From Gelidibacter pelagius (GTDB lineage: Bacteria > Bacteroidota > Bacteroidia > Flavobacteriales > Flavobacteriaceae): a stretch of 64,000 nucleotides of DNA. The DNA lies in assembly GCF_017581925.1 (NCBI RefSeq), contig NZ_JAGEVG010000003.1:1-64000 (forward strand), read 5' to 3'. This document shows positions 1 through 64,000 of this stretch, piece after piece; position 1 is the stretch's first letter; each line of letters starts with the position of its first letter. The position numbers and the translations under genes are program-made. Under the pieces are notes generated by a model. It saw only the letters and a program-made list of their open reading frames with translations, was not told the origin of the DNA and did not search any database.

Positions 1-37
1 GTTTTAAAGCGAGGAATTAGGAATAAAAAAGAATCGT

Positions 38-119
38 TATAAGCATTGAGCTTGTGCAATTTAAAAACCACCTCGTCTTCTGCTTCTTTACTGAAGCAGA
101 AGCCACTCCTCCTTAAAAA
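38..119 (-). repeat. Hairpin repeat, copy 1 of a direct repeat
   Basis: These 82 bases recur almost unchanged at 364-445, an offset of 326. The core is a 10-bp perfect stem (77-86 pairing with 93-102) with a 6-base loop. Read on the minus strand the element is GTGG, the stem-loop, then ACGAGG. Confidence 0.8.
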
Positions 120-263
120 ATGGGGGGAATTTGGTATGTTACTAATTTTTAACTGTAGACAAAGAACAAAATTAACCCAGAAACAGGAAGTTGAATAGGA
201 AATTGTATAAAAATGAAGTTAAGTTCACAGCACTATTTTTCAATCATACATGGTCCAATTAAT

Positions 264-320
264 TCCTTCCCTTTCAAAGGGAAGGTGGCTTCATCCCGCG
301 GATACGGGATGAAGACGGAA
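264..320 (+). repeat. Hairpin repeat, variant stem
   Basis: Two inverted repeats are present: 265-274 with 276-285, and a 10-bp stem 289-298 with 305-314 around a 6-base loop. The second stem has the same architecture as the elements at 38-119 and 364-445 (outer CTTC/GAAG, GTGG before, ACGG after) but a different inner six base pairs. Confidence 0.7.
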
Positions 321-363
321 GGGTTTGTTCTCATGCGACAATTGGGTAATAAAGTAGAACAGG

Positions 364-445
364 TATAAGCATTGAATTAGTGCAAGTTAAAAACCACCTC
401 GTCTTCTGCTTCTTTACTGAAGCAGAAGCCACTCCTCCTTAAAAA
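364..445 (-). repeat. Hairpin repeat, copy 2 of a direct repeat
   Basis: Second copy of the 38-119 element, with the stem at 403-412 and 419-428. It is followed by a small extra inverted repeat, CCTCCTT with AAGGAGG, at about 434-450. Confidence 0.8.
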
Positions 446-513
446 GGAGGAGAAGTTGTAATGTTGCTAAGTGTTTTCAAGGTTTCAAGCAGTCAAATCA
501 TTATCATCGTGCA

Positions 514-563
514 TTCTGCGAAAATCTGCACTACCTGCCCGACCAGCAGGGCGGGTCTGCGGG
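514..563 (+). repeat. Dispersed GC-rich intergenic repeat, copy 1
   Basis: This is a GC-rich patch in an AT-rich gap. It starts TTCTGCGAAAATCTGC and ends GGCGGGTCTGCGGG. The same element lies inverted at 48257-48303. Confidence 0.7.
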
Positions 564-666
564 AGAAAAAAAATCCAAATTCAAGATTCAAGGTGCAATA
601 GATCATCTTAAGTCCATAGTGCAATTATCAATCGTAAATCGTAATTCTTAAATCGTTTTCATTACG

Positions 667-674
667 TATCTTTG
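667..674 (+). promoter_or_regulatory. -7 box of rimO promoter
   Basis: TATCTTTG matches the Bacteroidota -7 consensus TAnnTTTG. It sits 20 bases before the chosen ATG of rimO. No clear -33 TTTG is seen. Confidence 0.6.
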
Positions 675-694
675 CACACTTAATTTTTTTGAAT

Positions 695-2002
695 ATGAGA
701 ACGAAATCGCTTAAAAAGAACCGCATAAACGTCGTGACCTTAGGTTGTAGTAAGAATGTTTATGACAGCGAAGTCCTTATGGGACAACTAAAAGCGAGCG
801 GTAAAGATGTCGTGCATGAAGAGGAAGGCAATATTGTGGTGATCAATACTTGTGGCTTTATCAATAATGCAAAAGAAGAAAGCATCAATACCATTCTTGA
901 ATTTATGCAAAAAAAGGAAGATGGTGAAGTCGATAAGGTTTTTGTGACCGGTTGCTTGAGTGAACGATATAAACCAGATTTACAAAAGGAAATTCCGAAT
1001 GTGGATCAATATTTTGGAACTACGGAACTCCCGGGTCTACTGAAAGCATTAGGTGCCGATTATAAGCACGAACTTATTGGTGAGCGTTTAACGACAACCC
1101 CAAAAAACTATGCCTATCTAAAAATTGCCGAAGGTTGCGACAGACCTTGTAGTTTTTGTGCTATTCCAATTATGCGTGGTAAACACAGATCGACGCCAAT
1201 TGAAGACATCGTTGTTGAAGCTGAAAAATTGGCGGCCAAAGGTGTGAAGGAATTAATCTTGATTGCACAGGATTTAACCTATTATGGTCTCGATTTATAT
1301 AAAAAACGTAACCTTGCCGAATTACTTGAAGCCCTTGTGAAAGTAGAAGGTGTGGAGTGGATCCGTTTGCATTATGCATTTCCAACGGGATTCCCAATGG
1401 ACGTGCTTGATGTAATGAAACGCGAGCCAAAAATCTGTAACTACCTCGATATTCCGCTGCAGCACATTTCCGATAACATTCTTAAAAGTATGCGTCGTGG
1501 AACAACCAAAGAAAAAACGACAAAGCTGCTGAAAGAGTTTAGAAATAAAGTTCCAGAAATGACGATTAGAACCACCTTAATTGTAGGTTATCCAGGAGAA
1601 ACAGAGGAGAATTTTCAGGAATTGAAACAATGGGTTACCGATATGCGTTTTGAACGTTTGGGCTGTTTCACCTATAGCCATGAAGAAAACACACATGCTT
1701 ATAATTTGGAAGATGATGTACCGCAAGAGATCAAGCAAGATCGTGCCAACCAGATTATGGAAATCCAATCTCAGATTTCTTGGGAATTGAACCAAGCCAA
1801 AATAGGCCAAGAATTTAAAGTAGTCATAGATCGCAAAGAAGGCAATTACTTTGTAGGCCGAACAGAGTTTGATTCTCCAGACGTCGACAACGAAGTCCGT
1901 ATTGATGCCACTAAGAATTATTTAAAAACTGGGGAGTATGCCATGGTTACAATTACGGAAGCAGAAGATTTTGATCTTTATGGAGACGTGGTGACATCTT
2001 AA
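695..2002 (+). CDS. rimO: Ribosomal protein uS12 methylthiotransferase RimO
   Basis: A radical-SAM methylthiotransferase that adds a methylthio group to a conserved aspartate of ribosomal protein S12, in the cytoplasm. From the ATG at 695 the protein has 435 residues, normal for the family. An N-terminal MTTase domain supplies C18, C53 and C87 for one 4Fe-4S cluster. The radical-SAM motif CDRPCSFC (C148, C152, C155) binds the second cluster, and a TRAM-like domain closes the C-terminus. A TTG two codons upstream (689) is in frame but less likely, because the ATG fits the promoter and family length. RimO rather than MiaB is indicated by the N-terminal LGCSKNVYDSE and by overall length. The gene stands alone and ends at a strong terminator shared with the convergent mgtE. 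Confidence 0.93.
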   Translation: MRTKSLKKNRINVVTLGCSKNVYDSEVLMGQLKASGKDVVHEEEGNIVVINTCGFINNAKEESINTILEFMQKKEDGEVDKVFVTGCLSERYKPDLQKEIPNVDQYFGTTELPGLLKALGADYKHELIGERLTTTPKNYAYLKIAEGCDRPCSFCAIPIMRGKHRSTPIEDIVVEAEKLAAKGVKELILIAQDLTYYGLDLYKKRNLAELLEALVKVEGVEWIRLHYAFPTGFPMDVLDVMKREPKICNYLDIPLQHISDNILKSMRRGTTKEKTTKLLKEFRNKVPEMTIRTTLIVGYPGETEENFQELKQWVTDMRFERLGCFTYSHEENTHAYNLEDDVPQEIKQDRANQIMEIQSQISWELNQAKIGQEFKVVIDRKEGNYFVGRTEFDSPDVDNEVRIDATKNYLKTGEYAMVTITEAEDFDLYGDVVTS

Positions 2003-2032
2003 AAGTAAAGCATCTATTGACTGCTAAAATTA

Positions 2033-2083
2033 AACCAAATCTTTATTTGAATGTCTTTCATTGATAAAGATTTGGTTTTTTTA
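2033..2083. terminator. Bidirectional terminator between rimO and mgtE
   Basis: A 14-bp perfect stem (2033-2046 with 2064-2077) is followed by a T run on the plus strand. It lies between convergent genes and probably serves both. Confidence 0.8.
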
Positions 2084-2093
2084 TTTCGATTTA

Positions 2094-3434
2094 TCAAAAC
2101 CCAAAATATCGTGCTGCGATAGAGAAATAAATCAGCACCCCACAAATATCAGATAGTGAGGTGACCAATGGTGCACTTGCCGTGGCCGGATCTATGTTTA
2201 GTTTAGTAAATATAAAAGGTAATAACATGCCTATTAGACTTCCAAGCATGACGTTTATGACCATCGCTATGCAGACTACAATAATCACTTCTGGTGCCCT
2301 AAAACTCGCTACGGCAGCAACACTGGCCGCCATAGTCAATCCAAGTAAGAAAGAAACCATGAGTTCCCTGCCAATTAATTTGTACCAATCGGAGATTTGG
2401 ATTTCGCCCAAGGCCAAGTAGCGAATCATCAGTGTGGCCGATTGTGATCCGGCATTACCACCACTATCAATCAATAGAGGTAAAAAGAACACCAAGGCAA
2501 CCACTTGTTGGATCACATCTTCAAAACTCGCTAAAGCCGCTCCGGAAAACACATTCATAAAGACTAAAAGAACAAGCCAAACTATCCTGTTTTTATATAA
2601 AATAAAAATACGCTCCTTTAAAGGGTTTTTACTCACATTTTGAATCGATCCGAATTTATGGAAATCTTCAGTGGATTCTTCCTCTATAACATCTAAAATG
2701 TCATCAAAAGTAACAATTCCTAAAAGCACACCTTCTTTATTTAAAACGGGCATTGCTTCCCGATCATAATCTTTAAAAACCTGAATGGCCGCTTCTTGAT
2801 CATCCAAAGCATTCAAGAACACAAACCGATGATCGAGCAGCTCTGAAACATGTTGTTCAGGACTGGCCAAGATGAGATCTTTGATAGAGATGTCGTCAAT
2901 TAACCGCCACTCATGATCTATGATATAAATAACGTTTAGAGTTTCAGAATCCTGTCCAAACTGCCTTATATGTTCAAAAGCTTTGGCAACTGTAATATCC
3001 GCTTTTATGGCTACGAATTCAGGCGTCATCAAACGTCCAATACTATCTTTTGGATAGCTTAAAAGTTTAACGGTAATTGCTCGTTCTTCGGGAGACAACA
3101 TTTGAATGAAACTTTGGGCAATATCTTCCGGTAAATCTTCAAAAAATGAAGTTCTATCATCGGGCTCAATGTCATTCAGTAATCTTGATAGTTTTTGGGA
3201 ATTCTCAGACAATCCCTCAATGACTTCCTCCTGATCAGACTGCGGAAGCATTTTGAAGACGTTCTTGGCCTGTTCTCTGGATAACAATCTGAATAAAATG
3301 ATCTTATCGTTTTTAGAGAAGTTTTCAACCATCAATGACAAGTCCAAAGCATCCATGTCCTGCAAGGAACGCTTTAATTCACGCCATTTTTTATTCTTTA
3401 TTAAATCGAGAAAATGTGGTTTGGTAACTTCCAT
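2094..3434 (-). CDS. mgtE: Magnesium transporter MgtE
   Basis: A Mg2+ channel/transporter of the inner membrane, 446 residues, a normal length. The cytosolic MgtE_N helical domain is at about 30-130 and paired CBS domains at about 130-250; together they gate the pore according to Mg2+. Five transmembrane helices follow from about 285 to the end. The pore region has the family motif GGNAGSQSATLMIR and, near the C-terminus, DPATASAPLVTSLSD, whose last aspartate matches the pore Mg2+ ligand of the Thermus protein. The gene is monocistronic and converges on rimO. A -7 box on the minus strand at 3507-3514 is a likely promoter. Confidence 0.93.
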   Translation of the reverse strand: MEVTKPHFLDLIKNKKWRELKRSLQDMDALDLSLMVENFSKNDKIILFRLLSREQAKNVFKMLPQSDQEEVIEGLSENSQKLSRLLNDIEPDDRTSFFEDLPEDIAQSFIQMLSPEERAITVKLLSYPKDSIGRLMTPEFVAIKADITVAKAFEHIRQFGQDSETLNVIYIIDHEWRLIDDISIKDLILASPEQHVSELLDHRFVFLNALDDQEAAIQVFKDYDREAMPVLNKEGVLLGIVTFDDILDVIEEESTEDFHKFGSIQNVSKNPLKERIFILYKNRIVWLVLLVFMNVFSGAALASFEDVIQQVVALVFFLPLLIDSGGNAGSQSATLMIRYLALGEIQISDWYKLIGRELMVSFLLGLTMAASVAAVASFRAPEVIIVVCIAMVINVMLGSLIGMLLPFIFTKLNIDPATASAPLVTSLSDICGVLIYFSIAARYFGF

Positions 3435-3506
3435 ATTCGAAAATTTTATATCATCAAAATTTATAAAAACTATGTTTTTTTAAAACCATTTGTAGGATTT
3501 AAAGTG

Positions 3507-3514
3507 CAAATGTA
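3507..3514 (-). promoter_or_regulatory. -7 box of mgtE promoter
   Basis: On the minus strand this reads TACATTTG, a full TAnnTTTG match, about 75 bases before the mgtE start. A CAA at 3539-3541 is a weak -33 candidate. Confidence 0.5.
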
Positions 3515-3683
3515 AGTCTTATTTTTTGCTTTAAAGCGCAAGGTTTTGTCGCTATTACTGATTTTCCTGATGAGATCCTACCGTCATAAAATAATTTGTA
3601 TAGACAGCGCTATTCTGGACCTCATAAAGAAATAATTTATATTGGATTTTCCTTATTTGTTGTGTTTGTGTGTAGACACATGA

Positions 3684-3715
3684 TTGCGAAATCAATTTTA
3701 TATTACTTAATTTTG
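3684..3715 (+). promoter_or_regulatory. Promoter of the heavy-metal efflux operon
   Basis: A TTG at 3684-3686 (-33) and TAATTTTG at 3708-3715 (-7) are separated by 21 bases, within the Bacteroidota range. The GTG start of the response regulator follows 23 bases after the -7 box. Confidence 0.6.
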
Positions 3716-3738
3716 GATGTTCAAAAAAAATCGTTCGG

Positions 3739-4425
3739 GTGAAAAAAATACTTATCATAGAAGATGATCCAGAGCTGAATAGAAATATAAAAGATGCGCT
3801 TTTGGCAGAAAATATGCAGGTCGAAACCGTTTATGACGGATTGTTGGCTGAGAGAATTCTAAATAAATCGCATTTCGACTGTATCTTGTTGGATATTAAT
3901 TTACCCGGTAAAAGCGGTTTCGATTTGGCAAAAGAGTTTAGGACCCATAATATGGCAACGCCCATTTTAATGATTTCAGCCTTTTCTGAATTGGAAGATA
4001 AAGTGCACGGTTATGAAATGGGAGCCGACGATTATATTACCAAACCTTTTTATATGCGTGAACTGATTTTAAAGATCAATTCACTTATAAAACGCAGTCA
4101 AAACAATTCCGTTGATCGTCAAGGAAATGGGATTATTATTGCTGGGGATCTTCAGGTGAATACACGATTGAAAAAAGTAAGCAGACAGGAAACGGAAATT
4201 TCGTTAACTCCAAGAGAATATCAAATCCTACTCAAATTGTTGGAATCTAAAGGTGAAATTGTCTCTAAACAACGGTTGATCCAAGAGATTTGGGGGAAGT
4301 CTTTTGATGCCAACACCAATACCATAGAGGTCTATATCAATTTTTTACGAAAGAAAATCGATCGTCCGTTTGATAAGGAATCCATTAAAACTAAGATCGG
4401 TTATGGTTATTATTTCGAGGACTGA
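3739..4425 (+). CDS. OmpR-family response regulator of the efflux operon
   Basis: A DNA-binding response regulator, 228 residues. The receiver domain (1-120) has acidic D9 and D10, phosphoacceptor D52 in LLDINLPG, S80 and K102 (TKPF). A winged-helix OmpR/PhoB effector domain spans about 130-228. The start is GTG at 3739: the sequence directly after it is the canonical beta-1 strand of a receiver, and no ATG is available. The stop shares one base with the start of the kinase gene (TGATG), so the pair is probably translationally coupled. Position at the head of an RND operon suggests CusR/CzcR-like control of the genes that follow. The inducing metal cannot be read from the sequence. Confidence 0.92.
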   Translation: MKKILIIEDDPELNRNIKDALLAENMQVETVYDGLLAERILNKSHFDCILLDINLPGKSGFDLAKEFRTHNMATPILMISAFSELEDKVHGYEMGADDYITKPFYMRELILKINSLIKRSQNNSVDRQGNGIIIAGDLQVNTRLKKVSRQETEISLTPREYQILLKLLESKGEIVSKQRLIQEIWGKSFDANTNTIEVYINFLRKKIDRPFDKESIKTKIGYGYYFED

Positions 4426-5801
4426 TGAGTATTAGAAGAAAAATTCTGTTGTATTTTTCAGCAACAATCATCAGTTTGTTGGGCATGACCCTGTTTTTTA
4501 TCTACACGCTTTTCTATGAATATCGTGAGGAGGAATTTCAACAGAAACAAAAGCAGAAAATCACCTCCACCATTAAATTTTTAACTGAAATTAGACAAGC
4601 GGACGAATCCATTATCCAAGCGATGGATCGGATCAGCATCAACGAGTTTTACGATGAAAAACTCCTGATTTTCGACCATTCAAAAACCTTGATTTATTCC
4701 AGTATTGACGATTTACAGATTCCTCAGGAAGAGGTCAACAACATCCTGAAAGTGCTGACCATCGTCAACCCATGGTTAGAAGCAAAAGACGATTTGTATG
4801 ACGTGGTAGGTGTCTATGTGAAATATAACAACAATACTTACTACGGCATCAATAAAGCTTTTGACGAATCGGGTTATTCAAAATTGGATTTTTTACGATA
4901 CGTATTGCTGATTACCTTTTTGGGCATTTCGTTAGTGGTGGTTTTAATAGCCTATTACCTGTCCCGGATTATCGCAGAACCCATCGTAGATATCACCAAA
5001 AAAATCACCAATTATAATTTTGATACGCTTTATATTCCTATTGAAGTCAAGCGTTCAGAAAATGAAATTGTGGTTTTGGCAGAGCAATTCAACAAGTTGA
5101 TGAAACGGATGAAAGAGGCCGTATCCTTTCAAAAACACGCCATTAATCATATTTCACATGAGTTAAAAACACCTATCGCTGTTTTGGTCTCCAATTTTGA
5201 ACGTATGGAAAACGAAACGGATTTGGAGGTTTTGAAGTCGCAGATCAACCGTCAGAAGGAAGACACCAAAAACCTCAGTGAAATTATTAACCTCTTGTTG
5301 GAACTCTCAAAAACCGATGCCGGGCATAGCATTCCAAAAACAAACATTCGGGTGGATGAGTTGATTTTTGATACTATGGATGAGCTTTCACAATTATATC
5401 CAGAATTTGAATTTTCAGTGGATTATATCGGGCAAACGGACAATGAAAGCTTATTGACCATACAAGGTTCTGCACGTTTATTGAAAGCGGCATTTATGAA
5501 TCTGATGCTAAATTCCATTCATTACAGTTCTAATAAAGAAGGCAGCATTCATATTATTACTGATGAAAAACAGCTTCAATTGGATTTTATTAATGAAGGC
5601 CCTGTCATTACTGAAGACGAACAGAAATACCTCTTTCAACACTTTTTTAGAGGAGAAAATAGCAAAGGCAAGTCGGGTTTTGGGCTAGGGCTTGTTTTTA
5701 TATCTAAAATTATTTCACAGCACCAGGGGCAAATCTCTTACTATACGGACAATGAAAACTTAAATACCTTTTCGTTGATCTTCCCATTATATGGTGGCTA
5801 A
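4425..5801 (+). CDS. Sensor histidine kinase of the efflux operon
   Basis: A membrane sensor kinase, 458 residues, partner of the overlapping response regulator. A transmembrane helix at about 8-30, a periplasmic sensor loop of about 130 residues and a second helix at about 160-180 are followed by a HAMP-like linker. The HisKA dimerisation domain has the H-box NHISHELKTP with phosphoacceptor H245. The HATPase_c domain shows the N-box NLMLNS and the G-box GKSGFGLGL. The periplasmic loop has no obvious His/Cys cluster, so the signal is unknown. It is probably CusS/CzcS-like by context. Confidence 0.92.
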   Translation: MSIRRKILLYFSATIISLLGMTLFFIYTLFYEYREEEFQQKQKQKITSTIKFLTEIRQADESIIQAMDRISINEFYDEKLLIFDHSKTLIYSSIDDLQIPQEEVNNILKVLTIVNPWLEAKDDLYDVVGVYVKYNNNTYYGINKAFDESGYSKLDFLRYVLLITFLGISLVVVLIAYYLSRIIAEPIVDITKKITNYNFDTLYIPIEVKRSENEIVVLAEQFNKLMKRMKEAVSFQKHAINHISHELKTPIAVLVSNFERMENETDLEVLKSQINRQKEDTKNLSEIINLLLELSKTDAGHSIPKTNIRVDELIFDTMDELSQLYPEFEFSVDYIGQTDNESLLTIQGSARLLKAAFMNLMLNSIHYSSNKEGSIHIITDEKQLQLDFINEGPVITEDEQKYLFQHFFRGENSKGKSGFGLGLVFISKIISQHQGQISYYTDNENLNTFSLIFPLYGG

Positions 5802-5882
5802 TGCTACATGATTAATGCATTCTTAAGCTAAACTTTATCCATTTTAAGGTCTTTTTAAGCTTGTTTTGGAGTCTTTTGCACC

Positions 5883-7235
5883 ATGAAATTGAAGGACAAA
5901 ATTATTGGTGGTAAAGAGATGCAGGATGCTGCACAATTCTTTTCGAAAATTGCCGTCGTGCTTTTAATAGGTTTTAGTTCAAGTGTTTTTGCTCAATCAC
6001 AGCAAAAAGACACGTTAAAACTTAATCGACAGCACTATGAAGAACTTTTCTTAAAGCAAAACCTACTACTGCTTGCTGAGACCTACAAAATAAATCAGGC
6101 AGAAGCGATGGTGGCACAGGCAAAACTTTGGCCCAATCCAAGTTTGACCGTTGAAGAAATTAATCTGTGGGCCACCAATAAGCAATTGTCTTATTTGGAT
6201 GAACCATTGCCTCAGGTTTTTGGGAGTGTTGCCCAAAACACACAGTTTGCAGTGCAGCTGGAGCAGCAAATTATCACCGCCGGAAAGCGTAGAAAATTGA
6301 TGGAGGTTGAGAAAGTTGGCGTTAAAGTTGCCGAACAGGAATTTGAAGAATTGCTTCGAAATCTGAAATACGAGTTTAGAAATACACTCACCGAGTTACA
6401 GTATTTGCAGCTTTACACTGAAATTTTTTTCAAGCAACGTGATTTGATCCAGAAATTACTAAAGGCCTATAAACGACAACTTGAGAGCGATCATATTAGC
6501 AAAGGGGAATATATGCGACTTCAAAGCTTGCAATTGGAACTTTCAAAAGAAATCAATGAACTTTCCAAAGCCAAAAACGAAACGGAGAAGGAATTAAAAG
6601 TGCTTTTGAGCATTACTGGGCCGGTAAGTTTACTTGTGCATGAAGATGATTTTACGCCTGACCTCCAAAGACTTCAAGATCTTGATGTTTTAAATCTTCA
6701 ACAAGATTTTTTTACGTATAGACCTGATGTGAAATTGGCCGAATTGGAAAATGAGCATTTCAAAAGTTTACTTAACTATGAAAAATCGCAGGCCATTCCC
6801 GATATCAATTTGAATGCCTCTTACGATCGTGGAGGCGGGGTGTGGCCGAGTTTCTTCGGATTCGGGTTATCTATAGACTTACCTGTTTTCAACAGGAATC
6901 AAGGTGCGATTGCTTATGCACAAATGGGAATTGAAAATACCAGTATTCTTTCCAGCGACATCCGGTTAAGAGCGCAGGCCGAATTTGATCAGAATTACAA
7001 GGATTTTAGAGCTGCCTTAGCGTTTTATGAAAGCATAGAAGCCCATTTTGAAACCGATTTAGATGAAATCTTCGAAAGTTATTCCAAGAATTTCTTGAGC
7101 CGTAATATCAACCTATTGCAATATTTGGATTTTCAGGAGGCTTATCTGGAAAATAAAAGAATCATCCTCGAATCAAAGAAAGAAATCCATTTGCAATTGG
7201 AAACGCTCCAATATACCATCGGAAAAGAAATTTAA
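5883..7235 (+). CDS. TolC-family outer membrane efflux channel
   Basis: Outer-membrane component (CusC/CzcC type) of the tripartite pump encoded by this operon. The 450-residue protein has an N-terminal signal peptide ending FSSSVFA, then two OEP-type repeats of long amphipathic helices (about 55-250 and 265-450) typical of TolC. The start is uncertain. ATG 5883 gives a long signal peptide with a basic n-region. An in-frame ATG at 5919 gives a conventional-length one. A degenerate -7 box (GTCTTTTG, 5871-5878) ends four bases before ATG 5883, so internal initiation at or near the ATG is possible besides read-through from the kinase gene 81 bases upstream. Confidence 0.88.
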   Translation: MKLKDKIIGGKEMQDAAQFFSKIAVVLLIGFSSSVFAQSQQKDTLKLNRQHYEELFLKQNLLLLAETYKINQAEAMVAQAKLWPNPSLTVEEINLWATNKQLSYLDEPLPQVFGSVAQNTQFAVQLEQQIITAGKRRKLMEVEKVGVKVAEQEFEELLRNLKYEFRNTLTELQYLQLYTEIFFKQRDLIQKLLKAYKRQLESDHISKGEYMRLQSLQLELSKEINELSKAKNETEKELKVLLSITGPVSLLVHEDDFTPDLQRLQDLDVLNLQQDFFTYRPDVKLAELENEHFKSLLNYEKSQAIPDINLNASYDRGGGVWPSFFGFGLSIDLPVFNRNQGAIAYAQMGIENTSILSSDIRLRAQAEFDQNYKDFRAALAFYESIEAHFETDLDEIFESYSKNFLSRNINLLQYLDFQEAYLENKRIILESKKEIHLQLETLQYTIGKEI

Positions 7236-7259
7236 ATACCATTTATTCAATTATAAAAA

Positions 7260-8369
7260 ATGTACAACACCAATTTATACCGTCTGACGCTTTTTGCTTT
7301 TTTGCTTCTGCTTATCAGTGGTTGCGCAAAAAATAAAAATGAACATATCATTCATAAAGAGACCACTACGTTTTGTCTCAATGATTTTATGAAAGATGAT
7401 ATTGTTAAAGTGGCTGTAGAAAAAAGAACCATTACAGAATCCATTATACTGAACGCTCAAGTAGAGGCAAACCCGGACAAGCTGGTTCACTTTGTGAGTT
7501 TGGTGAGTGGTGTCGTGACCAAAACCTATTTTTCCTCAGGTGATAAAGTTAAAAAAGGACAGTTGCTTTTGGAAATGATGAGCAGTGAACTCAGTAGTTT
7601 GACCTCACAAAAATCAAGTCTGAAATCCCAAATCCTTGTCGCTCAACGCGAATTGGAATCGGTTCAGGAAATGCATCACGATAAGATCGCCTCCCAAAGA
7701 GATTTGATTGAGGCACAAAGTAGTTTGGATGTACTGAGAGCGGAACTTCAAAACATTAACGCGCAACTTAATTTATATAGTGCGAGTGCGGAGCGCGGTG
7801 TGTTCCAGGTGAGAGCGTCCTCTTCGGGCACCATTATCAGTAAAAATGTGGCAGCAGGCATGCAGGTTTCGGCAGAAGGCGATCCGCTTTTTACAATTTC
7901 CGATTTGAATGAAGTTTGGATCATGGCCAATATTTACGCTGGAAATATTCCGTATGTAAAACAAGGCATGCCAGTAGAAATAAAAGCTTTGCCTTATGCC
8001 GAGGAGGTGTTTATAGGAGAAATAAATGTGGTATCACAAGTGTTTGATTCCAATGAACGTGTTCTAAAAGCACGTATCGTGATGGATAATAAAGATGGCA
8101 AACTCATGCCTGGAATGCTGGTGGATGTCACGGTTGAAAAGGAAGACGGTCTGATGGCTAATGCCGCTCCAGTAGATGCGTTGATTTTTGACGATAACCA
8201 ACATTTCCTGGTTCTGTATAAATCCGATTGCGATATCGAAGTCCGAAAGGTGACGCCGACCATACAAAACGCCAACACGGTTTATTTTGAAAATAACATT
8301 AAAGAGGGCGAACAAATTATCACAAAAAATCACCTTTTGATTTACAACCACTTAAAAGCGTTAAAATAA
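7260..8369 (+). CDS. RND efflux periplasmic adaptor (CusB/CzcB-like lipoprotein)
   Basis: Membrane-fusion protein that joins the RND pump to the outer-membrane channel. The 369-residue precursor has a lipoprotein signal with lipobox LISGC (C22 lipidated). A lipoyl/barrel-sandwich region comes next (SGVVTKTYFSSGDKVKKGQ at about 81-99), then an alpha-hairpin (about 105-175), the returning half of the lipoyl domain and beta-barrel domains to the C-terminus. It lies 24 bases after the channel gene and 9 bases before the pump gene, so it is cotranscribed with them. There is no long His-rich N-terminal metal-binding segment. Confidence 0.9.
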   Translation: MYNTNLYRLTLFAFLLLLISGCAKNKNEHIIHKETTTFCLNDFMKDDIVKVAVEKRTITESIILNAQVEANPDKLVHFVSLVSGVVTKTYFSSGDKVKKGQLLLEMMSSELSSLTSQKSSLKSQILVAQRELESVQEMHHDKIASQRDLIEAQSSLDVLRAELQNINAQLNLYSASAERGVFQVRASSSGTIISKNVAAGMQVSAEGDPLFTISDLNEVWIMANIYAGNIPYVKQGMPVEIKALPYAEEVFIGEINVVSQVFDSNERVLKARIVMDNKDGKLMPGMLVDVTVEKEDGLMANAAPVDALIFDDNQHFLVLYKSDCDIEVRKVTPTIQNANTVYFENNIKEGEQIITKNHLLIYNHLKALK

Positions 8370-8378
8370 GCCTTATCC

Positions 8379-11300
8379 ATGAAGAAATTTGTCCAAGGTA
8401 TCGTTGGGTTTTCCTTAAAAAACTCCACCATTGTATTTTTTCTAACAGGATTGTTGTTGGTGGCGGGGATTGTAAATTACATCAAAATTCCTATTGAAGC
8501 TTTTCCAGATGTCACCAATACCAGAGCGCGAATCATTACGCAATGGCCCGGTAGAAGTGCCGAAGAAGTAGAAAAATTTATTACACTTCCTGTTTCTAAG
8601 GAAATGAATACCATTCCGAAAAAAGCTGAAGTACGCTCCACATCCTTGTTCGGACTTTCGGTGGTGACCGTTCTTTTTGATGATGATGTTGAGGATTTTT
8701 ATGCCCAACAATACGCTTCCAATAGACTTCAAGGTTTGGCATTGCCAGAAGGAAGTGACGCACAAATAGAACCTCCTTCTGGGGCTACCGGTGAAATTTT
8801 TAGATATGTGGTGAAGAGTGATTTGCAAATAAAGGAAATTACTGCCATTCATGATTGGGTTATTGAACGTGAACTCTTATCTGTTCCCGGCGTTGCGGAT
8901 GTAGCGAGTTTTGGAGGCGAAGAAAAGATTTATGAGATCCAGATCAATCCCAGCGAATTAAAAAATTATGACCTTTCGCCCTTGGATGTTTACGAAGCGG
9001 TTTCTAAAAGTAATATCAATGTTGGTGGTGATGTGATTCAGCGTGGCGATCAGGCCTATGCAGTCCGTGGCGTTGGTTTGTTGGAAAGTGTTGAAGATAT
9101 TGAAAACATCTTGATTACGGTAAACGGTTCTACGCCAGTTTTGGTAAAACACGTGGCCGAAGTTATTATTGCCGCCAAACCCAGATTGGGCCAAGTGGGA
9201 CTGGATGAAGATGATGATCTTGTTCAGGGGATCGTGATCATGTTGCGAGGTGAAAATCCTGCCGACGTTATTGAAGGTTTAAAAACACGAATCAACGAAC
9301 TAAACACACGGATTCTTCCAAAAAATGTGGAGATCGTCCCTTTTATCGACCGTTCAGAATTGGTTGAAACCACGGTTAGTACCGTAACGACCAACTTAAT
9401 TGAAGGGGTGATTTTGGTATCGTTGATCGTATTCATCTTTCTTTATAACTGGAGAACAACGCTGATTGTTGCGTCGGTAATTCCGCTATCGTTCTTGTTC
9501 GCTATTATCATGTTGCGAATCCAAGGCCTGCCAGCCAATTTAATATCCATGGGCGCGCTCGATTTTGGATTGCTTCTGGAAGGCACTTTGGTCATTGTGG
9601 AACAGGTTTTTGTGTCCCTCCAAATTAAATCCCGTCTTATGGGAAGAGATAAGTTTGCGAAAGTCTCTAAGTTGGGGATTATTAAAAAAAGCGTGGGCAA
9701 GGTCTCAACACCCATCTTTTTCGCCTTGTTTATTCTCATCGTTGCCCTCATGCCTATATTTTCCTTCCAGAAAGTGGAAGGGAAGATGTTCTCGCCCTTG
9801 GCATACACTTTAGGCTATGCGCTTTTAGGCTCGCTTATTTTAAGTTTGACTTATGTGCCAGCCATGTGTAAAGTACTATTGAATAAAGGGGTTAATGATA
9901 AAGAAAGCATTGTGTCAAAGTTTTTTAACGTGCAATTTTTTAAACTTTATAAATTTACCGATAAACACGGAAGAGCAACCTTATATGCGTTTGTGGGTTT
10001 ATTGGTGATATGTGCTGTAAAGTTCAGTTATTACGGCACCGAATTCTTACCAAAATTAAATGAAGGCGCCATCTACGTCCGTGCAACTTTGCCAGTGAGC
10101 ATTCACCTTGACGAATCGGTGAAGTTGGCACAGGAGATGAAAGAAAAAATAAGACAACACGATGAGATTAAATTTGTGTTGACCCAAACGGGACGTCCCA
10201 ATGATGGCACCGATCCTACCGGGTTTTTCAATATCGAATTTCATATTGAGTTAAAACCTGAAGGCGAATGGGAACGCGACATTTCAAAAGACGATTTAAT
10301 GGCAGAAATACGAGATGATCTGGAAACCTATCCGGGGATCAATTTCGGATTTAGCCAGCCTATTCAAGACAACGTCGAAGAATATGTGGCGGGCGTAAAA
10401 AGTTCGTTGGTGGTGAAGATTTTTGGGGATGATCTCTTCGAATTGGAAGGGAAAGCCCATGAAGTTGCTGATGCCATCCGAGATATTGAAGGCATTACGG
10501 ATTTAAATGTGTATGAAAATATCGGTCAACCCGAATTGCGGATTCAATTGCATGACAACAAGATGGCAAAATATGGCGTCACCATGTCCGATGCCCAATC
10601 GGTGGTAGCCATGGCCATTGGAGGTCAGGCGGCAACTACTTTTTATGAAGGTGAACGGATGTTTGATATCCGCATTAGATATCAAAAACAACATCGTGAA
10701 TCGGCGGAGGCCATTGGTAATATTCTGGTGCCGGTTTATGATGGCCATCACGTACCATTAAAGGAAATAGCGACCATTGATTTCCATACAGGTCCTGCGT
10801 TTATCTATCGGGAAGGAAATAGCCGTTATATCGGGGTTGGTTTTAGTATTGAAGGACGTGACCTGGGAAGTACCATTGCCGAAGCACGGAAAAAAGTGGA
10901 GGCAGAAGTTGAAATTCCATCGTACAACAAAGTGGAATGGGCGGGGGAGTTTGAAAGTAAAGAGCGTGCCAGTAAGCAATTAATGGTGGTCGTGCCTATT
11001 TCATTATTGTTGATTCTTTTCTTGTTGTACATGAATTTTGGTAATGTCAAAGACACTGTTATCGCTGCGCTTACTCTGCCTTTCGCCTTTGTCGGCGGTT
11101 TGATTTCCTTATGGGTTACGGGAACGGTTTTTGGTATTTCGGCTGGCATTGGTTTTATTATCCTCTTTGGAGTATCAACGATTAACGGACTGATTTTAAT
11201 CACCGTTATTCATGAGAAATTGCAGGAGCGCCACAAATTAAGAGAGGCGATTGCTTTGGGAGTCAAAGAAAAAATACGACCTATTGTGATGATTGGTTTA

Positions 11301-11468
11301 ATGGGTGCCATGGGCTTATTGCCAGCTGCGCTTTCCAATGGCATGGGATCTGAAATTCAAAAACCCTTGGCGATTATGATTGTGGGTGGTATTTTAATTT
11401 GTACACTACTTTCCTTGACGGTGTTGCCTCAGTTGTTCTATTTGGCGTATAGAAAGTCTAAGGAATAG
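8379..11468 (+). CDS. Heavy-metal RND efflux pump (CzcA/CusA family)
   Basis: Inner-membrane proton-driven pump of 1029 residues, the usual length, with TM1 at about 13-33 and two large periplasmic loops, each followed by a bundle of helices (about 340-535 and 870-1025). The order of genes matches a metal-export operon. The transmembrane proton-relay segment reads DFGLLLEGTLVIVE. D395 and E408 align with D402 and E415 of Cupriavidus CzcA, but the position of CzcA D408 is E401 here, a charge-conserving replacement. No CusA-like methionine ladder was looked for in detail, so the transported metal (divalent Zn/Co/Cd/Ni or monovalent Cu/Ag) is undecided. The DFG context favours the divalent-cation group. 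Confidence 0.9.
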   Translation: MKKFVQGIVGFSLKNSTIVFFLTGLLLVAGIVNYIKIPIEAFPDVTNTRARIITQWPGRSAEEVEKFITLPVSKEMNTIPKKAEVRSTSLFGLSVVTVLFDDDVEDFYAQQYASNRLQGLALPEGSDAQIEPPSGATGEIFRYVVKSDLQIKEITAIHDWVIERELLSVPGVADVASFGGEEKIYEIQINPSELKNYDLSPLDVYEAVSKSNINVGGDVIQRGDQAYAVRGVGLLESVEDIENILITVNGSTPVLVKHVAEVIIAAKPRLGQVGLDEDDDLVQGIVIMLRGENPADVIEGLKTRINELNTRILPKNVEIVPFIDRSELVETTVSTVTTNLIEGVILVSLIVFIFLYNWRTTLIVASVIPLSFLFAIIMLRIQGLPANLISMGALDFGLLLEGTLVIVEQVFVSLQIKSRLMGRDKFAKVSKLGIIKKSVGKVSTPIFFALFILIVALMPIFSFQKVEGKMFSPLAYTLGYALLGSLILSLTYVPAMCKVLLNKGVNDKESIVSKFFNVQFFKLYKFTDKHGRATLYAFVGLLVICAVKFSYYGTEFLPKLNEGAIYVRATLPVSIHLDESVKLAQEMKEKIRQHDEIKFVLTQTGRPNDGTDPTGFFNIEFHIELKPEGEWERDISKDDLMAEIRDDLETYPGINFGFSQPIQDNVEEYVAGVKSSLVVKIFGDDLFELEGKAHEVADAIRDIEGITDLNVYENIGQPELRIQLHDNKMAKYGVTMSDAQSVVAMAIGGQAATTFYEGERMFDIRIRYQKQHRESAEAIGNILVPVYDGHHVPLKEIATIDFHTGPAFIYREGNSRYIGVGFSIEGRDLGSTIAEARKKVEAEVEIPSYNKVEWAGEFESKERASKQLMVVVPISLLLILFLLYMNFGNVKDTVIAALTLPFAFVGGLISLWVTGTVFGISAGIGFIILFGVSTINGLILITVIHEKLQERHKLREAIALGVKEKIRPIVMIGLMGAMGLLPAALSNGMGSEIQKPLAIMIVGGILICTLLSLTVLPQLFYLAYRKSKE

Positions 11469-11479
11469 GTGATTTTAGA

Positions 11480-11612
11480 GGATAGAAAATAGAGGGTAGA
11501 GGGTAGTTGTCAGTCTTCAGATGGCAGTCCTCAGTTAGCGGTGATCAATTGGTGGTAGGTTGTAATTTGGGAGTCGCGCGCGTCATCGGTCATCAGGCAT
11601 CGGTCACTGGCC
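11480..11612. repeat. Low-complexity intergenic repeats
   Basis: This holds degenerate short-period repeats: AGGGTAG units (about 11490-11507), CAGTCTTCAG and CAGTCCTCAG (11511-11535), then ATCGGTCA units (about 11584-11607). The same unit types recur after era at 38181-38340. Confidence 0.5.
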
Positions 11613-11618
11613 ACCCAT

Positions 11619-12929
11619 TTACTCATTTTCTTTTCTTCTCTCCATCTGTTTGTTGATTTTTTCGATGGCCGATTCAATGGATTTCTCGGGTTCAATAATG
11701 TTGTACTCACCCCAAAACTCCGGATCAGAAAAACCCGAAGCTTCATCACTTAGAATGACTGTTGGTCGCAATGTTTCTTTTCGTGTGAAGGAATCGTCCA
11801 AGGCCTTGGTCCAATCGGTTATGGCCATTTCGCTGTTCAAGGTGTAAACGTTGTTAAATAATCGGCCTTTCCAGTTCACTTTAAAGGTGAGTTGGAGATT
11901 GCTGTAACCATAGTGCCATTTTCCGTTCTGAGTCCTATAATCCACCCGATAGGCTGCTTCTGTGGGATAAACAGTAACTCTATTAGGTTTCTTCTTAACG
12001 AACATTTTTGCTGCCATCTCCCGATTTTCAACATCCAAATTGTAGATAGCGCTAACCAGTGAAAAAGTTTCGGCATCAATATATAGTTTTCCGTAATGCA
12101 TCGGTATAACAATGTTCTCATGGGGCTTGAATTTCACCACATATACACTACGGTTATTGATTTCAGTAGATTTATCAAAAGAAAACTCGTAGTTGCTGAA
12201 ATCGTTTTCAGAAAATATATACTGCGGATATTTGATCACATCCGCATAAAGCGCACTAAACGGACCTCCTTCTAACTTTAGGGCCAAAGTATCCAACCGA
12301 CTATAGTCGGTGCTTTTTCGAGCTTTGACAAGTTTGATTTTATCTGATTTGGACGAGGAGTAAGGTTCTCTGTAAATTTCTACTATCGCTTCGGATAAGG
12401 AAGCGTTACGACGTCTTTTTTTAATGGTTTCCCTGTAAAAAGCGGTCATTACAGTTTCCTCGTTAATAAAATGTTCACTTTTTTTGTTCAATGCTGCTCT
12501 TACTAAAGTGATGGCATCTTTTGGAACATTTATTTTTATTTCTGAAAGCTGCGTTGCAGATTCTTCTAGTAAAATTTGAATGTTTTCCCCATTTAAATTA
12601 GAAAGCGGAACTGTTTTGACCTGATATCCCAAAAAAGAGATTCTGATGGAACTATCGACCATGGTGTTTGGTACCTTTAATAAAAACTCACCATCAGAAT
12701 TGGTCACTGTGCTGATATTGGTTCCATCAACGGTTAAAGTGGCAAAGGATAAAGGAGCCTTGGATTTGCCATCAATAACAGTCCCTTTGAATTCAGAGAA
12801 TGTTTGTACTATGTCTTGCTCCTGGAATAAGGTGGATGCAAAAATAGTCGTTCCACCAAAAACAATTAATAAGACACATAACAAATGGTTTTTATAATCG
12901 AGGAAAACGCAATTGAATTTAGTTTTCAT
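11619..12929 (-). CDS. Secreted protein with a carboxypeptidase-like regulatory domain
   Basis: A 436-residue exported protein with a hydrophobic signal segment at about 15-32. A CarboxypepD_reg-like beta-sandwich follows at about 48-130 (GTVIDGKSKAPLSFATLTVDG, with GYQVK). The remaining 300 residues are a conserved, mostly beta region of unknown function seen in Bacteroidota surface proteins. There is no beta-barrel with TonB box, so it is not a SusC-type receptor. It is probably periplasmic or outer-membrane associated. The gene is monocistronic and converges on the RND operon. Confidence 0.75.
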   Translation of the reverse strand: MKTKFNCVFLDYKNHLLCVLLIVFGGTTIFASTLFQEQDIVQTFSEFKGTVIDGKSKAPLSFATLTVDGTNISTVTNSDGEFLLKVPNTMVDSSIRISFLGYQVKTVPLSNLNGENIQILLEESATQLSEIKINVPKDAITLVRAALNKKSEHFINEETVMTAFYRETIKKRRRNASLSEAIVEIYREPYSSSKSDKIKLVKARKSTDYSRLDTLALKLEGGPFSALYADVIKYPQYIFSENDFSNYEFSFDKSTEINNRSVYVVKFKPHENIVIPMHYGKLYIDAETFSLVSAIYNLDVENREMAAKMFVKKKPNRVTVYPTEAAYRVDYRTQNGKWHYGYSNLQLTFKVNWKGRLFNNVYTLNSEMAITDWTKALDDSFTRKETLRPTVILSDEASGFSDPEFWGEYNIIEPEKSIESAIEKINKQMERRKENE

Positions 12930-13001
12930 AACCTGTTAGTTTTTGTTATTAAAATACAAAATAAAACAGACGTATAAATGCCTTAACTGTTAATTTTATT
13001 T

Positions 13002-13039
13002 CCACCCGTGGGTTTTAATATCCCGAGGCTTGCCCCGAT
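13002..13039 (-). repeat. Dispersed repeat family A, copy 1
   Basis: Read on the minus strand this matches 37200-37238 and 58882-58921: GGGGCAAGCCTCGGGA followed by TATTAAAACCCACGGGTGG. It lies in the gap between two minus-strand genes. Confidence 0.7.
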
Positions 13040-13118
13040 AGAACAGGCGATTTCTTATTCATACCTCGTGGGCTTGCCCGCTGTGTTGGTCGGATGAGCC
13101 CCGAGGTTGTTGATTCTG

Positions 13119-15605
13119 CTACAATTGGAAGGCATTATTATTCACAAAGAAAATGGCGTTGACAAAAAATAATTTGCCATTTTCCCAGAAATTCCTGAAA
13201 AGGATATTATCAGCCATATAAATGATACTGCCCTTACCAACGCGTTCTTCACCGAAAATTAGAGAGTTTTCCAAATTTTTTAAGGTATTCTTTCCAGCAA
13301 ATCCAGATACCTTTTTAGGGTTTTTACCTAAGTAAGCAACATTGTAGCCTTTTTCTAATAAACTGTAAGCGGTAGATCCTGATTTTAATGTAAAGTAGTT
13401 TTGATCATAACCAAAAGCTAATGGGTGCGTGTTGTCCACCTCCGTGTTAAAAACAGACCCTGTAATCAAGTTATTGGTGTTGTCACGCTCGCGTTCTGCA
13501 TAAGCGATGAGGTTGCTTTTTAAGGCCGTTGTATCTTTTGACGCCGTGGTCTTCAAGCCAAAATCTTTATGATCTGCGAAAATATTTAAAGCGCCATCAA
13601 TCGCAATGACTTTACCTCCTTTTTTGACCCAGTTTTGAAGTTTTTCCAAGTTTGATTTATCGAATAGTCTGCTATAATTCCCATTTGGAATGACCAAAAC
13701 AGTGTATTTGTCGAGATTGGTTCTTGAAAAGTTGTTGGTATTAATTGACGTGACAGGGTAATGTAATTGCTGTTCAAAGAAATGCCATACTTCGCCATAG
13801 CCCAGAGACGAGGTGTAATTGCCAGAGAGCACTGCAATATTGTGTTTATTGACCAACTTGACATCTGGCGATCCAAAATCGGGGCCTGTTTTTGAAAATC
13901 CGCTGGTAACGGCAACCGTTTTTCTCTTAAACTTGTTGGCGGCGGCGATTACGACATCATCAAAGTTTTCAACTTTTTTATTGTCACCTCTTATAATAAT
14001 CAAGGCACCCCGATCAAAAGATTCTGAATTTCTGGTAGTTAAAGGTTTTTCTGTGAAACGTATTTTGACGTTTTGTTTTAATAATTCGGCTAAAAACTCA
14101 GCATCCTTCATATGATCCCATTTGGCGACATAGGCTACGGCATTGGCGTTTTTCGTGTTTAATTCTGGGGTCTTTCCAATAGTTGTGGTTCCAACTAAAT
14201 TGCCGCTCGCCACGGCATCCAATCCGTAGGCATAAGGTAAGCTCCAAGCGGTAATATCGTAAGTGATAGAATCTGCCAAATGTGTATGAGGCTCAAATAA
14301 TACTTGCACCATTTGACCTTTTGGTTGAAGGGCACTGATCACTATGTCTTCAGAATTCACGTTGCGGTTGCCATTTTTACTGTCATTATAGCTGTAACCT
14401 GAAATCTTTCCTGTTGCTGCGGCACCATAAGTGATTTCGTGTTTGTCCAATAATGTTTTTAGTCCATCTATCTTATCACGTGAACCGTGCAATACGTAAC
14501 TTTTGTACTTGATATTCTTGTTGGCGAAGAACTTCTTGAACTCCGCATTTAATTTTTCGGCATTTTTAGAAGCCATTTCTACAGTTGATAAACCTGTTGT
14601 ATAATGGTGTTCCAATCGGTCTACTAAGGTTAGGACATCACCTTCATCATTCAAAATTCCCAAACCTTTTTGGCCACTTTGCTCATAGGTCATCCCAATG
14701 GCGCCCATATAAGTCGGGTAAGTATCGCCATAACTTGGGTAGAGCAAATCAAAACGCTCTTGTGTGAAATACAGCCAACCATTAGCATCAAAGTATTTCG
14801 CGTGATTTTCTCCAATTTGCGTCTGAAAATCGCGCTGCCAATCGGTTATAATGTCGTGAAAGGGCTCTGCAGCTGGTGCAAAATAATACGGATCATTGAT
14901 GCCCTGTTCATGGAAATCGACGTGAATTTGCGGCAACCACTTATTATAAACTTTTAAACGTGCCTGAGTTTCTTTTTGGCTGGCCCAAACCCAATCTCGA
15001 TTGAGATCAAATAGATAGTGGTTGGCCCTGCCTCTTGGCCAAGGTTCGTTTTGTTCGCTAGCTTGTTGGTCAATGTCATAAGGCGTGCTTTTTGTTTGAT
15101 TATACCAATTGACATATCGGTCGCGACCATCAGGGTTTAAGCAAGGATCAATGATGATCACCGTGTTTTTCAACCAGTCTTGTTTTTCTGTCAATAAGGT
15201 GTAAATGGTTTTCATTGATGCTTCCGTACTTGAGGCCTCATTGCCATGAACATTATAGCTCAGCCACACCACGGCAATATCGTTGGAAGATGCACTTCCT
15301 TCAAGAACACCAGCATTTTTTAGATGGTTTTGTCTGATGGTTTCAAGGTTTTTCATGTTTTCTTCGGAAGAAATAATCGCCGTATAAAGCGGTCGTCTTT
15401 CGTAAGTCTCTCCGTATGTTTCAAGTTTGACCTGTTTTGGCAGTTGTGAGGCTACCATTTTAAAGTAGTCTACCACTTCATGGTGTCTTGAAAACTCTGT
15501 ACCCAATTCATAACCAAGAAACTCTGAAGGGGATTGAAGGTATTGCGATTGCGAAGCAAAAATGGGACTCAAAAGGACAAAAAGAAAAACGGATAGTTTA
15601 CGCAT
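13119..15605 (-). CDS. M14-family zinc carboxypeptidase, secreted
   Basis: A secreted metallopeptidase of 828 residues. The signal peptide ends near residue 20 (SPIFASQSQ). The M14 catalytic domain spans about 40-350: H120 and E123 in HGNE, H232 in DFHEQG as third zinc ligand, NPDGR ending at R161, and a late TYEQSG likely to supply the catalytic glutamate. The C-terminal half looks like a glutamine-amidotransferase-fold domain (about 590-780), an arrangement common in large Bacteroidota M14 proteins. The enzyme probably trims peptides in the periplasm or outside. A minus-strand -7-like box lies at 15636-15643. Confidence 0.87.
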   Translation of the reverse strand: MRKLSVFLFVLLSPIFASQSQYLQSPSEFLGYELGTEFSRHHEVVDYFKMVASQLPKQVKLETYGETYERRPLYTAIISSEENMKNLETIRQNHLKNAGVLEGSASSNDIAVVWLSYNVHGNEASSTEASMKTIYTLLTEKQDWLKNTVIIIDPCLNPDGRDRYVNWYNQTKSTPYDIDQQASEQNEPWPRGRANHYLFDLNRDWVWASQKETQARLKVYNKWLPQIHVDFHEQGINDPYYFAPAAEPFHDIITDWQRDFQTQIGENHAKYFDANGWLYFTQERFDLLYPSYGDTYPTYMGAIGMTYEQSGQKGLGILNDEGDVLTLVDRLEHHYTTGLSTVEMASKNAEKLNAEFKKFFANKNIKYKSYVLHGSRDKIDGLKTLLDKHEITYGAAATGKISGYSYNDSKNGNRNVNSEDIVISALQPKGQMVQVLFEPHTHLADSITYDITAWSLPYAYGLDAVASGNLVGTTTIGKTPELNTKNANAVAYVAKWDHMKDAEFLAELLKQNVKIRFTEKPLTTRNSESFDRGALIIIRGDNKKVENFDDVVIAAANKFKRKTVAVTSGFSKTGPDFGSPDVKLVNKHNIAVLSGNYTSSLGYGEVWHFFEQQLHYPVTSINTNNFSRTNLDKYTVLVIPNGNYSRLFDKSNLEKLQNWVKKGGKVIAIDGALNIFADHKDFGLKTTASKDTTALKSNLIAYAERERDNTNNLITGSVFNTEVDNTHPLAFGYDQNYFTLKSGSTAYSLLEKGYNVAYLGKNPKKVSGFAGKNTLKNLENSLIFGEERVGKGSIIYMADNILFRNFWENGKLFFVNAIFFVNNNAFQL

Positions 15606-15635
15606 AATGAAATAGTGTGGAATAAATTAGTTGAG

Positions 15636-15643
15636 TAAAGATA
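15636..15643 (-). promoter_or_regulatory. -7-like box of the M14 peptidase gene
   Basis: On the minus strand it reads TATCTTTA, one base off TAnnTTTG, about 30 bases before the start codon. Confidence 0.4.
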
Positions 15644-15696
15644 GGAAGCCAAAGTGAATTAACTTTAATTTAGGACTCAAAAAATGTTAAGAGCAT

Positions 15697-15704
15697 TATC
15701 TTTA
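15697..15704 (+). promoter_or_regulatory. -7-like box of the bshC operon
   Basis: TATCTTTA, one base off consensus, 22 bases before the bshC ATG. It is divergent from the equivalent box at 15636-15643. Confidence 0.45.
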
Positions 15705-15726
15705 CATTTCATTTTTAAATACGAAT

Positions 15727-17337
15727 ATGCCAACTGATTATATCCCATTTAAAGACACCAATTATTTTTCTTCCTTGATTTGCGATTATTTAGATGAAAA
15801 GGAAAACCTCAAACCATTTTATAATCGCTTTCCAAAGCTTGAAAATTTTGAAAAGCAGATTGAAGAAAAACAGCTGAATTATAATCGAAACAATCGGTCT
15901 GACTTGGTGAAGGCACTCATGTTACAGTATGAAGGCTTGAGCATTTCTTCCATGACCCTCACTAATATTGATCTTCTAAAGCACGGCACAACATTTACGG
16001 TCACCACAGGGCATCAACTGAATTTGTTTACGGGCCCCTTATATTTTTTCTATAAAATTGTTTCGACAATTAATCTTTGTAAGGAATTAAAAGCAGCCTA
16101 TCCCAATTTTAATTTTGTGCCTATTTATTGGATGGCTACGGAAGACCACGATTTTGAAGAAATCAACTTCTTTAATTTTAAGGGCAAAAAAGTGCAGTGG
16201 AACAGAGAAGCTTCAGGGGCTGTTGGGGAATTGGATTTAGAAGGTTTGGACCATGTTTATGAGGTATTTGCAACGCAGTTGGATAAAAGTGAGAATGCAA
16301 AATCCTTAAAGAAACTATTTGAGCAAGCTTATTTGGAACATGATAACTTAACAGATGCAACCCGATTTTTGGTCAATAAACTGTTTGCAATTTATGGCTT
16401 AGTTATTTTAGATGGGAATGATCCCAATTTGAAAAAAATGTATCTGCCCTATATTTCTGAAGAATTGATTCAACAAACGGCATTTGAGAAAGTGACCAAA
16501 ACAAATGAAGAGATCAATAAATTGCCTTCTAATTATAAAATACAGGTCAACCCTAGGAAAATTAATTTATTCTATCTCAATAAAGACTTACGAGAACGAA
16601 TTTTAGAGACCGATGGTTCATATGGCGTTTTAGATACCGATATCCGATGGACAAAGGATGAATTACTTGCCGAGGTAAACGCACATCCAGAACGATTTAG
16701 TCCGAATGTGATTTTGCGCCCTATGTATCAAGAAATTATTCTGCCCAACCTTTGCTATATCGGCGGCGGCGGGGAATTGGCATATTGGTTACAATTGAAA
16801 TCTAATTTTGAAGCGCAAGACGTGACTTTTCCAATGTTGTTGCTTCGGAATTCTGTACTGCTCATCACTGAAAAACAAAAGGATAAACTTAATAAATTGA
16901 AGGTTTCTGTTGCCGATTTATTCTTAAATCAAGAAGACTTAATGACCAAGGTAACTAAATCCATTTCCGATATCAACATCGATTTTACTCCTCAAAAGGA
17001 ATATTTAAAGAAGCAATTTGAAGATTTATATGTTTTGGCGGAGCAAACCGACAAATCCTTTAAGGGCGCGGTTGCGGCACAAGAAGTCAAACAAATAAAG
17101 GGCATAGAAAATCTTGAACATCGCTTATTAAAAGCCCAGAAACGGAAAATGGAGGATGTTTTGGATCGTGTAAAAATCCTACAGGATGAATTGTTTCCAA
17201 GACAAAGTCTGCAAGAGCGACATCTCAATATTTCGGAGTTTTATTTGGAATATGGCGAAGACATCATTCAGAGTTTAATTGAAAATTTAGAGCCATTAAA
17301 AGCTGAGTTTTTAATTTTAGACATTTCAAATCAATAA
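15727..17337 (+). CDS. bshC: Bacillithiol biosynthesis cysteine-adding enzyme BshC
   Basis: Catalyses the last step of bacillithiol synthesis, joining cysteine to GlcN-malate. It has 536 residues, the family length. Diagnostic stretches are TTGHQLNLFTGPLYFFYK, which is the nucleotide-binding HxGH-like region, and YWMATEDHDFEEI. A long C-terminal coiled coil (about 390-500) is typical of BshC dimers. It shows that the organism uses bacillithiol as its low-molecular-weight thiol; bshA and bshB are not in this window. It lies 10 bases upstream of the decarboxylase gene and is probably cotranscribed with it. Confidence 0.93.
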   Translation: MPTDYIPFKDTNYFSSLICDYLDEKENLKPFYNRFPKLENFEKQIEEKQLNYNRNNRSDLVKALMLQYEGLSISSMTLTNIDLLKHGTTFTVTTGHQLNLFTGPLYFFYKIVSTINLCKELKAAYPNFNFVPIYWMATEDHDFEEINFFNFKGKKVQWNREASGAVGELDLEGLDHVYEVFATQLDKSENAKSLKKLFEQAYLEHDNLTDATRFLVNKLFAIYGLVILDGNDPNLKKMYLPYISEELIQQTAFEKVTKTNEEINKLPSNYKIQVNPRKINLFYLNKDLRERILETDGSYGVLDTDIRWTKDELLAEVNAHPERFSPNVILRPMYQEIILPNLCYIGGGGELAYWLQLKSNFEAQDVTFPMLLLRNSVLLITEKQKDKLNKLKVSVADLFLNQEDLMTKVTKSISDINIDFTPQKEYLKKQFEDLYVLAEQTDKSFKGAVAAQEVKQIKGIENLEHRLLKAQKRKMEDVLDRVKILQDELFPRQSLQERHLNISEFYLEYGEDIIQSLIENLEPLKAEFLILDISNQ

Positions 17338-17347
17338 ATCTGGAGCT

Positions 17348-18727
17348 ATGAAAAGCATGCACAAAATTGATTTGAACTTAATTGAGATGACCTTGGACAT
17401 TATGAAATATGCCATTGGGCGTATTTCAGCAACGGAGCATCCCATAGGCAAGCCCAAAAAAGAAGCAGAACTCAAAAGTCTGGTGGGAGAAACGATCACG
17501 GCAAAAGGGATTGGTGGCGAATATGCCTTCAATTTATGGAAGGACCATTTGGCAAAGGCCAATGTGCCGGTAGACCATCCTCGAAATCTTGCATTTGTAC
17601 CAGCCTCGCCTACAAAAGCAGCCATTATGTTCGATTTGGTCACCTCGGCGTCCAGTATTCATGGTGCGTATTGGATGGAAGGTGCAGGCGGCATTTTCTG
17701 TGAAAATGAAGCCATGAAGTGGATTGTGTCTCTTACAGGTATGCCCGACGGTGCGTTCGGTGTATTTACGAGTGGCGGAACCGCAGCCAATTTATCAGCC
17801 ATTGTAACGGCAAGAGAACATTGGCGTGAGAATCCTGAATTCCAGAGAGAAAAGGGATTGATCATTACTTCCATTGGCGCGCATTCATCCATCAAAGCGA
17901 TGGCGAAAGTAGCCGATGTAGATATCCTTTTGGTCGATTCTGAAGAGCGTTTAACAGGTGCTGATCTAAAAACAGCTATTGGAAGCTTGACAAAACACGA
18001 GAGAAAACGCCTTTTTGCAGTGGTCGCCACGGCAGGAACAACCAATGCAGGCATTATTGATGATATGGCCGACATTGCCTCCGTTTGTCAGCAGGAAAAC
18101 TTATGGTTTCATGTAGATGCCGCTTACGGTGGTGGTGCCTTGGTTGCAGATTCTGTCCGCCACTTGTTTGATGGCATCGAAAAAGCAGATAGCGTGACCA
18201 TCGACCCACACAAATGGATGTTCTCGCCCTACGATTGTGGCGCCGTAATTTATAAAGAACCGGAATTGGCAAAAAACGCCCATTCCCAACAAGGTTCTTA
18301 TTTGGATATTTTTAAGGACGAAGGTGCACATGGCTTTAATCCCACCGATTATCAAATTCAGTTAACACGTCGCGTCCGCGGATTGCCGTTATGGTTTTCA
18401 TTGGCTACCCACGGCACGGATCGGTATAGGGAAGCGGTGGAGCGTGGCATTGAACTGGCGCAAATTGCCGGAAGAATGATTACAGCCCATCCAGATCTGG
18501 AATTGGTTCGAGAACCAAGTTTATCTTGCGTATTGTACCGAAGAAAAGGATGGCAACCGGACGATTATACCGAATGGACTTATGAAAACCATCGCAAAGG
18601 TTTTGCATTGGTCACACCCACCAAATGGAAAAATGGCGACCACTTTGAAACTGTGTCACGTTTTTGTTTTATCAATCCGGACACTACGGAAAGGGATATT
18701 GAGATGATTTTGGAGTCGATGGAATAA
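17348..18727 (+). CDS. Pyridoxal-phosphate-dependent amino acid decarboxylase (group II)
   Basis: A fold-type I PLP enzyme of 459 residues resembling aspartate/glutamate/diaminobutyrate or aromatic amino acid decarboxylases. It shows the cofactor-binding TSGGTAANLSA, the HVDAAYGGG stretch with the aspartate that pairs with the pyridine nitrogen, and the Schiff-base lysine K289 in DPHKWM. The substrate cannot be chosen from these motifs. It is cytoplasmic and directly follows bshC. Confidence 0.88.
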   Translation: MKSMHKIDLNLIEMTLDIMKYAIGRISATEHPIGKPKKEAELKSLVGETITAKGIGGEYAFNLWKDHLAKANVPVDHPRNLAFVPASPTKAAIMFDLVTSASSIHGAYWMEGAGGIFCENEAMKWIVSLTGMPDGAFGVFTSGGTAANLSAIVTAREHWRENPEFQREKGLIITSIGAHSSIKAMAKVADVDILLVDSEERLTGADLKTAIGSLTKHERKRLFAVVATAGTTNAGIIDDMADIASVCQQENLWFHVDAAYGGGALVADSVRHLFDGIEKADSVTIDPHKWMFSPYDCGAVIYKEPELAKNAHSQQGSYLDIFKDEGAHGFNPTDYQIQLTRRVRGLPLWFSLATHGTDRYREAVERGIELAQIAGRMITAHPDLELVREPSLSCVLYRRKGWQPDDYTEWTYENHRKGFALVTPTKWKNGDHFETVSRFCFINPDTTERDIEMILESME

Positions 18728-19103
18728 AGCGAGCAAAGCCCTTAAAAGTATTTAATTTTCATTGGGAGTTATTTGATAATTCCTTTATTAAAATCCTTCT
18801 GCTCAATAGTTATGATAGTCCTACACTATGTTTTAGCACTTTATGTTGTCTTTAAATAGGACTACATTCATCATGTTAGGATGTAATTATTGACTTCAAT
18901 CGTCTGTTTGCGAGAGGATTCGTCGAAAATATCAGTAGTTTGCCTAATATAATCTGCGTTCTTAGCTTAAGTGTGTTTCTTTACAAGGAAAAGTAGACAA
19001 TTCGTCTATTGAATTAATTCATAGTGACCCTAATCAACCTTGAGTTAAGACTTAGTCGAAGAGGCTAACTTAATTTTTACAATCCTGCTTATTCCTAACC
19101 ATT
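18728..19103. other. Gap before the first paralog, with regulatory signals
   Basis: No gene is seen. It contains an 8-bp inverted repeat, TAGTCCTA at 18816-18823 and TAGGACTA at 18857-18864, and the shared upstream motif at 18922-18988. The predicted leader of the following gene is long, about 115 bases. Confidence 0.5.
18922..18988 (+). promoter_or_regulatory. Shared upstream motif of the three-paralog cluster, copy 1
   Basis: Begins GTCGAAAATATCAGTAGTTT and aligns without gaps to 24306-24372, with about three quarters identity over the first 42 bases. It ends in a -7-like TTTCTTTAC. Probably promoter plus regulator site of the gene at 19104. Confidence 0.5.
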
Positions 19104-22100
19104 ATGACACGCCTTAAATTATTCACATTTTCTATATTCCTGCTATTTGTGGGGTTTAAAAGTTTTGCCCAAGATCCGCAAGTAGTGGGCCAATGGGGTG
19201 GTATCATTGAATTCGACATTGTCCCTGTTGCTATTGCCAATTTGCCCGATGGGAGATTGGTGACCTGGTCTTCAAAATATCATGACGACTTTGATATGAA
19301 TGATGGGTACACGTTTACCCAAATTTTTGACCCTTTAGGGAATGATAGCTTAGGGGCGGTTTTACCAAGAACGGTAACCGAGACTTATCATGATATGTTC
19401 TGCCCCGGGATTAACAATCTGGCCGATGGACGATTATTGGTCACTGGTGGGAGCTCTGATGAGAAAACCAGTATTTATGATCCTAAAACAGGAGTTTGGA
19501 CAGCTGATGTAGATATGAATATTCCGAGAGGGTATCAAGGCGCGGTGACTTTAGCGGACGGTGCGGCATTTACTATTGGTGGATCATGGAACGATGGTGT
19601 CCCTGCAGGAGGGAGAGACGGGGAGATATGGAGAGAAGGCCAAGGTTGGACCCATCTAACAGGATTGTCAAGCACAATACTTTATAATCAAAATGATATT
19701 GATGGAGAGCCTGAAGGTGTATATCGATTGGATAACCACGCGTGGTTGTTTGCCGCGCCTAACGGGAAAATTTTTCATGCCGGCCCAGGAGAGACGATGC
19801 ACTGGATTGATGTAAATGGAAATAGTGGAGCGGGTTCTTATGAAGTAATTGGTCAAAGAGCTCAAGACTCTATGTCAATGAATGGTAGCGCTGCCATGTT
19901 TGATATCGGTAAAATTTTAAAAGTAGGCGGGAGTGCGTCATACTCGTCCAACACCGTGCCAAATCCAAATGCCTATGTGATTGCTCTTGATTCAACGGGC
20001 ATTACTGATAATGTGACCGTAACTGCCACGGCTAATCCAATGGAACACGCCAGAGTATATGTGAGTAGCGTCGTACTTCCTGATGGCGAAGTGTTAATTA
20101 TGGGAGGTTTGGATCATGCCGAAGTTTTTGTGGACGATGTGGCTTATTTTTCTGCGGAGATGTATAATCCCGAATCAAACTCATTTAGAACTTTGGCCAG
20201 TATGCAAACGCCAAGAACTTACCATAGTGCCGCCATTTTATTGAAGGATGGCCGCGTTTTTATGGGTGGTGGCGGCTTGTGTGGCGAAGGTTGTGCAGCC
20301 AATCATAAAGATGCTGAAATATTCAGTCCACCGTATTTGTTTAATAGTAATGGCGATTTGGCAGAGCGTCCAACTTTAAAAGCCCCAGATAAGGCATTTT
20401 ACGAAAGATCATTAACCGTGACGGCCTCACCGGGCATTCAGGAGTTTTCGTTTATAAGAATGTCCTCGGCTACCCATAGTGTGAATAACGAGCAGCGTCG
20501 GGTGCCTGTAACCTATTCAGATAATAATGATGGTAGTTACACTTTAAATATCCCCGAAGCCAATCTCATGCCTCCAGGCTATTATATGTTGTTTGCTATA
20601 GATGTAAATGGCGTTCCGAGTATTGCAGAAACGGTTTTGGTAGGTGAAGCAGATTCGAGGCTTAATGGAGACCATTTATTGGTGGAATTTGATTTTTTTG
20701 AAGGGACTGGGTCTTTAATTAGAGACTCCTCTGGAAATGATAATCATGGTGAAATTATAGAGCATGACGATGATGGAAACCCAGTAGCAACACTTGGTGA
20801 TTTTTGGACCGCCGATGGTTTATCAGGAAATGCCCTTGAAATGAATGGCATGGAATTTAGGAGTAATTCTATTGTTGACATTCCGACATCTTCCACAATA
20901 GGAGCTGCGTTAACAAACCAAATTACGGTCATGGCCTGGGTGAATAGAAATGTTGATAGTAGATTGCCAGACGGCAAAATTCCGAATGTGGCTGTTTTTA
21001 CGCACTTAGGTGAATTAAACTCTGATTATTCGTCATTTTTTATGGGCTATCACGCGGATCAGTATAAGTTGGAATTTTTTACGCATGGAGGATCTGCTAT
21101 TCTTTATGGTAACCGCGAGATTGATAAGAGGTACGAGCCTGGGGTTTGGGAACATCTTGTGGCCACTTATGATGGTGAAACTGCAATACTTTATGTGAAT
21201 GGTGAAGAATTTAGAAGTTCTGATCTTACGGGAAATTTAATAATTAGGACAGATCATCCGGAATCAGTATATAATGCCTTTACACTCTCTGGCTTTTATG
21301 AGCTGCGTGATAATCCTGGAGGAGAAGATGGAAACAGCAGCGGCATAACCGATGAGCTCGACGGCCGTATGGACAAGTTTAAGCTCTACAATATTGCACT
21401 TACCGAAGCAGAAATCCAAGCTATTTATAATGAAGAATATAAGGTTGTTGTGGAGCCAGACCCTTGTGACGACTATTATTTAGTGTATGAAATAGGCGAT
21501 AACTCGGGCAGTGGCTCCAAAGAGATTTCCATTCGTGAGGGGGATAGTATCAGATTGACGCTTAATGATGAAAACGTTGATTATATTGTGAGAGGTCCGG
21601 ATGGGGTTGAAATAATTAATGGCGTCATCAATAATATCATCGAATCAGGTGTCTATACAGTAACAGCTACATTGAGTGAGGTTGGACCAGCTAAAGAGTT
21701 GTCTATCCACGATGTATCTAGTGAGCAAATAGAACTCCAAGATAGTAACCGTGAAAAAGCCATTGACGGAAGCCCTAATACTTATTGGCATACAAAATGG
21801 GATGATTACAACTTTCCTCATTGGATAGATTTAGATTTAGGTGAAGAAAAAGGAGTGGTAGGACTAGAATATTTACCTCGTCCAATAGATGAAGTAGGTG
21901 AGGAGCATAATGCTGAAAATGGCAGAATTTCTGAGTTTTCGATATATGTAAGTGATTCACCTGACGATTGGGTAAGTGAAGATGTTTTAGATTGGGGTAC
22001 TCCTGTCCACACTGGACAATGGGAAAACACCTATGGATGGAAGATTGAAGAGTTTCCTGAAATCCGTGGCAGATACGTGCGCTTAGTGGCTCATTCAGAG

Positions 22101-23804
22101 GTAAGAGAACTCCAGCAACATGCCAATGCGGCGGAGATAAAGATTAATGTGACTATAGAATGCGTCCAGACCTTGGAAATAAATGTGGTGACTCCAGAAA
22201 TCTACACGTTTAATGGCTCTTGGTCTGAAAGTGGTGATCCAAGTGGTGTATCCGGTATATTTGATGATATTATCATCGAAAGTGGTGAAGCAATGATTTT
22301 GCAAAGTACATCTGCCCGTAACATTACGGTTGCTCCTGGAGCAGCTTTAACGGTAAATCCAAATGCCGCGGTCAATTTATCTGTTAGAAATACCCTGACT
22401 CTAAATTCAAACTCTACATCTTATGCCAGTTTGATTGAAACTGGATATTTAACCGGGACCGTTATTTATAATCGTTATGTGAATAAGATGGGAACCTCTG
22501 CAGGCGGTGGTAATGATCTTATTTCGCCTCCTGTAGCGAGGAATTTTAATGCTGCTTTTGTGGAAGAAAACGTAGGTGTAATAGCTGCGCATCCGACTAC
22601 GGTAGGAATCTATGCCTTTGCACCTTATAACGTGAACTCGGGCAAATATGAGAATTTTAATATAGGAACAAACAATTTGGGGAGTGAAGCGATGGTACCT
22701 GGTATAGGATACAGGGCAGCCACAGTAAATGGTGGTACCTTGAGCTTTAGAGGAACCACTACTAAGAGTGCTGTAAGTGTTCCAATTTATGACGGTTCTA
22801 GAAGTTCTTGGAATCTTATTGGAAACCCATATCCATCGTATCTTGATTTTGAAATGTTCTTTGAGGTTAATAAAGATCAATTTGAAGCTGGAGAAGCCTA
22901 TCAGGCCATATATGGTTATACTGGTAATTCCGGCGAGTGGACAATTCTCAACAATTTAAGTTTTGAGGATCCTAATTTACAACCCAAAATTGCACCAGGT
23001 CAAGGATTCTTTGTGAAATCAAAAGTGGGCGGTGGTATAGTACGATTTACACCGGAGATGAGAACTTCAGGTGCATCGGATGACTTTATCCATGGCAGAC
23101 CCAATAAGAATATTGCGTTAAGCAAACTTAAATTGACAAGAGGGTCCAGTGATGTGAGTACAAGCGTGTATTTCGTGGACGGAAGCACCAAAGGAATAGA
23201 TCCAGGTTATGATGCAGCCGCATATGCTGCCACCAAGGTTGATTTTTTACTTTTCACTAATTTAATAGAGGGTAATAAAGGTTTGGATATTGCCATTCAA
23301 GCTCTGCCTTATGAAGATTTTAATGATGTGATCGTTCCTTTGGGAGTCAAAGCTAAAGCGGGCGCACAATTGAGCATTAGTCTTGATGAGGTTTCCACAT
23401 TGCCAGCTAATATTAATGTGTATTTGGAAGATACCCAATACAATACACTGACGTTGTTGAATGATGACGCCTTTACTTTTACACCTACCGTAGATTTGAA
23501 TGGTGCGGGTCGTTTCAATGTCCATTATGCATCGAGAACCTTATCCATTGGAGATATGGATGCCAATGATAATTTACGCATCTACACAACATCATCACCT
23601 AAGACCTTATACATTATGGGGCAACTGACCGGTGCAACAAGAGCCTATTTATATGACATACAAGGGCGGTTGGTATTGAGTAAAGCTCTCAATCCAAATA
23701 CTACGGAAAATACCATGGATATCTCAACCATCGGTACTGGTATTTATGTGGTAAAGCTTAATAATGACCATCAAATTAAAACTCAGAAGCTGGTGATTAA
23801 ATAG
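19104..23804 (+). CDS. T9SS-secreted galactose-oxidase-like copper-radical protein with LamG and F5/8C domains
   Basis: A secreted multidomain protein of 1566 residues with signal peptide ending KSFAQ (1-23). Residues 25-513 form a kelch-type galactose oxidase. Fungal GalOx ligands and radical residues all have counterparts: C100 and Y144 (thioether pair, 44 apart as in C228/Y272), W162 (18 further, as W290), Y373-H374 (Y495-H496) and H458 (H581), plus a C-terminal DUF1929-like fold ending MPPGYYMLFAIDVNGVPS. A LamG/concanavalin-like domain (about 527-779), an Ig-like module (787-862), an F5/8 type C module (868-1019) and a long scaffold shared with the next two genes follow. A T9SS type A sorting domain is at about 1490-1566. 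It likely oxidises an alcohol or sugar group of an extracellular glycan; the substrate is unknown. Confidence 0.9.
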   Translation: MTRLKLFTFSIFLLFVGFKSFAQDPQVVGQWGGIIEFDIVPVAIANLPDGRLVTWSSKYHDDFDMNDGYTFTQIFDPLGNDSLGAVLPRTVTETYHDMFCPGINNLADGRLLVTGGSSDEKTSIYDPKTGVWTADVDMNIPRGYQGAVTLADGAAFTIGGSWNDGVPAGGRDGEIWREGQGWTHLTGLSSTILYNQNDIDGEPEGVYRLDNHAWLFAAPNGKIFHAGPGETMHWIDVNGNSGAGSYEVIGQRAQDSMSMNGSAAMFDIGKILKVGGSASYSSNTVPNPNAYVIALDSTGITDNVTVTATANPMEHARVYVSSVVLPDGEVLIMGGLDHAEVFVDDVAYFSAEMYNPESNSFRTLASMQTPRTYHSAAILLKDGRVFMGGGGLCGEGCAANHKDAEIFSPPYLFNSNGDLAERPTLKAPDKAFYERSLTVTASPGIQEFSFIRMSSATHSVNNEQRRVPVTYSDNNDGSYTLNIPEANLMPPGYYMLFAIDVNGVPSIAETVLVGEADSRLNGDHLLVEFDFFEGTGSLIRDSSGNDNHGEIIEHDDDGNPVATLGDFWTADGLSGNALEMNGMEFRSNSIVDIPTSSTIGAALTNQITVMAWVNRNVDSRLPDGKIPNVAVFTHLGELNSDYSSFFMGYHADQYKLEFFTHGGSAILYGNREIDKRYEPGVWEHLVATYDGETAILYVNGEEFRSSDLTGNLIIRTDHPESVYNAFTLSGFYELRDNPGGEDGNSSGITDELDGRMDKFKLYNIALTEAEIQAIYNEEYKVVVEPDPCDDYYLVYEIGDNSGSGSKEISIREGDSIRLTLNDENVDYIVRGPDGVEIINGVINNIIESGVYTVTATLSEVGPAKELSIHDVSSEQIELQDSNREKAIDGSPNTYWHTKWDDYNFPHWIDLDLGEEKGVVGLEYLPRPIDEVGEEHNAENGRISEFSIYVSDSPDDWVSEDVLDWGTPVHTGQWENTYGWKIEEFPEIRGRYVRLVAHSEVRELQQHANAAEIKINVTIECVQTLEINVVTPEIYTFNGSWSESGDPSGVSGIFDDIIIESGEAMILQSTSARNITVAPGAALTVNPNAAVNLSVRNTLTLNSNSTSYASLIETGYLTGTVIYNRYVNKMGTSAGGGNDLISPPVARNFNAAFVEENVGVIAAHPTTVGIYAFAPYNVNSGKYENFNIGTNNLGSEAMVPGIGYRAATVNGGTLSFRGTTTKSAVSVPIYDGSRSSWNLIGNPYPSYLDFEMFFEVNKDQFEAGEAYQAIYGYTGNSGEWTILNNLSFEDPNLQPKIAPGQGFFVKSKVGGGIVRFTPEMRTSGASDDFIHGRPNKNIALSKLKLTRGSSDVSTSVYFVDGSTKGIDPGYDAAAYAATKVDFLLFTNLIEGNKGLDIAIQALPYEDFNDVIVPLGVKAKAGAQLSISLDEVSTLPANINVYLEDTQYNTLTLLNDDAFTFTPTVDLNGAGRFNVHYASRTLSIGDMDANDNLRIYTTSSPKTLYIMGQLTGATRAYLYDIQGRLVLSKALNPNTTENTMDISTIGTGIYVVKLNNDHQIKTQKLVIK

Positions 23805-23854
23805 GAGGTGCATTAAGGTTATCTAATCCCGATTAAATAATACAATTTTTTAAG

Positions 23855-23886
23855 GCTGAACAATGACCGCATTGTTCAGCTTTTTT
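23855..23886 (+). terminator. Terminator of the first paralog
   Basis: An 11-bp perfect stem, GCTGAACAATG with CATTGTTCAGC, has a 4-base loop and is followed by six T. Nearly identical to the terminator at 31171-31203. Confidence 0.85.
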
Positions 23887-24305
23887 AATGGGTCAACTGT
23901 GTTTGGATTAATGTGGGTTAGTTGTCTGCAATCCTTTTATCGCGTTTGCGATATGAAGCTACTTAATATGAAGGTGAAGTTTTCTTTCTATTTGGACTTA
24001 ATCTTTTTATTAATCTTATCTAGTTTTTGAGTCCATCTTATACTTATCATTGATTGATATTTTTTTTCATGAAATTGCCATTTTAAGACGCAAGTGCGGT
24101 TTAAAATCAACCTATAGTCCTAAAGATAAACTCGTCAACTCTACTCAATGAATTCGATAACATCTCTTTTGATCTTATGTTTATGTATATAACTTCGCTG
24201 CTTTTTCAAGGATGTGATAGTGATAAATACTCAATATAAATTGTGTAACTTCTTCAATTAGGGTTGGAATATGGTGAAAATAATTTATCTGAGATTGAAT
24301 AGTTT

Positions 24306-24372
24306 GTCGAAAAGATTGGTAGTTTACCTTAAAAAATGTTTGTTGTTGAATTTAAGTTTATTATTTGCAAAC
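24306..24372 (+). promoter_or_regulatory. Shared upstream motif of the three-paralog cluster, copy 2
   Basis: Begins GTCGAAAAGATTGGTAGTTT and contains the dyad GGTAGTTTACC. It ends in a -7-like ATTATTTGC. The following ATG (24465) lies about 95 bases beyond. Confidence 0.5.
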
Positions 24373-24464
24373 AATAGTCCCGCATCCGTTCAGTTAATTC
24401 GTTAATGAATTACATATATGAATTAAGAAGTGGTCTAATGCCCAACCCAAATCTTTTTATTATT

Positions 24465-27356
24465 ATGTCTAGTACAAGATTCTATTTAATTTTTTTTCTT
24501 CTCATATTTTTAGGTTTTAAGGGTTTTTCCCAGAATCTTGAGGTGAACTTGGCTCTTGGGCAACCTACCTCACAATCGAGTGTGGATTGGGGAGGTGATC
24601 CTGAGAAAGCTGTTGATGGTAATACCAGTGGTTTTTTTGACAATGATAATTTAGAAGGTAATTCGGTAACCCATACAGAGGATTTACCGGATTCGTGGTG
24701 GCGCGTAGATTTAGGCGAGGTGTTTGATCTCTCTGAAATACGGATTTTCAATAGAACTGATGAATCGGGTCGACTCTTTGGTGCAGAAGTTTTTGTTGGT
24801 ATTATTGATAGTTATGATATTTCAAATTATACCTCAGTTGGCATTTTAAATTCAAGAACAATCCAAGTTCTATCGAGAGATCTTGGAACTGCTAGATATG
24901 TTATGATTCGTCAAAATGGCATATTGAGCTTGGCAGAAGTTGAAGTTTATGCTAATCCTTTAAACTGTCCTCCAACAGGTACCAGCTGTGATGATGGTGA
25001 TCCAAATACGATCAATGACGAGCAAGATGGGAATTGCAATTGTGTAGGGACTGTTATATTATGTGAAGACTTATCGATAACTTATGAAATAAACAGTGGT
25101 CCAAGAGTTGATGGGGCAACAGAAGTTACGGTCAACGAGGGCGATGATATAGGATTGTTTCTGAATTTGGAAGGTGTTGCCTATACCGTAACAGACCCAA
25201 GCGATAATGTTCTAAGTAGCCCTATTGTTTCAAACATCAGTAGTGGACAATCTGGTCTATATACAGTAACTGGTATCTTACATCCAGTTGTGATATCCGT
25301 GGATAGTGAAGAATATTTAACAGAGAATGGCCATGCTTCAAACGCCGTTGATGGCAATCCTGATACTATATGGCATACGGAATGGTCTGCTATAGATGAT
25401 CCCTACCCTCATGAGATAGTAATTGATTTACGTACTGAATCAACTGTATCTGGTCTTGAGTATTTACCAAGACAAGATGGTATACTACACGGTATGATTG
25501 CTGGTTATGAGATTTACGTGAGCAATTCAACTACCGACTGGGGTAGTGCTGTGGCTACTGGATACGAGGGAGGCACAGGTGTTAATGTGCCTTGGGCCTA
25601 CAATGCTGATTTAAAACAAATCAGTTTTACTGAAAAGCAAGGAAGATACGTACGCCTGGTGGCGCTTTCAGAAGGAGGAAATAACGATTGGGCATCCGCT
25701 GCAGAAATTAGAGTGATCAGTGAAGTTATTACTCCATGCATCAAGACCATACAAATAAATGTTGGAACAGCATATATATATGATGGTAGCACCTGGTCCC
25801 CAAGCGATCCAAATTCTACTGAACTTGGTATATATGATAGTATCCGAATTAATTCAGGCGATGCTGTAATTTCCAATTCTCTATCATGTTACAGTGTAAT
25901 AGTTGCTCCTGGTGCAGGATTAACCGTCAATAGTGGGGTGACATTGGCTGTGGACACAACAACTTTACAGTCCAGGTCTAACACCTATTCAAGTTTGATT
26001 TTGAACGGGGAGATTACTGGTGCTGTCAATTACGAACGATACGTTAATGTGATTGGCACTTCTGCTGGCGGTGGGAATGATCTTATTTCTTCCCCAGTGG
26101 TCAATCAGACTTTTGGATCTTTTGCATCAGCACCTGCTAATGGTGTGTTAGCAGCATCAGGGACGTTGAGAGCATTTGCACCTTATAATACCGCAGCTGG
26201 TGCCTACCAAAATTATGATATCACTGCAAATGCATCAACTATTATAGCATCAGGAATGGGTTTCAGAGCAGCTACAACTACAGGTAGCAACTTGACCTTT
26301 ACAGGATCTGTTGCGAAATCAAATGTACAGGTCGCTATGTCAGATGCCTTACCAGGAAGAGCTTGGAACCTGATTGGAAACCCATACCCTTCCTATCTTC
26401 ATTTCAGAACATTTTTTAATTCTAATATGGATGAATTTGAATCTGGTAAAGCCTATCAAGCAATTTACGGATATAACGGTGGGGCATCAAATCAATGGGA
26501 AGTTTGGAATTTGGCTACATCCAATGAGGGCGATTTAATTGCTCCAGGCCAAGGATTCTTTGTAAAGGCTAAAGCAGGTGCAGGCAATATAACCTTTACA
26601 CCAGCTATGAGACGTACTGGAACTTCTGACGATTTTATTGCTGGAAGACCAGCGAGCGCATCCAAAGCCTTAAGCAAGCTTAAATTAAGTAATGCTTCCA
26701 ATACGGCATCAACAAGTATCTATTTTATTGAAGGCACAACAAAAGGTTTGGACCGCGGTTATGATGCGGCAGCTTATTCAGCTACTAAAGTTGATTTTTC
26801 AATGTTCACCAATTTATTGGAAGACAATACCGGTCTTGACATCGCTGTACAATCTTTACCTTATAATGATTTTAATAACGTTACTGTCCCCTTGGGAATT
26901 AAGGCTAAAGCAGGGGCGGAATTAACGATCAGCATCGATGAGGTTTCTACACTACCATCAAACATTAATGTGTATTTGGAAGATACCCAATACAATACCT
27001 TGACTTTATTGAATGATGAAACCTTTACTTTTGCGCCAACGACCAACCTAAATGGGGCCGACCGTTTCAATATTCATTACTCAGCTAAAACATTATCAGT
27101 TACCGACATTCAGTCTAATGATAATTTGCGTATTTATACAACAACATCTCCTAAAGCCTTATTTATTATGGGGCAATTGTCTGGTTCAACAACAGCACAT
27201 CTTTATGATATACAAGGCCGATTGGTTATGCATAAAGTTCTCTATCCTAATACTACTGAGAATACCATGGATATTTCAACTGTAAGTACTGGAGTTTATG
27301 TGATAAAACTTAATAATGATAATCAATCCAAAACACAAAAACTTATTATTAGATAA
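24465..27356 (+). CDS. T9SS-secreted protein with two F5/8C domains (second paralog)
   Basis: A 963-residue secreted protein. The start at 24465 is chosen because it gives a 23-residue signal peptide of the same length as those of the two paralogs. An earlier in-frame ATG at 24405 would add 20 unrelated residues. Residues 26-164 form a discoidin/fucolectin-like F5/8 type C domain. A cysteine-rich linker CDDGDPNTIND...CNCVG follows (about 168-196), then the Ig-like module, a second F5/8C domain (about 276-420) and the shared scaffold. A T9SS type A sorting domain lies at about 889-963. It has no enzyme domain, so it is probably a surface glycan-binding or adhesive protein. Confidence 0.87.
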   Translation: MSSTRFYLIFFLLIFLGFKGFSQNLEVNLALGQPTSQSSVDWGGDPEKAVDGNTSGFFDNDNLEGNSVTHTEDLPDSWWRVDLGEVFDLSEIRIFNRTDESGRLFGAEVFVGIIDSYDISNYTSVGILNSRTIQVLSRDLGTARYVMIRQNGILSLAEVEVYANPLNCPPTGTSCDDGDPNTINDEQDGNCNCVGTVILCEDLSITYEINSGPRVDGATEVTVNEGDDIGLFLNLEGVAYTVTDPSDNVLSSPIVSNISSGQSGLYTVTGILHPVVISVDSEEYLTENGHASNAVDGNPDTIWHTEWSAIDDPYPHEIVIDLRTESTVSGLEYLPRQDGILHGMIAGYEIYVSNSTTDWGSAVATGYEGGTGVNVPWAYNADLKQISFTEKQGRYVRLVALSEGGNNDWASAAEIRVISEVITPCIKTIQINVGTAYIYDGSTWSPSDPNSTELGIYDSIRINSGDAVISNSLSCYSVIVAPGAGLTVNSGVTLAVDTTTLQSRSNTYSSLILNGEITGAVNYERYVNVIGTSAGGGNDLISSPVVNQTFGSFASAPANGVLAASGTLRAFAPYNTAAGAYQNYDITANASTIIASGMGFRAATTTGSNLTFTGSVAKSNVQVAMSDALPGRAWNLIGNPYPSYLHFRTFFNSNMDEFESGKAYQAIYGYNGGASNQWEVWNLATSNEGDLIAPGQGFFVKAKAGAGNITFTPAMRRTGTSDDFIAGRPASASKALSKLKLSNASNTASTSIYFIEGTTKGLDRGYDAAAYSATKVDFSMFTNLLEDNTGLDIAVQSLPYNDFNNVTVPLGIKAKAGAELTISIDEVSTLPSNINVYLEDTQYNTLTLLNDETFTFAPTTNLNGADRFNIHYSAKTLSVTDIQSNDNLRIYTTTSPKALFIMGQLSGSTTAHLYDIQGRLVMHKVLYPNTTENTMDISTVSTGVYVIKLNNDNQSKTQKLIIR

Positions 27357-27413
27357 GATGTTATTAAGGCTGTAAAAATTTCCTAATATATGAATAGCCT
27401 AAAAATGAATCCA

Positions 27414-27450
27414 AAAGAGCAGAACCTTTATAGTTTTCGCTCTTTTTTTT
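27414..27450 (+). terminator. Terminator of the second paralog
   Basis: AAAGAGC (27414-27420) pairs with GCTCTTT (27439-27445), with partial extension inside the stem, followed by a run of eight T. It differs in sequence from the terminators of paralogs one and three. Confidence 0.7.
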
Positions 27451-27854
27451 GCACCACTTTTAATTGCAAAAAGTTTTTGTTGATTCATATTTTACAAATG
27501 AAAAAGAGCAATATCTTCTACATCTCGATTTTCTCTATGCAAAGGCTAAAGAGGATGATGATTGCATTATTTTGGATACTGCTATAGCCTCAAGTCATTC
27601 TTTGGTCAACATCTTGTCGTATGTTTTTATAGCTATAAAAATCTTTTCGGAATTCTGCAATAATATTATTTCTTCATCTTATTTTTATTGGAAATCCAGT
27701 TCGATTCAGGTGTCTAAACCATAACTGGATATTTAACGTCTTAACAAGAATTAGATTACTGATTTTATTATCCATCGCACTTGTCCATCGCATTTATTTC
27801 CGTAGAAGCTGTTTGTCGTAAAAAAAACTGATTTTATCGACGAGACTGCGGATT

Positions 27855-27932
27855 ACCGATAATTTTGGTAGATTATCCGTAAAAAATATATCTTTTTTAA
27901 TAAGTGATCTATAATTAATACGTTTATTTGCA
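27855..27932 (+). promoter_or_regulatory. Shared upstream motif of the three-paralog cluster, copy 3
   Basis: Contains TTTTGGTAGATTATCC and an A-run matching the other two copies, and ends in the -7-like TTTATTTGCAC. The gene starts about 123 bases further on. Confidence 0.45.
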
Positions 27933-28058
27933 CCCTTAAAGTTATTTGTCTCATTTTAAATCGGTAATTATTATTGTATTTAAACCTGAATTAAAACAGA
28001 TTTAAATAACTGCTCCAAAATCTTTTACTATTATAACTATCAATTTTGACCTACGATT

Positions 28059-31000
28059 ATGATTAAAAATTATTTTTCTACTATTTCATTTCTACTATTA
28101 TTTATCGGTCTTCATGGCTTTTCTAAAAACCTCCGCGATGGGAGTCGATGGAGCACTCCGGTTTCATTTGAATTGGTGTCTGTGCCACTATCTGATTTAC
28201 CTGACAATAGTTTCTATTATGGGTCATCAATAGATCATGCTGATTTTTTTGAGGACGTAAGTGAGATTTCGAGCTTGGCTGACGCTAAAATGTATTTTTC
28301 TCCTGAATGTCCTACTGAAGGCCAATCCTGTGATGACGGAAATTCAAATACTATCAATGATGCGTTAGATGCTGACTGTAATTGTGTGGGAGTTGCTATC
28401 GCCTTAGCTTGTGAGGAAACCGAGATCTCTTATCAAATAAATAACAGTGGCCCAAGACAAATTGGTGGAACGGAAATTACTGTTGGTGAAGGTGACACTG
28501 TTGAATTATTTGCCAATTTAGCAAATTATACGATAACAGGTCCAAACGGTGTCGTTGTGACCGCTAACACGATGAATGATATTCTTCCTTCTCAGGCTGG
28601 TACATATACTGTGAATACAGCCTTTAGAAGACAAACGGCAATTCCAAATGTAGTTTCAGTGAGCAGTCAACATACTACTACCGGTAATAATAGTATTTCA
28701 GCGGCATTTGATAATGACCCTACAACTTTCTGGCACAGTAACTATAACGACCCTGTTTCTAGATATCCTCATGAATTAGTGTTTGATATGGGGGCAGGCG
28801 CTGTGTTGTCTGGCTTCACTTATTTACCTAGGACTGGAAGTGGTGACGGCGATACAAATGGTAGAATTGGTACATATGATATTTATGTTAGTAACACACT
28901 TGGATCATGGGGTACTGCTGTAGTACAAAATGGAACATTCGCAAGCAATGATGCCTTAAAGACTGTAAGATTTACGCCAAGACAAGGACGTTATTTACGT
29001 TTTGTTGCAAAAACACCGGCAATAGCTAATCAAGTTTGGGCAACAGCTGCTGAACTATCTGTTTTGAGAGGTGCTACTGCCACAGCCAGTAGCGCATTAA
29101 GTATAAGCCCTTCTTCAAATGCTACTGACAATAATGACAATACTATCTGGCAAACTGCTTCAGGTGCAACGGGTTCTCCTTATATTACTTTAGATTTGGG
29201 GATCGAATCTAATGTTACCGGTATTGAGTATCTGCCACGTCAGTCAGGTACGACTGGTAGGATTACCTCCTATGAAGTCTTTATAAGTAATTCTTTGAGT
29301 AATTTTGGTACACGTGTCGGAACTGGCACATGGAGTTATACTAATAATGCAACAGGTTTAAAAACGGCTAGTTTTCCTGAAAAGAAGGGTCGTTACGTGA
29401 GACTTGTATCAACTACTGGTGCTGCTGCATCCGCCGCAGAATTTAGAGCCATTAGTTCAACCATCAATTTTCCGTGTGCCAAGACCATCCAGATCAATGT
29501 CGACAAAATAGAAACTTACACTTATACCGATGGCACTTGGTCTCCTACAACTCCAGTTGGAGTGGTTACTGCAAATGATAATATTACTATAGCTTCCGGT
29601 GACGCTGTGATTGCCACCAATATCACATTTAATAATTTAATTGTTGAACCTGGTGCATCTCTTACTGTAGATTCAGGTGCAATAGTAAATGCTACTACCA
29701 CAACTTTAAAGTCGAGATCAAATTCGTATTCTAGCTTAATCGTTAATGGTGAAATAAATGGTGTAGTTAATTATGGGCGCTGGGTCAATAAAATGGGTAC
29801 GGCTGCAGGTGGAGGCAATGATCTTATTTCCTCCCCATTGACAAATGCAAAATTTAACAATGCTTTTAGGATAGCCAATCCAAATTTACCTCAGAATCCA
29901 AGCCAACCTGGTGTTTTTGCGTTTGCACCATATAATGTAATATCTGGTGCTTATGAGAATTATAATATAGGTGCTGATTATTTAGGTGAATTTTCACTTA
30001 TTTCTGGCACTGGATATAGAGCTGCAACTATAGCTCTGACACCACAAACCGGCAACACCTTGACATTTACAGGAGAGGCTACTAAATCGGATGTAAATAT
30101 TGCTATTTCTGATGGTGGTTTGGGCGAAGCCTGGAACCTTATCGGAAACCCATATCCATCTTATTTAGATTTTAAAACTTTCTTTGATATCAACATTAAT
30201 GAATTTAGGCCTGACGGCGCTTATCAAGCTATTTATGGTTATAAAGGAAACTCTAGTGATTGGAATATTTTGAATTATGCCACTGCTGAAACAGATCAGT
30301 TAATTGCCCCTGGACAGGGATTCTTTGTTAAAGCCAAAGCAGGTGGAGGTAGTGTTCAATTTACTACAGCTATGAGAAGAAAGGGAGGTTCAGATGATTT
30401 TATTGTGGGTAGACCCGGAAGTTCATCAAGAGCATTAAGCAAGCTTAAATTGAGTAGCGCTTCTAAAGAAGTAACCACCAGTGTTTATTTTATTGATGGG
30501 ACTAGTAGAGGATTAGATGTTGGTTATGATGCTGCTGCCTATGCGGCTACTAAAGTTGATTTTGCAATATTTTCTAAGTTGTTAGAAGATAATTCAGGTC
30601 TTGATATCGCTATTCAGTCCTTACCATACACTGATTATAACGATGTGATCGTACCGTTGGGAATCAAGGCCAAAGCAGGAACAGAATTGAGCATCAGTAT
30701 TGATGAGCTCTCAACACTGCCATCAAACATTAAGGTGTACTTGGAAGATACCCAAAACAATACGCTTACTTTATTAAATGATGAAGCTTTTACTTTTAAG
30801 CCTACCACAAATTTAAATGGAGCTGACCGTTTTAATGTTCATTATTCGGCTAAAACGCTGTCCATTGATGATATGAGCGCAAATGATAATTTACGTATTT
30901 ATACAACAACATCACCTAAAACCTTGTTTATTACAGGGCAATTGTCCGGTCCAACAACAGCGCAACTTTATGATATACATGGACGATTGGTATTGGGTCA

Positions 31001-31121
31001 AGTTCTCAATATGAATACGACAGAGAATACCATGGATATCTCAACCATGAGCACGGGTGTTTATGTGGTAAAGCTTAATAATGAGCATCAATTTAAAACG
31101 CAAAAGCTGATCATTAAATAG
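28059..31121 (+). CDS. T9SS-secreted protein with a vestigial galactose-oxidase start and two F5/8C domains (third paralog)
   Basis: A 1020-residue secreted protein with a signal peptide of about 23 residues. Residues 25-82 align without gaps to the start of the first paralog's galactose-oxidase domain; W, F, the LPD, SS and HxDF positions coincide, 12 of 34 identical in the best stretch. The propeller then stops and a CDDG...CNCVG linker follows (84-112), so all copper and radical residues are absent. The Ig-like module, two consecutive F5/8C domains (about 194-337 and 338-465), the shared scaffold and a T9SS type A domain (about 941-1020) complete it. Probably a binding or adhesive derivative of an oxidase ancestor. 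Confidence 0.87.
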   Translation: MIKNYFSTISFLLLFIGLHGFSKNLRDGSRWSTPVSFELVSVPLSDLPDNSFYYGSSIDHADFFEDVSEISSLADAKMYFSPECPTEGQSCDDGNSNTINDALDADCNCVGVAIALACEETEISYQINNSGPRQIGGTEITVGEGDTVELFANLANYTITGPNGVVVTANTMNDILPSQAGTYTVNTAFRRQTAIPNVVSVSSQHTTTGNNSISAAFDNDPTTFWHSNYNDPVSRYPHELVFDMGAGAVLSGFTYLPRTGSGDGDTNGRIGTYDIYVSNTLGSWGTAVVQNGTFASNDALKTVRFTPRQGRYLRFVAKTPAIANQVWATAAELSVLRGATATASSALSISPSSNATDNNDNTIWQTASGATGSPYITLDLGIESNVTGIEYLPRQSGTTGRITSYEVFISNSLSNFGTRVGTGTWSYTNNATGLKTASFPEKKGRYVRLVSTTGAAASAAEFRAISSTINFPCAKTIQINVDKIETYTYTDGTWSPTTPVGVVTANDNITIASGDAVIATNITFNNLIVEPGASLTVDSGAIVNATTTTLKSRSNSYSSLIVNGEINGVVNYGRWVNKMGTAAGGGNDLISSPLTNAKFNNAFRIANPNLPQNPSQPGVFAFAPYNVISGAYENYNIGADYLGEFSLISGTGYRAATIALTPQTGNTLTFTGEATKSDVNIAISDGGLGEAWNLIGNPYPSYLDFKTFFDININEFRPDGAYQAIYGYKGNSSDWNILNYATAETDQLIAPGQGFFVKAKAGGGSVQFTTAMRRKGGSDDFIVGRPGSSSRALSKLKLSSASKEVTTSVYFIDGTSRGLDVGYDAAAYAATKVDFAIFSKLLEDNSGLDIAIQSLPYTDYNDVIVPLGIKAKAGTELSISIDELSTLPSNIKVYLEDTQNNTLTLLNDEAFTFKPTTNLNGADRFNVHYSAKTLSIDDMSANDNLRIYTTTSPKTLFITGQLSGPTTAQLYDIHGRLVLGQVLNMNTTENTMDISTMSTGVYVVKLNNEHQFKTQKLIIK

Positions 31122-31170
31122 AACTTGCAACAGAACTACTTAGTCATATTTAAAGAATAGAATAGATTAA

Positions 31171-31203
31171 AGCTGAACAATGACATCATTGTTCAGCTTT
31201 TTT
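31171..31203 (+). terminator. Terminator of the third paralog
   Basis: A 12-bp stem, AGCTGAACAATG with CATTGTTCAGCT, has a 4-base loop and a T run. The stem is the same as that after the first paralog. Confidence 0.85.
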
Positions 31204-31417
31204 AATTTATTGCTAATGAAGCCCAAAACTAAAATTGACGGGCACCAGGTTTTGTGTTGATCGCACCCACCAAACGGAAAACGGCGTTTTAAGGTCTTAT
31301 AACAACTCTATTTTATTGAAGATCGTCGCTTTTTTGTAAAGATGATATCGTCTTAAAGTCTGCTCATTATTTTACAATTTTCATGACTGCTAAATCGTAA
31401 ATCTGAAAATCAATCCT

Positions 31418-31425
31418 TATTTTTG
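31418..31425 (+). promoter_or_regulatory. -7 box of guaA, three bases before the ATG
   Basis: TATTTTTG is a full consensus -7 box. Transcription would start within a few bases of the guaA ATG, suggesting a leaderless mRNA. A -33 element is not obvious. Confidence 0.5.
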
Positions 31426-31428
31426 CGC

Positions 31429-32964
31429 ATGCAACATAACAAAGTCCTTATTTTAGATTTCGGATCGCAATACACCCAACTTATTGCGAGACGTGTTAGA
31501 GAACTCAATATATATTGTGAGATCCATCCATTCAATAAAATTCCAACAGAAATAGAAAGCTTTAAAGCGGTCATTTTATCTGGAGGGCCATCGTCTGTGA
31601 GAGCAGAGAATGCACCACATCCAGATTTATCAAAAATTAGAGGCCACATGCCGTTACTGGGCATATGTTATGGCGCCCAATATTTGTCCCATTTTTCTGG
31701 AGGATTGGTAGCACCTTCCGATTCGCGCGAGTATGGCAGGACGAATTTATCTTATATTAAGGTAAAAGAACCTCTGTTTAATCATATCGATACGGGCAGT
31801 CAAGTATGGATGAGCCATAGTGATACCATTAAAGATTTGCCCACAAACGGTCTGCTAATTGCAAGTACGAAGGACGTTGAAAATGCTGCTTTCATCATCG
31901 AAGGAGAGCAAACATATGGCATTCAATTCCATCCTGAAGTTTACCATTCTACGGATGGCAAGCAACTTTTGGAGAATTTTTTGGTCCATATAGCAAAATT
32001 GGAACAGGATTGGACACCACAGTCTTTTGTGGAAGAAACCGTGGAGGCTTTACAGGCACAAATTGGTGACGATAAAGTAGTTTTAGGTCTTTCTGGAGGT
32101 GTAGATTCTTCAGTGGCTGCAATTTTACTTCATAAAGCCATTGGCAAAAATTTGTATTGCATTTTTGTGAATAACGGATTACTTCGCAAGAACGAATTTG
32201 AAAGTGTCCTGACCCAATATGAAGGTATGGGCCTCAATGTAAAAGGTGTTGATGCTTCGGCACGTTTTTTGGATGCTCTTGCGGGTGTAAGCGATCCAGA
32301 GTTGAAACGTAAAGCTATTGGTCGTGTGTTCATTGAGGTTTTTGATGATGAAGCGCATCAAATTGAAGATGTAAAATGGTTGGCACAAGGCACTATCTAT
32401 CCAGATGTAATAGAAAGTGTTTCTGCAACTGGAGGCCCAAGTGCTACTATTAAAAGTCATCATAACGTTGGAGGTTTGCCTGATTTTATGAAACTTAAAA
32501 TAGTAGAGCCTTTAAGAGCATTATTTAAGGATGAGGTGAGACGGGTTGGTGCTTCCATGGAAATGGACGAAAACATCTTAGGTCGACATCCGTTTCCAGG
32601 GCCTGGATTGGCTATTCGTATTTTAGGCGATATTACTGCCGAAAAAGTACGTATCCTACAGGAGGTGGATGCGGTATTTATCAATAATCTTAAATCCTGG
32701 AATTTATACGATAAAGTATGGCAAGCGGGAGCAATCTTGTTGCCTGTAAATAGCGTTGGAGTGATGGGTGATGAGCGTACCTACGAAAAATGCGTTGCTC
32801 TAAGAGCGGTGGAAAGCACAGATGGTATGACTGCAGATTGGGTGAATTTACCGTATGAATTTTTGCAAAATACATCCAATGAAATAATAAATAAAGTAAA
32901 AGGCGTTAATAGAGTAGTCTATGACATTAGTTCTAAGCCGCCTGCAACTATTGAATGGGAATGA
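31429..32964 (+). CDS. guaA: GMP synthase (glutamine-hydrolysing)
   Basis: Converts XMP to GMP in purine synthesis; 511 residues. The N-terminal class I glutamine amidotransferase has nucleophile C80 (GICYGAQ) and the H168/E170 pair (FHPEV). The ATP-pyrophosphatase domain carries the P-loop GLSGGVDSS at about 221, and the C-terminal GMP synthase dimerisation domain ends at PPATIEWE, as in all family members. The ATG at 31429 matches the family N-terminus ([14 protein letters not shown] follows). A TTG two codons earlier falls inside the -7 box and is rejected. Confidence 0.96.
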
Positions 32965-32967
32965 ACA

Positions 32968-32987
32968 ATTCCTGCGAAGGCAGGAAT
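32968..32987. terminator. Hairpin directly after guaA
   Basis: ATTCCTGC and GCAGGAAT form an 8-bp stem with a 4-base loop starting three bases after the guaA stop. There is no T run, so it may be a weak terminator, an RNA-stability hairpin or a small dispersed repeat. Confidence 0.45.
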
Positions 32988-33074
32988 CTCATCAATAATA
33001 GAAAAACAAGAAGTTAAGAAATTCCATTCTTCCTTTTTGAAGAGGAGTTAGAACAGGAATATAAAACTATATCA

Positions 33075-34979
33075 ATGAAAAAACTCATTTTAATTTGTGT
33101 CATTACCTTGTCTTGCAGTTGGTTTGCCCATGCACAAAAGTTTAAAGCGCATACGGTAAAGCAAGGAGAAACTGTAGAGTCGATCGCAAAAAAATACCAA
33201 GTATCTGTTTCTGATATTTATGCCTTGAACCCGGATGCCAAGAAGAAATTGAATCTAAACTCAGTTTTGATCATTCCAAATGCAGCTGCTATTTCATCTG
33301 ATGCCACAACGGAAACCAAGGAGTTGATCGGTTATATATCCCATAAGGTAAAGCGCAAGGAAACACTCTATAGCCTTTCAAAAGAATACAATGTTGAAAT
33401 TGATGATATAAAAAAACACAATAAGCGCTTATATTCTGAGAATTTAAGAAGGGGTGATCAGATCAGGATTCCGAAGTACAAAACAGTAGTTTCAATGGTA
33501 ACACCAAGTAATGCCATTAAAACCTACAAGGTGCAACCTAAAGAAGGGAAATGGCGTGTGGCCTATAAATTTGGAATCACCGTTGCAGAATTGGAAACAT
33601 TGAATCCTGGTATGAACGAAGTACTACAGCCAGGAGACGAAATAAATGTGCCAAACACGACCGATGAAAAAGTCATTGATGACAGTTTTAATTATTACAC
33701 GGTCCAAAAAAGTGAAGGCTATTATCGTTTGAAGATAAAATTAGGTTTGACCCAAGAGGATTTGGAAAAACTTAATCCAGAATTAAAAATCGATGGATTA
33801 AAAGAAGGCATGGTTTTAAAAGTCCCTCATAATGTTACTGTTGGAGAAGTCGTTGGGCAAGTTGAAGAAACAAATCTCACTAAAAATTTAAGGAATTTAA
33901 AAACAAAGCAAATTGCGGTCATGTTGCCATTCCGCTTGAGTAGAGTGGATACAGATTCAGTTCAGGAAGCAAAAGAGATGATTAAAACAGATAGACGTCT
34001 GTCTGTTTCCCTCGATTTTCATTCGGGTGTTTTAATGGCTGTAGATTCAGCAAAACAATTAGGTATTTCTACCAGATTGAAGGTTTTTGATACTGAAGAT
34101 CAACTTTCTGAAATTTCTAAAATTTTGAATAGTAATGACTTTTCTAACTATGACGCGGTTATTGGGCCTTTAATGGCAAATAATTTAGACCGTGTGGCGC
34201 GAGCCTTGGAAAAGGATGGCGTTCCAGTAATTTCACCAATAACTAAACCAGAGCAATTGTATGGCAACGTTTTTCAAACCATTCCTGAACCACAGATGCT
34301 TGAAAAGGCCATCATTCAATTTGTGAAAGATGATGCATCGAAAGTCAATGTGGTCATCATAGCGGATCATTCAAAGAGAGAGAATAGTAATCGGTTGAAA
34401 TCTGAATTTCCAAGTGCAAAACAAATCTTCTCTCGAAAAAACGATGGCCGAGATGCTTATTATATAATGGCTACCGATTTAAGTGGCGCTTTTTCAAATG
34501 GCAAAAATTATGTCTTTTTGGAGACTGCCAACGAGGCTTTAGTGTCAAATGTAACGAGCATGCTAAATGGGTTGACCAATAGGAACCATGACATTATTTT
34601 GGTCACTACCAATAAAACCGATGCCTTTGAAGGCGCAAATGTGTCTAATTATCATTTAGCAAGTCTGAAATTTCACTATCCAAACATCCATAAAAGCTTG
34701 AATTCAGATCAACAGAATAGTTTTGTTAAATCATACAAGAGCAAATACGGTATTGAGCCAAATAAGTTTGCAGCGAGGGGCTTTGACCTTACATTAGATG
34801 TTCTTTTACGCTTGGCATCTGATGAAGATTTGTACAAGGCATCAAGCAATGCCGTTGAAACCCAATACACTGAAAATAAATTCAGATATGCTAAACAGTT
34901 GAATGGTGGTTATTACAACGAAGCCATTTATATTGTAAAATACACAAGTGATCTTACCATAGAAGAAGCAAAATTATGA
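33075..34979 (+). CDS. LysM repeat protein with a periplasmic-binding-like domain
   Basis: A 634-residue exported protein with a signal peptide ending WFAHA. Four LysM peptidoglycan-binding modules lie at about 24-70, 90-137, 148-195 and 208-255. The rest (about 275-625) resembles a type I periplasmic ligand-binding fold, as in amino acid binding proteins and the LpoA C-terminal domain (IAVMLPF, then YDAVIGPLMANN). It is probably anchored on peptidoglycan in the periplasm. A role in envelope maintenance is inference. Its stop overlaps the next start by four bases (ATGA). Confidence 0.85.
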   Translation: MKKLILICVITLSCSWFAHAQKFKAHTVKQGETVESIAKKYQVSVSDIYALNPDAKKKLNLNSVLIIPNAAAISSDATTETKELIGYISHKVKRKETLYSLSKEYNVEIDDIKKHNKRLYSENLRRGDQIRIPKYKTVVSMVTPSNAIKTYKVQPKEGKWRVAYKFGITVAELETLNPGMNEVLQPGDEINVPNTTDEKVIDDSFNYYTVQKSEGYYRLKIKLGLTQEDLEKLNPELKIDGLKEGMVLKVPHNVTVGEVVGQVEETNLTKNLRNLKTKQIAVMLPFRLSRVDTDSVQEAKEMIKTDRRLSVSLDFHSGVLMAVDSAKQLGISTRLKVFDTEDQLSEISKILNSNDFSNYDAVIGPLMANNLDRVARALEKDGVPVISPITKPEQLYGNVFQTIPEPQMLEKAIIQFVKDDASKVNVVIIADHSKRENSNRLKSEFPSAKQIFSRKNDGRDAYYIMATDLSGAFSNGKNYVFLETANEALVSNVTSMLNGLTNRNHDIILVTTNKTDAFEGANVSNYHLASLKFHYPNIHKSLNSDQQNSFVKSYKSKYGIEPNKFAARGFDLTLDVLLRLASDEDLYKASSNAVETQYTENKFRYAKQLNGGYYNEAIYIVKYTSDLTIEEAKL

Positions 34980-35377
34980 CCTCAAAAGTAGTTTACCTTG
35001 GCGATTTAAGAACGGAGTGTACACATATTAAATCGGGAGATGCATTTATCACCGACGCGCCAACTGATAATAACGGTAAGGGATTGGCGTTCTCTCCTAC
35101 GGACACTGTTGCTACTGGATTGGCAAGTTGTATGATGACCGTTATGGGCATCAAGGCGAGGGATATGGGTGTAGATATGACAGGTGCAACCTCTGAAGTC
35201 ACCAAAATCATGGCCAGCAATCCAAGACGGATTTCAAAAATTGAAGTAATCATGGATTTACCGTTCGAAACAGATGATAAAACAAGAAAAATTCTTGAAA
35301 ACACAGGTAGAACCTGCCCTGTCCTTTATAGTCTTCATCCAGACATAGAAAAAGCCATCACCTTTAAGTGGGCGTGA
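34976..35377 (+). CDS. OsmC-family peroxide-reducing protein
   Basis: A small cytoplasmic protein of 133 residues of the OsmC/Ohr superfamily. It has the two redox cysteines C52 (LASCMM) and C114 (GRTCPV) at family positions. Such proteins reduce organic peroxides. It starts inside the LysM gene (ATGA overlap) and its stop TGA shares a base with the following ATG, so three genes are translationally chained. Confidence 0.88.
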   Translation: MTSKVVYLGDLRTECTHIKSGDAFITDAPTDNNGKGLAFSPTDTVATGLASCMMTVMGIKARDMGVDMTGATSEVTKIMASNPRRISKIEVIMDLPFETDDKTRKILENTGRTCPVLYSLHPDIEKAITFKWA

Positions 35378-35922
35378 TGATTTACAAACTACTTTTTATT
35401 TTGGCATTGACCCTTATCGGATCATCCAGTAATGAAGATGTTTTGGAGTGGCAGGAAAATGTTCAACTCAAATGGTCAGATTTTAAAGGGGAACCCAAAG
35501 ATCTTGGAGATATTGTGGCCATAACATCCTCTGGAATTTCATTTAGGTTTTCCATTAAGGAAGGAAATGGTGAAGTGATAGGATTTGACACTCAAGTACA
35601 AGCCCATTTTTATCCAAAACGTTCTTGGGTGCATAAGAAAAAATCGTCTGACCATATTCTTGCCCATGAGCAATTGCATTTTGATATTACAGAATTACAT
35701 GCGCGTAAATTCAAAAAAGAAATCACCCAACTAAATATTTCCAAGGACATCAAACGAGATCTAAATAGTACGTATAAACGCATCAATAAAGAGATGACAG
35801 TCATGCAACATAGTTATGATATAGAATCGAACTACTCCAGAAATATTATTATGCAGGCTGCTTGGAAAATAAAGATAGATGACGCTTTGAAAGTCTATGA
35901 CGATTATAAAAAACATCCATAA
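35377..35922 (+). CDS. Exported HExxH protein, DUF922-like putative zinc protease
   Basis: A 181-residue protein with an N-terminal signal sequence (MIYKLLFILALTLIGSSS). The motif HEQLH (H97, E98, H101) with a following ELHARK is a zinc-metallopeptidase-type helix. WSDFKGEP near residue 35 is a pattern of DUF922-like proteins. Start at 35377 is preferred over the GTG at 35368 because it gives TGATG coupling with the OsmC gene and a clean signal peptide. Peptidase activity is inferred only from the motif. Confidence 0.75.
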   Translation: MIYKLLFILALTLIGSSSNEDVLEWQENVQLKWSDFKGEPKDLGDIVAITSSGISFRFSIKEGNGEVIGFDTQVQAHFYPKRSWVHKKKSSDHILAHEQLHFDITELHARKFKKEITQLNISKDIKRDLNSTYKRINKEMTVMQHSYDIESNYSRNIIMQAAWKIKIDDALKVYDDYKKHP

Positions 35923-35925
35923 CTT

Positions 35926-36156
35926 GTGATAGAACCCGATAAAAACTTCCTCATCAAACTTGCACATACCAAAATGCCTTTCGGCAAATATGAAGGGAGG
36001 TATCTAATTGAGTTGCCTGAGTATTATGTGGTTTGGTATCATAACAAAGGTTTTCCCAAGGGGCAACTTGGTCTGATGCTTGCAACCGTATATGAGCTAA
36101 AATTAAATGGTTTAGAGGACTTAATTCGGAACATAAAAAAGACGTATCCAAAGTAA
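35926..36156 (+). CDS. DUF3820 family protein
   Basis: A 76-residue protein matching the DUF3820 pattern: MPFGKYEGRYLIELPEYYVV near the N-terminus and a GQLGLML helix. It starts with GTG three bases after the previous stop. No ATG upstream of the conserved region is available except the internal one at MPFG. Function unknown. It belongs to the same compact transcription unit. Confidence 0.8.
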   Translation: MIEPDKNFLIKLAHTKMPFGKYEGRYLIELPEYYVVWYHNKGFPKGQLGLMLATVYELKLNGLEDLIRNIKKTYPK

Positions 36157-36192
36157 TTTTTTAACTTTAAAAATCTAAAAATTCTTTTCCCA

Positions 36193-37185
36193 ATGGATGC
36201 AGAATCAACTAAAAAGAAAAAGTCAGAGCATTTGGAAGAAAACTTCAAATTAAAGCACCTCCCTTCTTTATTTGTGAAAAGTTTCAAGACTTGGAATGAT
36301 GAGGATCCATTTCGTTTGAGTGCCGTTGTGGCGTATTATGCCGTGCTGTCTTTGCCTGGACTTATTGTTATTTTGATCAATATTGTGGGCAGTATTTGGG
36401 GCCCTGCTATTGTACAAGGTCAATTGACACAAGAGATTAGTGAAGTGTTAGGACAGGACGCTGCCGATATCATTAAAACAATCATTACCGAGACACTCAA
36501 TACGGAGAAGAATATTATTTCTACCCTTATTGGAATTGCCAGTATTATTTTTGGAGCCACAGGGGTGTTTTACCAATTACAGATTTCGCTCAATAAAATC
36601 TGGAAAGTAGATGGCTCAGAAAAATTCAGTTTCAAAAAATTGCTTACAGACCGTGCCAGAAGTTTTGCTTTTATATTGGTCATTGGGTTTTTATTGCTGA
36701 TTAGTTTTATAGTTTCTGCAATTTTAGGAGTGTTGAGTAATTATATAAAAGAAGTATTCCCACATATTGTACTCTATATTGCTTATTTGTTGGATTTGGT
36801 GCTGTCTGTGGCTGTTGTTACAACACTATTTGCTCTGATGTTCAAATACATGCCAGATGCAAAAATCAAATGGAAAACGGTGTGGATTGGTGCCTTTATC
36901 ACCGCGCTTCTCTTTACGCTTGGTAAGTATTTATTGGGTCTTTATTTTGGAACTGCCAATCCTGGATCAACTTATGGTGCCGCTGGGGGCATTGTTTTAG
37001 TCTTGCTTTGGGTGTCTTATTCGTGTCTCATCTTCTTTTTTGGAGCAGCGTTTACTAAAGAATTTTCAAAACAATATGGGCACGATTCGCATACAATTTC
37101 TGAAGTGCTTGAGCAAATTGAAAAAGAGGAGCGAGACTCCCAGAATAATCAAGATCCTCGAGACGACCTTACGAGTTATGACTAA
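36193..37185 (+). CDS. YihY/BrkB family inner membrane protein
   Basis: A 330-residue membrane protein with a basic cytoplasmic N-terminus (1-45), six transmembrane helices (about 45-290) and an acidic C-terminal tail. YYAVLSLPG near residue 50 and STYGAAGGIVLVLLWVSY near the last helices are typical of the YihY (formerly 'RNase BN') family. The molecular function is not established. Last gene of the guaA-proximal cluster. Confidence 0.9.
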   Translation: MDAESTKKKKSEHLEENFKLKHLPSLFVKSFKTWNDEDPFRLSAVVAYYAVLSLPGLIVILINIVGSIWGPAIVQGQLTQEISEVLGQDAADIIKTIITETLNTEKNIISTLIGIASIIFGATGVFYQLQISLNKIWKVDGSEKFSFKKLLTDRARSFAFILVIGFLLLISFIVSAILGVLSNYIKEVFPHIVLYIAYLLDLVLSVAVVTTLFALMFKYMPDAKIKWKTVWIGAFITALLFTLGKYLLGLYFGTANPGSTYGAAGGIVLVLLWVSYSCLIFFFGAAFTKEFSKQYGHDSHTISEVLEQIEKEERDSQNNQDPRDDLTSYD

Positions 37186-37199
37186 GGAATGGTCTTTTC

Positions 37200-37238
37200 G
37201 ATCAAGGCAAGCCTCGCGGTATTAAAACCCACTAGTGG
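37200..37238 (+). repeat. Dispersed repeat family A, copy 2
   Basis: GATCAAGGCAAGCCTCGCGG followed by TATTAAAACCCACTAGTGG. Matches 13002-13039 (minus) and 58882-58921 (plus). Sits 14 bases after the YihY stop. Confidence 0.7.
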
Positions 37239-37265
37239 AAATCATTCGTCTTAAAATTTAAAACT

Positions 37266-37273
37266 TATCTTTG
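37266..37273 (+). promoter_or_regulatory. -7 box of era
   Basis: TATCTTTG, full consensus, 17 bases before the era ATG. Confidence 0.6.
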
Positions 37274-37290
37274 TAAAAATTATCAATAAG

Positions 37291-38172
37291 ATGCATAAAG
37301 CAGGTTTTGTAAATATTATCGGGAATCCAAATGTTGGTAAATCAACATTGATGAATGCCTTTGTGGGTGAAAAATTATCCATTATCACATCTAAAGCACA
37401 AACTACAAGGCACCGTATTCTTGGAATTGTCAATGGCGATGATTTTCAGGTTATTTTATCCGATACACCAGGAATTATCAAGCCGGCGTACGAACTTCAG
37501 GCATCCATGATGGATTTTGTGAAGTCTGCCTTTGACGATGCTGATGTGCTGATATATATGGTGGAAATAGGAGAACAGGAACTTAAGGATGAAGCCTTCT
37601 TTAAAAAAATTACCAACTCAAAAATTCCAGTGTTGCTATTGTTGAATAAGATTGACAAGTCCGACCAACAACAATTGGAAAAACAAGTGCAATTATGGTC
37701 TGAAAAAGTGCCGAATGCGGAAATCTATCCAATTTCAGCCTTGGAGGGATTTAATGTTAAAGAAGTTTTCGGTAGAATTATTGAACTCTTACCCGAATCG
37801 CCAGCATTTTATCCAAAAGATCAATTGACGGACAGACCGGAACGGTTTTTTGTAAATGAAACCATTCGGGAGAAAATTCTGATGCATTACAAAAAAGAGA
37901 TTCCCTATGCCGTTGAAATTGATACCGAGGAGTTTTTTGAAGAAGAGACCATAATCCGCATGCGATCTGTTATTATGGTAGAGCGCGAAACTCAAAAAGG
38001 AATCATCATCGGCCACAAAGGTGCTGCTTTAAAAAGAGTTGGCATAGAAGCCAGAAAAGACTTGGAACTGTTTTTCGGAAAACAAGTCCATTTGGAATTG
38101 TACGTGAAAGTCAATAAAAACTGGCGAAGTGACCAGAAGCAGTTGAAACGCTTTGGGTATAATCAGAAGTAG
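37291..38172 (+). CDS. era: GTPase Era
   Basis: Ribosome-assembly GTPase that binds the 3' end of 16S rRNA; 293 residues. The G domain has the P-loop GNPNVGKST at the N-terminus, DTPG (G3) and NKID (G4). The C-terminal KH RNA-binding domain shows IIGHKGAALKRVG. Length and order are normal. It has its own promoter. Confidence 0.95.
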   Translation: MHKAGFVNIIGNPNVGKSTLMNAFVGEKLSIITSKAQTTRHRILGIVNGDDFQVILSDTPGIIKPAYELQASMMDFVKSAFDDADVLIYMVEIGEQELKDEAFFKKITNSKIPVLLLLNKIDKSDQQQLEKQVQLWSEKVPNAEIYPISALEGFNVKEVFGRIIELLPESPAFYPKDQLTDRPERFFVNETIREKILMHYKKEIPYAVEIDTEEFFEEETIIRMRSVIMVERETQKGIIIGHKGAALKRVGIEARKDLELFFGKQVHLELYVKVNKNWRSDQKQLKRFGYNQK

Positions 38173-38180
38173 TTTTTTAA

Positions 38181-38445
38181 GTCTTCAGTCCTCAGTAAGC
38201 AGTATTCAGTCTCAGTTTTGAGTTGAAGTTCAATACAAAACTGACCGACAAATACAGATTCGTATATGTTTTCAAAATCTCTTTGTGAATGCTCTGTGTA
38301 TTAACTTGGTAGTGGGTAGTCGGTAGAGGTTAGTAGGTAGAAGTATTGCTCGACCCGAAATCTACTATACAAAGCTCATTTCACAAAAATAATATAAACT
38401 CTCTGCGGACCTCCGTGCATCTCCGCGAACCTCCGTGTAATAATC
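38181..38445. repeat. Low-complexity intergenic repeats after era
   Basis: Contains CAGTCCTCAGT-type units (38181-38216), GGTAGTGGGTAGTCGGTAG units (38308-38340) and a two-unit repeat CTCTGCGGACCTCCGTG / CTCCGCGAACCTCCGTG (38400-38435). The first two types also occur at 11490-11535. Confidence 0.5.
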
Positions 38446-38446
38446 T

Positions 38447-38953
38447 CTATATCAATCCATTCGTTTTTAGAGTTGTATTCATAAAATCATAAAGTCCATG
38501 CATTTCATCTTTCCCCTTTGCCCTTCCAAACCGACCGGCAAAATATAGTCCAAACCAAACCGCCACCATTAAAATCATCAGCCCCATTGGAAACGCATAA
38601 GGGTTTTTTAAAGTCCAATTAGTATAGGTCCAAATGCCGAAGGCGATAAAAAGCCCTGCAACTAAAAAATGCAGAAACATAAACATGGTCCAAACTGTCG
38701 GATTTGGTCCAAATAATCCATGGAGTGTAGAAGTTTTGTCGTCTATCTCATTTATTTCCAAATGCAATTGTGGCGACCAAAACTGTTGTTCATGAGTGGG
38801 CAGTCGGATGAAGACATGATCGTCGACCCGAACTATTTTATAAGTTTTAGATGTGGATTTTGCGTCTTCAAAAGTTTTGAGAATAAACGCATTCCCGTAG
38901 TTTAATTCCATTTTAAAACGCGGCCTAAGAACAATTTCATTTGATAATGACAT
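38447..38953 (-). CDS. Small membrane protein of unknown function
   Basis: A 168-residue protein. The first 80 residues are soluble and beta-rich; two transmembrane helices follow at about 83-105 and 116-136, then a charged tail. I do not recognise a characterised family. It resembles conserved flavobacterial membrane proteins found near era/der. It converges on era and diverges from der. Confidence 0.75.
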   Translation of the reverse strand: MSLSNEIVLRPRFKMELNYGNAFILKTFEDAKSTSKTYKIVRVDDHVFIRLPTHEQQFWSPQLHLEINEIDDKTSTLHGLFGPNPTVWTMFMFLHFLVAGLFIAFGIWTYTNWTLKNPYAFPMGLMILMVAVWFGLYFAGRFGRAKGKDEMHGLYDFMNTTLKTNGLI

Positions 38954-39007
38954 AGATATAATTTTAAAGCGTTGAAAAATACTCTATTTTTTTCAGAAAG
39001 GAAACAC

Positions 39008-39015
39008 TACCTTTG
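39008..39015 (+). promoter_or_regulatory. -7 box of der
   Basis: TACCTTTG, full consensus, 17 bases before the der ATG. Confidence 0.6.
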
Positions 39016-39032
39016 CAAACAATTTGAAAGTC

Positions 39033-40337
39033 ATGAGTAGTATAGTAGCCATAGTAGGTCGTCCAAATGTAGGAAAGTCAACGTTATTCAATCGTTTAAT
39101 CAAACGGAGGGAAGCTATCGTCGATGCCGTAAGTGGTGTGACCAGAGATAGACATTATGGGAAATCAGAGTGGAATGGACGTGAGTTCTCTGTGATCGAT
39201 ACTGGAGGATATGTTGTTGGTAGTGATGATGTTTTTGAAGTTGAAATCGACAAACAGGTGGAGCTTGCTATTGATGAAGCCGATGTCATCATTTTTGTGG
39301 TAGATGTCGAAACCGGGGTGACAGGAATGGATGAGGACGTTGCCAAATTGCTGAGACGGGTCAACAAGCCTGTGTTTTTAGCCGTCAATAAAGTGGATAA
39401 TAATAAGCGCGCAGAAAATGCCGTGGAATTTTATTCCTTGGGCTTGGGAGACTATTTTACAATTGCCAGTATTAACGGAAGCGGCACGGGAGATTTGCTT
39501 GATGCCGTGGTAGCAGCATTGCCTGAATACGTTGAAGAGGAAGAAAGTGATTTACCAAGATTTGCGGTTGTAGGCCGTCCTAATGCTGGAAAGTCTTCTT
39601 TTATCAATGCGCTTATTGGCGAGGAACGTTATATCGTCACTGATATTGCTGGAACGACGAGAGATGCCATTGACACTAAATATAACCAATTCGGATTTGA
39701 ATTTAATTTGGTAGATACTGCGGGAATCCGTCGTAAATCGAAGGTAAAGGAAGATTTGGAATTTTACTCAGTGATGCGAAGTGTCAGGGCCATTGAACAC
39801 TGTGATGTCGTAATCTTGGTCCATGATGCCACACGGGGTTTTGATGGACAGGTTCAGAATATATTTTGGTTGGCTGAACGCAACAGAAAAGGTATTGTAA
39901 TTTTAGTCAACAAATGGGACTTGGTTGAAAAGGAGACCAATACTGTGAGAGATTACGAAAAACAAATCCGCAAAGAGATTGAACCTTTTACTGATGTTCC
40001 AATTGTCTTTATTTCGGTTCTCAACAAGCAGCGTATTTTTAAGGCTATTGAAACTGCGGTTGAAGTTTATAACAATCGCTCTAAGAAAATAAAAACAAGT
40101 AAACTCAATGAGGTGTTATTGCCAATTATTGAGAATAACCCACCACCTGCATTAAAAGGTAAATACGTTAAAATTAAATACATTATGCAGTTGCCAACAC
40201 CGCAACCTCAGTTTGCTTTTTTCTGTAATTTACCACAATATGTAAGGGAGCCTTACAAGCGTTTTTTAGAAAATAAACTTCGTGAAGAATTCAATTTTCA
40301 TGGTGTTCCCATCAGTATATACATGCGTAAAAAGTAA
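39033..40337 (+). CDS. der: Ribosome biogenesis GTPase Der (EngA)
   Basis: A tandem-GTPase ribosome assembly factor, 434 residues. It has two G domains with P-loops [11 protein letters not shown] (near residue 8) and [10 protein letters not shown] (near 180), and a C-terminal KH-like domain. ATG 39033 gives the canonical N-terminus ([15 protein letters not shown]); a TTG three codons upstream is rejected. Monocistronic. Confidence 0.95.
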
Positions 40338-40364
40338 AGTTTAGACTTTATTTATAGTTTTTTT

Positions 40365-40372
40365 TAGATTTG
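40365..40372 (+). promoter_or_regulatory. -7 box upstream of the beta-barrel gene
   Basis: TAGATTTG fits TAnnTTTG, 57 bases before the ATG at 40430. Confidence 0.45.
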
Positions 40373-40429
40373 CGTTGGATTTCTCTTTTATATTCGTTTC
40401 TTGAAAGCTATTAATCATCAATCAGACGC

Positions 40430-43206
40430 ATGAGAAAACTTCTGTGTATGTTCATATTATTGTGGGCATGTATGGCCTTTTCCCAAGGTAAACCTTTTAA
40501 AATTTCAGGTACTTTAATTTCAGAGGTAGATCAGGCACCATTAGAATCGGCAACCATTTATTTGGAAACTCTTAAAGATTCTACTTTGGTAACCTATACC
40601 ATTTCTGATAAGAACGGCGCTTTTACTTTGGACAATAGGACTTATGAAGATTCCTTAAACTTGATTATTTCCTATATAGGGTTTGAAACGTATACCCGAA
40701 TTCTCAAAATCGGCAAAGATCCTCTCAACCTGAAAAATATTCCGCTAAAAACAGCTAATGTACTCGATGAGGTCTTAGTGAAGTCCAGAGCACCAATTAC
40801 CGTGAAAAAAGATACTTTGGAATTTAACGTGGCTTCGTTTAAAACCAAAAAAGATGCCACTGTTGAAGATCTTTTAAAAGAACTTCCTGGAGTAGAGGTT
40901 GACGAAGATGGAACGATTAAAATCAACGGGAAAGAAGTAAGTGAAATTCTTGTAAACGGAAAACCATTCTTCGGAAATGATCCTACAATTACTACAAGGA
41001 ATTTAACCAAGGAGCTTATTGAGAAAGTCCAAATTACAGATAAAAAATCCAAAGCAGAGGCATTTACTGGAGAGCAAGGGGATAAGGAGAGTAAATCGAT
41101 CAACTTAACAATCAAAGAAGAAAACAATAAAGGAGTTTTTGGACGTGTTGCGGCGGGAGCTGGAACGGATGAACGTTATGAGTTTGCTGGGCTCGTCAAT
41201 ATTTTCGATAATGAACAGCGCATAAGCGTTCTGGCCGGCGGAAATAATATTAATTCGGCTGGGTTTAGTTTTGGTGAACTGCATAAGATGTTTGGTTCCG
41301 TGAACAGTGTGAGTTTCAGTGGCAGTGATTCCTTTGTCATTGATGGACGATCATTTGGAGGTGGTCAAGGTATCACAACATCAGAAACTGCAGGGGTGAA
41401 TTATGCTGATGAATTGGGTGAGGGGAATGATGTTTCTGCAGACTATTTTTATTCTTCGAGCCATTCAGATAATGCATCAATTGTAGAACGTGAAAATATT
41501 TTACCTGATTCCAGGTATTTTTCAAATTCTTCTTCAAACTCAATTAATGATACAGAAGCGCATAGTGTAAATACCGCTTTTGATATCAAAATTGATTCTA
41601 CATTTTTAATTAATGTTAGACCTTCCTTCCGCTTCTCAAATTCGAGGAATAGCTTTGAAAAGGAAGAGACCTCACGTGATGAGAATAATACATTGATGAA
41701 TCAAGGAAAAACATCTTCTTTTGTAAAAATTATCGGTAAGAATTTTGGAAACAATTTGAGTTTGACCAAGCGTTTTGGCAAAGACGGAAGTTTTATTAGG
41801 GTAAATATGAATGCCGATGTAAATGCGAATAATTCTTCTGATTTTCTAAATTCAGAAACTAATATCTATGGTAATGATCCCAACGCTATTGTAAGAGATC
41901 AATTTATTGATGGGGAAAGGACTTCGAATAGGTTAGATTTAGGTTTTACCTATCGATTACCTCTGCAGGCAAAAAAATGGTTTTTAGATTTTAAATATGC
42001 ATATGATATAGATAAGCGAAAAGATCTCAGAAGTACTTTTGACTTTGATCAGCAGTCTCAATCGTATGATAGTTTCAATTCAACTTTAAGTACAGATTTC
42101 ATCAATAAGAACCATAAGCATACTCCAAATATTAAATTAGTATATAACTCAGAAAAGACGAATATTAGTTTGGGATCCGGTTATAGTTTTACAAAACTAG
42201 AAAATGCTGATAGATTAAGACCGGATTAAGCTTAAATCAAACTTACGATTTCTTGGAGTTGAATGCGAATTTCAATTATCGGTTCAATGCGAAGTCTTCA
42301 TTTTATGCGGACTATAATTTGGGAAATAATACGCCTGAAATAGCACAATTACAACCGTTCACAGACGTTTCTGACCCCTTGAACACCATAACAGGAAATC
42401 CCAACTTAAGTCCTTCAAAAACACATCGAATAAGTGTAGATTATAACAATTATGATTATCAAAAGCGTAGCGGGTTTTACGTTTATGCCAATGCTCGTAT
42501 TGTTGATGATCAGGTGGTTTCAAAATCGCAGATTGACGAAAATTTTGTTCGGACCACAACCTATACAAATGTCAACGGTAACTATAACTCGTATATTGGT
42601 TCCAGTTTAAGCAAGGATTTTAAAATTGACTCACTTCAGACGGTAAAGATGAACTTAGGATTGTTTGCCAATGCGAATAATCGGGTCAATTTCAACAATA
42701 ATATTGAATATGCTGCATTAAGCATTGGTCTTAATCCTTCAATTGGAGTGACTTATACCTGGATAAACATATTTGAAATAAGGCCAAATTACCGACTGTC
42801 AATCACTAATACGCGATATGATCTGGACGATTTTGAAGATCGAAATTTTTTAAGACATAGTGTTGGCATTCGAACAGCTACTTTTATGCCCAAAAAACTG
42901 GAATGGCGCAACGATATCAGTTTCACCTATAATAGGGATGTCGCAGAAGGATTTCAAAAAAGCGCCTGGTTTTGGAATACTACCTTGGCTTATTCCGTTT
43001 TAAAGGACAAAGGAAATATAACTTTAAAGGTCTATGACTTGTTGAATCAGAATACAAACGCACAACGTATTGCCACTGATAATTATATTCAAGACTCACA
43101 AAGTACTGTCTTGGAACAGTACTTTATGCTGAGCTTTAGTTGGAAATTTAATAGCTTGGGACCAAAGGGAGAGAGTGGACGGGGAGAGATTTTTATGATG
43201 GACTAA
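40430..43206 (+). pseudogene. TonB-dependent-receptor-like outer membrane beta-barrel protein, frameshifted
   Basis: Two frames together make one 925-residue protein: signal peptide (MAFSQ), carboxypeptidase-regulatory-like domain (about 22-110), plug-like domain (about 120-235) and a C-terminal outer-membrane beta-barrel of the OMP_b-brl_3 type. The first frame ends at 42229 with RLRPD-stop. The second frame is open through the same region and continues LSLNQTYDFLELNANFNYRF. Joining at about 42226 needs loss of one base; restoring one T in GGATTAAG gives RPDLSLNQTYDF without a gap. Everything else is well conserved, so this is a very recent inactivation or a single-base sequence error. No programmed-slippage signal is seen. 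Confidence 0.85.
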
Positions 43207-43277
43207 AAATCTCTAAACCCTAAATCCCAAATAACAATTCACGAAGCGTGTCTTTAGATTGTTTTTTTTGAATTTAA

Positions 43278-44867
43278 CTACTTGTATTCCGAAACGAAAT
43301 GAAACTTAATACTCGGATATGTTTGTTGCGTCATTTGCAATGAAAATTGAGAATCCGCTAAAAACACCAATTGATCTTGTTTATCCTTTGCCAAATACCG
43401 ATGTTTTACTCTTAAAAATTCTTTGAATTCATCATTTTTTGGATCGGTAGGTTCTACCCAGCAAGCCTTAAATACATTTAGGTTTTCATACGTACATTTA
43501 GCACCATATTCATGCTCCAATCGGTATTGGATGACTTCATACTGTAAAGCACCAACGGTTCCGATGACCTTTCTGCCATTGAGTTCCAGTGTAAACAATT
43601 GTGCCACACCTTCATCCATTAACTGATCGATACCTTTATAAAGTTGCTTTGATTTTAATGGATCAGCATTATTGATGTATCTAAAGTGTTCAGGAGAAAA
43701 ACTCGGAATACCTTTATAGTTGATGTTCTCACCTTCGGTAAGCGTATCACCAATTTTAAAATTACCCGTATCATGTATCCCAACAATATCTCCAGGATAA
43801 GAGATGTCCACAATTTCTTTCTTTTCTGCAAAAAAGGCATTTGGACTGGAAAATTTCATTTTTTTATTGTTTCTAACGTGCAGATAAGGTTTGTTGCGTT
43901 CAAAAGTGCCCGAAACAATTTTTATAAATGCCAAACGGTCACGATGGTTCGGATCCATGTTAGCGTGGATTTTAAATACAAAGCCGGTAAACTCCTTTTC
44001 ATCTGGTTGCACCAAACGCTCCTCACTTTGTTTAGGTCTTGGTTTTGGCGCAATTTCAACGAAACAGTCCAATAATTCACGAACCCCAAAATTATTTAAG
44101 GCAGATCCGAAAAATACAGGTTGTTGTGTTCCATTTAAATATTCGTCTCTATCAAATGTAGGGTAGATTCCTTCTACCAGTTCGATTTCTTCACGAAGCG
44201 TGTCCGCTGCTTTTTTTCCAATCAGTGCATCTATTTCTTTAGATTCCAAATCGGAAATTTCAATGGTTTCTTCAATACTTTTTCGACTACTGCCACTAAA
44301 CAGGTTGATGTTTTTCTCCCAGAGATTATAAATCCCTTTAAAGTCGTAGCCCATACCTATCGGAAAACTCATTGGAATAACTCTTAAGCCAAGTTTTTGT
44401 TCAACTTCATCCAATAGATCAAATGCATCTCGTCCTTCACGATCGAGTTTATTGATAAACACAATCATCGGAATCTTTCGCATTCTACAGACTTCTACTA
44501 ATTTTTCGGTCTGTTCTTCAACACCTTTTGCAACGTCAATAACAACTATTACGCTGTCAACGGCGGTTAAAGTTCTAAAAGTATCTTCGGCAAAATCCTT
44601 GTGCCCGGGCGTATCGAGAATATTTATTTTTATGCCTTCATACTCAAAAGCCAACACGGAAGTAGCGACAGAAATTCCACGCTGACGTTCAATTTCCATA
44701 AAGTCACTCGTCGCACCTTTCTTAATTTTATTGCTTTTAACCGCACCAGCTTCTTGGATGGCACCACCAAATAACAACAATTTCTCGGTAAGTGTTGTTT
44801 TTCCAGCATCTGGATGCGCAATAATACCAAACGTTCGTCGTCTTTCTATTTCTTTTTTAAAACTCAT
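43278..44867 (-). CDS. prfC: Peptide chain release factor 3
   Basis: A translational GTPase of 529 residues that recycles RF1/RF2 after termination. The G domain begins AHPDAGKTTLTEKLL, with ERQRGISVATS as switch I, DTPGHKDF and NKLDREGRD. Domain II and the RF3-specific C-terminal domain follow. Length and the ISVATS signature separate it from EF-G. A minus-strand -7 box lies at 44888-44895. Confidence 0.95.
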   Translation of the reverse strand: MSFKKEIERRRTFGIIAHPDAGKTTLTEKLLLFGGAIQEAGAVKSNKIKKGATSDFMEIERQRGISVATSVLAFEYEGIKINILDTPGHKDFAEDTFRTLTAVDSVIVVIDVAKGVEEQTEKLVEVCRMRKIPMIVFINKLDREGRDAFDLLDEVEQKLGLRVIPMSFPIGMGYDFKGIYNLWEKNINLFSGSSRKSIEETIEISDLESKEIDALIGKKAADTLREEIELVEGIYPTFDRDEYLNGTQQPVFFGSALNNFGVRELLDCFVEIAPKPRPKQSEERLVQPDEKEFTGFVFKIHANMDPNHRDRLAFIKIVSGTFERNKPYLHVRNNKKMKFSSPNAFFAEKKEIVDISYPGDIVGIHDTGNFKIGDTLTEGENINYKGIPSFSPEHFRYINNADPLKSKQLYKGIDQLMDEGVAQLFTLELNGRKVIGTVGALQYEVIQYRLEHEYGAKCTYENLNVFKACWVEPTDPKNDEFKEFLRVKHRYLAKDKQDQLVFLADSQFSLQMTQQTYPSIKFHFVSEYK

Positions 44868-44887
44868 ATTCTGCTTAAAATGGGATG

Positions 44888-44895
44888 CAAAGATA
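44888..44895 (-). promoter_or_regulatory. -7 box of prfC
   Basis: On the minus strand TATCTTTG, full consensus, 20 bases before the start codon. Confidence 0.6.
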
Positions 44896-44953
44896 CTATT
44901 ATTGAGGGCAAATTTAGTAGAAGAATTAAACCGATTTTAATTTTAAGTTAACA

Positions 44954-44987
44954 TTGGTGCTTTTTATAACTTTTGTTGGTATTTTTG
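44954..44987 (+). promoter_or_regulatory. Promoter of the idi-queD unit
   Basis: TTG at 44954-44956 and TATTTTTG at 44980-44987 with a 23-base spacer. The -7 box ends six bases before the idi ATG, so the predicted leader is only a few bases. Confidence 0.5.
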
Positions 44988-44993
44988 TAAGCT

Positions 44994-45515
44994 ATGACTG
45001 AAGAAAGAGTAATTCTCGTTAATGAAAAAGACGAGCAAATTGGCCTCATGCCAAAGATGGAGGCGCACGAAAAAGCACTTTTACACCGCGCTTTTTCCGT
45101 GTTTATCTTTAATAATAAAAATGAGCTGATGTTGCAGCAACGTGCGGCACACAAATACCATTCGCCCTTGCTTTGGGCAAATACCTGTTGTAGCCACCAA
45201 CGTGAAGGCGAAACCAATATTGAAGCCGGAAAACGTAGGCTTCAGGAAGAAATGGGTTTTGTGGCGGAATTGGAAGACACCATTTCATTTATTTATAAAG
45301 CACCTTTTGATAATGGCCTAACGGAACACGAGTTTGACCATGTCCTTATCGGTAATTATGAAGACGCGCCTATTATTAATCCGGATGAGGTTGCGGCTTG
45401 GAAATGGATGCCTTTGGAGGAAGTAAAAGAAGACATGCTAAAACAGCCAGAGATTTACACAGAATGGTTTAAGATCATTTTTGATAAGTTCTATGAACAT
45501 ATAAATAGAGGATAA
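44994..45515 (+). CDS. idi: Isopentenyl-diphosphate delta-isomerase, type I
   Basis: Interconverts IPP and DMAPP for isoprenoid synthesis; 173 residues with a Nudix-like fold. The active-site cysteine region is LLWANTCCSH, and the Nudix-like helix REGETNIEAGKRRLQEEMG supplies metal and acid residues. Divergent from prfC. Two bases separate it from queD. Confidence 0.94.
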   Translation: MTEERVILVNEKDEQIGLMPKMEAHEKALLHRAFSVFIFNNKNELMLQQRAAHKYHSPLLWANTCCSHQREGETNIEAGKRRLQEEMGFVAELEDTISFIYKAPFDNGLTEHEFDHVLIGNYEDAPIINPDEVAAWKWMPLEEVKEDMLKQPEIYTEWFKIIFDKFYEHINRG

Positions 45516-45517
45516 TC

Positions 45518-45928
45518 ATGATTGTTACGGTTAGCAGAAAAGCACATTTTAATGCCGCACACCGTCTTTTTAGAAAGGATTGGAGCGATGAGAAGAATGC
45601 CGAGATTTTCGGTAAATGCAGTAATCCCAATTACCATGGCCACAATTATGAATTGACCGTAAGTGTCACCGGTGGTATTGATCATGAGACCGGATTTGTG
45701 ATGGATTTGAAAGTTTTGAAAGACATCATAAAGGAGGAGATTGAAGATTACCTTGATCATAAAAATTTAAATATTGAGGTGGAAGAGTTTAAAACCTTAA
45801 ACCCTACCGCCGAAAATATCGCTGTTGTGATCTACGACAAAATAAAACCAAGATTGAAGCCATCACTTGATCTGACCATTACTTTGTACGAAACGCCTCG
45901 TAATTTTGTAACCTATTCAGGTACTTAA
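45518..45928 (+). CDS. queD: 6-carboxytetrahydropterin synthase / 6-pyruvoyl-tetrahydropterin synthase family
   Basis: A 136-residue T-fold enzyme. The zinc ligands are H15 (NAAHR) and H40 and H42 (NYHGHNYEL). The catalytic cysteine C34 precedes them, and a C-terminal glutamate lies in LYETPRNF. In bacteria this family usually performs the QueD step of 7-deazaguanine (queuosine) synthesis. A tetrahydropterin role cannot be excluded, since other queuosine genes are not in the window. It is cotranscribed with idi; GAGGATAATC before the ATG is a plausible ribosome binding site. Confidence 0.87.
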   Translation: MIVTVSRKAHFNAAHRLFRKDWSDEKNAEIFGKCSNPNYHGHNYELTVSVTGGIDHETGFVMDLKVLKDIIKEEIEDYLDHKNLNIEVEEFKTLNPTAENIAVVIYDKIKPRLKPSLDLTITLYETPRNFVTYSGT

Positions 45929-45952
45929 TTCATAAAAGACTATAAATTCTCA

Positions 45953-45968
45953 TCCCGAATTGTCGGGA
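45953..45968. other. Small hairpin between queD and manA
   Basis: TCCCGA and TCGGGA flank a 4-base loop. GC-rich against an AT-rich background; no T run. Possibly a short dispersed palindrome. Confidence 0.4.
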
Positions 45969-45997
45969 CTTGCAGTTCTGAACAAAAACAAGCTATT

Positions 45998-46969
45998 TTG
46001 AAAAACACGTTATATCCATTAAAATTCCAACCCATTTTGAAAGATAAAATTTGGGGTGGTGAAAAATTAAAATCCTTATTGAATAAAGATTCGCAATTGT
46101 CGAATGTTGGCGAGAGTTGGGAAATCAGCGATGTGGAAGGCGATACGTCTGTGGTTATAAATGGAAATCTGGAAAACCAATCCTTAAAACATTTGTTGAG
46201 TACTTACAAAGCCGATTTGATTGGAGAAAAGAATTATAAGCAGTTCGGAAATAAGTTTCCATTATTGATCAAGTTTATAGATGCCAAAGAAGATTTGTCC
46301 ATTCAATTGCATCCCAATGATGAATTGGCTGCAAAACGTCACAACTCCTTTGGCAAAACGGAAATGTGGTATGTGATGCAAGCGGATAAAGGTGCCAATT
46401 TGATTGTGGACTTTAATCAGAAAATGACACCTGAGCTCTATCTTGAACATTTAAATAACAAATCGCTTCCAAATATTCTCAATTTTGACAAGGTGAAGGC
46501 GGGTGATACTTATTTTATTGAAGTAGGTCGGGTACACGCTATTGGAGCAGGAGTTTTATTGGCCGAAATTCAGCAAACCAGTGATATTACGTATCGTATT
46601 TATGATTGGGATCGGACAGATGACTTTGGCAATGAGCGTGAACTTCATACGGATTTGGCCATGGATGCCATTGGGTTTGATATGGAAGACAATTTTAGAG
46701 TGTCTTATGATAAGACATCCAATCATTCCAACCCAATGGTGAGCTGTCAATATTTTACAACCAACTATTTAAAAGTTGATAATGAGCTTCAAAAAGAAAA
46801 CACGTTCGATTCGTTTGTTATTTATATCTGCGTGGAAGGTGAAGCTGAAATCAAGACGGCCACCCATTCTGAAGTCATAAAAAAAGGAGAGACTATCTTG
46901 CTTCCTGCGGCGATTAGCACTTATCAAATCGTTTCCGAAGGTGCAACATTATTGGAAGTTTATGTGTAG
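45998..46969 (+). CDS. manA: Mannose-6-phosphate isomerase, class I
   Basis: Interconverts fructose-6-phosphate and mannose-6-phosphate, feeding mannose-containing glycans; 323 residues, the short bacterial form. The zinc ligands are Q103 and H105 (QLHPND), E122 (GKTEMWYV) and H180 (GRVHAIG). A cupin C-terminus (GEAEIKT) closes the protein. The start is a TTG at 45998: it gives the family N-terminus (LYPLKFQPILKDKIWGG) and there is no ATG or GTG before the conserved region. Confidence 0.9.
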   Translation: MKNTLYPLKFQPILKDKIWGGEKLKSLLNKDSQLSNVGESWEISDVEGDTSVVINGNLENQSLKHLLSTYKADLIGEKNYKQFGNKFPLLIKFIDAKEDLSIQLHPNDELAAKRHNSFGKTEMWYVMQADKGANLIVDFNQKMTPELYLEHLNNKSLPNILNFDKVKAGDTYFIEVGRVHAIGAGVLLAEIQQTSDITYRIYDWDRTDDFGNERELHTDLAMDAIGFDMEDNFRVSYDKTSNHSNPMVSCQYFTTNYLKVDNELQKENTFDSFVIYICVEGEAEIKTATHSEVIKKGETILLPAAISTYQIVSEGATLLEVYV

Positions 46970-46988
46970 TTAAAATATACCCAATCCA

Positions 46989-47021
46989 TTGTAGAGGAGA
47001 TGTTATAATTGATTACTTTTG
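46989..47021 (+). promoter_or_regulatory. Promoter of the 89-residue protein gene
   Basis: TTG at 46989-46991 and TACTTTTG at 47014-47021 with a 22-base spacer. It decides the start at 47045, because the earlier in-frame codon at 47009 lies upstream of transcription start. Confidence 0.6.
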
Positions 47022-47044
47022 TAAAAATTTTAAAAAATATAAAA

Positions 47045-47314
47045 ATGGCAAATGTTAGAGACCTAAAAAAGGATATTAATTATGTTTTAGGCGATATTAT
47101 TGAAGCGGCTTATGTATGGGAATATGCACACACTGGCAAAGACACAAAGAAAACTGAAGCTATTGTTGATGAAGCTATCAATACTTTTGATGAATTGATT
47201 GCAAAAGTCAATGAGAAAAAAGTAGAGAACAAAAAAGCACACTTTAAAGCTATCAATGCTGAATTGGAAACAAAAGGTCAAGCGCTGATTGAAAAAATCA
47301 ATGCATTAGATTAA
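47045..47314 (+). CDS. Small conserved acidic/helical protein
   Basis: An 89-residue, highly charged, almost entirely alpha-helical protein (MANVRDLKKDINYVLGDIIE...). It has no signal peptide or cysteines. I do not recognise a functional family. It looks like a conserved flavobacterial protein of unknown function. It has its own promoter and lies directly upstream of the tRNA promoter. Confidence 0.75.
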   Translation: MANVRDLKKDINYVLGDIIEAAYVWEYAHTGKDTKKTEAIVDEAINTFDELIAKVNEKKVENKKAHFKAINAELETKGQALIEKINALD

Positions 47315-47328
47315 TTTATTTTAAAAGA

Positions 47329-47359
47329 TTTGCAAATATGATTTTCAAGATTATATTTG
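47329..47359 (+). promoter_or_regulatory. Promoter of tRNA-Thr
   Basis: TTTG at 47329-47332 and TATATTTG at 47352-47359 with a 19-base spacer, the best-matching Bacteroidota promoter in the window. The mature tRNA starts 12 bases later. Confidence 0.75.
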
Positions 47360-47370
47360 CAGTCTCTTGC

Positions 47371-47444
47371 GCCGATGTAGCTCAGCTGGCTAGAGCAGCT
47401 GATTTGTAATCAGCAGGTCGTGGGTTCGAGTCCCTCTATCGGCT
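47371..47444 (+). tRNA. tRNA-Thr (anticodon TGT)
   Basis: A 74-base cloverleaf. The acceptor stem GCCGATG pairs with TATCGGC (last pair G-T). D stem GCTC/GAGC, anticodon stem GCTGA/TCAGC with loop TTTGTAA (anticodon TGT, reads ACA), and T arm GTGGGTTCGAGTCCCTC are present. CCA is not encoded. Confidence 0.95.
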
Positions 47445-47451
47445 CTTTGTA

Positions 47452-47479
47452 AAACCTCTCTTTTTTGAGAGGTTTTTTT
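47452..47479 (+). terminator. Terminator after tRNA-Thr
   Basis: AAACCTCTC pairs with GAGAGGTTT around a T6 loop, followed by a T run. Confidence 0.85.
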
Positions 47480-47568
47480 GTTTCTTATATTTTGAAGCAT
47501 AAAATGCTATTTCTTTTTTAAACAGAGGGTCTGTCCATAATGTTTATTTTATTTAACTTAGCATCACT

Positions 47569-48252
47569 ATGAGGAAAAAAATCGCATTGCTTTTAGTGTT
47601 GGTTGTAGTAGGTTTTGCATTTGTGAAATCACCAGTAGCGCAATTACCTGAAGGATTTGTCTACGTTAAGGATCATATTCCTGATTTGGAAGTTGAATTG
47701 CGATATTTCACCAACAATAACTTTATCGGAATGCCCATTGAAGGCTATAAGTCCAACAGATTGATTTTTACTTCTGAAGCCACAGAAGCCTTAAAAAAAG
47801 TACAGGAGGATCTGCGCTATCAAAATCTCTGCTTAAAAGTGTATGATGCCTATAGACCGCAACGTGCCGTAGATCATTTTGTTGCTTGGTCGAAAGATTT
47901 GACAGACACAATTCAAAAGCGCGAATTTTATCCAGAAGTCGACAAGCAGTTTTTATTTAGGGACGGCTATATCGCTTCAAGATCTGGGCACAGTAGAGGT
48001 AGTACCATCGATTTGACCATTATTGATGCTGATACTGGAGAACCTTTAGATATGGGTGGCCCTTATGATTTTTTTGGTGAGCTATCTTGGTTGGATTATA
48101 CCAATCTCACGGAAGCGCAATTGCGAAATCGACAACTCTTACAGGATGTGATGCTGAAATACAATTTTAGAAATTACCCTAAAGAATGGTGGCATTTTAC
48201 CTTGAGATGGGAGCCATTTCCGGATACTTATTTTGATTTTGCGGTGGAATGA
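47569..48252 (+). CDS. M15 family D-alanyl-D-alanine dipeptidase (VanX/DdpX-like), exported
   Basis: A 227-residue zinc peptidase with an N-terminal hydrophobic signal (residues 4-22). VanX motifs are present: YDAYRPQRAV (arginine of the active site), SGHSRGSTIDLT (zinc His and Asp) and EWWHF (catalytic Glu, zinc His). It probably cleaves D-Ala-D-Ala dipeptide in the periplasm as part of cell-wall turnover. No vanHA genes are adjacent, so vancomycin resistance should not be inferred. Confidence 0.9.
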   Translation: MRKKIALLLVLVVVGFAFVKSPVAQLPEGFVYVKDHIPDLEVELRYFTNNNFIGMPIEGYKSNRLIFTSEATEALKKVQEDLRYQNLCLKVYDAYRPQRAVDHFVAWSKDLTDTIQKREFYPEVDKQFLFRDGYIASRSGHSRGSTIDLTIIDADTGEPLDMGGPYDFFGELSWLDYTNLTEAQLRNRQLLQDVMLKYNFRNYPKEWWHFTLRWEPFPDTYFDFAVE

Positions 48253-48256
48253 ATTT

Positions 48257-48303
48257 CCCGCAGACCCGCCTGTCGGCCGGGCAGGTTACGCAGATTTCGC
48301 AGA
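48257..48303 (-). repeat. Dispersed GC-rich intergenic repeat, copy 2
   Basis: The reverse complement reads TCTGCGAAATCTGCG, then CCTGCCCGGCCGACAGGCGG and GTCTGCGGG, matching 514-563. It starts four bases after the VanX-like stop. Confidence 0.7.
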
Positions 48304-48465
48304 AGATTCCAAAAAAAACAAAACTTTCTGACGGGAGTAAATATCAATAATACCAATTTAATTACATTGTTTATTTGGTATAACTACTGTTGGGGGAAAT
48401 AAAATGAAATCAATAGAATAAGATTCTGCCTTTTATTCCCGACAAATTTGTTAACGTCTTATAAA

Positions 48466-50343
48466 TTATTTGATCACTTCTTCCTCAGGTTTAAAAGCCA
48501 GAAGATCATCTATGGTCATCACGGTAACAGAATGATAATTTGGCCGTGACTTTTCGTAAATTTTCAGCGCGTCTTCCAATCTATCATTTCTTTTGAAGGC
48601 TTTAAAAATAGTTTCCACATACCAACGTCGGCCTACAGATGTCAAGAAATCTTCAATTTTAGCGTCCACATTTCTTCCGTGATAATCATGATTTATAGCC
48701 TGTTCGTACCAAACCATTTGAATATAAGAGTTTGAGGAATTGGTCAGGTTTAATAGATCGTCCAAGGTTTTCATTTGCTCCACCGTCATGGTTGCAGGAA
48801 GATTTCTAATAAAGTGCACCCATTCCTGAGGTGTCCAATCTTTAGTGATTTCTTTATCAAATTCGTTGTTGACGATAAATTCTTGAAGAATTTCTTCGAC
48901 ATTTTTGAATTTATCAGAAGTTATGACCGCTTGGTTTTTAGGCACCCCTGGCTGATTGACCCATTGATCCGTATTAAAGGTCATCTTGTTTTTTTCTAAT
49001 AGATTCGTGTTGAGGTAAGTCACAAATTTCTCTGTAGTCATTGTTGAGAAGGCATGTTCCTTAAAATACTGTTTTAAAAATGCATCAAATTTATTGCGTC
49101 CGACTGTTTCTTCCAAGGTTCTTAAAAAGAGATAGCCTTTGTCATAAGCAATACTGTTCATACCATCGTCAGGATTTTTGCCTTTTAAATTGAGTTTCAA
49201 TTTGGTGGCATTTGGCGTGTCTTTTAAATATTCCAATTCATCGTCTAAATCCTGCCTGCTGATTAGGGCCAGCATATCGGCACGTTCATTTCCGTAGAGG
49301 GCTTCCATGATGCGCATTTCAAAATACACAGTAAAGCCTTCGTTGATCCAAAAATCATTCCATGTGGTGTTTGTGACCAGGTTACCAGACCATGAATGTG
49401 CGAGCTCATGAGCAATCAATGAGGTCAAGCTTTTATCGCCGGCAATAACAGTTGGCGTTGCAAAAGTCAATCTTGGGTTTTCCATCCCACCGAAAGGAAA
49501 GCTCGGCGGCAGGACAATGACGTCAAACTGTTCCCAAACATAATCGCCATAAAGATTTTCAGCTGCTGACACCATCTTTTCCATATCAGAAAACTCATCG
49601 AATGCTTTATTAAGCATAGATTTTTCAGCATAAACACCAGTACGTTCGCTAATCGCTTTGTAACTTAAATCGCCAACTGCCAATGCGATTAGGTATGCAG
49701 GAATGGCCTGTTTCATTCTGAAGTGATACAAACCGTCTTCAGTTTTTTCCTTCGGATTTTCAGCGCTCATGACTGCCATCAAACCTTTGGGCACTTGCAC
49801 AGTGGCCTCATAGGTCAAACGTATTTGTGGGCTATCTTGAATGGGAATCCAGGTTCTCGTCAAAATCGCCTGTCCTTGTGTAAATAGAAAAGGTTTGGTT
49901 TTATCAGCTGTTTGTTTAGGTTTTAACCACTGTAAAGCTTCCGAGTCTTTTGTGGTTTTATAGATAATTTCGATTTTCTTGGTGTCTTTTTTAATGGTAA
50001 TGGTCAGCGGCTGTCCCAAAATTTTGTCGTTGGCTCCCAATGAGAATTCGGTTTCTTTGCCATCGGCCATGACAGATTCGATAGTTAAGTTTTTTGAATC
50101 TAAGATTATTTGTGTGCTATTATTATTGACAATGTCATAAATGGCTTTTCCAGTTATAATTTCGTTTTCAAAATCGACAGCAATCTCTAAATTCAAGTGA
50201 TTGACAAACGCATTATTTGGTTTGGCATAAGAATGTGGCTCTTCTACATAACTATAAATAACTACTTCTTCTTTTTCTTTAGATTCTGCGCAGCCAGCCA
50301 TAACAAATAGGATTAAATAAAATAAAAGTTTGGGAGTATTCAT
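48466..50343 (-). CDS. M1 family aminopeptidase, lipoprotein
   Basis: A gluzincin aminopeptidase of 625 residues with a lipoprotein signal (lipobox VMAGC, C18). GGMENPRL is the substrate-binding GxMEN motif. HELAHSWSGN followed by NEGFTVYFE gives the HExxH-18-E zinc site. The C-terminal helical (ARM-like) domain resembles leukotriene A4 hydrolase types. It is likely anchored in the periplasm or outer membrane and takes N-terminal residues off peptides. Confidence 0.92.
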   Translation of the reverse strand: MNTPKLLFYLILFVMAGCAESKEKEEVVIYSYVEEPHSYAKPNNAFVNHLNLEIAVDFENEIITGKAIYDIVNNNSTQIILDSKNLTIESVMADGKETEFSLGANDKILGQPLTITIKKDTKKIEIIYKTTKDSEALQWLKPKQTADKTKPFLFTQGQAILTRTWIPIQDSPQIRLTYEATVQVPKGLMAVMSAENPKEKTEDGLYHFRMKQAIPAYLIALAVGDLSYKAISERTGVYAEKSMLNKAFDEFSDMEKMVSAAENLYGDYVWEQFDVIVLPPSFPFGGMENPRLTFATPTVIAGDKSLTSLIAHELAHSWSGNLVTNTTWNDFWINEGFTVYFEMRIMEALYGNERADMLALISRQDLDDELEYLKDTPNATKLKLNLKGKNPDDGMNSIAYDKGYLFLRTLEETVGRNKFDAFLKQYFKEHAFSTMTTEKFVTYLNTNLLEKNKMTFNTDQWVNQPGVPKNQAVITSDKFKNVEEILQEFIVNNEFDKEITKDWTPQEWVHFIRNLPATMTVEQMKTLDDLLNLTNSSNSYIQMVWYEQAINHDYHGRNVDAKIEDFLTSVGRRWYVETIFKAFKRNDRLEDALKIYEKSRPNYHSVTVMTIDDLLAFKPEEEVIK

Positions 50344-50393
50344 GATGGTTTAAATCGATTAAGTTATCTAAGATAATATTTAAAAGGGTGAAA

Positions 50394-50753
50394 TTAGAGT
50401 TGGAAATACCAAAATGCCCAGTACATTAATCCAAACTGTAAAGGAATTCGCAATAACAAGACCCACACCGGAATGCCAGCACCTGCTTTTTTGCTGGTCA
50501 ACATATAATAATGAACGATTAAGAACACGACGAGCATCGCAATAATACCTGATATAGCGAGGTTTTTTGTTGAAGGAAAACACAAGCCAACACCCAGCAT
50601 AATCTCCGCTATCCCGCTAAGGAATACCAGGAGTTTAGGTTTAGGTAAGTATCTTGGCATGATGCGTAAATACATTTTAGGTTTGATAAAATGCATAGTG
50701 CCGGCAAACACGTAGATTGCTGCCATTAAGTAAAGATGCCAAGGATATATCAT
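50394..50753 (-). CDS. DoxX family membrane protein
   Basis: A 119-residue integral membrane protein with four transmembrane helices and the DoxX pattern (YVFAGTMHFIKP, then GIAEIMLGVGL). Function unknown. Six bases after the preceding gene, so cotranscribed with it. Confidence 0.85.
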   Translation of the reverse strand: MIYPWHLYLMAAIYVFAGTMHFIKPKMYLRIMPRYLPKPKLLVFLSGIAEIMLGVGLCFPSTKNLAISGIIAMLVVFLIVHYYMLTSKKAGAGIPVWVLLLRIPLQFGLMYWAFWYFQL

Positions 50754-50759
50754 GGGTTA

Positions 50760-51743
50760 TTAGTCTTTATAAACATTAAAAGTGAGTCCGATACCGTAAT
50801 TATTTAGTCCTGATTGGAGGAGGGTTGATTGAAAGTTGCTGCCTCGCTCAAATCGCGTCCATTTATTATTATTGACAAAAACACGTTTGACATAGGTTTT
50901 ATTTCCTGAAATTTTATCCGTAAAAGGAAGGAGCGGTCTAAAGTTGGTCGGAATTTTTATAATACTTCCATCATTGGATTTGATTTCCTTATATTTTTTA
51001 TTGGACAATAATTTGCCCTTATCATCCGTATAACCCAAAACTTGTAAGGATACAAATACACCCGATTGTGGAATGAGAATATCTTCATCTGAAACGTCCA
51101 AAGTAAATTTGTCGCCGTCTTTCTCAGTCGCTCGGAACACAATGGTGCGAAAGCTGATTTCTTTCCCTGGGTGACCGTTTTCATTGTTGTAAAATTTCAC
51201 CTTAAACAATGTCGAAAAGGGTTTTTTATCGGCATTGGAACGTTTTCGTTTTTCCCAATCTTTAGATTCGAGAGTAATAGGGAAGTGAACTTTAGTGATT
51301 TTTTTCAATGCCTCATCCGGATTATTGAAGTAAACGGCAATTTCTGATTCTATAGTGGGCAACCAACATTTGTAATAATCGTCATCTAGATGAGGTTTGA
51401 TGTCTTCCACCTTGAATTTCCGATCTATTTTAGCCGAAATCAATACTTCGTCCAAAGCATTAACTTCTGGATACATTAGAATGGTTTCAGGTAAATTTGC
51501 AGTGGCCAAATTGAGGTCTTTAAAGCCTAAGGCGGAAATATAGAGTGTATCAATATCTGGATAAAGTTTTTTTGTAAAAATAAATTGGCCTTCATCGTTT
51601 GCAAATAAACCGTTGCCGTTGTTAAAGGAGACTGTAGCGTAAGACACCGGGTAATTGGTTTGTGCATCTTTTATGGTGGTTTGAGCGAAGCTTAAACTCA
51701 CATAAAGTAATAATAAATAAAACGGTGTTGATTTATAATTCAT
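50760..51743 (-). CDS. Exported protein with carboxypeptidase-like regulatory domain
   Basis: A 327-residue protein with a signal peptide (YVSLSFAQ) and a CarboxypepD_reg-like beta-sandwich at about 22-95 (KDAQTNYPVSYATVSF; SALGFKD). It ends in an uncharacterised region of about 220 residues. It resembles the gene at 11619-12929 in layout, not in detail. Function unknown. First gene of a unit with DoxX. Confidence 0.78.
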   Translation of the reverse strand: MNYKSTPFYLLLLYVSLSFAQTTIKDAQTNYPVSYATVSFNNGNGLFANDEGQFIFTKKLYPDIDTLYISALGFKDLNLATANLPETILMYPEVNALDEVLISAKIDRKFKVEDIKPHLDDDYYKCWLPTIESEIAVYFNNPDEALKKITKVHFPITLESKDWEKRKRSNADKKPFSTLFKVKFYNNENGHPGKEISFRTIVFRATEKDGDKFTLDVSDEDILIPQSGVFVSLQVLGYTDDKGKLLSNKKYKEIKSNDGSIIKIPTNFRPLLPFTDKISGNKTYVKRVFVNNNKWTRFERGSNFQSTLLQSGLNNYGIGLTFNVYKD

Positions 51744-51810
51744 AGGGGGCTGTCTTTTGTGCGACGTTTGTTATTTAAAAGTTTAAGACTTTAAAGATAC
51801 ATTTATTAAT

Positions 51811-51846
51811 AAAAAAAAACGGCCAACAAAATGTTAACCGTTTAAT
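51811..51846 (-). terminator. Terminator of the DEAD-box gene
   Basis: On the minus strand an imperfect stem (AAACGG/CCGTTT outer, AACA/TGTT inner, two mismatched pairs between) is followed by nine T. It ends minus-strand transcripts from upstream. Confidence 0.6.
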
Positions 51847-51922
51847 GATAGCGTAAATATTTACAGATAGCTGATTTTGTGAGACCTAAAGTTAAGAAGT
51901 CCGCGGGTTCATGTTCAGGTCT

Positions 51923-52051
51923 ACACAGGGAAACTAAAAATGTGATATACCTCTAAGTGGCAGCAGCGCCTGTAGCATATTTTGCTTTGTCTAAACTTGC
52001 AGCATACCCAATTTCAAATGAGCCACCAATAATCAATATGTCCCAATTTAT
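51923..52051 (-). pseudogene. Remnant of an SMR-family small multidrug transporter
   Basis: On the minus strand codons from 52051 down read INWDILIIGGSFEIGYAASL, then DKAKYATGAAAT-stop-RYITFLVSLC. This matches the first 43 or so residues of small multidrug resistance proteins (SugE/EmrE type), including the membrane-embedded glutamate in GGSFEIG. The expected ATG is ATA, one conserved TGG is a TAG stop, and homology ends abruptly after LVSLC. Remaining helices 2-4 are missing. A dead fragment, lying between the DEAD-box gene and its terminator. The call rests on remembered family patterns. Confidence 0.6.
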
Positions 52052-52107
52052 AAATTGAAACTCTAACTATAAATTCCAAACTTCAATCTTCCTACTTCCA
52101 GCTCTTT

Positions 52108-53349
52108 CTAATACCAACGTTTCTTCTTACTTTTCGAGCCTTGCCCTTTACGTCCCTTCTTATGCTTACTTCCTGTTTTTTTAGAGGTATGAATAATAGG
52201 TTTCGCTTTTGGATCCAAAGGGTAAGGATGATCTTCTTCAACCGGAATCTGTAGGTTGATCAATTGCTGAATACTCTTGACATAGGCTTTTTCATCCGCT
52301 GAACAGAAAGAATAGGAGTTGCCAAAATGCTCTGCACGACCCGTTCTTCCAATGCGATGAACATAGGTTTCTGGCACGTTTGGCATATCAAAATTGACCA
52401 CGGCATCCAACTCATTGATGTCAATACCTCTTGCGGCAACGTCTGTTGCAATAAGAATATTGGCTTCACCATGCTTGAATTTGCTTAGAGCAGCTTGTCG
52501 GTCACTTTGGGTTTTATCCCCATGAAAACTCTCCACTTTATACCCGTTTTTTAATAGGGTCTGCTCGAGTTTTTCAACCCCAAATTTGGTTCGTCTAAAA
52601 ATAAGAATATTGCCTTTGATTGTATTGCGCAACAAGTGGAGGCACAATTCGATTTTGTTCTGTTTTGGAACATAATACAAGACTTGGCTCACGTTTTTAG
52701 CAACCGATGAAGTGGGTGTTACTTCCACCCGTTCTGGCGACTTTAAAATGGAGTTTGCCAGTTGTTCTACCTTGAAAGGCATGGTTGCAGAAAACAGCAA
52801 AATTTGCTTTCCTTCAGGACACAGACGTTCAATTTTGGAAACCTCATCGATGAAACCCATATCCAGCATCAAGTCGGCTTCGTCCAAAACCAAAATTTCG
52901 ATATGATCCAAATTGATCTGATCCTGTTTGTGTAAATCAAGTAAACGTCCAGGTGTTGCAATAACAATGTCGACGCCTTTTTTAAGAAGGTCAATTTGCG
53001 GATCGATGGAGGCACCTCCAAAAATCACCATTGTTTTTAAATTGGTATAGGCACTGTAAGTCTTAAAGTTTTGGGCAATTTGTATCGCCAATTCCCGCGT
53101 AGGACTGATGATCAAGGCTCTGATTTTTTTTGCTTTTTTTGCTTCATCTTGATGGTCAAAAAGAAGTTGCAAAATGGGAAGTGCAAATGCAGCGGTTTTT
53201 CCCGTGCCTGTTTGCGCAGAGGCGATGACATCTTTTTTGGCCAAAACCAATGGGATGGTCTTTTCTTGTACTAAGGTGGGGATTTGGTAACCGGATTCGG
53301 CTACTGCTTTTAAAATGGGTTTATTGAGTTGTAAGTCCTTAAATGACAT
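52108..53349 (-). CDS. DEAD-box RNA helicase (RhlE-like)
   Basis: An ATP-dependent RNA helicase of 413 residues. It shows the Q motif (PTLVQEKTIP), motif I AQTGTGKT (45-52), PTRELA, DEAD in LVLDEADLMLDMGF, SAT, and HRIGRTGR in the second RecA domain. The basic tail is rich in Lys/Gly (about 385-413). Probably acts in ribosome assembly or RNA turnover. Monocistronic. Confidence 0.94.
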   Translation of the reverse strand: MSFKDLQLNKPILKAVAESGYQIPTLVQEKTIPLVLAKKDVIASAQTGTGKTAAFALPILQLLFDHQDEAKKAKKIRALIISPTRELAIQIAQNFKTYSAYTNLKTMVIFGGASIDPQIDLLKKGVDIVIATPGRLLDLHKQDQINLDHIEILVLDEADLMLDMGFIDEVSKIERLCPEGKQILLFSATMPFKVEQLANSILKSPERVEVTPTSSVAKNVSQVLYYVPKQNKIELCLHLLRNTIKGNILIFRRTKFGVEKLEQTLLKNGYKVESFHGDKTQSDRQAALSKFKHGEANILIATDVAARGIDINELDAVVNFDMPNVPETYVHRIGRTGRAEHFGNSYSFCSADEKAYVKSIQQLINLQIPVEEDHPYPLDPKAKPIIHTSKKTGSKHKKGRKGQGSKSKKKRWY

Positions 53350-53414
53350 TTATTATTATTTTCTGCAAAGATAGCAGAAAATATAGTTGGAATTTGGGGA
53401 TTGAAGCTGTGGTT

Positions 53415-53567
53415 TTAATCTAATGCGTTTTTGGTCACATATACACGCCAACCTATGATGGCCATTTGAAGTTTGGAAGCTTTAGAAAGATCAAGCTGGC
53501 GTTTTGAATAGCTTGGAAGTAGTGCTTTATTGATCTTTGCCAAAAATTTAAAAAAACTTTTTTTCAT
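53415..53567 (-). CDS. 50-residue conserved basic protein
   Basis: A short gene starting at 53567 with a ribosome binding site AGAAGG a few bases upstream and a -7 box at 53613-53620. The product begins MKKSFFKFLAKINKALLPSY, continues with SKRQLDLSKASK and ends GWRVYVTKNALD. It is strongly basic in its N-terminal half. Nearly identical small proteins occur in many Flavobacteriaceae, sometimes labelled 'SsrA-binding protein', a label the sequence does not justify. Function unknown. Confidence 0.75.
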   Translation of the reverse strand: MKKSFFKFLAKINKALLPSYSKRQLDLSKASKLQMAIIGWRVYVTKNALD

Positions 53568-53612
53568 AGTGCCCTTCTTGTAAAAGTCGACGCTTTTTTA
53601 TCGCATCTGTAA

Positions 53613-53620
53613 CAAAGATA
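53613..53620 (-). promoter_or_regulatory. -7 box of the 50-residue protein gene
   Basis: On the minus strand TATCTTTG, full consensus, 45 bases before the ATG. This supports the small gene being real. Confidence 0.55.
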
Positions 53621-54164
53621 GAAATTTAAGCCTTGAAAAATATTAAATGAATGTTGTTTCAATAAAACTAAGGTCAAAACTCATTCTAGACTGAGTTTTA
53701 CTTAGTTTTTGCATTTAGCTAATCGAAAAAATAATAACGATTATAATTTTGGCAAGTGTGATCATAATAGTAGTGTTTTTAAAGATTAATATTTTGTTTT
53801 GAATTGCAATTGTCTTTTCAATATATCGGTTTTAAGAATGATGTTCCTAATGTTTTAGCAGTTTTTAATGAATTCAGCTTTGAATTTATAATTAAAATGA
53901 TGGTTACTATTACATATATATGAAACACGTCTTGTTTCAAGTTTGTTTTTGTAATGATAAATGGGTTGTTGTGTTCCATAATGTTAGTTTTGAAGAGTGT
54001 TTTTTTGATCCTTTTCAAAAACTCAGATGGATTTTCTCCTAAAAACATGAAGTTTCCGCGTTTTCATCTTTCTGGTATACGCTTTTCATATCTTTTTTGA
54101 ATTTAGGAAATTGTTAAATTCATCGTTTATTAAGTTCCAATGTTTTTCATATCAGTCTGTTATG
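53621..54164. other. AT-rich gap before the secreted nuclease
   Basis: About 540 bases with no supported gene. A minus-strand frame at 53818-54048 has no ribosome binding site or recognisable similarity. Confidence 0.5.
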
Positions 54165-54172
54165 TATCTTTA
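54165..54172 (+). promoter_or_regulatory. -7-like box of the nuclease gene
   Basis: TATCTTTA, one base off TAnnTTTG, 14 bases before the ATG at 54187. Confidence 0.4.
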
Positions 54173-54186
54173 TTAAAAACCTCATA

Positions 54187-56175
54187 ATGAAACATATAGC
54201 TGTAATTCTTCTTTTTCTGATCTTTTCAACTATAACCTTCGCACAGGTGGTTATCAATGAATTGGATTGTGATACTCCAAGTATCGACGACAAGGAGTTT
54301 GTTGAACTCCTCTCCGAAACGCCCAACTTCCCTTTGGATGGTTATGTTTTGGTATTTTTTAACGGTTCAATATCTGGTGGCAACACGAGTTATTTGGCGT
54401 TGGATTTGACTGGTTATGAAACTGATATTAACGGATTGTTGCTTATTGGAAGTAAGTTTGTTGTTCCGACGCCCCAATATTTAATACCCGTTTCCGTAAT
54501 TCAAAACGGCCCTGATGCGGTGGCGCTCTATCGTGGAAATGATGAAGATTTTCCTGAATACACCTTGGCTTATGTGGACGACAGTTTGGTTGATGTTTTG
54601 GTTTATGGTACCAACGATCCGGATGCCAATGGGCTTTTGGATATTTTTAGGGCCTTTGATCTTGATATCCAACAGATCAATGAAGGGCCGAACAATAATA
54701 CTAACTCCATCCAACGTTTTGTGGATGATGACGGTTTAGTCACCTATTTGGCAACAACGCCTACACCAAGGCAATTGAATGATGGTTCTGGGATTGTGCT
54801 GAATGGTATTTTGATAAGCATTCCAGAAACGCAGTATAATGAAGGAGATACGTTTGATATTAATTTCACCACGGAACAAAATGTGACTGAAGATCTCACA
54901 TTCAATTTAAGTCTGGATAATTTCGGTTTTAACACCACTGATTTTACAGGTGATACGGTCCTGACAATTCCAAGCGGATCAAACACGGTAACAACCACTA
55001 TTACCATAATTGATGACGATGACGATGAAGGCGATGAGGTTATGAAGGTGACTATTTCAGGATTCCCACCAACATTTTTAGCCTTGAATAACCATTTGGA
55101 GATAAGAGTCGTAGACAATGATTTTACTACGGCAGCTTTTGGAACGCCTATCAATCCGACGTTCGGAATTGTCAATAGTTCGCAACCCAATGGGTATTAC
55201 GATAGTTTGGATGGTTTGGCAGATGCTGATTTAAAACAAGCTATCCAAGATATTATAGCCGAAGAAGGGGTGGTCAGGGCACAAACTTATGCTGATGTTA
55301 TTGATATTTTAAAAGAGGCCGATCAAAATCCTGAACACAGTAATGAAGTGTGGTTGGTGTATCAAGAAACTGGACGCCCCAAATTAGACTTTCAGCTAAC
55401 CAGTGAAAGTCTTAATAAATGGAACAGGGAGCATACCTATCCACGAAGTAGAGGCCGATTTTACAGTATTGATTTAGATGAGATTTTCGATGGCAAGGAT
55501 GTTTATTGGAATACCAATGCAGACTCCCTTCGTCATGGAAATAGTGATGCACATGCAATTCGTGCGGCAGATTCTCGTGAGAATAGCAGACGAAGCAATT
55601 TGCACTACGGTCAATACAACGGGCCAAAAGGGACTTTAGGCAAGTTTAAAGGCGATGTGGCACGTGGTGTTTTTTATTTGGCCCTACGCTACAACGGACT
55701 TGAAGTTGTCAATGGATTTCCTGAGGATACGGGAGGGGAGTTGGGAGACCTGGAAACTTTGTTGGAATGGCACCGAAATGATCCACCTGACGATTTTGAA
55801 ATGAACCGAAACAATATCATCTACACTTGGCAACTCAATAGGAACCCTTTTATCGATCTGCCTGAATTGGTGGAATATATTTGGGGTCATAGGGGAGGAC
55901 AGGTTTGGAATAGGGAATTGGGTTTGAAAGAAAACAATGCGCTGAATCTTAAAATCTTTCCGAATCCAATCAGAGATAGACTTTATATTTCAGGAGTTCA
56001 GAACGATACCCAAATAGAAATCTTTAGCATGGATAGTCGTAAATTGATGCAACACCGGATGACTGAAGATGTTTCTTTGAGTCTTTACTCTGATTTTGGA
56101 TTATCATCCGGCATTTATCTTATGCGATTGGAATCACAAGGAAAAGCCCTGACCAAAAAGATTGTGGTAGAGTAA
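54187..56175 (+). CDS. T9SS-secreted endonuclease I with lamin-tail and Calx-beta domains
   Basis: A secreted nuclease of 662 residues. The signal peptide ends TITFAQ. Residues 21-195 resemble a lamin-tail domain (VINELDCDTPSIDDKEFVEL). A Calx-beta module follows at about 215-315 (acidic DDDDDEGDE), and the endonuclease I (EndA-type) domain at about 320-580. The catalytic motif is WNREHTYPRS with H416, supported by NSDAHAIRAAD, GDVARGVFYLALRY and DPPDDFEMNRNN. A T9SS type A sorting domain ends the protein (about 590-662). It likely degrades extracellular DNA for nutrients. Monocistronic. Confidence 0.92.
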   Translation: MKHIAVILLFLIFSTITFAQVVINELDCDTPSIDDKEFVELLSETPNFPLDGYVLVFFNGSISGGNTSYLALDLTGYETDINGLLLIGSKFVVPTPQYLIPVSVIQNGPDAVALYRGNDEDFPEYTLAYVDDSLVDVLVYGTNDPDANGLLDIFRAFDLDIQQINEGPNNNTNSIQRFVDDDGLVTYLATTPTPRQLNDGSGIVLNGILISIPETQYNEGDTFDINFTTEQNVTEDLTFNLSLDNFGFNTTDFTGDTVLTIPSGSNTVTTTITIIDDDDDEGDEVMKVTISGFPPTFLALNNHLEIRVVDNDFTTAAFGTPINPTFGIVNSSQPNGYYDSLDGLADADLKQAIQDIIAEEGVVRAQTYADVIDILKEADQNPEHSNEVWLVYQETGRPKLDFQLTSESLNKWNREHTYPRSRGRFYSIDLDEIFDGKDVYWNTNADSLRHGNSDAHAIRAADSRENSRRSNLHYGQYNGPKGTLGKFKGDVARGVFYLALRYNGLEVVNGFPEDTGGELGDLETLLEWHRNDPPDDFEMNRNNIIYTWQLNRNPFIDLPELVEYIWGHRGGQVWNRELGLKENNALNLKIFPNPIRDRLYISGVQNDTQIEIFSMDSRKLMQHRMTEDVSLSLYSDFGLSSGIYLMRLESQGKALTKKIVVE

Positions 56176-56197
56176 CAACCGAGGATTTAAAAATAGA

Positions 56198-56229
56198 AAA
56201 GCCCAAATTCAGTTATGAATTTGGGCTTT
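56198..56229. terminator. Bidirectional terminator between the nuclease and M56 genes
   Basis: A 14-bp perfect stem, AAAGCCCAAATTCA with TGAATTTGGGCTTT, has a 4-base loop and lies between convergent genes. T-rich on the minus-strand side. Confidence 0.8.
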
Positions 56230-56250
56230 CTTAATGGGCCTTAATTTCAG

Positions 56251-58281
56251 TTATTTCTTTTTTGTGGTGATAAGGACAACGCCGTTTTTGCCTTTTTCTC
56301 CGTACTTTTTGGTGGCATCTTCATCTTTAAGAATTTCAATTGTACCAAATGTTGATAGATCCATCTTCTCCATTTCTTTTTTAGTGATTTCTTCGCCATC
56401 AATTATATATAATGGTCTTTCTCCATTATTTGAAATAGAAATTATATTTTGGTTTTCATATTTTGATTCGACAATGGTAATTATCTCTTTATCCTCCAGT
56501 TTAGAATTTCCAGGCTTTTTCGATGTAATAAGAATCACGCCATTTTTACCTTTTTCGCCATACTTTTTAGTGGCTGCATTATCTTTTATAACATCAAGGC
56601 TTTTGATTGTGTTCGGGTCAACAGTTTGCATTTCTTGTTCGGAAATTTCTTTGCCATCTAAAATGTACAATGGCGGATTTTTTAAATCTGAAATAACACT
56701 GGCTCGTTGCTCAAAAATCACTTCACCTTTATCATCCTCATCATCTGAGTAAACTATTTTACTTACTCCAGTCGATATTCTATATGGACTATTTTGAAGA
56801 CTGTTTGATTTTGGAGTGATGATGGTGTCAGTTGTGAGATTTATTTTTTGAGATGTTCCTGTGCTATCTGTTGTGATGATAAGTTGTTTGTTGTCCTTTG
56901 TTACATAGAATTTTTTACCACTTTTTTCGATCATAGTATAACCATCTTCAAGCATTATTTTTTCTTTATTTCCATTTTCATCAGTGATATTTATTATGGA
57001 ACTTTTGGAGGTGCTTTTATTTAAACTTGTCTGTCCATCCTCATCCGTTTCAACTTTCAAGGTTTGGCCCAGTCCATGGGTTTGCTCACCAACATGAATA
57101 TCCCCATTGGATGGATTCATCGAAATTTCGATGGGCTCGATTGGTGATGATAATTTTTTAGAGTGATTCAAACTCGTGCTTTTGTGCTCAAATTTAATCT
57201 TGAGTGAAGTAATCTCATGTTTTGAATTCCGCTTCACATTCTTAAATGCGATGGTGGCGCCTTTATCTTCAATTTTCTCTTTAATGAAATCGAGCTGTTG
57301 ATCCTTGGTGTCTTTAGTCACCACAAATTTTAAAATGTTTTGTTGATCGTCTCTTGCAGTTTCTTTTTCTGCAATTGTAGTTTGTGCAATAGTTTCGGTA
57401 TTAAAAGTCATGGCAAAAATGACCAATAAGGGCATGACAATACTGTATTTCCAAGTGTTCATAAGGTTTGATTTTGATTTGTGTAGCATAACGATTCGTT
57501 TTTTGACTTGTCCGAAAGCGGTGAAAAGCGTGATTTTCTTTCCAAATAGCTTAAGGCGGACGGTTGAATTATAAAAAGTGTTGATGAAAATTAAATTTTG
57601 TTCGGGCAAGCTGGTTTTAAGCAATAGTTTTTGATAACGTTCTTCACAATCGGTTTGTTTTTGAGTATAATGATCGGCAATGAATTCTAAATTTTGTTTG
57701 AGCGCTTTTCTGTATAGCCATATAAAAGGATTGAACCAAAATAGAGCGGTGGCAAGATCAACTAAAACCGTATCTATGCTGTGTAATTGGGATGCGTGGA
57801 TCTTTTCGTGTTGCAGAATGAGTTCCAGTTCTTCTTCGTTAAACAGTTTTGGATTAAAAACAACCCATTTGAAAAAAGAGAAAGGCGTTATATTCTGTGA
57901 AGTTTGTACATAGGTGTACTTTCCAATTTTTTTCTTATCGTTAGTTTTGATGATTGTCAATAATGAAAAGAATTGGATGAGTAATCGGCCCAAAAAGAAA
58001 CTTGCGCCAAGAGCATAAATCCACATTATTAAAGAGGTGAAATCAAAAGATGGTTCTGGAGCAGTTTGGACGGTAGTCGCAATCACGCTAAATCCGCCAG
58101 ACATAGTTGTTGGTATCTCCACGTAAACAGGAATCACCAACAATGGAAATAAGACGGCGGTAATCAATCCAAATAGTAAAAACCATCGGTTAGAATCAAA
58201 AAAGGTCTCCCGCTGTAAAAACAAGATGTAGCATGCGTAAAAAACGGCAATCAATGCGCTCGATTTTAATAAATACTCCAT
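56251..58281 (-). CDS. BlaR1-type M56 membrane metallopeptidase with tandem plug-like C-terminal repeats
   Basis: A signal-transducing membrane peptidase of 676 residues. The membrane part (1-275) has the M56 zinc motif HEKIH (H158, E159, H162) and a further helix at about 278-298. In place of a penicillin-binding sensor the outer part carries a beta module (about 310-370) and two tandem units related to the TonB-plug/CarboxypepD type: PLYILDGKEIS...GEKGKNGVILITSKK and PLYIIDGEEIT...GEKGKNGVVLITTKK. By analogy with BlaR1 it would cleave the neighbouring BlaI-type repressor on receiving a signal; the ligand is unknown. It lies two bases after blaI. Confidence 0.87.
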   Translation of the reverse strand: MEYLLKSSALIAVFYACYILFLQRETFFDSNRWFLLFGLITAVLFPLLVIPVYVEIPTTMSGGFSVIATTVQTAPEPSFDFTSLIMWIYALGASFFLGRLLIQFFSLLTIIKTNDKKKIGKYTYVQTSQNITPFSFFKWVVFNPKLFNEEELELILQHEKIHASQLHSIDTVLVDLATALFWFNPFIWLYRKALKQNLEFIADHYTQKQTDCEERYQKLLLKTSLPEQNLIFINTFYNSTVRLKLFGKKITLFTAFGQVKKRIVMLHKSKSNLMNTWKYSIVMPLLVIFAMTFNTETIAQTTIAEKETARDDQQNILKFVVTKDTKDQQLDFIKEKIEDKGATIAFKNVKRNSKHEITSLKIKFEHKSTSLNHSKKLSSPIEPIEISMNPSNGDIHVGEQTHGLGQTLKVETDEDGQTSLNKSTSKSSIINITDENGNKEKIMLEDGYTMIEKSGKKFYVTKDNKQLIITTDSTGTSQKINLTTDTIITPKSNSLQNSPYRISTGVSKIVYSDDEDDKGEVIFEQRASVISDLKNPPLYILDGKEISEQEMQTVDPNTIKSLDVIKDNAATKKYGEKGKNGVILITSKKPGNSKLEDKEIITIVESKYENQNIISISNNGERPLYIIDGEEITKKEMEKMDLSTFGTIEILKDEDATKKYGEKGKNGVVLITTKKK

Positions 58282-58283
58282 AA

Positions 58284-58685
58284 TTAGTGTGTTTTGGTGT
58301 TATCAGAATCGGTTTCTTGGGCGTTTTTCGTTTCAATTAGCGCAATAATTTCCTTAAGTTCATCGACGCTTATTTTTTCTTCCTTAGCGAAAAAAGACAC
58401 CACATTCTTATAGGAATTATTGAAATAATTCTCGATGGCAGTGCTCATAAACCGTTTTTTGTAAGCTTCCTTGCTTACAGTAGGGAAGTACTGATGGGTC
58501 TTACCGTAGGCGTGATAACTTACATAACCTTTTTCTTCCAAATTTCTAATAATGGTAGATAAGGTGTTGTAGTGTGGTTGATCTTCTGTGATTACTGCCA
58601 TGACATCTTTTACGAAGGCTTTTTCAAGCTTCCAAATGATGTGCATGATTTCTTCTTCTTTATTCGTAAGCTTTTGCATGGACAA
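58284..58685 (-). CDS. BlaI/MecI/CopY-family repressor
   Basis: A winged-helix transcriptional repressor of 133 residues. The N-terminal wHTH (about 5-75: LTNKEEEIMHIIWKLEKAFV; YNTLSTIIRNLEEKGYV) is followed by a dimerisation helix. It is the expected cleavage target of the adjacent M56 peptidase. Two palindromic sites overlapping its own promoter (58735-58771) point to autoregulation of the two-gene operon. Confidence 0.92.
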   Translation of the reverse strand: MSMQKLTNKEEEIMHIIWKLEKAFVKDVMAVITEDQPHYNTLSTIIRNLEEKGYVSYHAYGKTHQYFPTVSKEAYKKRFMSTAIENYFNNSYKNVVSFFAKEEKISVDELKEIIALIETKNAQETDSDNTKTH

Positions 58686-58728
58686 CTATTTTATGATTAA
58701 CAAAACTGAAAACATCTATTATCAAGAT

Positions 58729-58771
58729 CAAATATAACTATTTTTATAGTTACACAACTGTTTTTGTAGTT
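58729..58771 (-). promoter_or_regulatory. blaI promoter overlapped by two operator dyads
   Basis: On the minus strand TATATTTG (58729-58736) is the -7 box and TTG (58755-58757) the -33, with an 18-base spacer. Dyad 1, TAACTATTTTTATAGTTA, lies at 58735-58752. Dyad 2, imperfect AACTGTTTTTGTAGTT, lies at 58756-58771, 20 bases centre to centre. BlaI-type operators have the same ACTACA/TGTAGT character. Confidence 0.7.
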
Positions 58772-58881
58772 ATTTAACATAGGTTTCTATTGCTTGTTAG
58801 TGTTAAATCGTGAACCTTGGGTTCCTTCGGGCCGGTACGGACGGAAAAGCCAACGAGATATAAATAAGAAAATGTCTTATT

Positions 58882-58921
58882 GATCGGGGTAAGGCTCGTG
58901 GCTTTAAAACCTATTGGTGGG
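58882..58921 (+). repeat. Dispersed repeat family A, copy 3
   Basis: GATCGGGGTAAGGCTCGTGG followed by CTTTAAAACCTATTGGTGGG. The most diverged of the three copies (others at 13002-13039 and 37200-37238). Confidence 0.6.
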
Positions 58922-58923
58922 AA

Positions 58924-58951
58924 TAAAAAAACACACCGTCTCAGGTGTGTT
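58924..58951 (-). terminator. Terminator of the M56-companion gene
   Basis: AACACACC pairs with GGTGTGTT around a 6-base loop. On the minus strand it is followed by a T run. Confidence 0.8.
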
Positions 58952-58971
58952 CTACTTTGTGTTCTTTGAAA

Positions 58972-59862
58972 TTACTGATTTTTCTTGGTTGTAGCTATGA
59001 CAGCCCCATCTTTAGCTTTTTTGCCATAAATACTTATAGCTGTATCTGATTGTAGATGATCTACGGTTTGTAACCTATTGGATTTGGCCAATTCGTCCAA
59101 GGTTTGAAAATCTGATTCTTTGCCGTCAATAATAATCAGCTTATTTGAATTCGGGTCATCTCTGAAGTTGAATTTATTCGGCAGCGGACTATTATTGTCT
59201 TGAGTGTCAAAAAACCAAGAAAGATTGTTGCCTAATAAACCACCCGATTCCATTTGTTTTTTCATCTGTTCTCTTAATTCGTCCAAATTCAATGTTTGTC
59301 CATTCAAAAAGAACGCATGATCCTCATCATTAAAGAAATCATCAAAATTAAAATTCCCAAACTGAGGCGCCGTTAGAGCCCCTAAAGAATCGTTGTCAAA
59401 ACCAAAAGGAGCCATGTTTGGACGGTTAAAGAATGCCATTGCACCTTGTTCTTTGCTACTTCGCGCGATATAAAGCGAACCATCTTTTTTCCCGAAGACA
59501 ATTTGTGGGATTGGAACATTACTAGACATTTGGCTCACCGCTTGATTTCCATTAGTATCGGTGAGTTCGATTTTTATACCTGTAATTTTTCCAGCATCGT
59601 TACGCTCTATTTGGGTGAAGGATGCGGTAATCTGTTGTTCTTTAAGGAGTGTTTGGATGTCTTCAAATTCTGAATCTGAAGTATTGCTGTCAATAGTAAT
59701 AGACGTATTTTCATCAAGAGCTGTGTTTTCATTAATTAATGCCTCGTTTTTTACCACAGCAGAAGGTTCTGATTTGTGGGCGAAAGTTTTTAGAGAAATA
59801 AGGCTGATAATAGCCACGAAGATCACGCCCAATCCGATTTTAATAAATTTAGCAGTTTTCAT
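58972..59862 (-). CDS. Membrane-anchored companion of the M56 protein, no peptidase domain
   Basis: A 296-residue protein with one N-terminal transmembrane or signal segment (about 8-28). It shares two modules with the outer part of the M56 protein: a beta unit (about 60-110, DAGKITGIKIELTD versus HEITSLKIKFEH) and a C-terminal plug-like unit (LIIIDGKES, then IYGKKAKDGAVIATTKK). The middle is an acidic, Asn/Phe-rich linker. It has no zinc motif. It lies upstream of blaI in the same orientation but has its own promoter (minus-strand TAATTTTG at 59880-59887). It may modulate or compete with the M56 sensor. Confidence 0.7.
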   Translation of the reverse strand: MKTAKFIKIGLGVIFVAIISLISLKTFAHKSEPSAVVKNEALINENTALDENTSITIDSNTSDSEFEDIQTLLKEQQITASFTQIERNDAGKITGIKIELTDTNGNQAVSQMSSNVPIPQIVFGKKDGSLYIARSSKEQGAMAFFNRPNMAPFGFDNDSLGALTAPQFGNFNFDDFFNDEDHAFFLNGQTLNLDELREQMKKQMESGGLLGNNLSWFFDTQDNNSPLPNKFNFRDDPNSNKLIIIDGKESDFQTLDELAKSNRLQTVDHLQSDTAISIYGKKAKDGAVIATTKKNQ

Positions 59863-59879
59863 TTTATTTCGTTTTTACT

Positions 59880-59887
59880 CAAAATTA
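59880..59887 (-). promoter_or_regulatory. -7 box of the M56-companion gene
   Basis: On the minus strand TAATTTTG, full TAnnTTTG match, 17 bases before the ATG. Confidence 0.5.
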
Positions 59888-60082
59888 TTATATAATTTAA
59901 TAGGATAAAAAAGTTTAACGAAACTTTTGTTCAGAATGTTAAAGACTGTGAAAATCAAGAGGATGACATGATAAAAAGAGGTCATTGAGTAATTCGTGTG
60001 AATTTTGAATTGTTTTTAGGAAGCCATTAAAATTGAGGTTATTTGTTGGTAAATCTTTCAATCTGACTCTAAGTAACTTTCT

Positions 60083-60090
60083 TATATTTG
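60083..60090 (+). promoter_or_regulatory. -7 box of the methyltransferase gene
   Basis: TATATTTG, full consensus, four bases before the ATG at 60095; a leaderless transcript is predicted. Confidence 0.5.
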
Positions 60091-60094
60091 TCAA

Positions 60095-61216
60095 ATGGAT
60101 ATAAAAACCACTACACATAAAACTATCATTGGTGCCGCTCAAAACATGCATCAAATTGAATCCAATTCAATTGATCTTGTAGTCACTTCACCACCTTATC
60201 CAATGATTGAAATGTGGGACGATATCATGGCTCTACAAAATCCAAAAATTGCAACCGCATTAACAAATAAAGATCCTCATTTGGCTTTTGAATTGATGCA
60301 CCTTGAATTGGATAAAATATGGAAAGAAGTAGCGCGTGTGCTAAAAGATGGCGGGTTTGCCTGTATTAATATTGGTGATGCTACTCGGACTATAAATTCA
60401 AATTTTGCTTTATATCCAAATCATGCGCGTATTATCTCTGCTTTTCAAAAATTGGAGATTCCAAATTTGCCAAACATCATCTGGCGTAAACAAACGAACG
60501 CCCCAAATAAGTTTATGGGTTCCGGGATGCTGCCCGCAGGAGCATACGTTACTTTGGAACATGAGTGGGTGCTAATATTTAGAAAAGGGGGAAAACGGGA
60601 ATTTAAAACGCCTGACGACAAATTAAGAAGACAGGAAAGTTCATTCTTTTGGGAAGAAAGAAATGTTTGGTTTTCCGACCTCTGGGATTTGAAAGGCACC
60701 AAACAAAAAATCGATAATTCTAAATCTCGCAAAAGAAGTGCTGCATATCCTTTTGAATTGCCTTATCGATTGATTAATATGTATTCTCTACAAAATGATG
60801 TGGTTTTAGATCCATTTTTAGGGACAGGAACGACTGCCTTGGCCGCTATGGCATCTCAACGCAATAGTATTGGATATGAAATAGATCCAAAATTTTCGGA
60901 GATAATAAGTGAAAATATCCAAACGACCTCAATTGCCGATTTAAATATGAATATCGACAATAGAATTAATAATCATCGGGAATTTATTATAAACAGACAA
61001 CAGGATCCTAAAAAGAAGGAAATAAAACATTTCAATAACAACCTGAATTTACCCGTCATAACGAGTCAAGAAAAAAAGATCAAATTTCATTATTTGAAAG
61101 AGATAATAAAAGACGGCGATCAATTCCGCGCAACGTACTCTGAATATTGTCATTCGGAGGTTCTTATATCTGCACCAAAGAAATCAAAAGAGAAAGCCAC
61201 ACTTTCCGATTTATAA
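60095..61216 (+). CDS. Type II DNA methyltransferase, probably cytosine-N4
   Basis: A site-specific DNA methyltransferase of 373 residues. Catalytic motif IV is TSPPY at 31-35; the Ser-Pro-Pro-Tyr form is typical of N4-cytosine enzymes. The AdoMet motif is DPFLGTGTT starting at D239. The order IV before I marks the beta class. The stretch SPPYPMIEMWD reminds me of CTAG-specific archaeal enzymes (MthZI/MjaI), from memory and unverified. Its 3' end overlaps the convergent nuclease-like gene by six bases. It should protect host DNA from that enzyme. Confidence 0.88.
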   Translation: MDIKTTTHKTIIGAAQNMHQIESNSIDLVVTSPPYPMIEMWDDIMALQNPKIATALTNKDPHLAFELMHLELDKIWKEVARVLKDGGFACINIGDATRTINSNFALYPNHARIISAFQKLEIPNLPNIIWRKQTNAPNKFMGSGMLPAGAYVTLEHEWVLIFRKGGKREFKTPDDKLRRQESSFFWEERNVWFSDLWDLKGTKQKIDNSKSRKRSAAYPFELPYRLINMYSLQNDVVLDPFLGTGTTALAAMASQRNSIGYEIDPKFSEIISENIQTTSIADLNMNIDNRINNHREFIINRQQDPKKKEIKHFNNNLNLPVITSQEKKIKFHYLKEIIKDGDQFRATYSEYCHSEVLISAPKKSKEKATLSDL

Positions 61217-61822
61217 ATTTTGTATTTCGAGAACGACTTCGTCTTTATTAATAAAGTTTTCGTCTTTATCATAAAACATGTAAAAAACGGGCTTACGCCA
61301 TTTCTGATTTGCCATCTTATTAAATGATATGACTTCCTGCCGCATTAATTTGTAGGTTAGTGGCTTAATCTGTATGCCACCGACTTTTATAGTGTTCTTT
61401 TTTATAATGATGTCTATTCTCAGCTCCTCATCTAAAAAACCTTCGGCTTCTTCAAATTGAAAATTCGTTAATATTTCATTTAAATTATGGAGCGCTTTTT
61501 TCTCAATGATTCCACCCTTCAAGGATTGTACTACGAATAAATCATATTCCCACTGAATACATTCCTTTAAGGTATACCGGTATTCTTTCCAATAGACAAG
61601 TTGCGACTCGTAGAGGTTTTTTCCAAACATTTCTACAGTGCCTTGGCTCTTTATGCCACATGGACAATCGTTGTTGTAATGGTATGCTATCAATTGAACT
61701 AAGGCGTCTTTGCTTAAAGGGTTATGCGTTCGGATCAATTTCATTACTGGCACGCTTCTAAAAGGTGCAGAAATTCCCATTTTGCCGTTCAATTCATTCA
61801 AAGGTCCACCAGTATATGTCAT
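61211..61822 (-). CDS. Probable type II restriction endonuclease
   Basis: A 203-residue soluble protein with no family I recognise with certainty. It is called a restriction enzyme because it is tail-to-tail with a solitary methyltransferase (six-base overlap) and has a PD-(D/E)XK-like core: D137 in ELRIDIII and Q151/K153 in GGIQIKP, 14 residues later. C53 and C55 (NDCPCG) are unexplained. It may belong to the MjaI-type endonucleases; alternatively it is an unrelated nuclease. Confidence 0.6.
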   Translation of the reverse strand: MTYTGGPLNELNGKMGISAPFRSVPVMKLIRTHNPLSKDALVQLIAYHYNNDCPCGIKSQGTVEMFGKNLYESQLVYWKEYRYTLKECIQWEYDLFVVQSLKGGIIEKKALHNLNEILTNFQFEEAEGFLDEELRIDIIIKKNTIKVGGIQIKPLTYKLMRQEVISFNKMANQKWRKPVFYMFYDKDENFINKDEVVLEIQNL

Positions 61823-62162
61823 TACTATTAAAATTAAGGATTGGTAATATCCTCGACAACTTTGCTTGATCCATAAAGATCCGGAAACGTTCTATTTTGG
61901 CTTAAACCTATTTTTCAATGGTGCCTGGCCAATATTAACGTTATAAAATTTTTAATATGTATCAGTTAAACATACTTGCTTTTGCTAATTTTTCCAAATT
62001 AAAATCAAGTGTTTCTTATACTGTCTTACCATTGTTTTTTAGACCGCCTATATCCACAAGAGGGCTTAATCGGATTTTAGACAATTATTTTTATTTAACA
62101 GAGAATATTGAAATTTTATAAAATTCGTAAAGCTCAAAGCTTTCCTCATAATTTGAATATAG
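61823..62162. other. AT-rich gap between the restriction gene and the antiporter
   Basis: No gene, tRNA or clear repeat was found in about 340 bases. No good -7 box for the nuclease gene is visible on the minus strand near 61823. Confidence 0.45.
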
Positions 62163-62170
62163 TATCTTCG
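62163..62170 (+). promoter_or_regulatory. -7-like box of the antiporter gene
   Basis: TATCTTCG, one base off TAnnTTTG, 13 bases before the ATG. Confidence 0.4.
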
Positions 62171-62183
62171 CAAAAAAAAATTT

Positions 62184-63137
62184 ATGAGTGTAGTTTGGGT
62201 GGTTTTAGGTTTGATCCTGTTAGTTGTGGGTGGTGAATTCTTGGTGCGCTCCTCAGTGGCATTGTCCTTTAAATTTAATATTTCCAAACTGGTTATAGGG
62301 ATGACAGTGGTGTCTTTTGCCACATCTGCACCTGAGCTTTTAGTGAGTTTACAGGCGGCTTTGGCTGGTTCATCTGATATAGCCTTAGGCAACGTCATAG
62401 GCTCCAATATTGCCAATATTGGTTTGGTATTGGGGATTACGGTACTTATTTCACCAATAACCGTGGACAAGAATTTTTACAAACTCAATTGGCCCATGAT
62501 GATGTTGTTGTCTGTTGTGCTCTATTTTATGTTGCAGAGCGGCGATATTTTAAATCGATGGGAGGGAGCTGCTTTGCTGCTCTCATTAATTATCTTTCTT
62601 GTTGTTTTAATACGAAAATCTAAAAGTGAGCCAGAAACGCAGGTAGAAGACCTTGATGAAACGCTTCAAATTACTTCAGGTTTTAAAATTACTGTATGGT
62701 TGCTGATAGGCGCTGTTGCACTTTATTTTGGCAGTGAATGGTTGGTTTTCGGTGCTAAGGAGATGGCGGTGTCATTGGGTGTCAGTGAACGGGTCATTTC
62801 GGTGACTATGGTGGCTATCGGAACAAGTGTGCCAGAATTGGCAGCATCGGTCATTGCGGCTTTGAAAAAGGAGAAAGCCATTTCCCTGGGAAATCTGATA
62901 GGATCCAATATTTTCAATATTGCTTCCGTACTTGGTCTTACAGCAATGATTCAACCAATAGCAGTTAACAACCCACAGATATTGGCTAATGATATGATTT
63001 GGATGATGGCATTTGCCTTAATTTTGATACCGATGATCTTTCTTCCTAAAAAATTAGAATTGGGCCGATTAAAAGGTTTCATTTTGTTAGCATCTTATCT
63101 TATTTTTATCTTTTTGGCCTTCTACATCGAAAAATAG
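62184..63137 (+). CDS. Calcium/sodium antiporter (CaCA family, YrbG-like)
   Basis: A 317-residue inner-membrane cation exchanger with ten predicted transmembrane helices in two inverted halves. The two alpha repeats are clear: TSAPELLVSLQAALAG with GNVIGSNIANIG, and GTSVPELAASVIAALKK with GNLIGSNIFNIA. These bind the exchanged cation. A short acidic loop (about 148-165) separates the halves. Monocistronic. Confidence 0.92.
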   Translation: MSVVWVVLGLILLVVGGEFLVRSSVALSFKFNISKLVIGMTVVSFATSAPELLVSLQAALAGSSDIALGNVIGSNIANIGLVLGITVLISPITVDKNFYKLNWPMMMLLSVVLYFMLQSGDILNRWEGAALLLSLIIFLVVLIRKSKSEPETQVEDLDETLQITSGFKITVWLLIGAVALYFGSEWLVFGAKEMAVSLGVSERVISVTMVAIGTSVPELAASVIAALKKEKAISLGNLIGSNIFNIASVLGLTAMIQPIAVNNPQILANDMIWMMAFALILIPMIFLPKKLELGRLKGFILLASYLIFIFLAFYIEK

Positions 63138-63222
63138 AGGGGTTGTTGTTGCGAATCTCATAATTTTTAATCTGAGACCCTATATTTTTTAGGGTGTAAT
63201 CCTATTTGTGTTCATTTTTTTT

Positions 63223-63230
63223 TATTTTTG
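63223..63230 (+). promoter_or_regulatory. -7 box of the glutamine synthetase gene
   Basis: TATTTTTG, full consensus, 28 bases before the ATG. No nitrogen-regulator site is recognisable. Confidence 0.55.
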
Positions 63231-63258
63231 TGGCATAATTTTAATTAAATAAATAATT

Positions 63259-64000
63259 ATGTCCACATTACGTTTTTACGCAGTTAAAAAAACTCTTAAT
63301 CGCAAACCTGTTCACATTGAAGAAACACAACGGCGGTCAGAAATATTTGGCTCCAATGTTTTTAATGAGGCTACGATGCGGCAGTTTCTCACTAAAGAGG
63401 CTTTTAATAGCGTTATGGCAGCTGTGGAAACCGGAGCAAAGATAGACCGCTCTGTAGCCGATCATATTTCAACAGGAATGAAAGAATGGTCCATATCTAA
63501 AGGAGCGACCCATTACTCACACTGGTTTCAGCCCTTAACTGGCTCTACTGCTGAAAAACACGATGCCTTTTTTGAAACTATAGGAAATGGATTGGCCATT
63601 GAGAAATTTGGAGGCACTCAATTGGTCCAGCAAGAACCTGATGCGTCCAGCTTTCCCAATGGAGGTATTAGAAACACGTTTGAGGCTCGTGGTTACACGG
63701 CTTGGGACCCAACTTCTCCAGCTTTTATATATGGCACCACCTTGTGTATTCCAACGGTATTTGTATCCTATACAGGAGAGGCCTTAGATTATAAAACGCC
63801 ATTGTTGAGAGCTTTGTATGCTATGGATACTGCTGCAGTTGCAGTTTGTAAATATTTTGACAAGAATGTAAAAAAAGTAAATACCTCATTGGGGTGGGAA
63901 CAAGAATACTTTTTAATTGACAGTGCTTTAGCGGCCTCAAGACCCGATATCGTTCAGACAGGTCGTACGTTATTGGGGCATTCTGCAGCAAAAGGACAAC
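63259..64000 (+). CDS. glnN: Glutamine synthetase type III, 5' part
   Basis: Ammonia-assimilating ligase of the GSIII class, cut by the window end after about 247 of an expected 725 or so residues. The N-terminus [13 protein letters not shown], the stretch [20 protein letters not shown] and [20 protein letters not shown] are characteristic of GSIII, and [10 protein letters not shown] begins the catalytic region. The start ATG is at 63259 with an A-rich leader. Confidence 0.93.

Follow-up and report, generated by a model that had tools for sequence, protein, structure and literature searches.

A predicted T9SS-exported galactose oxidase-type copper radical oxidase in Gelidibacter and its rare relatives in the Flavobacteriaceae

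Domain architecture and surroundings of the gene

An open reading frame on the forward strand of Gelidibacter pelagius contig NZ_JAGEVG010000003.1, at 19104..23804 of the 64,000-nucleotide stretch analyzed here (positions 1 to 64,000; hereafter the window), starts with ATG and encodes a protein of 1566 amino acids. The original prediction of a galactose oxidase-like enzyme had been drawn at 19104-20650, an interval that does hold the catalytic part; the protein itself continues to 23804. The galactose oxidase (GalOx) catalytic domain occupies residues 23-515. In order, the protein consists of a probable signal peptide, a kelch propeller, a GO-like early-set domain, a LamG module, an F5/8C module, a long tail and a T9SS type A domain; the tail, between the F5/8C module and the sorting domain, has no Pfam match. 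These parts, and two related genes downstream, are as follows.

19104..19169, +, putative Sec signal peptide, residues 1-22 (probable; sequence inspected by eye)
19170..20366, +, kelch propeller of the galactose oxidase domain, residues 23-421 (profile and sequence matches, AlphaFold2 model, structure superposition)
20367..20639, +, GO-like early-set domain, residues 422-512, which contributes H458 (PF09118, 66.6 bits)
20907..21419, +, LamG/concanavalin-like module, residues 602-772 (PF13385, 64.8 bits)
21738..22097, +, F5/8C (CBM32-like) module, residues 879-998 (PF00754, 60.6 bits)
23640..23798, +, T9SS type A C-terminal sorting domain, residues 1513-1565 (PF18962 and TIGR04183, both above cut-off)
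24405..27356, +, T9SS neighbor with no catalytic domain, last ~765 residues in common with the GalOx protein (53% over 794 columns)
28059..31121, +, T9SS protein with a truncated GalOx-like N-terminus, last ~665 residues in common with the GalOx protein (56% over 693 columns)

The scores are to be compared with Pfam cut-offs of 25 bits for GO-like_E_set (PF09118), 27.6 for Laminin_G_3, 28.2 for F5_F8_type_C and 27 for Por_Secre_tail. The sorting domain scores 36.2 bits against Por_Secre_tail (PF18962) and 37.4 against TIGR04183 (cut-off 23). The LamG, F5/8C and T9SS sorting modules that the original prediction had attached to the enzyme thus all score above curated cut-offs. To judge from the C-terminal sorting domain, the protein is a putative type A substrate of the T9SS. 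There is one PF09118 match in the genome.

The nearest solved relative of the F5/8C module is a bacterial sialidase module (2bzd/1w8n, 59.7 bits), and the second nearest is the N-terminal module of Fusarium GalOx (1gof, 41.4 bits; an engineered variant, 46.2 bits). The last 270-520 residues of the protein resemble RemZ and RemA, T9SS substrates of Flavobacterium johnsoniae (8gl8, 8gl6). RemZ has been described as a type A T9SS substrate and a homolog of the adhesin RemA, a description that mentions no oxidase (PMC10994853). A structure model of the LamG and F5/8C modules was poor (pLDDT 60.6) and was left unused.

Upstream of the GalOx gene lie a bacillithiol-synthesis gene, BshC (15727-17337, +), and a PLP-dependent decarboxylase gene (17348-18727, +), the latter also preceding the GalOx gene in the four other Gelidibacter genomes compared at this location. 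Downstream, the N-terminal piece of the 28059-31121 product has a best blastp E of 1.6e-7 against 45 GalOx catalytic domains, and a 65-residue part of it scores 35.8 bits, a value reached by none of 200 shuffles (maximum 26.2). By its sequence, this second gene downstream probably goes back to a GalOx copy from which the catalytic propeller was lost. Because of this N-terminal remnant and the common tails, the window can be read as holding one intact GalOx copy and probably one without its propeller. In two other genomes (G003 and G008) a second intact GalOx gene adjoins the first.

Candidate partners were sought by Pfam search of 37 of the 38 open reading frames of at least 150 codons in the window; the one omitted, 56234-56752, overlaps a longer frame. 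Among these 37 there was no match to a glycoside hydrolase, sulfatase or SusC/SusD family, no peroxidase family, no copper partner and no recognized polysaccharide-export partner. An RND set at 5883-11468 was rejected as a copper partner, being of the HlyD/AcrB kind with no heavy-metal-binding domain and ending about 7.6 kb away. Elsewhere in the window, 54187-56175 (+) encodes an endonuclease I protein that ends in the T9SS sorting type of domain, and 60095-61822 holds an N6/N4 DNA methylase gene and, on the opposite strand, a gene for an MjaI-type restriction endonuclease.

Active-site residues and modeled structure

Residues 24-513 match PDB entry 9g43 with a phmmer E of 1.3e-128 and 1gof with an E of 1.9e-114, and the resemblance to galactose oxidase is therefore not a chance one. 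Over the catalytic domain, sequence identity is 46% to 9g43 (467 columns) and 42% to Fusarium GalOx 1t2x (471 columns). Residues were mapped onto Fusarium GalOx through an alignment of 45 catalytic domains, in which 36 rows are close homologs, all belonging to the Flavobacteriales part of the tree.

19401..19403, +, C100, equivalent to C228 of the Cys-Tyr cofactor (alignment; Cys in 36 of 36 close rows)
19533..19535, +, Y144, equivalent to Y272, cofactor tyrosine and copper ligand (alignment; 36 of 36)
19587..19589, +, W162, equivalent to the second-shell W290 (alignment; 36 of 36)
19713..19715, +, E204, at the position of substrate residue Q326, changed (alignment; Gln in 15 and Glu in 14 of the 36 rows)
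19725..19727, +, R208, equivalent to substrate residue R330 (alignment; 36 of 36)
20220..20225, +, Y373-H374, equivalent to copper ligands Y495-H496 (alignment; 36 of 36)
20475..20477, +, H458, equivalent to copper ligand H581 (alignment; 36 of 36)

All four copper ligands (Y272, Y495, H496, H581) thus have counterparts in the alignment, in Y144, Y373, H374 and H458, and the sequence has both residues, C100 and Y144, of the putative equivalent of the Cys228-Tyr272 thioether pair. The spacings on which the original prediction was built are exact: 44 residues from C100 to Y144, W162 a further 18 on, and 84 from H374 to H458, versus 85 in the fungal enzyme. Further retained residues are F194 (F63), F227 (F99), Y329 (Y207), R330 (R208), H334 (H212), Y405 (Y280) and F464 (F342), together with the C515/C518 pair (C393/C397). 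Five positions are substituted relative to Fusarium GalOx: Q326 by E204, Q406 by S281, F441 by Y319, P463 by V341 and T582 by S459. Across all 36 close rows, F227, C228, Y272, W290, R330, H334, Y405, F464, Y495, H496, C515, C518 and H581 are invariant, and Q406 is always replaced (Ser 11, Gly 10, Asp 8, Ala 7). The F194 position is Phe in 27 of the 36, and the F441 position, Tyr in the window protein, is Met in 26. Three distant Bacteroidota rows (L104-L106) keep the copper ligands and the cofactor cysteine and have Gly at the W290 position; at L104, a GMC oxidoreductase gene lies close to the galactose oxidase relative.

An AlphaFold2 model of the catalytic domain, built from an alignment of 13 sequences (the window protein and relatives from genome contigs), has a pLDDT of 88.8 and a pTM of 0.91. 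Its top Foldseek match is 9g43, followed by Fusarium GalOx entries, with a TM score of 0.90 to both 9g43 and 1gof and of 0.76-0.81 to chains of Streptomyces GlxA. VIA-align Z scores are 56.2 (9g43), 53.9 (1gof) and 44.0 (GlxA, 4unm), and of 493 residues, 467 superpose on 9g43 at 1.6 A and 473 on 1gof at 1.7 A. Failure of the active-site residues to meet would have told against the original prediction; the predicted fold superposes on 9g43 and 1gof, and in the sequence alignment the six residues fall in register with those of Fusarium GalOx. The kelch propeller and early-set domain appear in the galactose oxidase arrangement that characterizes CAZy family AA5, as judged by PF09118 and by the model on 1gof. 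The galactose oxidase-like identity first proposed for this protein is thus borne out by alignment with AA5 sequences, by phmmer and by PF09118.

Relation to known copper radical oxidases and predicted substrate

The closest solved relative, GalOx of Pseudoarthrobacter siccitolerans (9g43, 9g8h), is also bacterial and has all of the copper, cofactor and W290/R330 residues. It differs in that its F5/8C-type module is N-terminal, whereas that of the window protein is C-terminal; in that its solved chain (618 residues) stops at the catalytic domain, with no LamG or sorting part in view; and in having Asp at the Q406 position and Gly at Q326. In the literature searched, no paper on 9g43 turned up under its codes or organism name. 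The fungal AA5_2 galactose 6-oxidase FgrGalOx (1gof) shares the active-site residues, their spacing and a CBM32-type module, but its CBM is N-terminal, it has neither LamG nor sorting domain, and its Q326, Q406 and F441 are not shared.

GlxA of Streptomyces (4unm) has the same fold and copper site, and is a bacterial copper radical oxidase linked to polysaccharide. In GlxA the second-shell tryptophan, W288, is in a flipped orientation (PMC13094651), whereas the window protein has a tryptophan at the W290 position. Membership in the GlxA family was rejected (equivalog model NF052501, 126.6 bits; cut-off 800), as was membership in the AA5_1 glyoxal oxidases (PF07250 Glyoxal_oxid_N, 26.0 bits; cut-off 37.5). 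Some AA5 enzymes, bacterial ones included, fall outside both subfamilies (PMC11267884).

Fong et al. (2024, PMC11267884) regard the W290/R330 pair as the main indicator that an enzyme oxidizes galactose at C6, and this mark of AA5_2 galactose 6-oxidases is present as W162, which comes from the same chain segment, and R208, in the window protein and in all 36 close rows. The substrate glutamines Q326 and Q406, usual in AA5_2 though not defining, are absent (E204, S281). According to the same study, loss of either is usually, but not always, accompanied by loss of galactose 6-oxidase activity: XpaGalOx has Arg at Q326 and yet performs better than FgrGalOx, while EfeGalOx (Arg and Asp at the Q326 and Q406 positions) and NhaGalOx (Glu and Arg) are more than 100-fold less efficient (PMC11267884). 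PruAlcOx, too, has W290 and R330 together, and it oxidizes other alcohols about as well as galactose (PMC11267884). Two residue pairs, R330-Y329 and F194-W290, have been proposed as possible separators of sugar from alcohol oxidases (PMC6519835), and the window protein has all four. Since the W290/R330 pair is kept, both glutamines are lost, and the activity of such variants is mixed, our best guess from the sequence is a galactoside oxidase, perhaps slow on free galactose.

Distribution, phylogeny and selection

We found a full-length copy in 15 of 397 Flavobacteriaceae genomes, with any match at E 0.001 in 20. In a sample of the phylum, a full-length copy occurs in 4 of 395 genomes, including that of the window, and any match in 41. 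The first round of scoring was limited to three candidates per genome. Two of these four full-length copies lie outside the Flavobacteriaceae (40-42% identity), and there is one further partial match (39%). Five of nine Gelidibacter genomes examined, that of the window included, have the gene; the copy in one of them, G005, is 86% identical. Host genera of the relatives include Winogradskyella and Flagellimonas, which are marine.

In a tree of 45 rows, the 36 close rows form a single clade (support 100/98), and 9g43 with 1t2x forms its sister (100/98); 1t2x is the lone fungal row, on a long branch, and the root was drawn, not inferred. Left out of the tree were two duplicates (L012, the same contig as that of G005, and L013, the same as that of G008), three partial or broken frames (L024, L025, L026), the copy in G019, which has a masked stretch (L007/L031), the half-length copy in G105, and short matches. 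Comparison of the window gene with its G. maritimus ortholog, using our own Nei-Gojobori script, gave dN/dS values of 0.115 for the catalytic domain, 0.156 for LamG, 0.316 for F5/8C and 0.102 for the sorting domain. Purifying selection acts on the catalytic domain.

Gene neighborhoods in relatives

Neighbors were scored for 35 genes. For each type of neighborhood, one or two representative loci were searched with Pfam, and other loci were assigned through homology clusters. Excluded was L016, on a 3.8 kb contig; the copies in G019, G417, G182 (C12), G159 (C9) and G252 (C8) are at contig ends, with their neighbors out of view. The most frequent arrangement, seen for 14 of the 35 genes (10 loci; Pfam on L017, the other nine by homology clusters), places GalOx beside a wza-wzc-type set with Poly_export, Wzz/AAA_31 and Polysacc_synt_2 matches. 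Near some of these loci are CpsB_CapC, sugar transferase, DegT or UDP-sugar dehydrogenase genes. Another eight genes are found at a location with ECF sigma, DUF2807, MFS, M48 and GH31 genes and no polysaccharide-synthesis genes; GH31 and alpha-amylase genes are close to the copies there (Pfam on L088). Seven, that of the window among them, represent the Gelidibacter location, and no wza gene is near any of these seven. The rest are L102 and L019, with UDP-sugar dehydrogenases, L097, whose gene starts its contig, and three genes (L014, L015, L020) that adjoin a copper-efflux-type RND set, recognized by Pfam on L014 and by homology at L015 and L020. That set, made up of ACR_tran and of HlyD_D23 with HMBD and DUF3347, lies at about bases 1-5531 of these loci, divergent from the GalOx gene, and is absent beside the GalOx gene in Gelidibacter.

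A PF02563 match, the mark of a wza-type polysaccharide exporter, lies within 12 kb of 12 of 30 GalOx genes, in 8 of the 19 genomes with the gene, against an expectation of 0.33; distances were calculated in the eight linked genomes, and positions in the other eleven were compared by eye, with none near. In the eight linked genomes, which were selected for being linked, 7 of 9 recognized GalOx T9SS matches fall within 15 kb of PF02563, as against 0 of 124 other T9SS-domain matches (one is at 30 kb). In the window genome, the one PF02563 match that shares a contig with the GalOx gene lies 262 kb from it. On the tree, the linkage label needs just four changes, so independent linkage events may be few; the GH31-location label needs six. 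Kept synteny alone is weak proof of function, because eight copies are equally stable at the GH31 location, where polysaccharide-synthesis genes are lacking. At three loci (L093, L101, L103), two GalOx genes enclose the wza-wzc-type export genes, one on each side, an arrangement that is harder to explain by inertia.

Discussion

We consider it very likely that the gene encodes a galactose oxidase-type copper radical oxidase exported by the T9SS to the outside of the Gelidibacter cell. The basis of this reading is the model fold, the metal and cofactor residues, W290 and the R330 equivalent, the sorting domain, the attached modules and purifying selection; against it count Glu at Q326, Ser at Q406, Tyr at F441, the presence of the W290/R330 pair in PruAlcOx as well, and a C-terminal CBM where fungal GalOx has it N-terminal. 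If the enzyme behaves as its family does, copper in air would drive formation of the C100-Y144 thioether, and a primary alcohol, most likely the C6 hydroxyl of a terminal galactose or galactoside, would be oxidized to an aldehyde while O2 is reduced to H2O2. The CBM32-like and LamG modules would keep the enzyme on its glycan, whether the cell's own coat or one of algal or animal origin.

Which glycan that is bears on the role. Action on foreign glycans such as algal galactans or animal mucins, as an aid to attachment or degradation, is a tentative possibility; the original prediction had proposed algal or other glycans. Such action is in keeping with the CBM32-like and LamG modules, the sorting domain, the marine hosts of some relatives and the GH31 and alpha-amylase genes near eight relatives' copies, but the glycoside hydrolase, sulfatase and SusC/SusD families are missing from the 37 window frames searched, and the commonest partner in relatives is a set of polysaccharide-synthesis genes. 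The neighborhoods of relatives point to the bacteria's own polysaccharide at least as much as to algal glycans, and the wza-type neighbors of some hint at a role in finishing the cell's own coat. The Flavobacteriaceae enzymes might then oxidize surface galactose at C6 to aldehydes by which the matrix is cross-linked or anchored, in analogy to GlxA, which partners CslA in Streptomyces and serves the glucan that CslA makes (PMC11022532). That precedent, the wza-wzc-type neighbors, the nearness to PF02563 that other T9SS-domain matches do not share and the GalOx pairs flanking export genes all favor such a role; we nevertheless regard it as doubtful, given that no Gelidibacter copy is near wza, that the linkage may go back to few events, that the GH31 location is kept as stably, and that the control genomes were chosen as linked.

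Surface H2O2 could instead be the main product, as a weapon or as feed for a peroxidase, the sugar being merely fuel. Galactose oxidase chemistry yields H2O2 in any case, which counts for this use. A fungal alcohol oxidase is indeed paired with a partner peroxidase (PMC9770985), but peroxidase families are absent from the 37 window frames and from 30 neighbor proteins of relatives that were scanned, and we think this use distinctly unlikely. A catalytically dead propeller serving as an adhesin is very improbable: the products of 24405-27356 and 28059-31121 do retain binding and sorting parts with no catalytic domain, but the metal and cofactor residues are intact in all 36 close rows, and the catalytic domain has a lower dN/dS than the F5/8C module. 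Returning to a T9SS-exported galactose oxidase, we can offer as speculation, rather more doubtful in its full form, that Flavobacteriaceae use it to oxidize galactose in their own capsule or exopolysaccharide and thereby control matrix cross-linking, as a Gram-negative counterpart of CslA-GlxA from a different enzyme branch; on this view the genes of Gelidibacter would have moved away from the polysaccharide locus and been amplified in tandem, with some turned into plain binders by loss of the catalytic part.

The kind of enzyme is less novel than the original prediction implied, because a bacterial GalOx structure (9g43) exists and GlxA is well studied (PMC3543389, PMC11022532); FbfB of Stigmatella is another bacterial copper radical oxidase (PMC3543389). 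With bacterial GalOx already known, the enzyme class is not new; what appears to be new is the architecture, the predicted export route and the link of relatives to polysaccharide loci. A search that lacked most subscription journals found no literature on a galactose oxidase from Bacteroidota or exported by the T9SS, and no report of this architecture or its genome context.

The galactose oxidases that have been studied well come from fungi, and little is known of what they do in nature. The rare, strictly conserved and putatively surface-exported set in Flavobacteriaceae offers cultivable bacteria in which to ask about that natural role, and oxidase engineering may find in these enzymes a bacterial point of departure. 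Should the wza link prove functional, unrelated bacteria would have in common the trick of oxidizing their own polysaccharide by copper radical chemistry.
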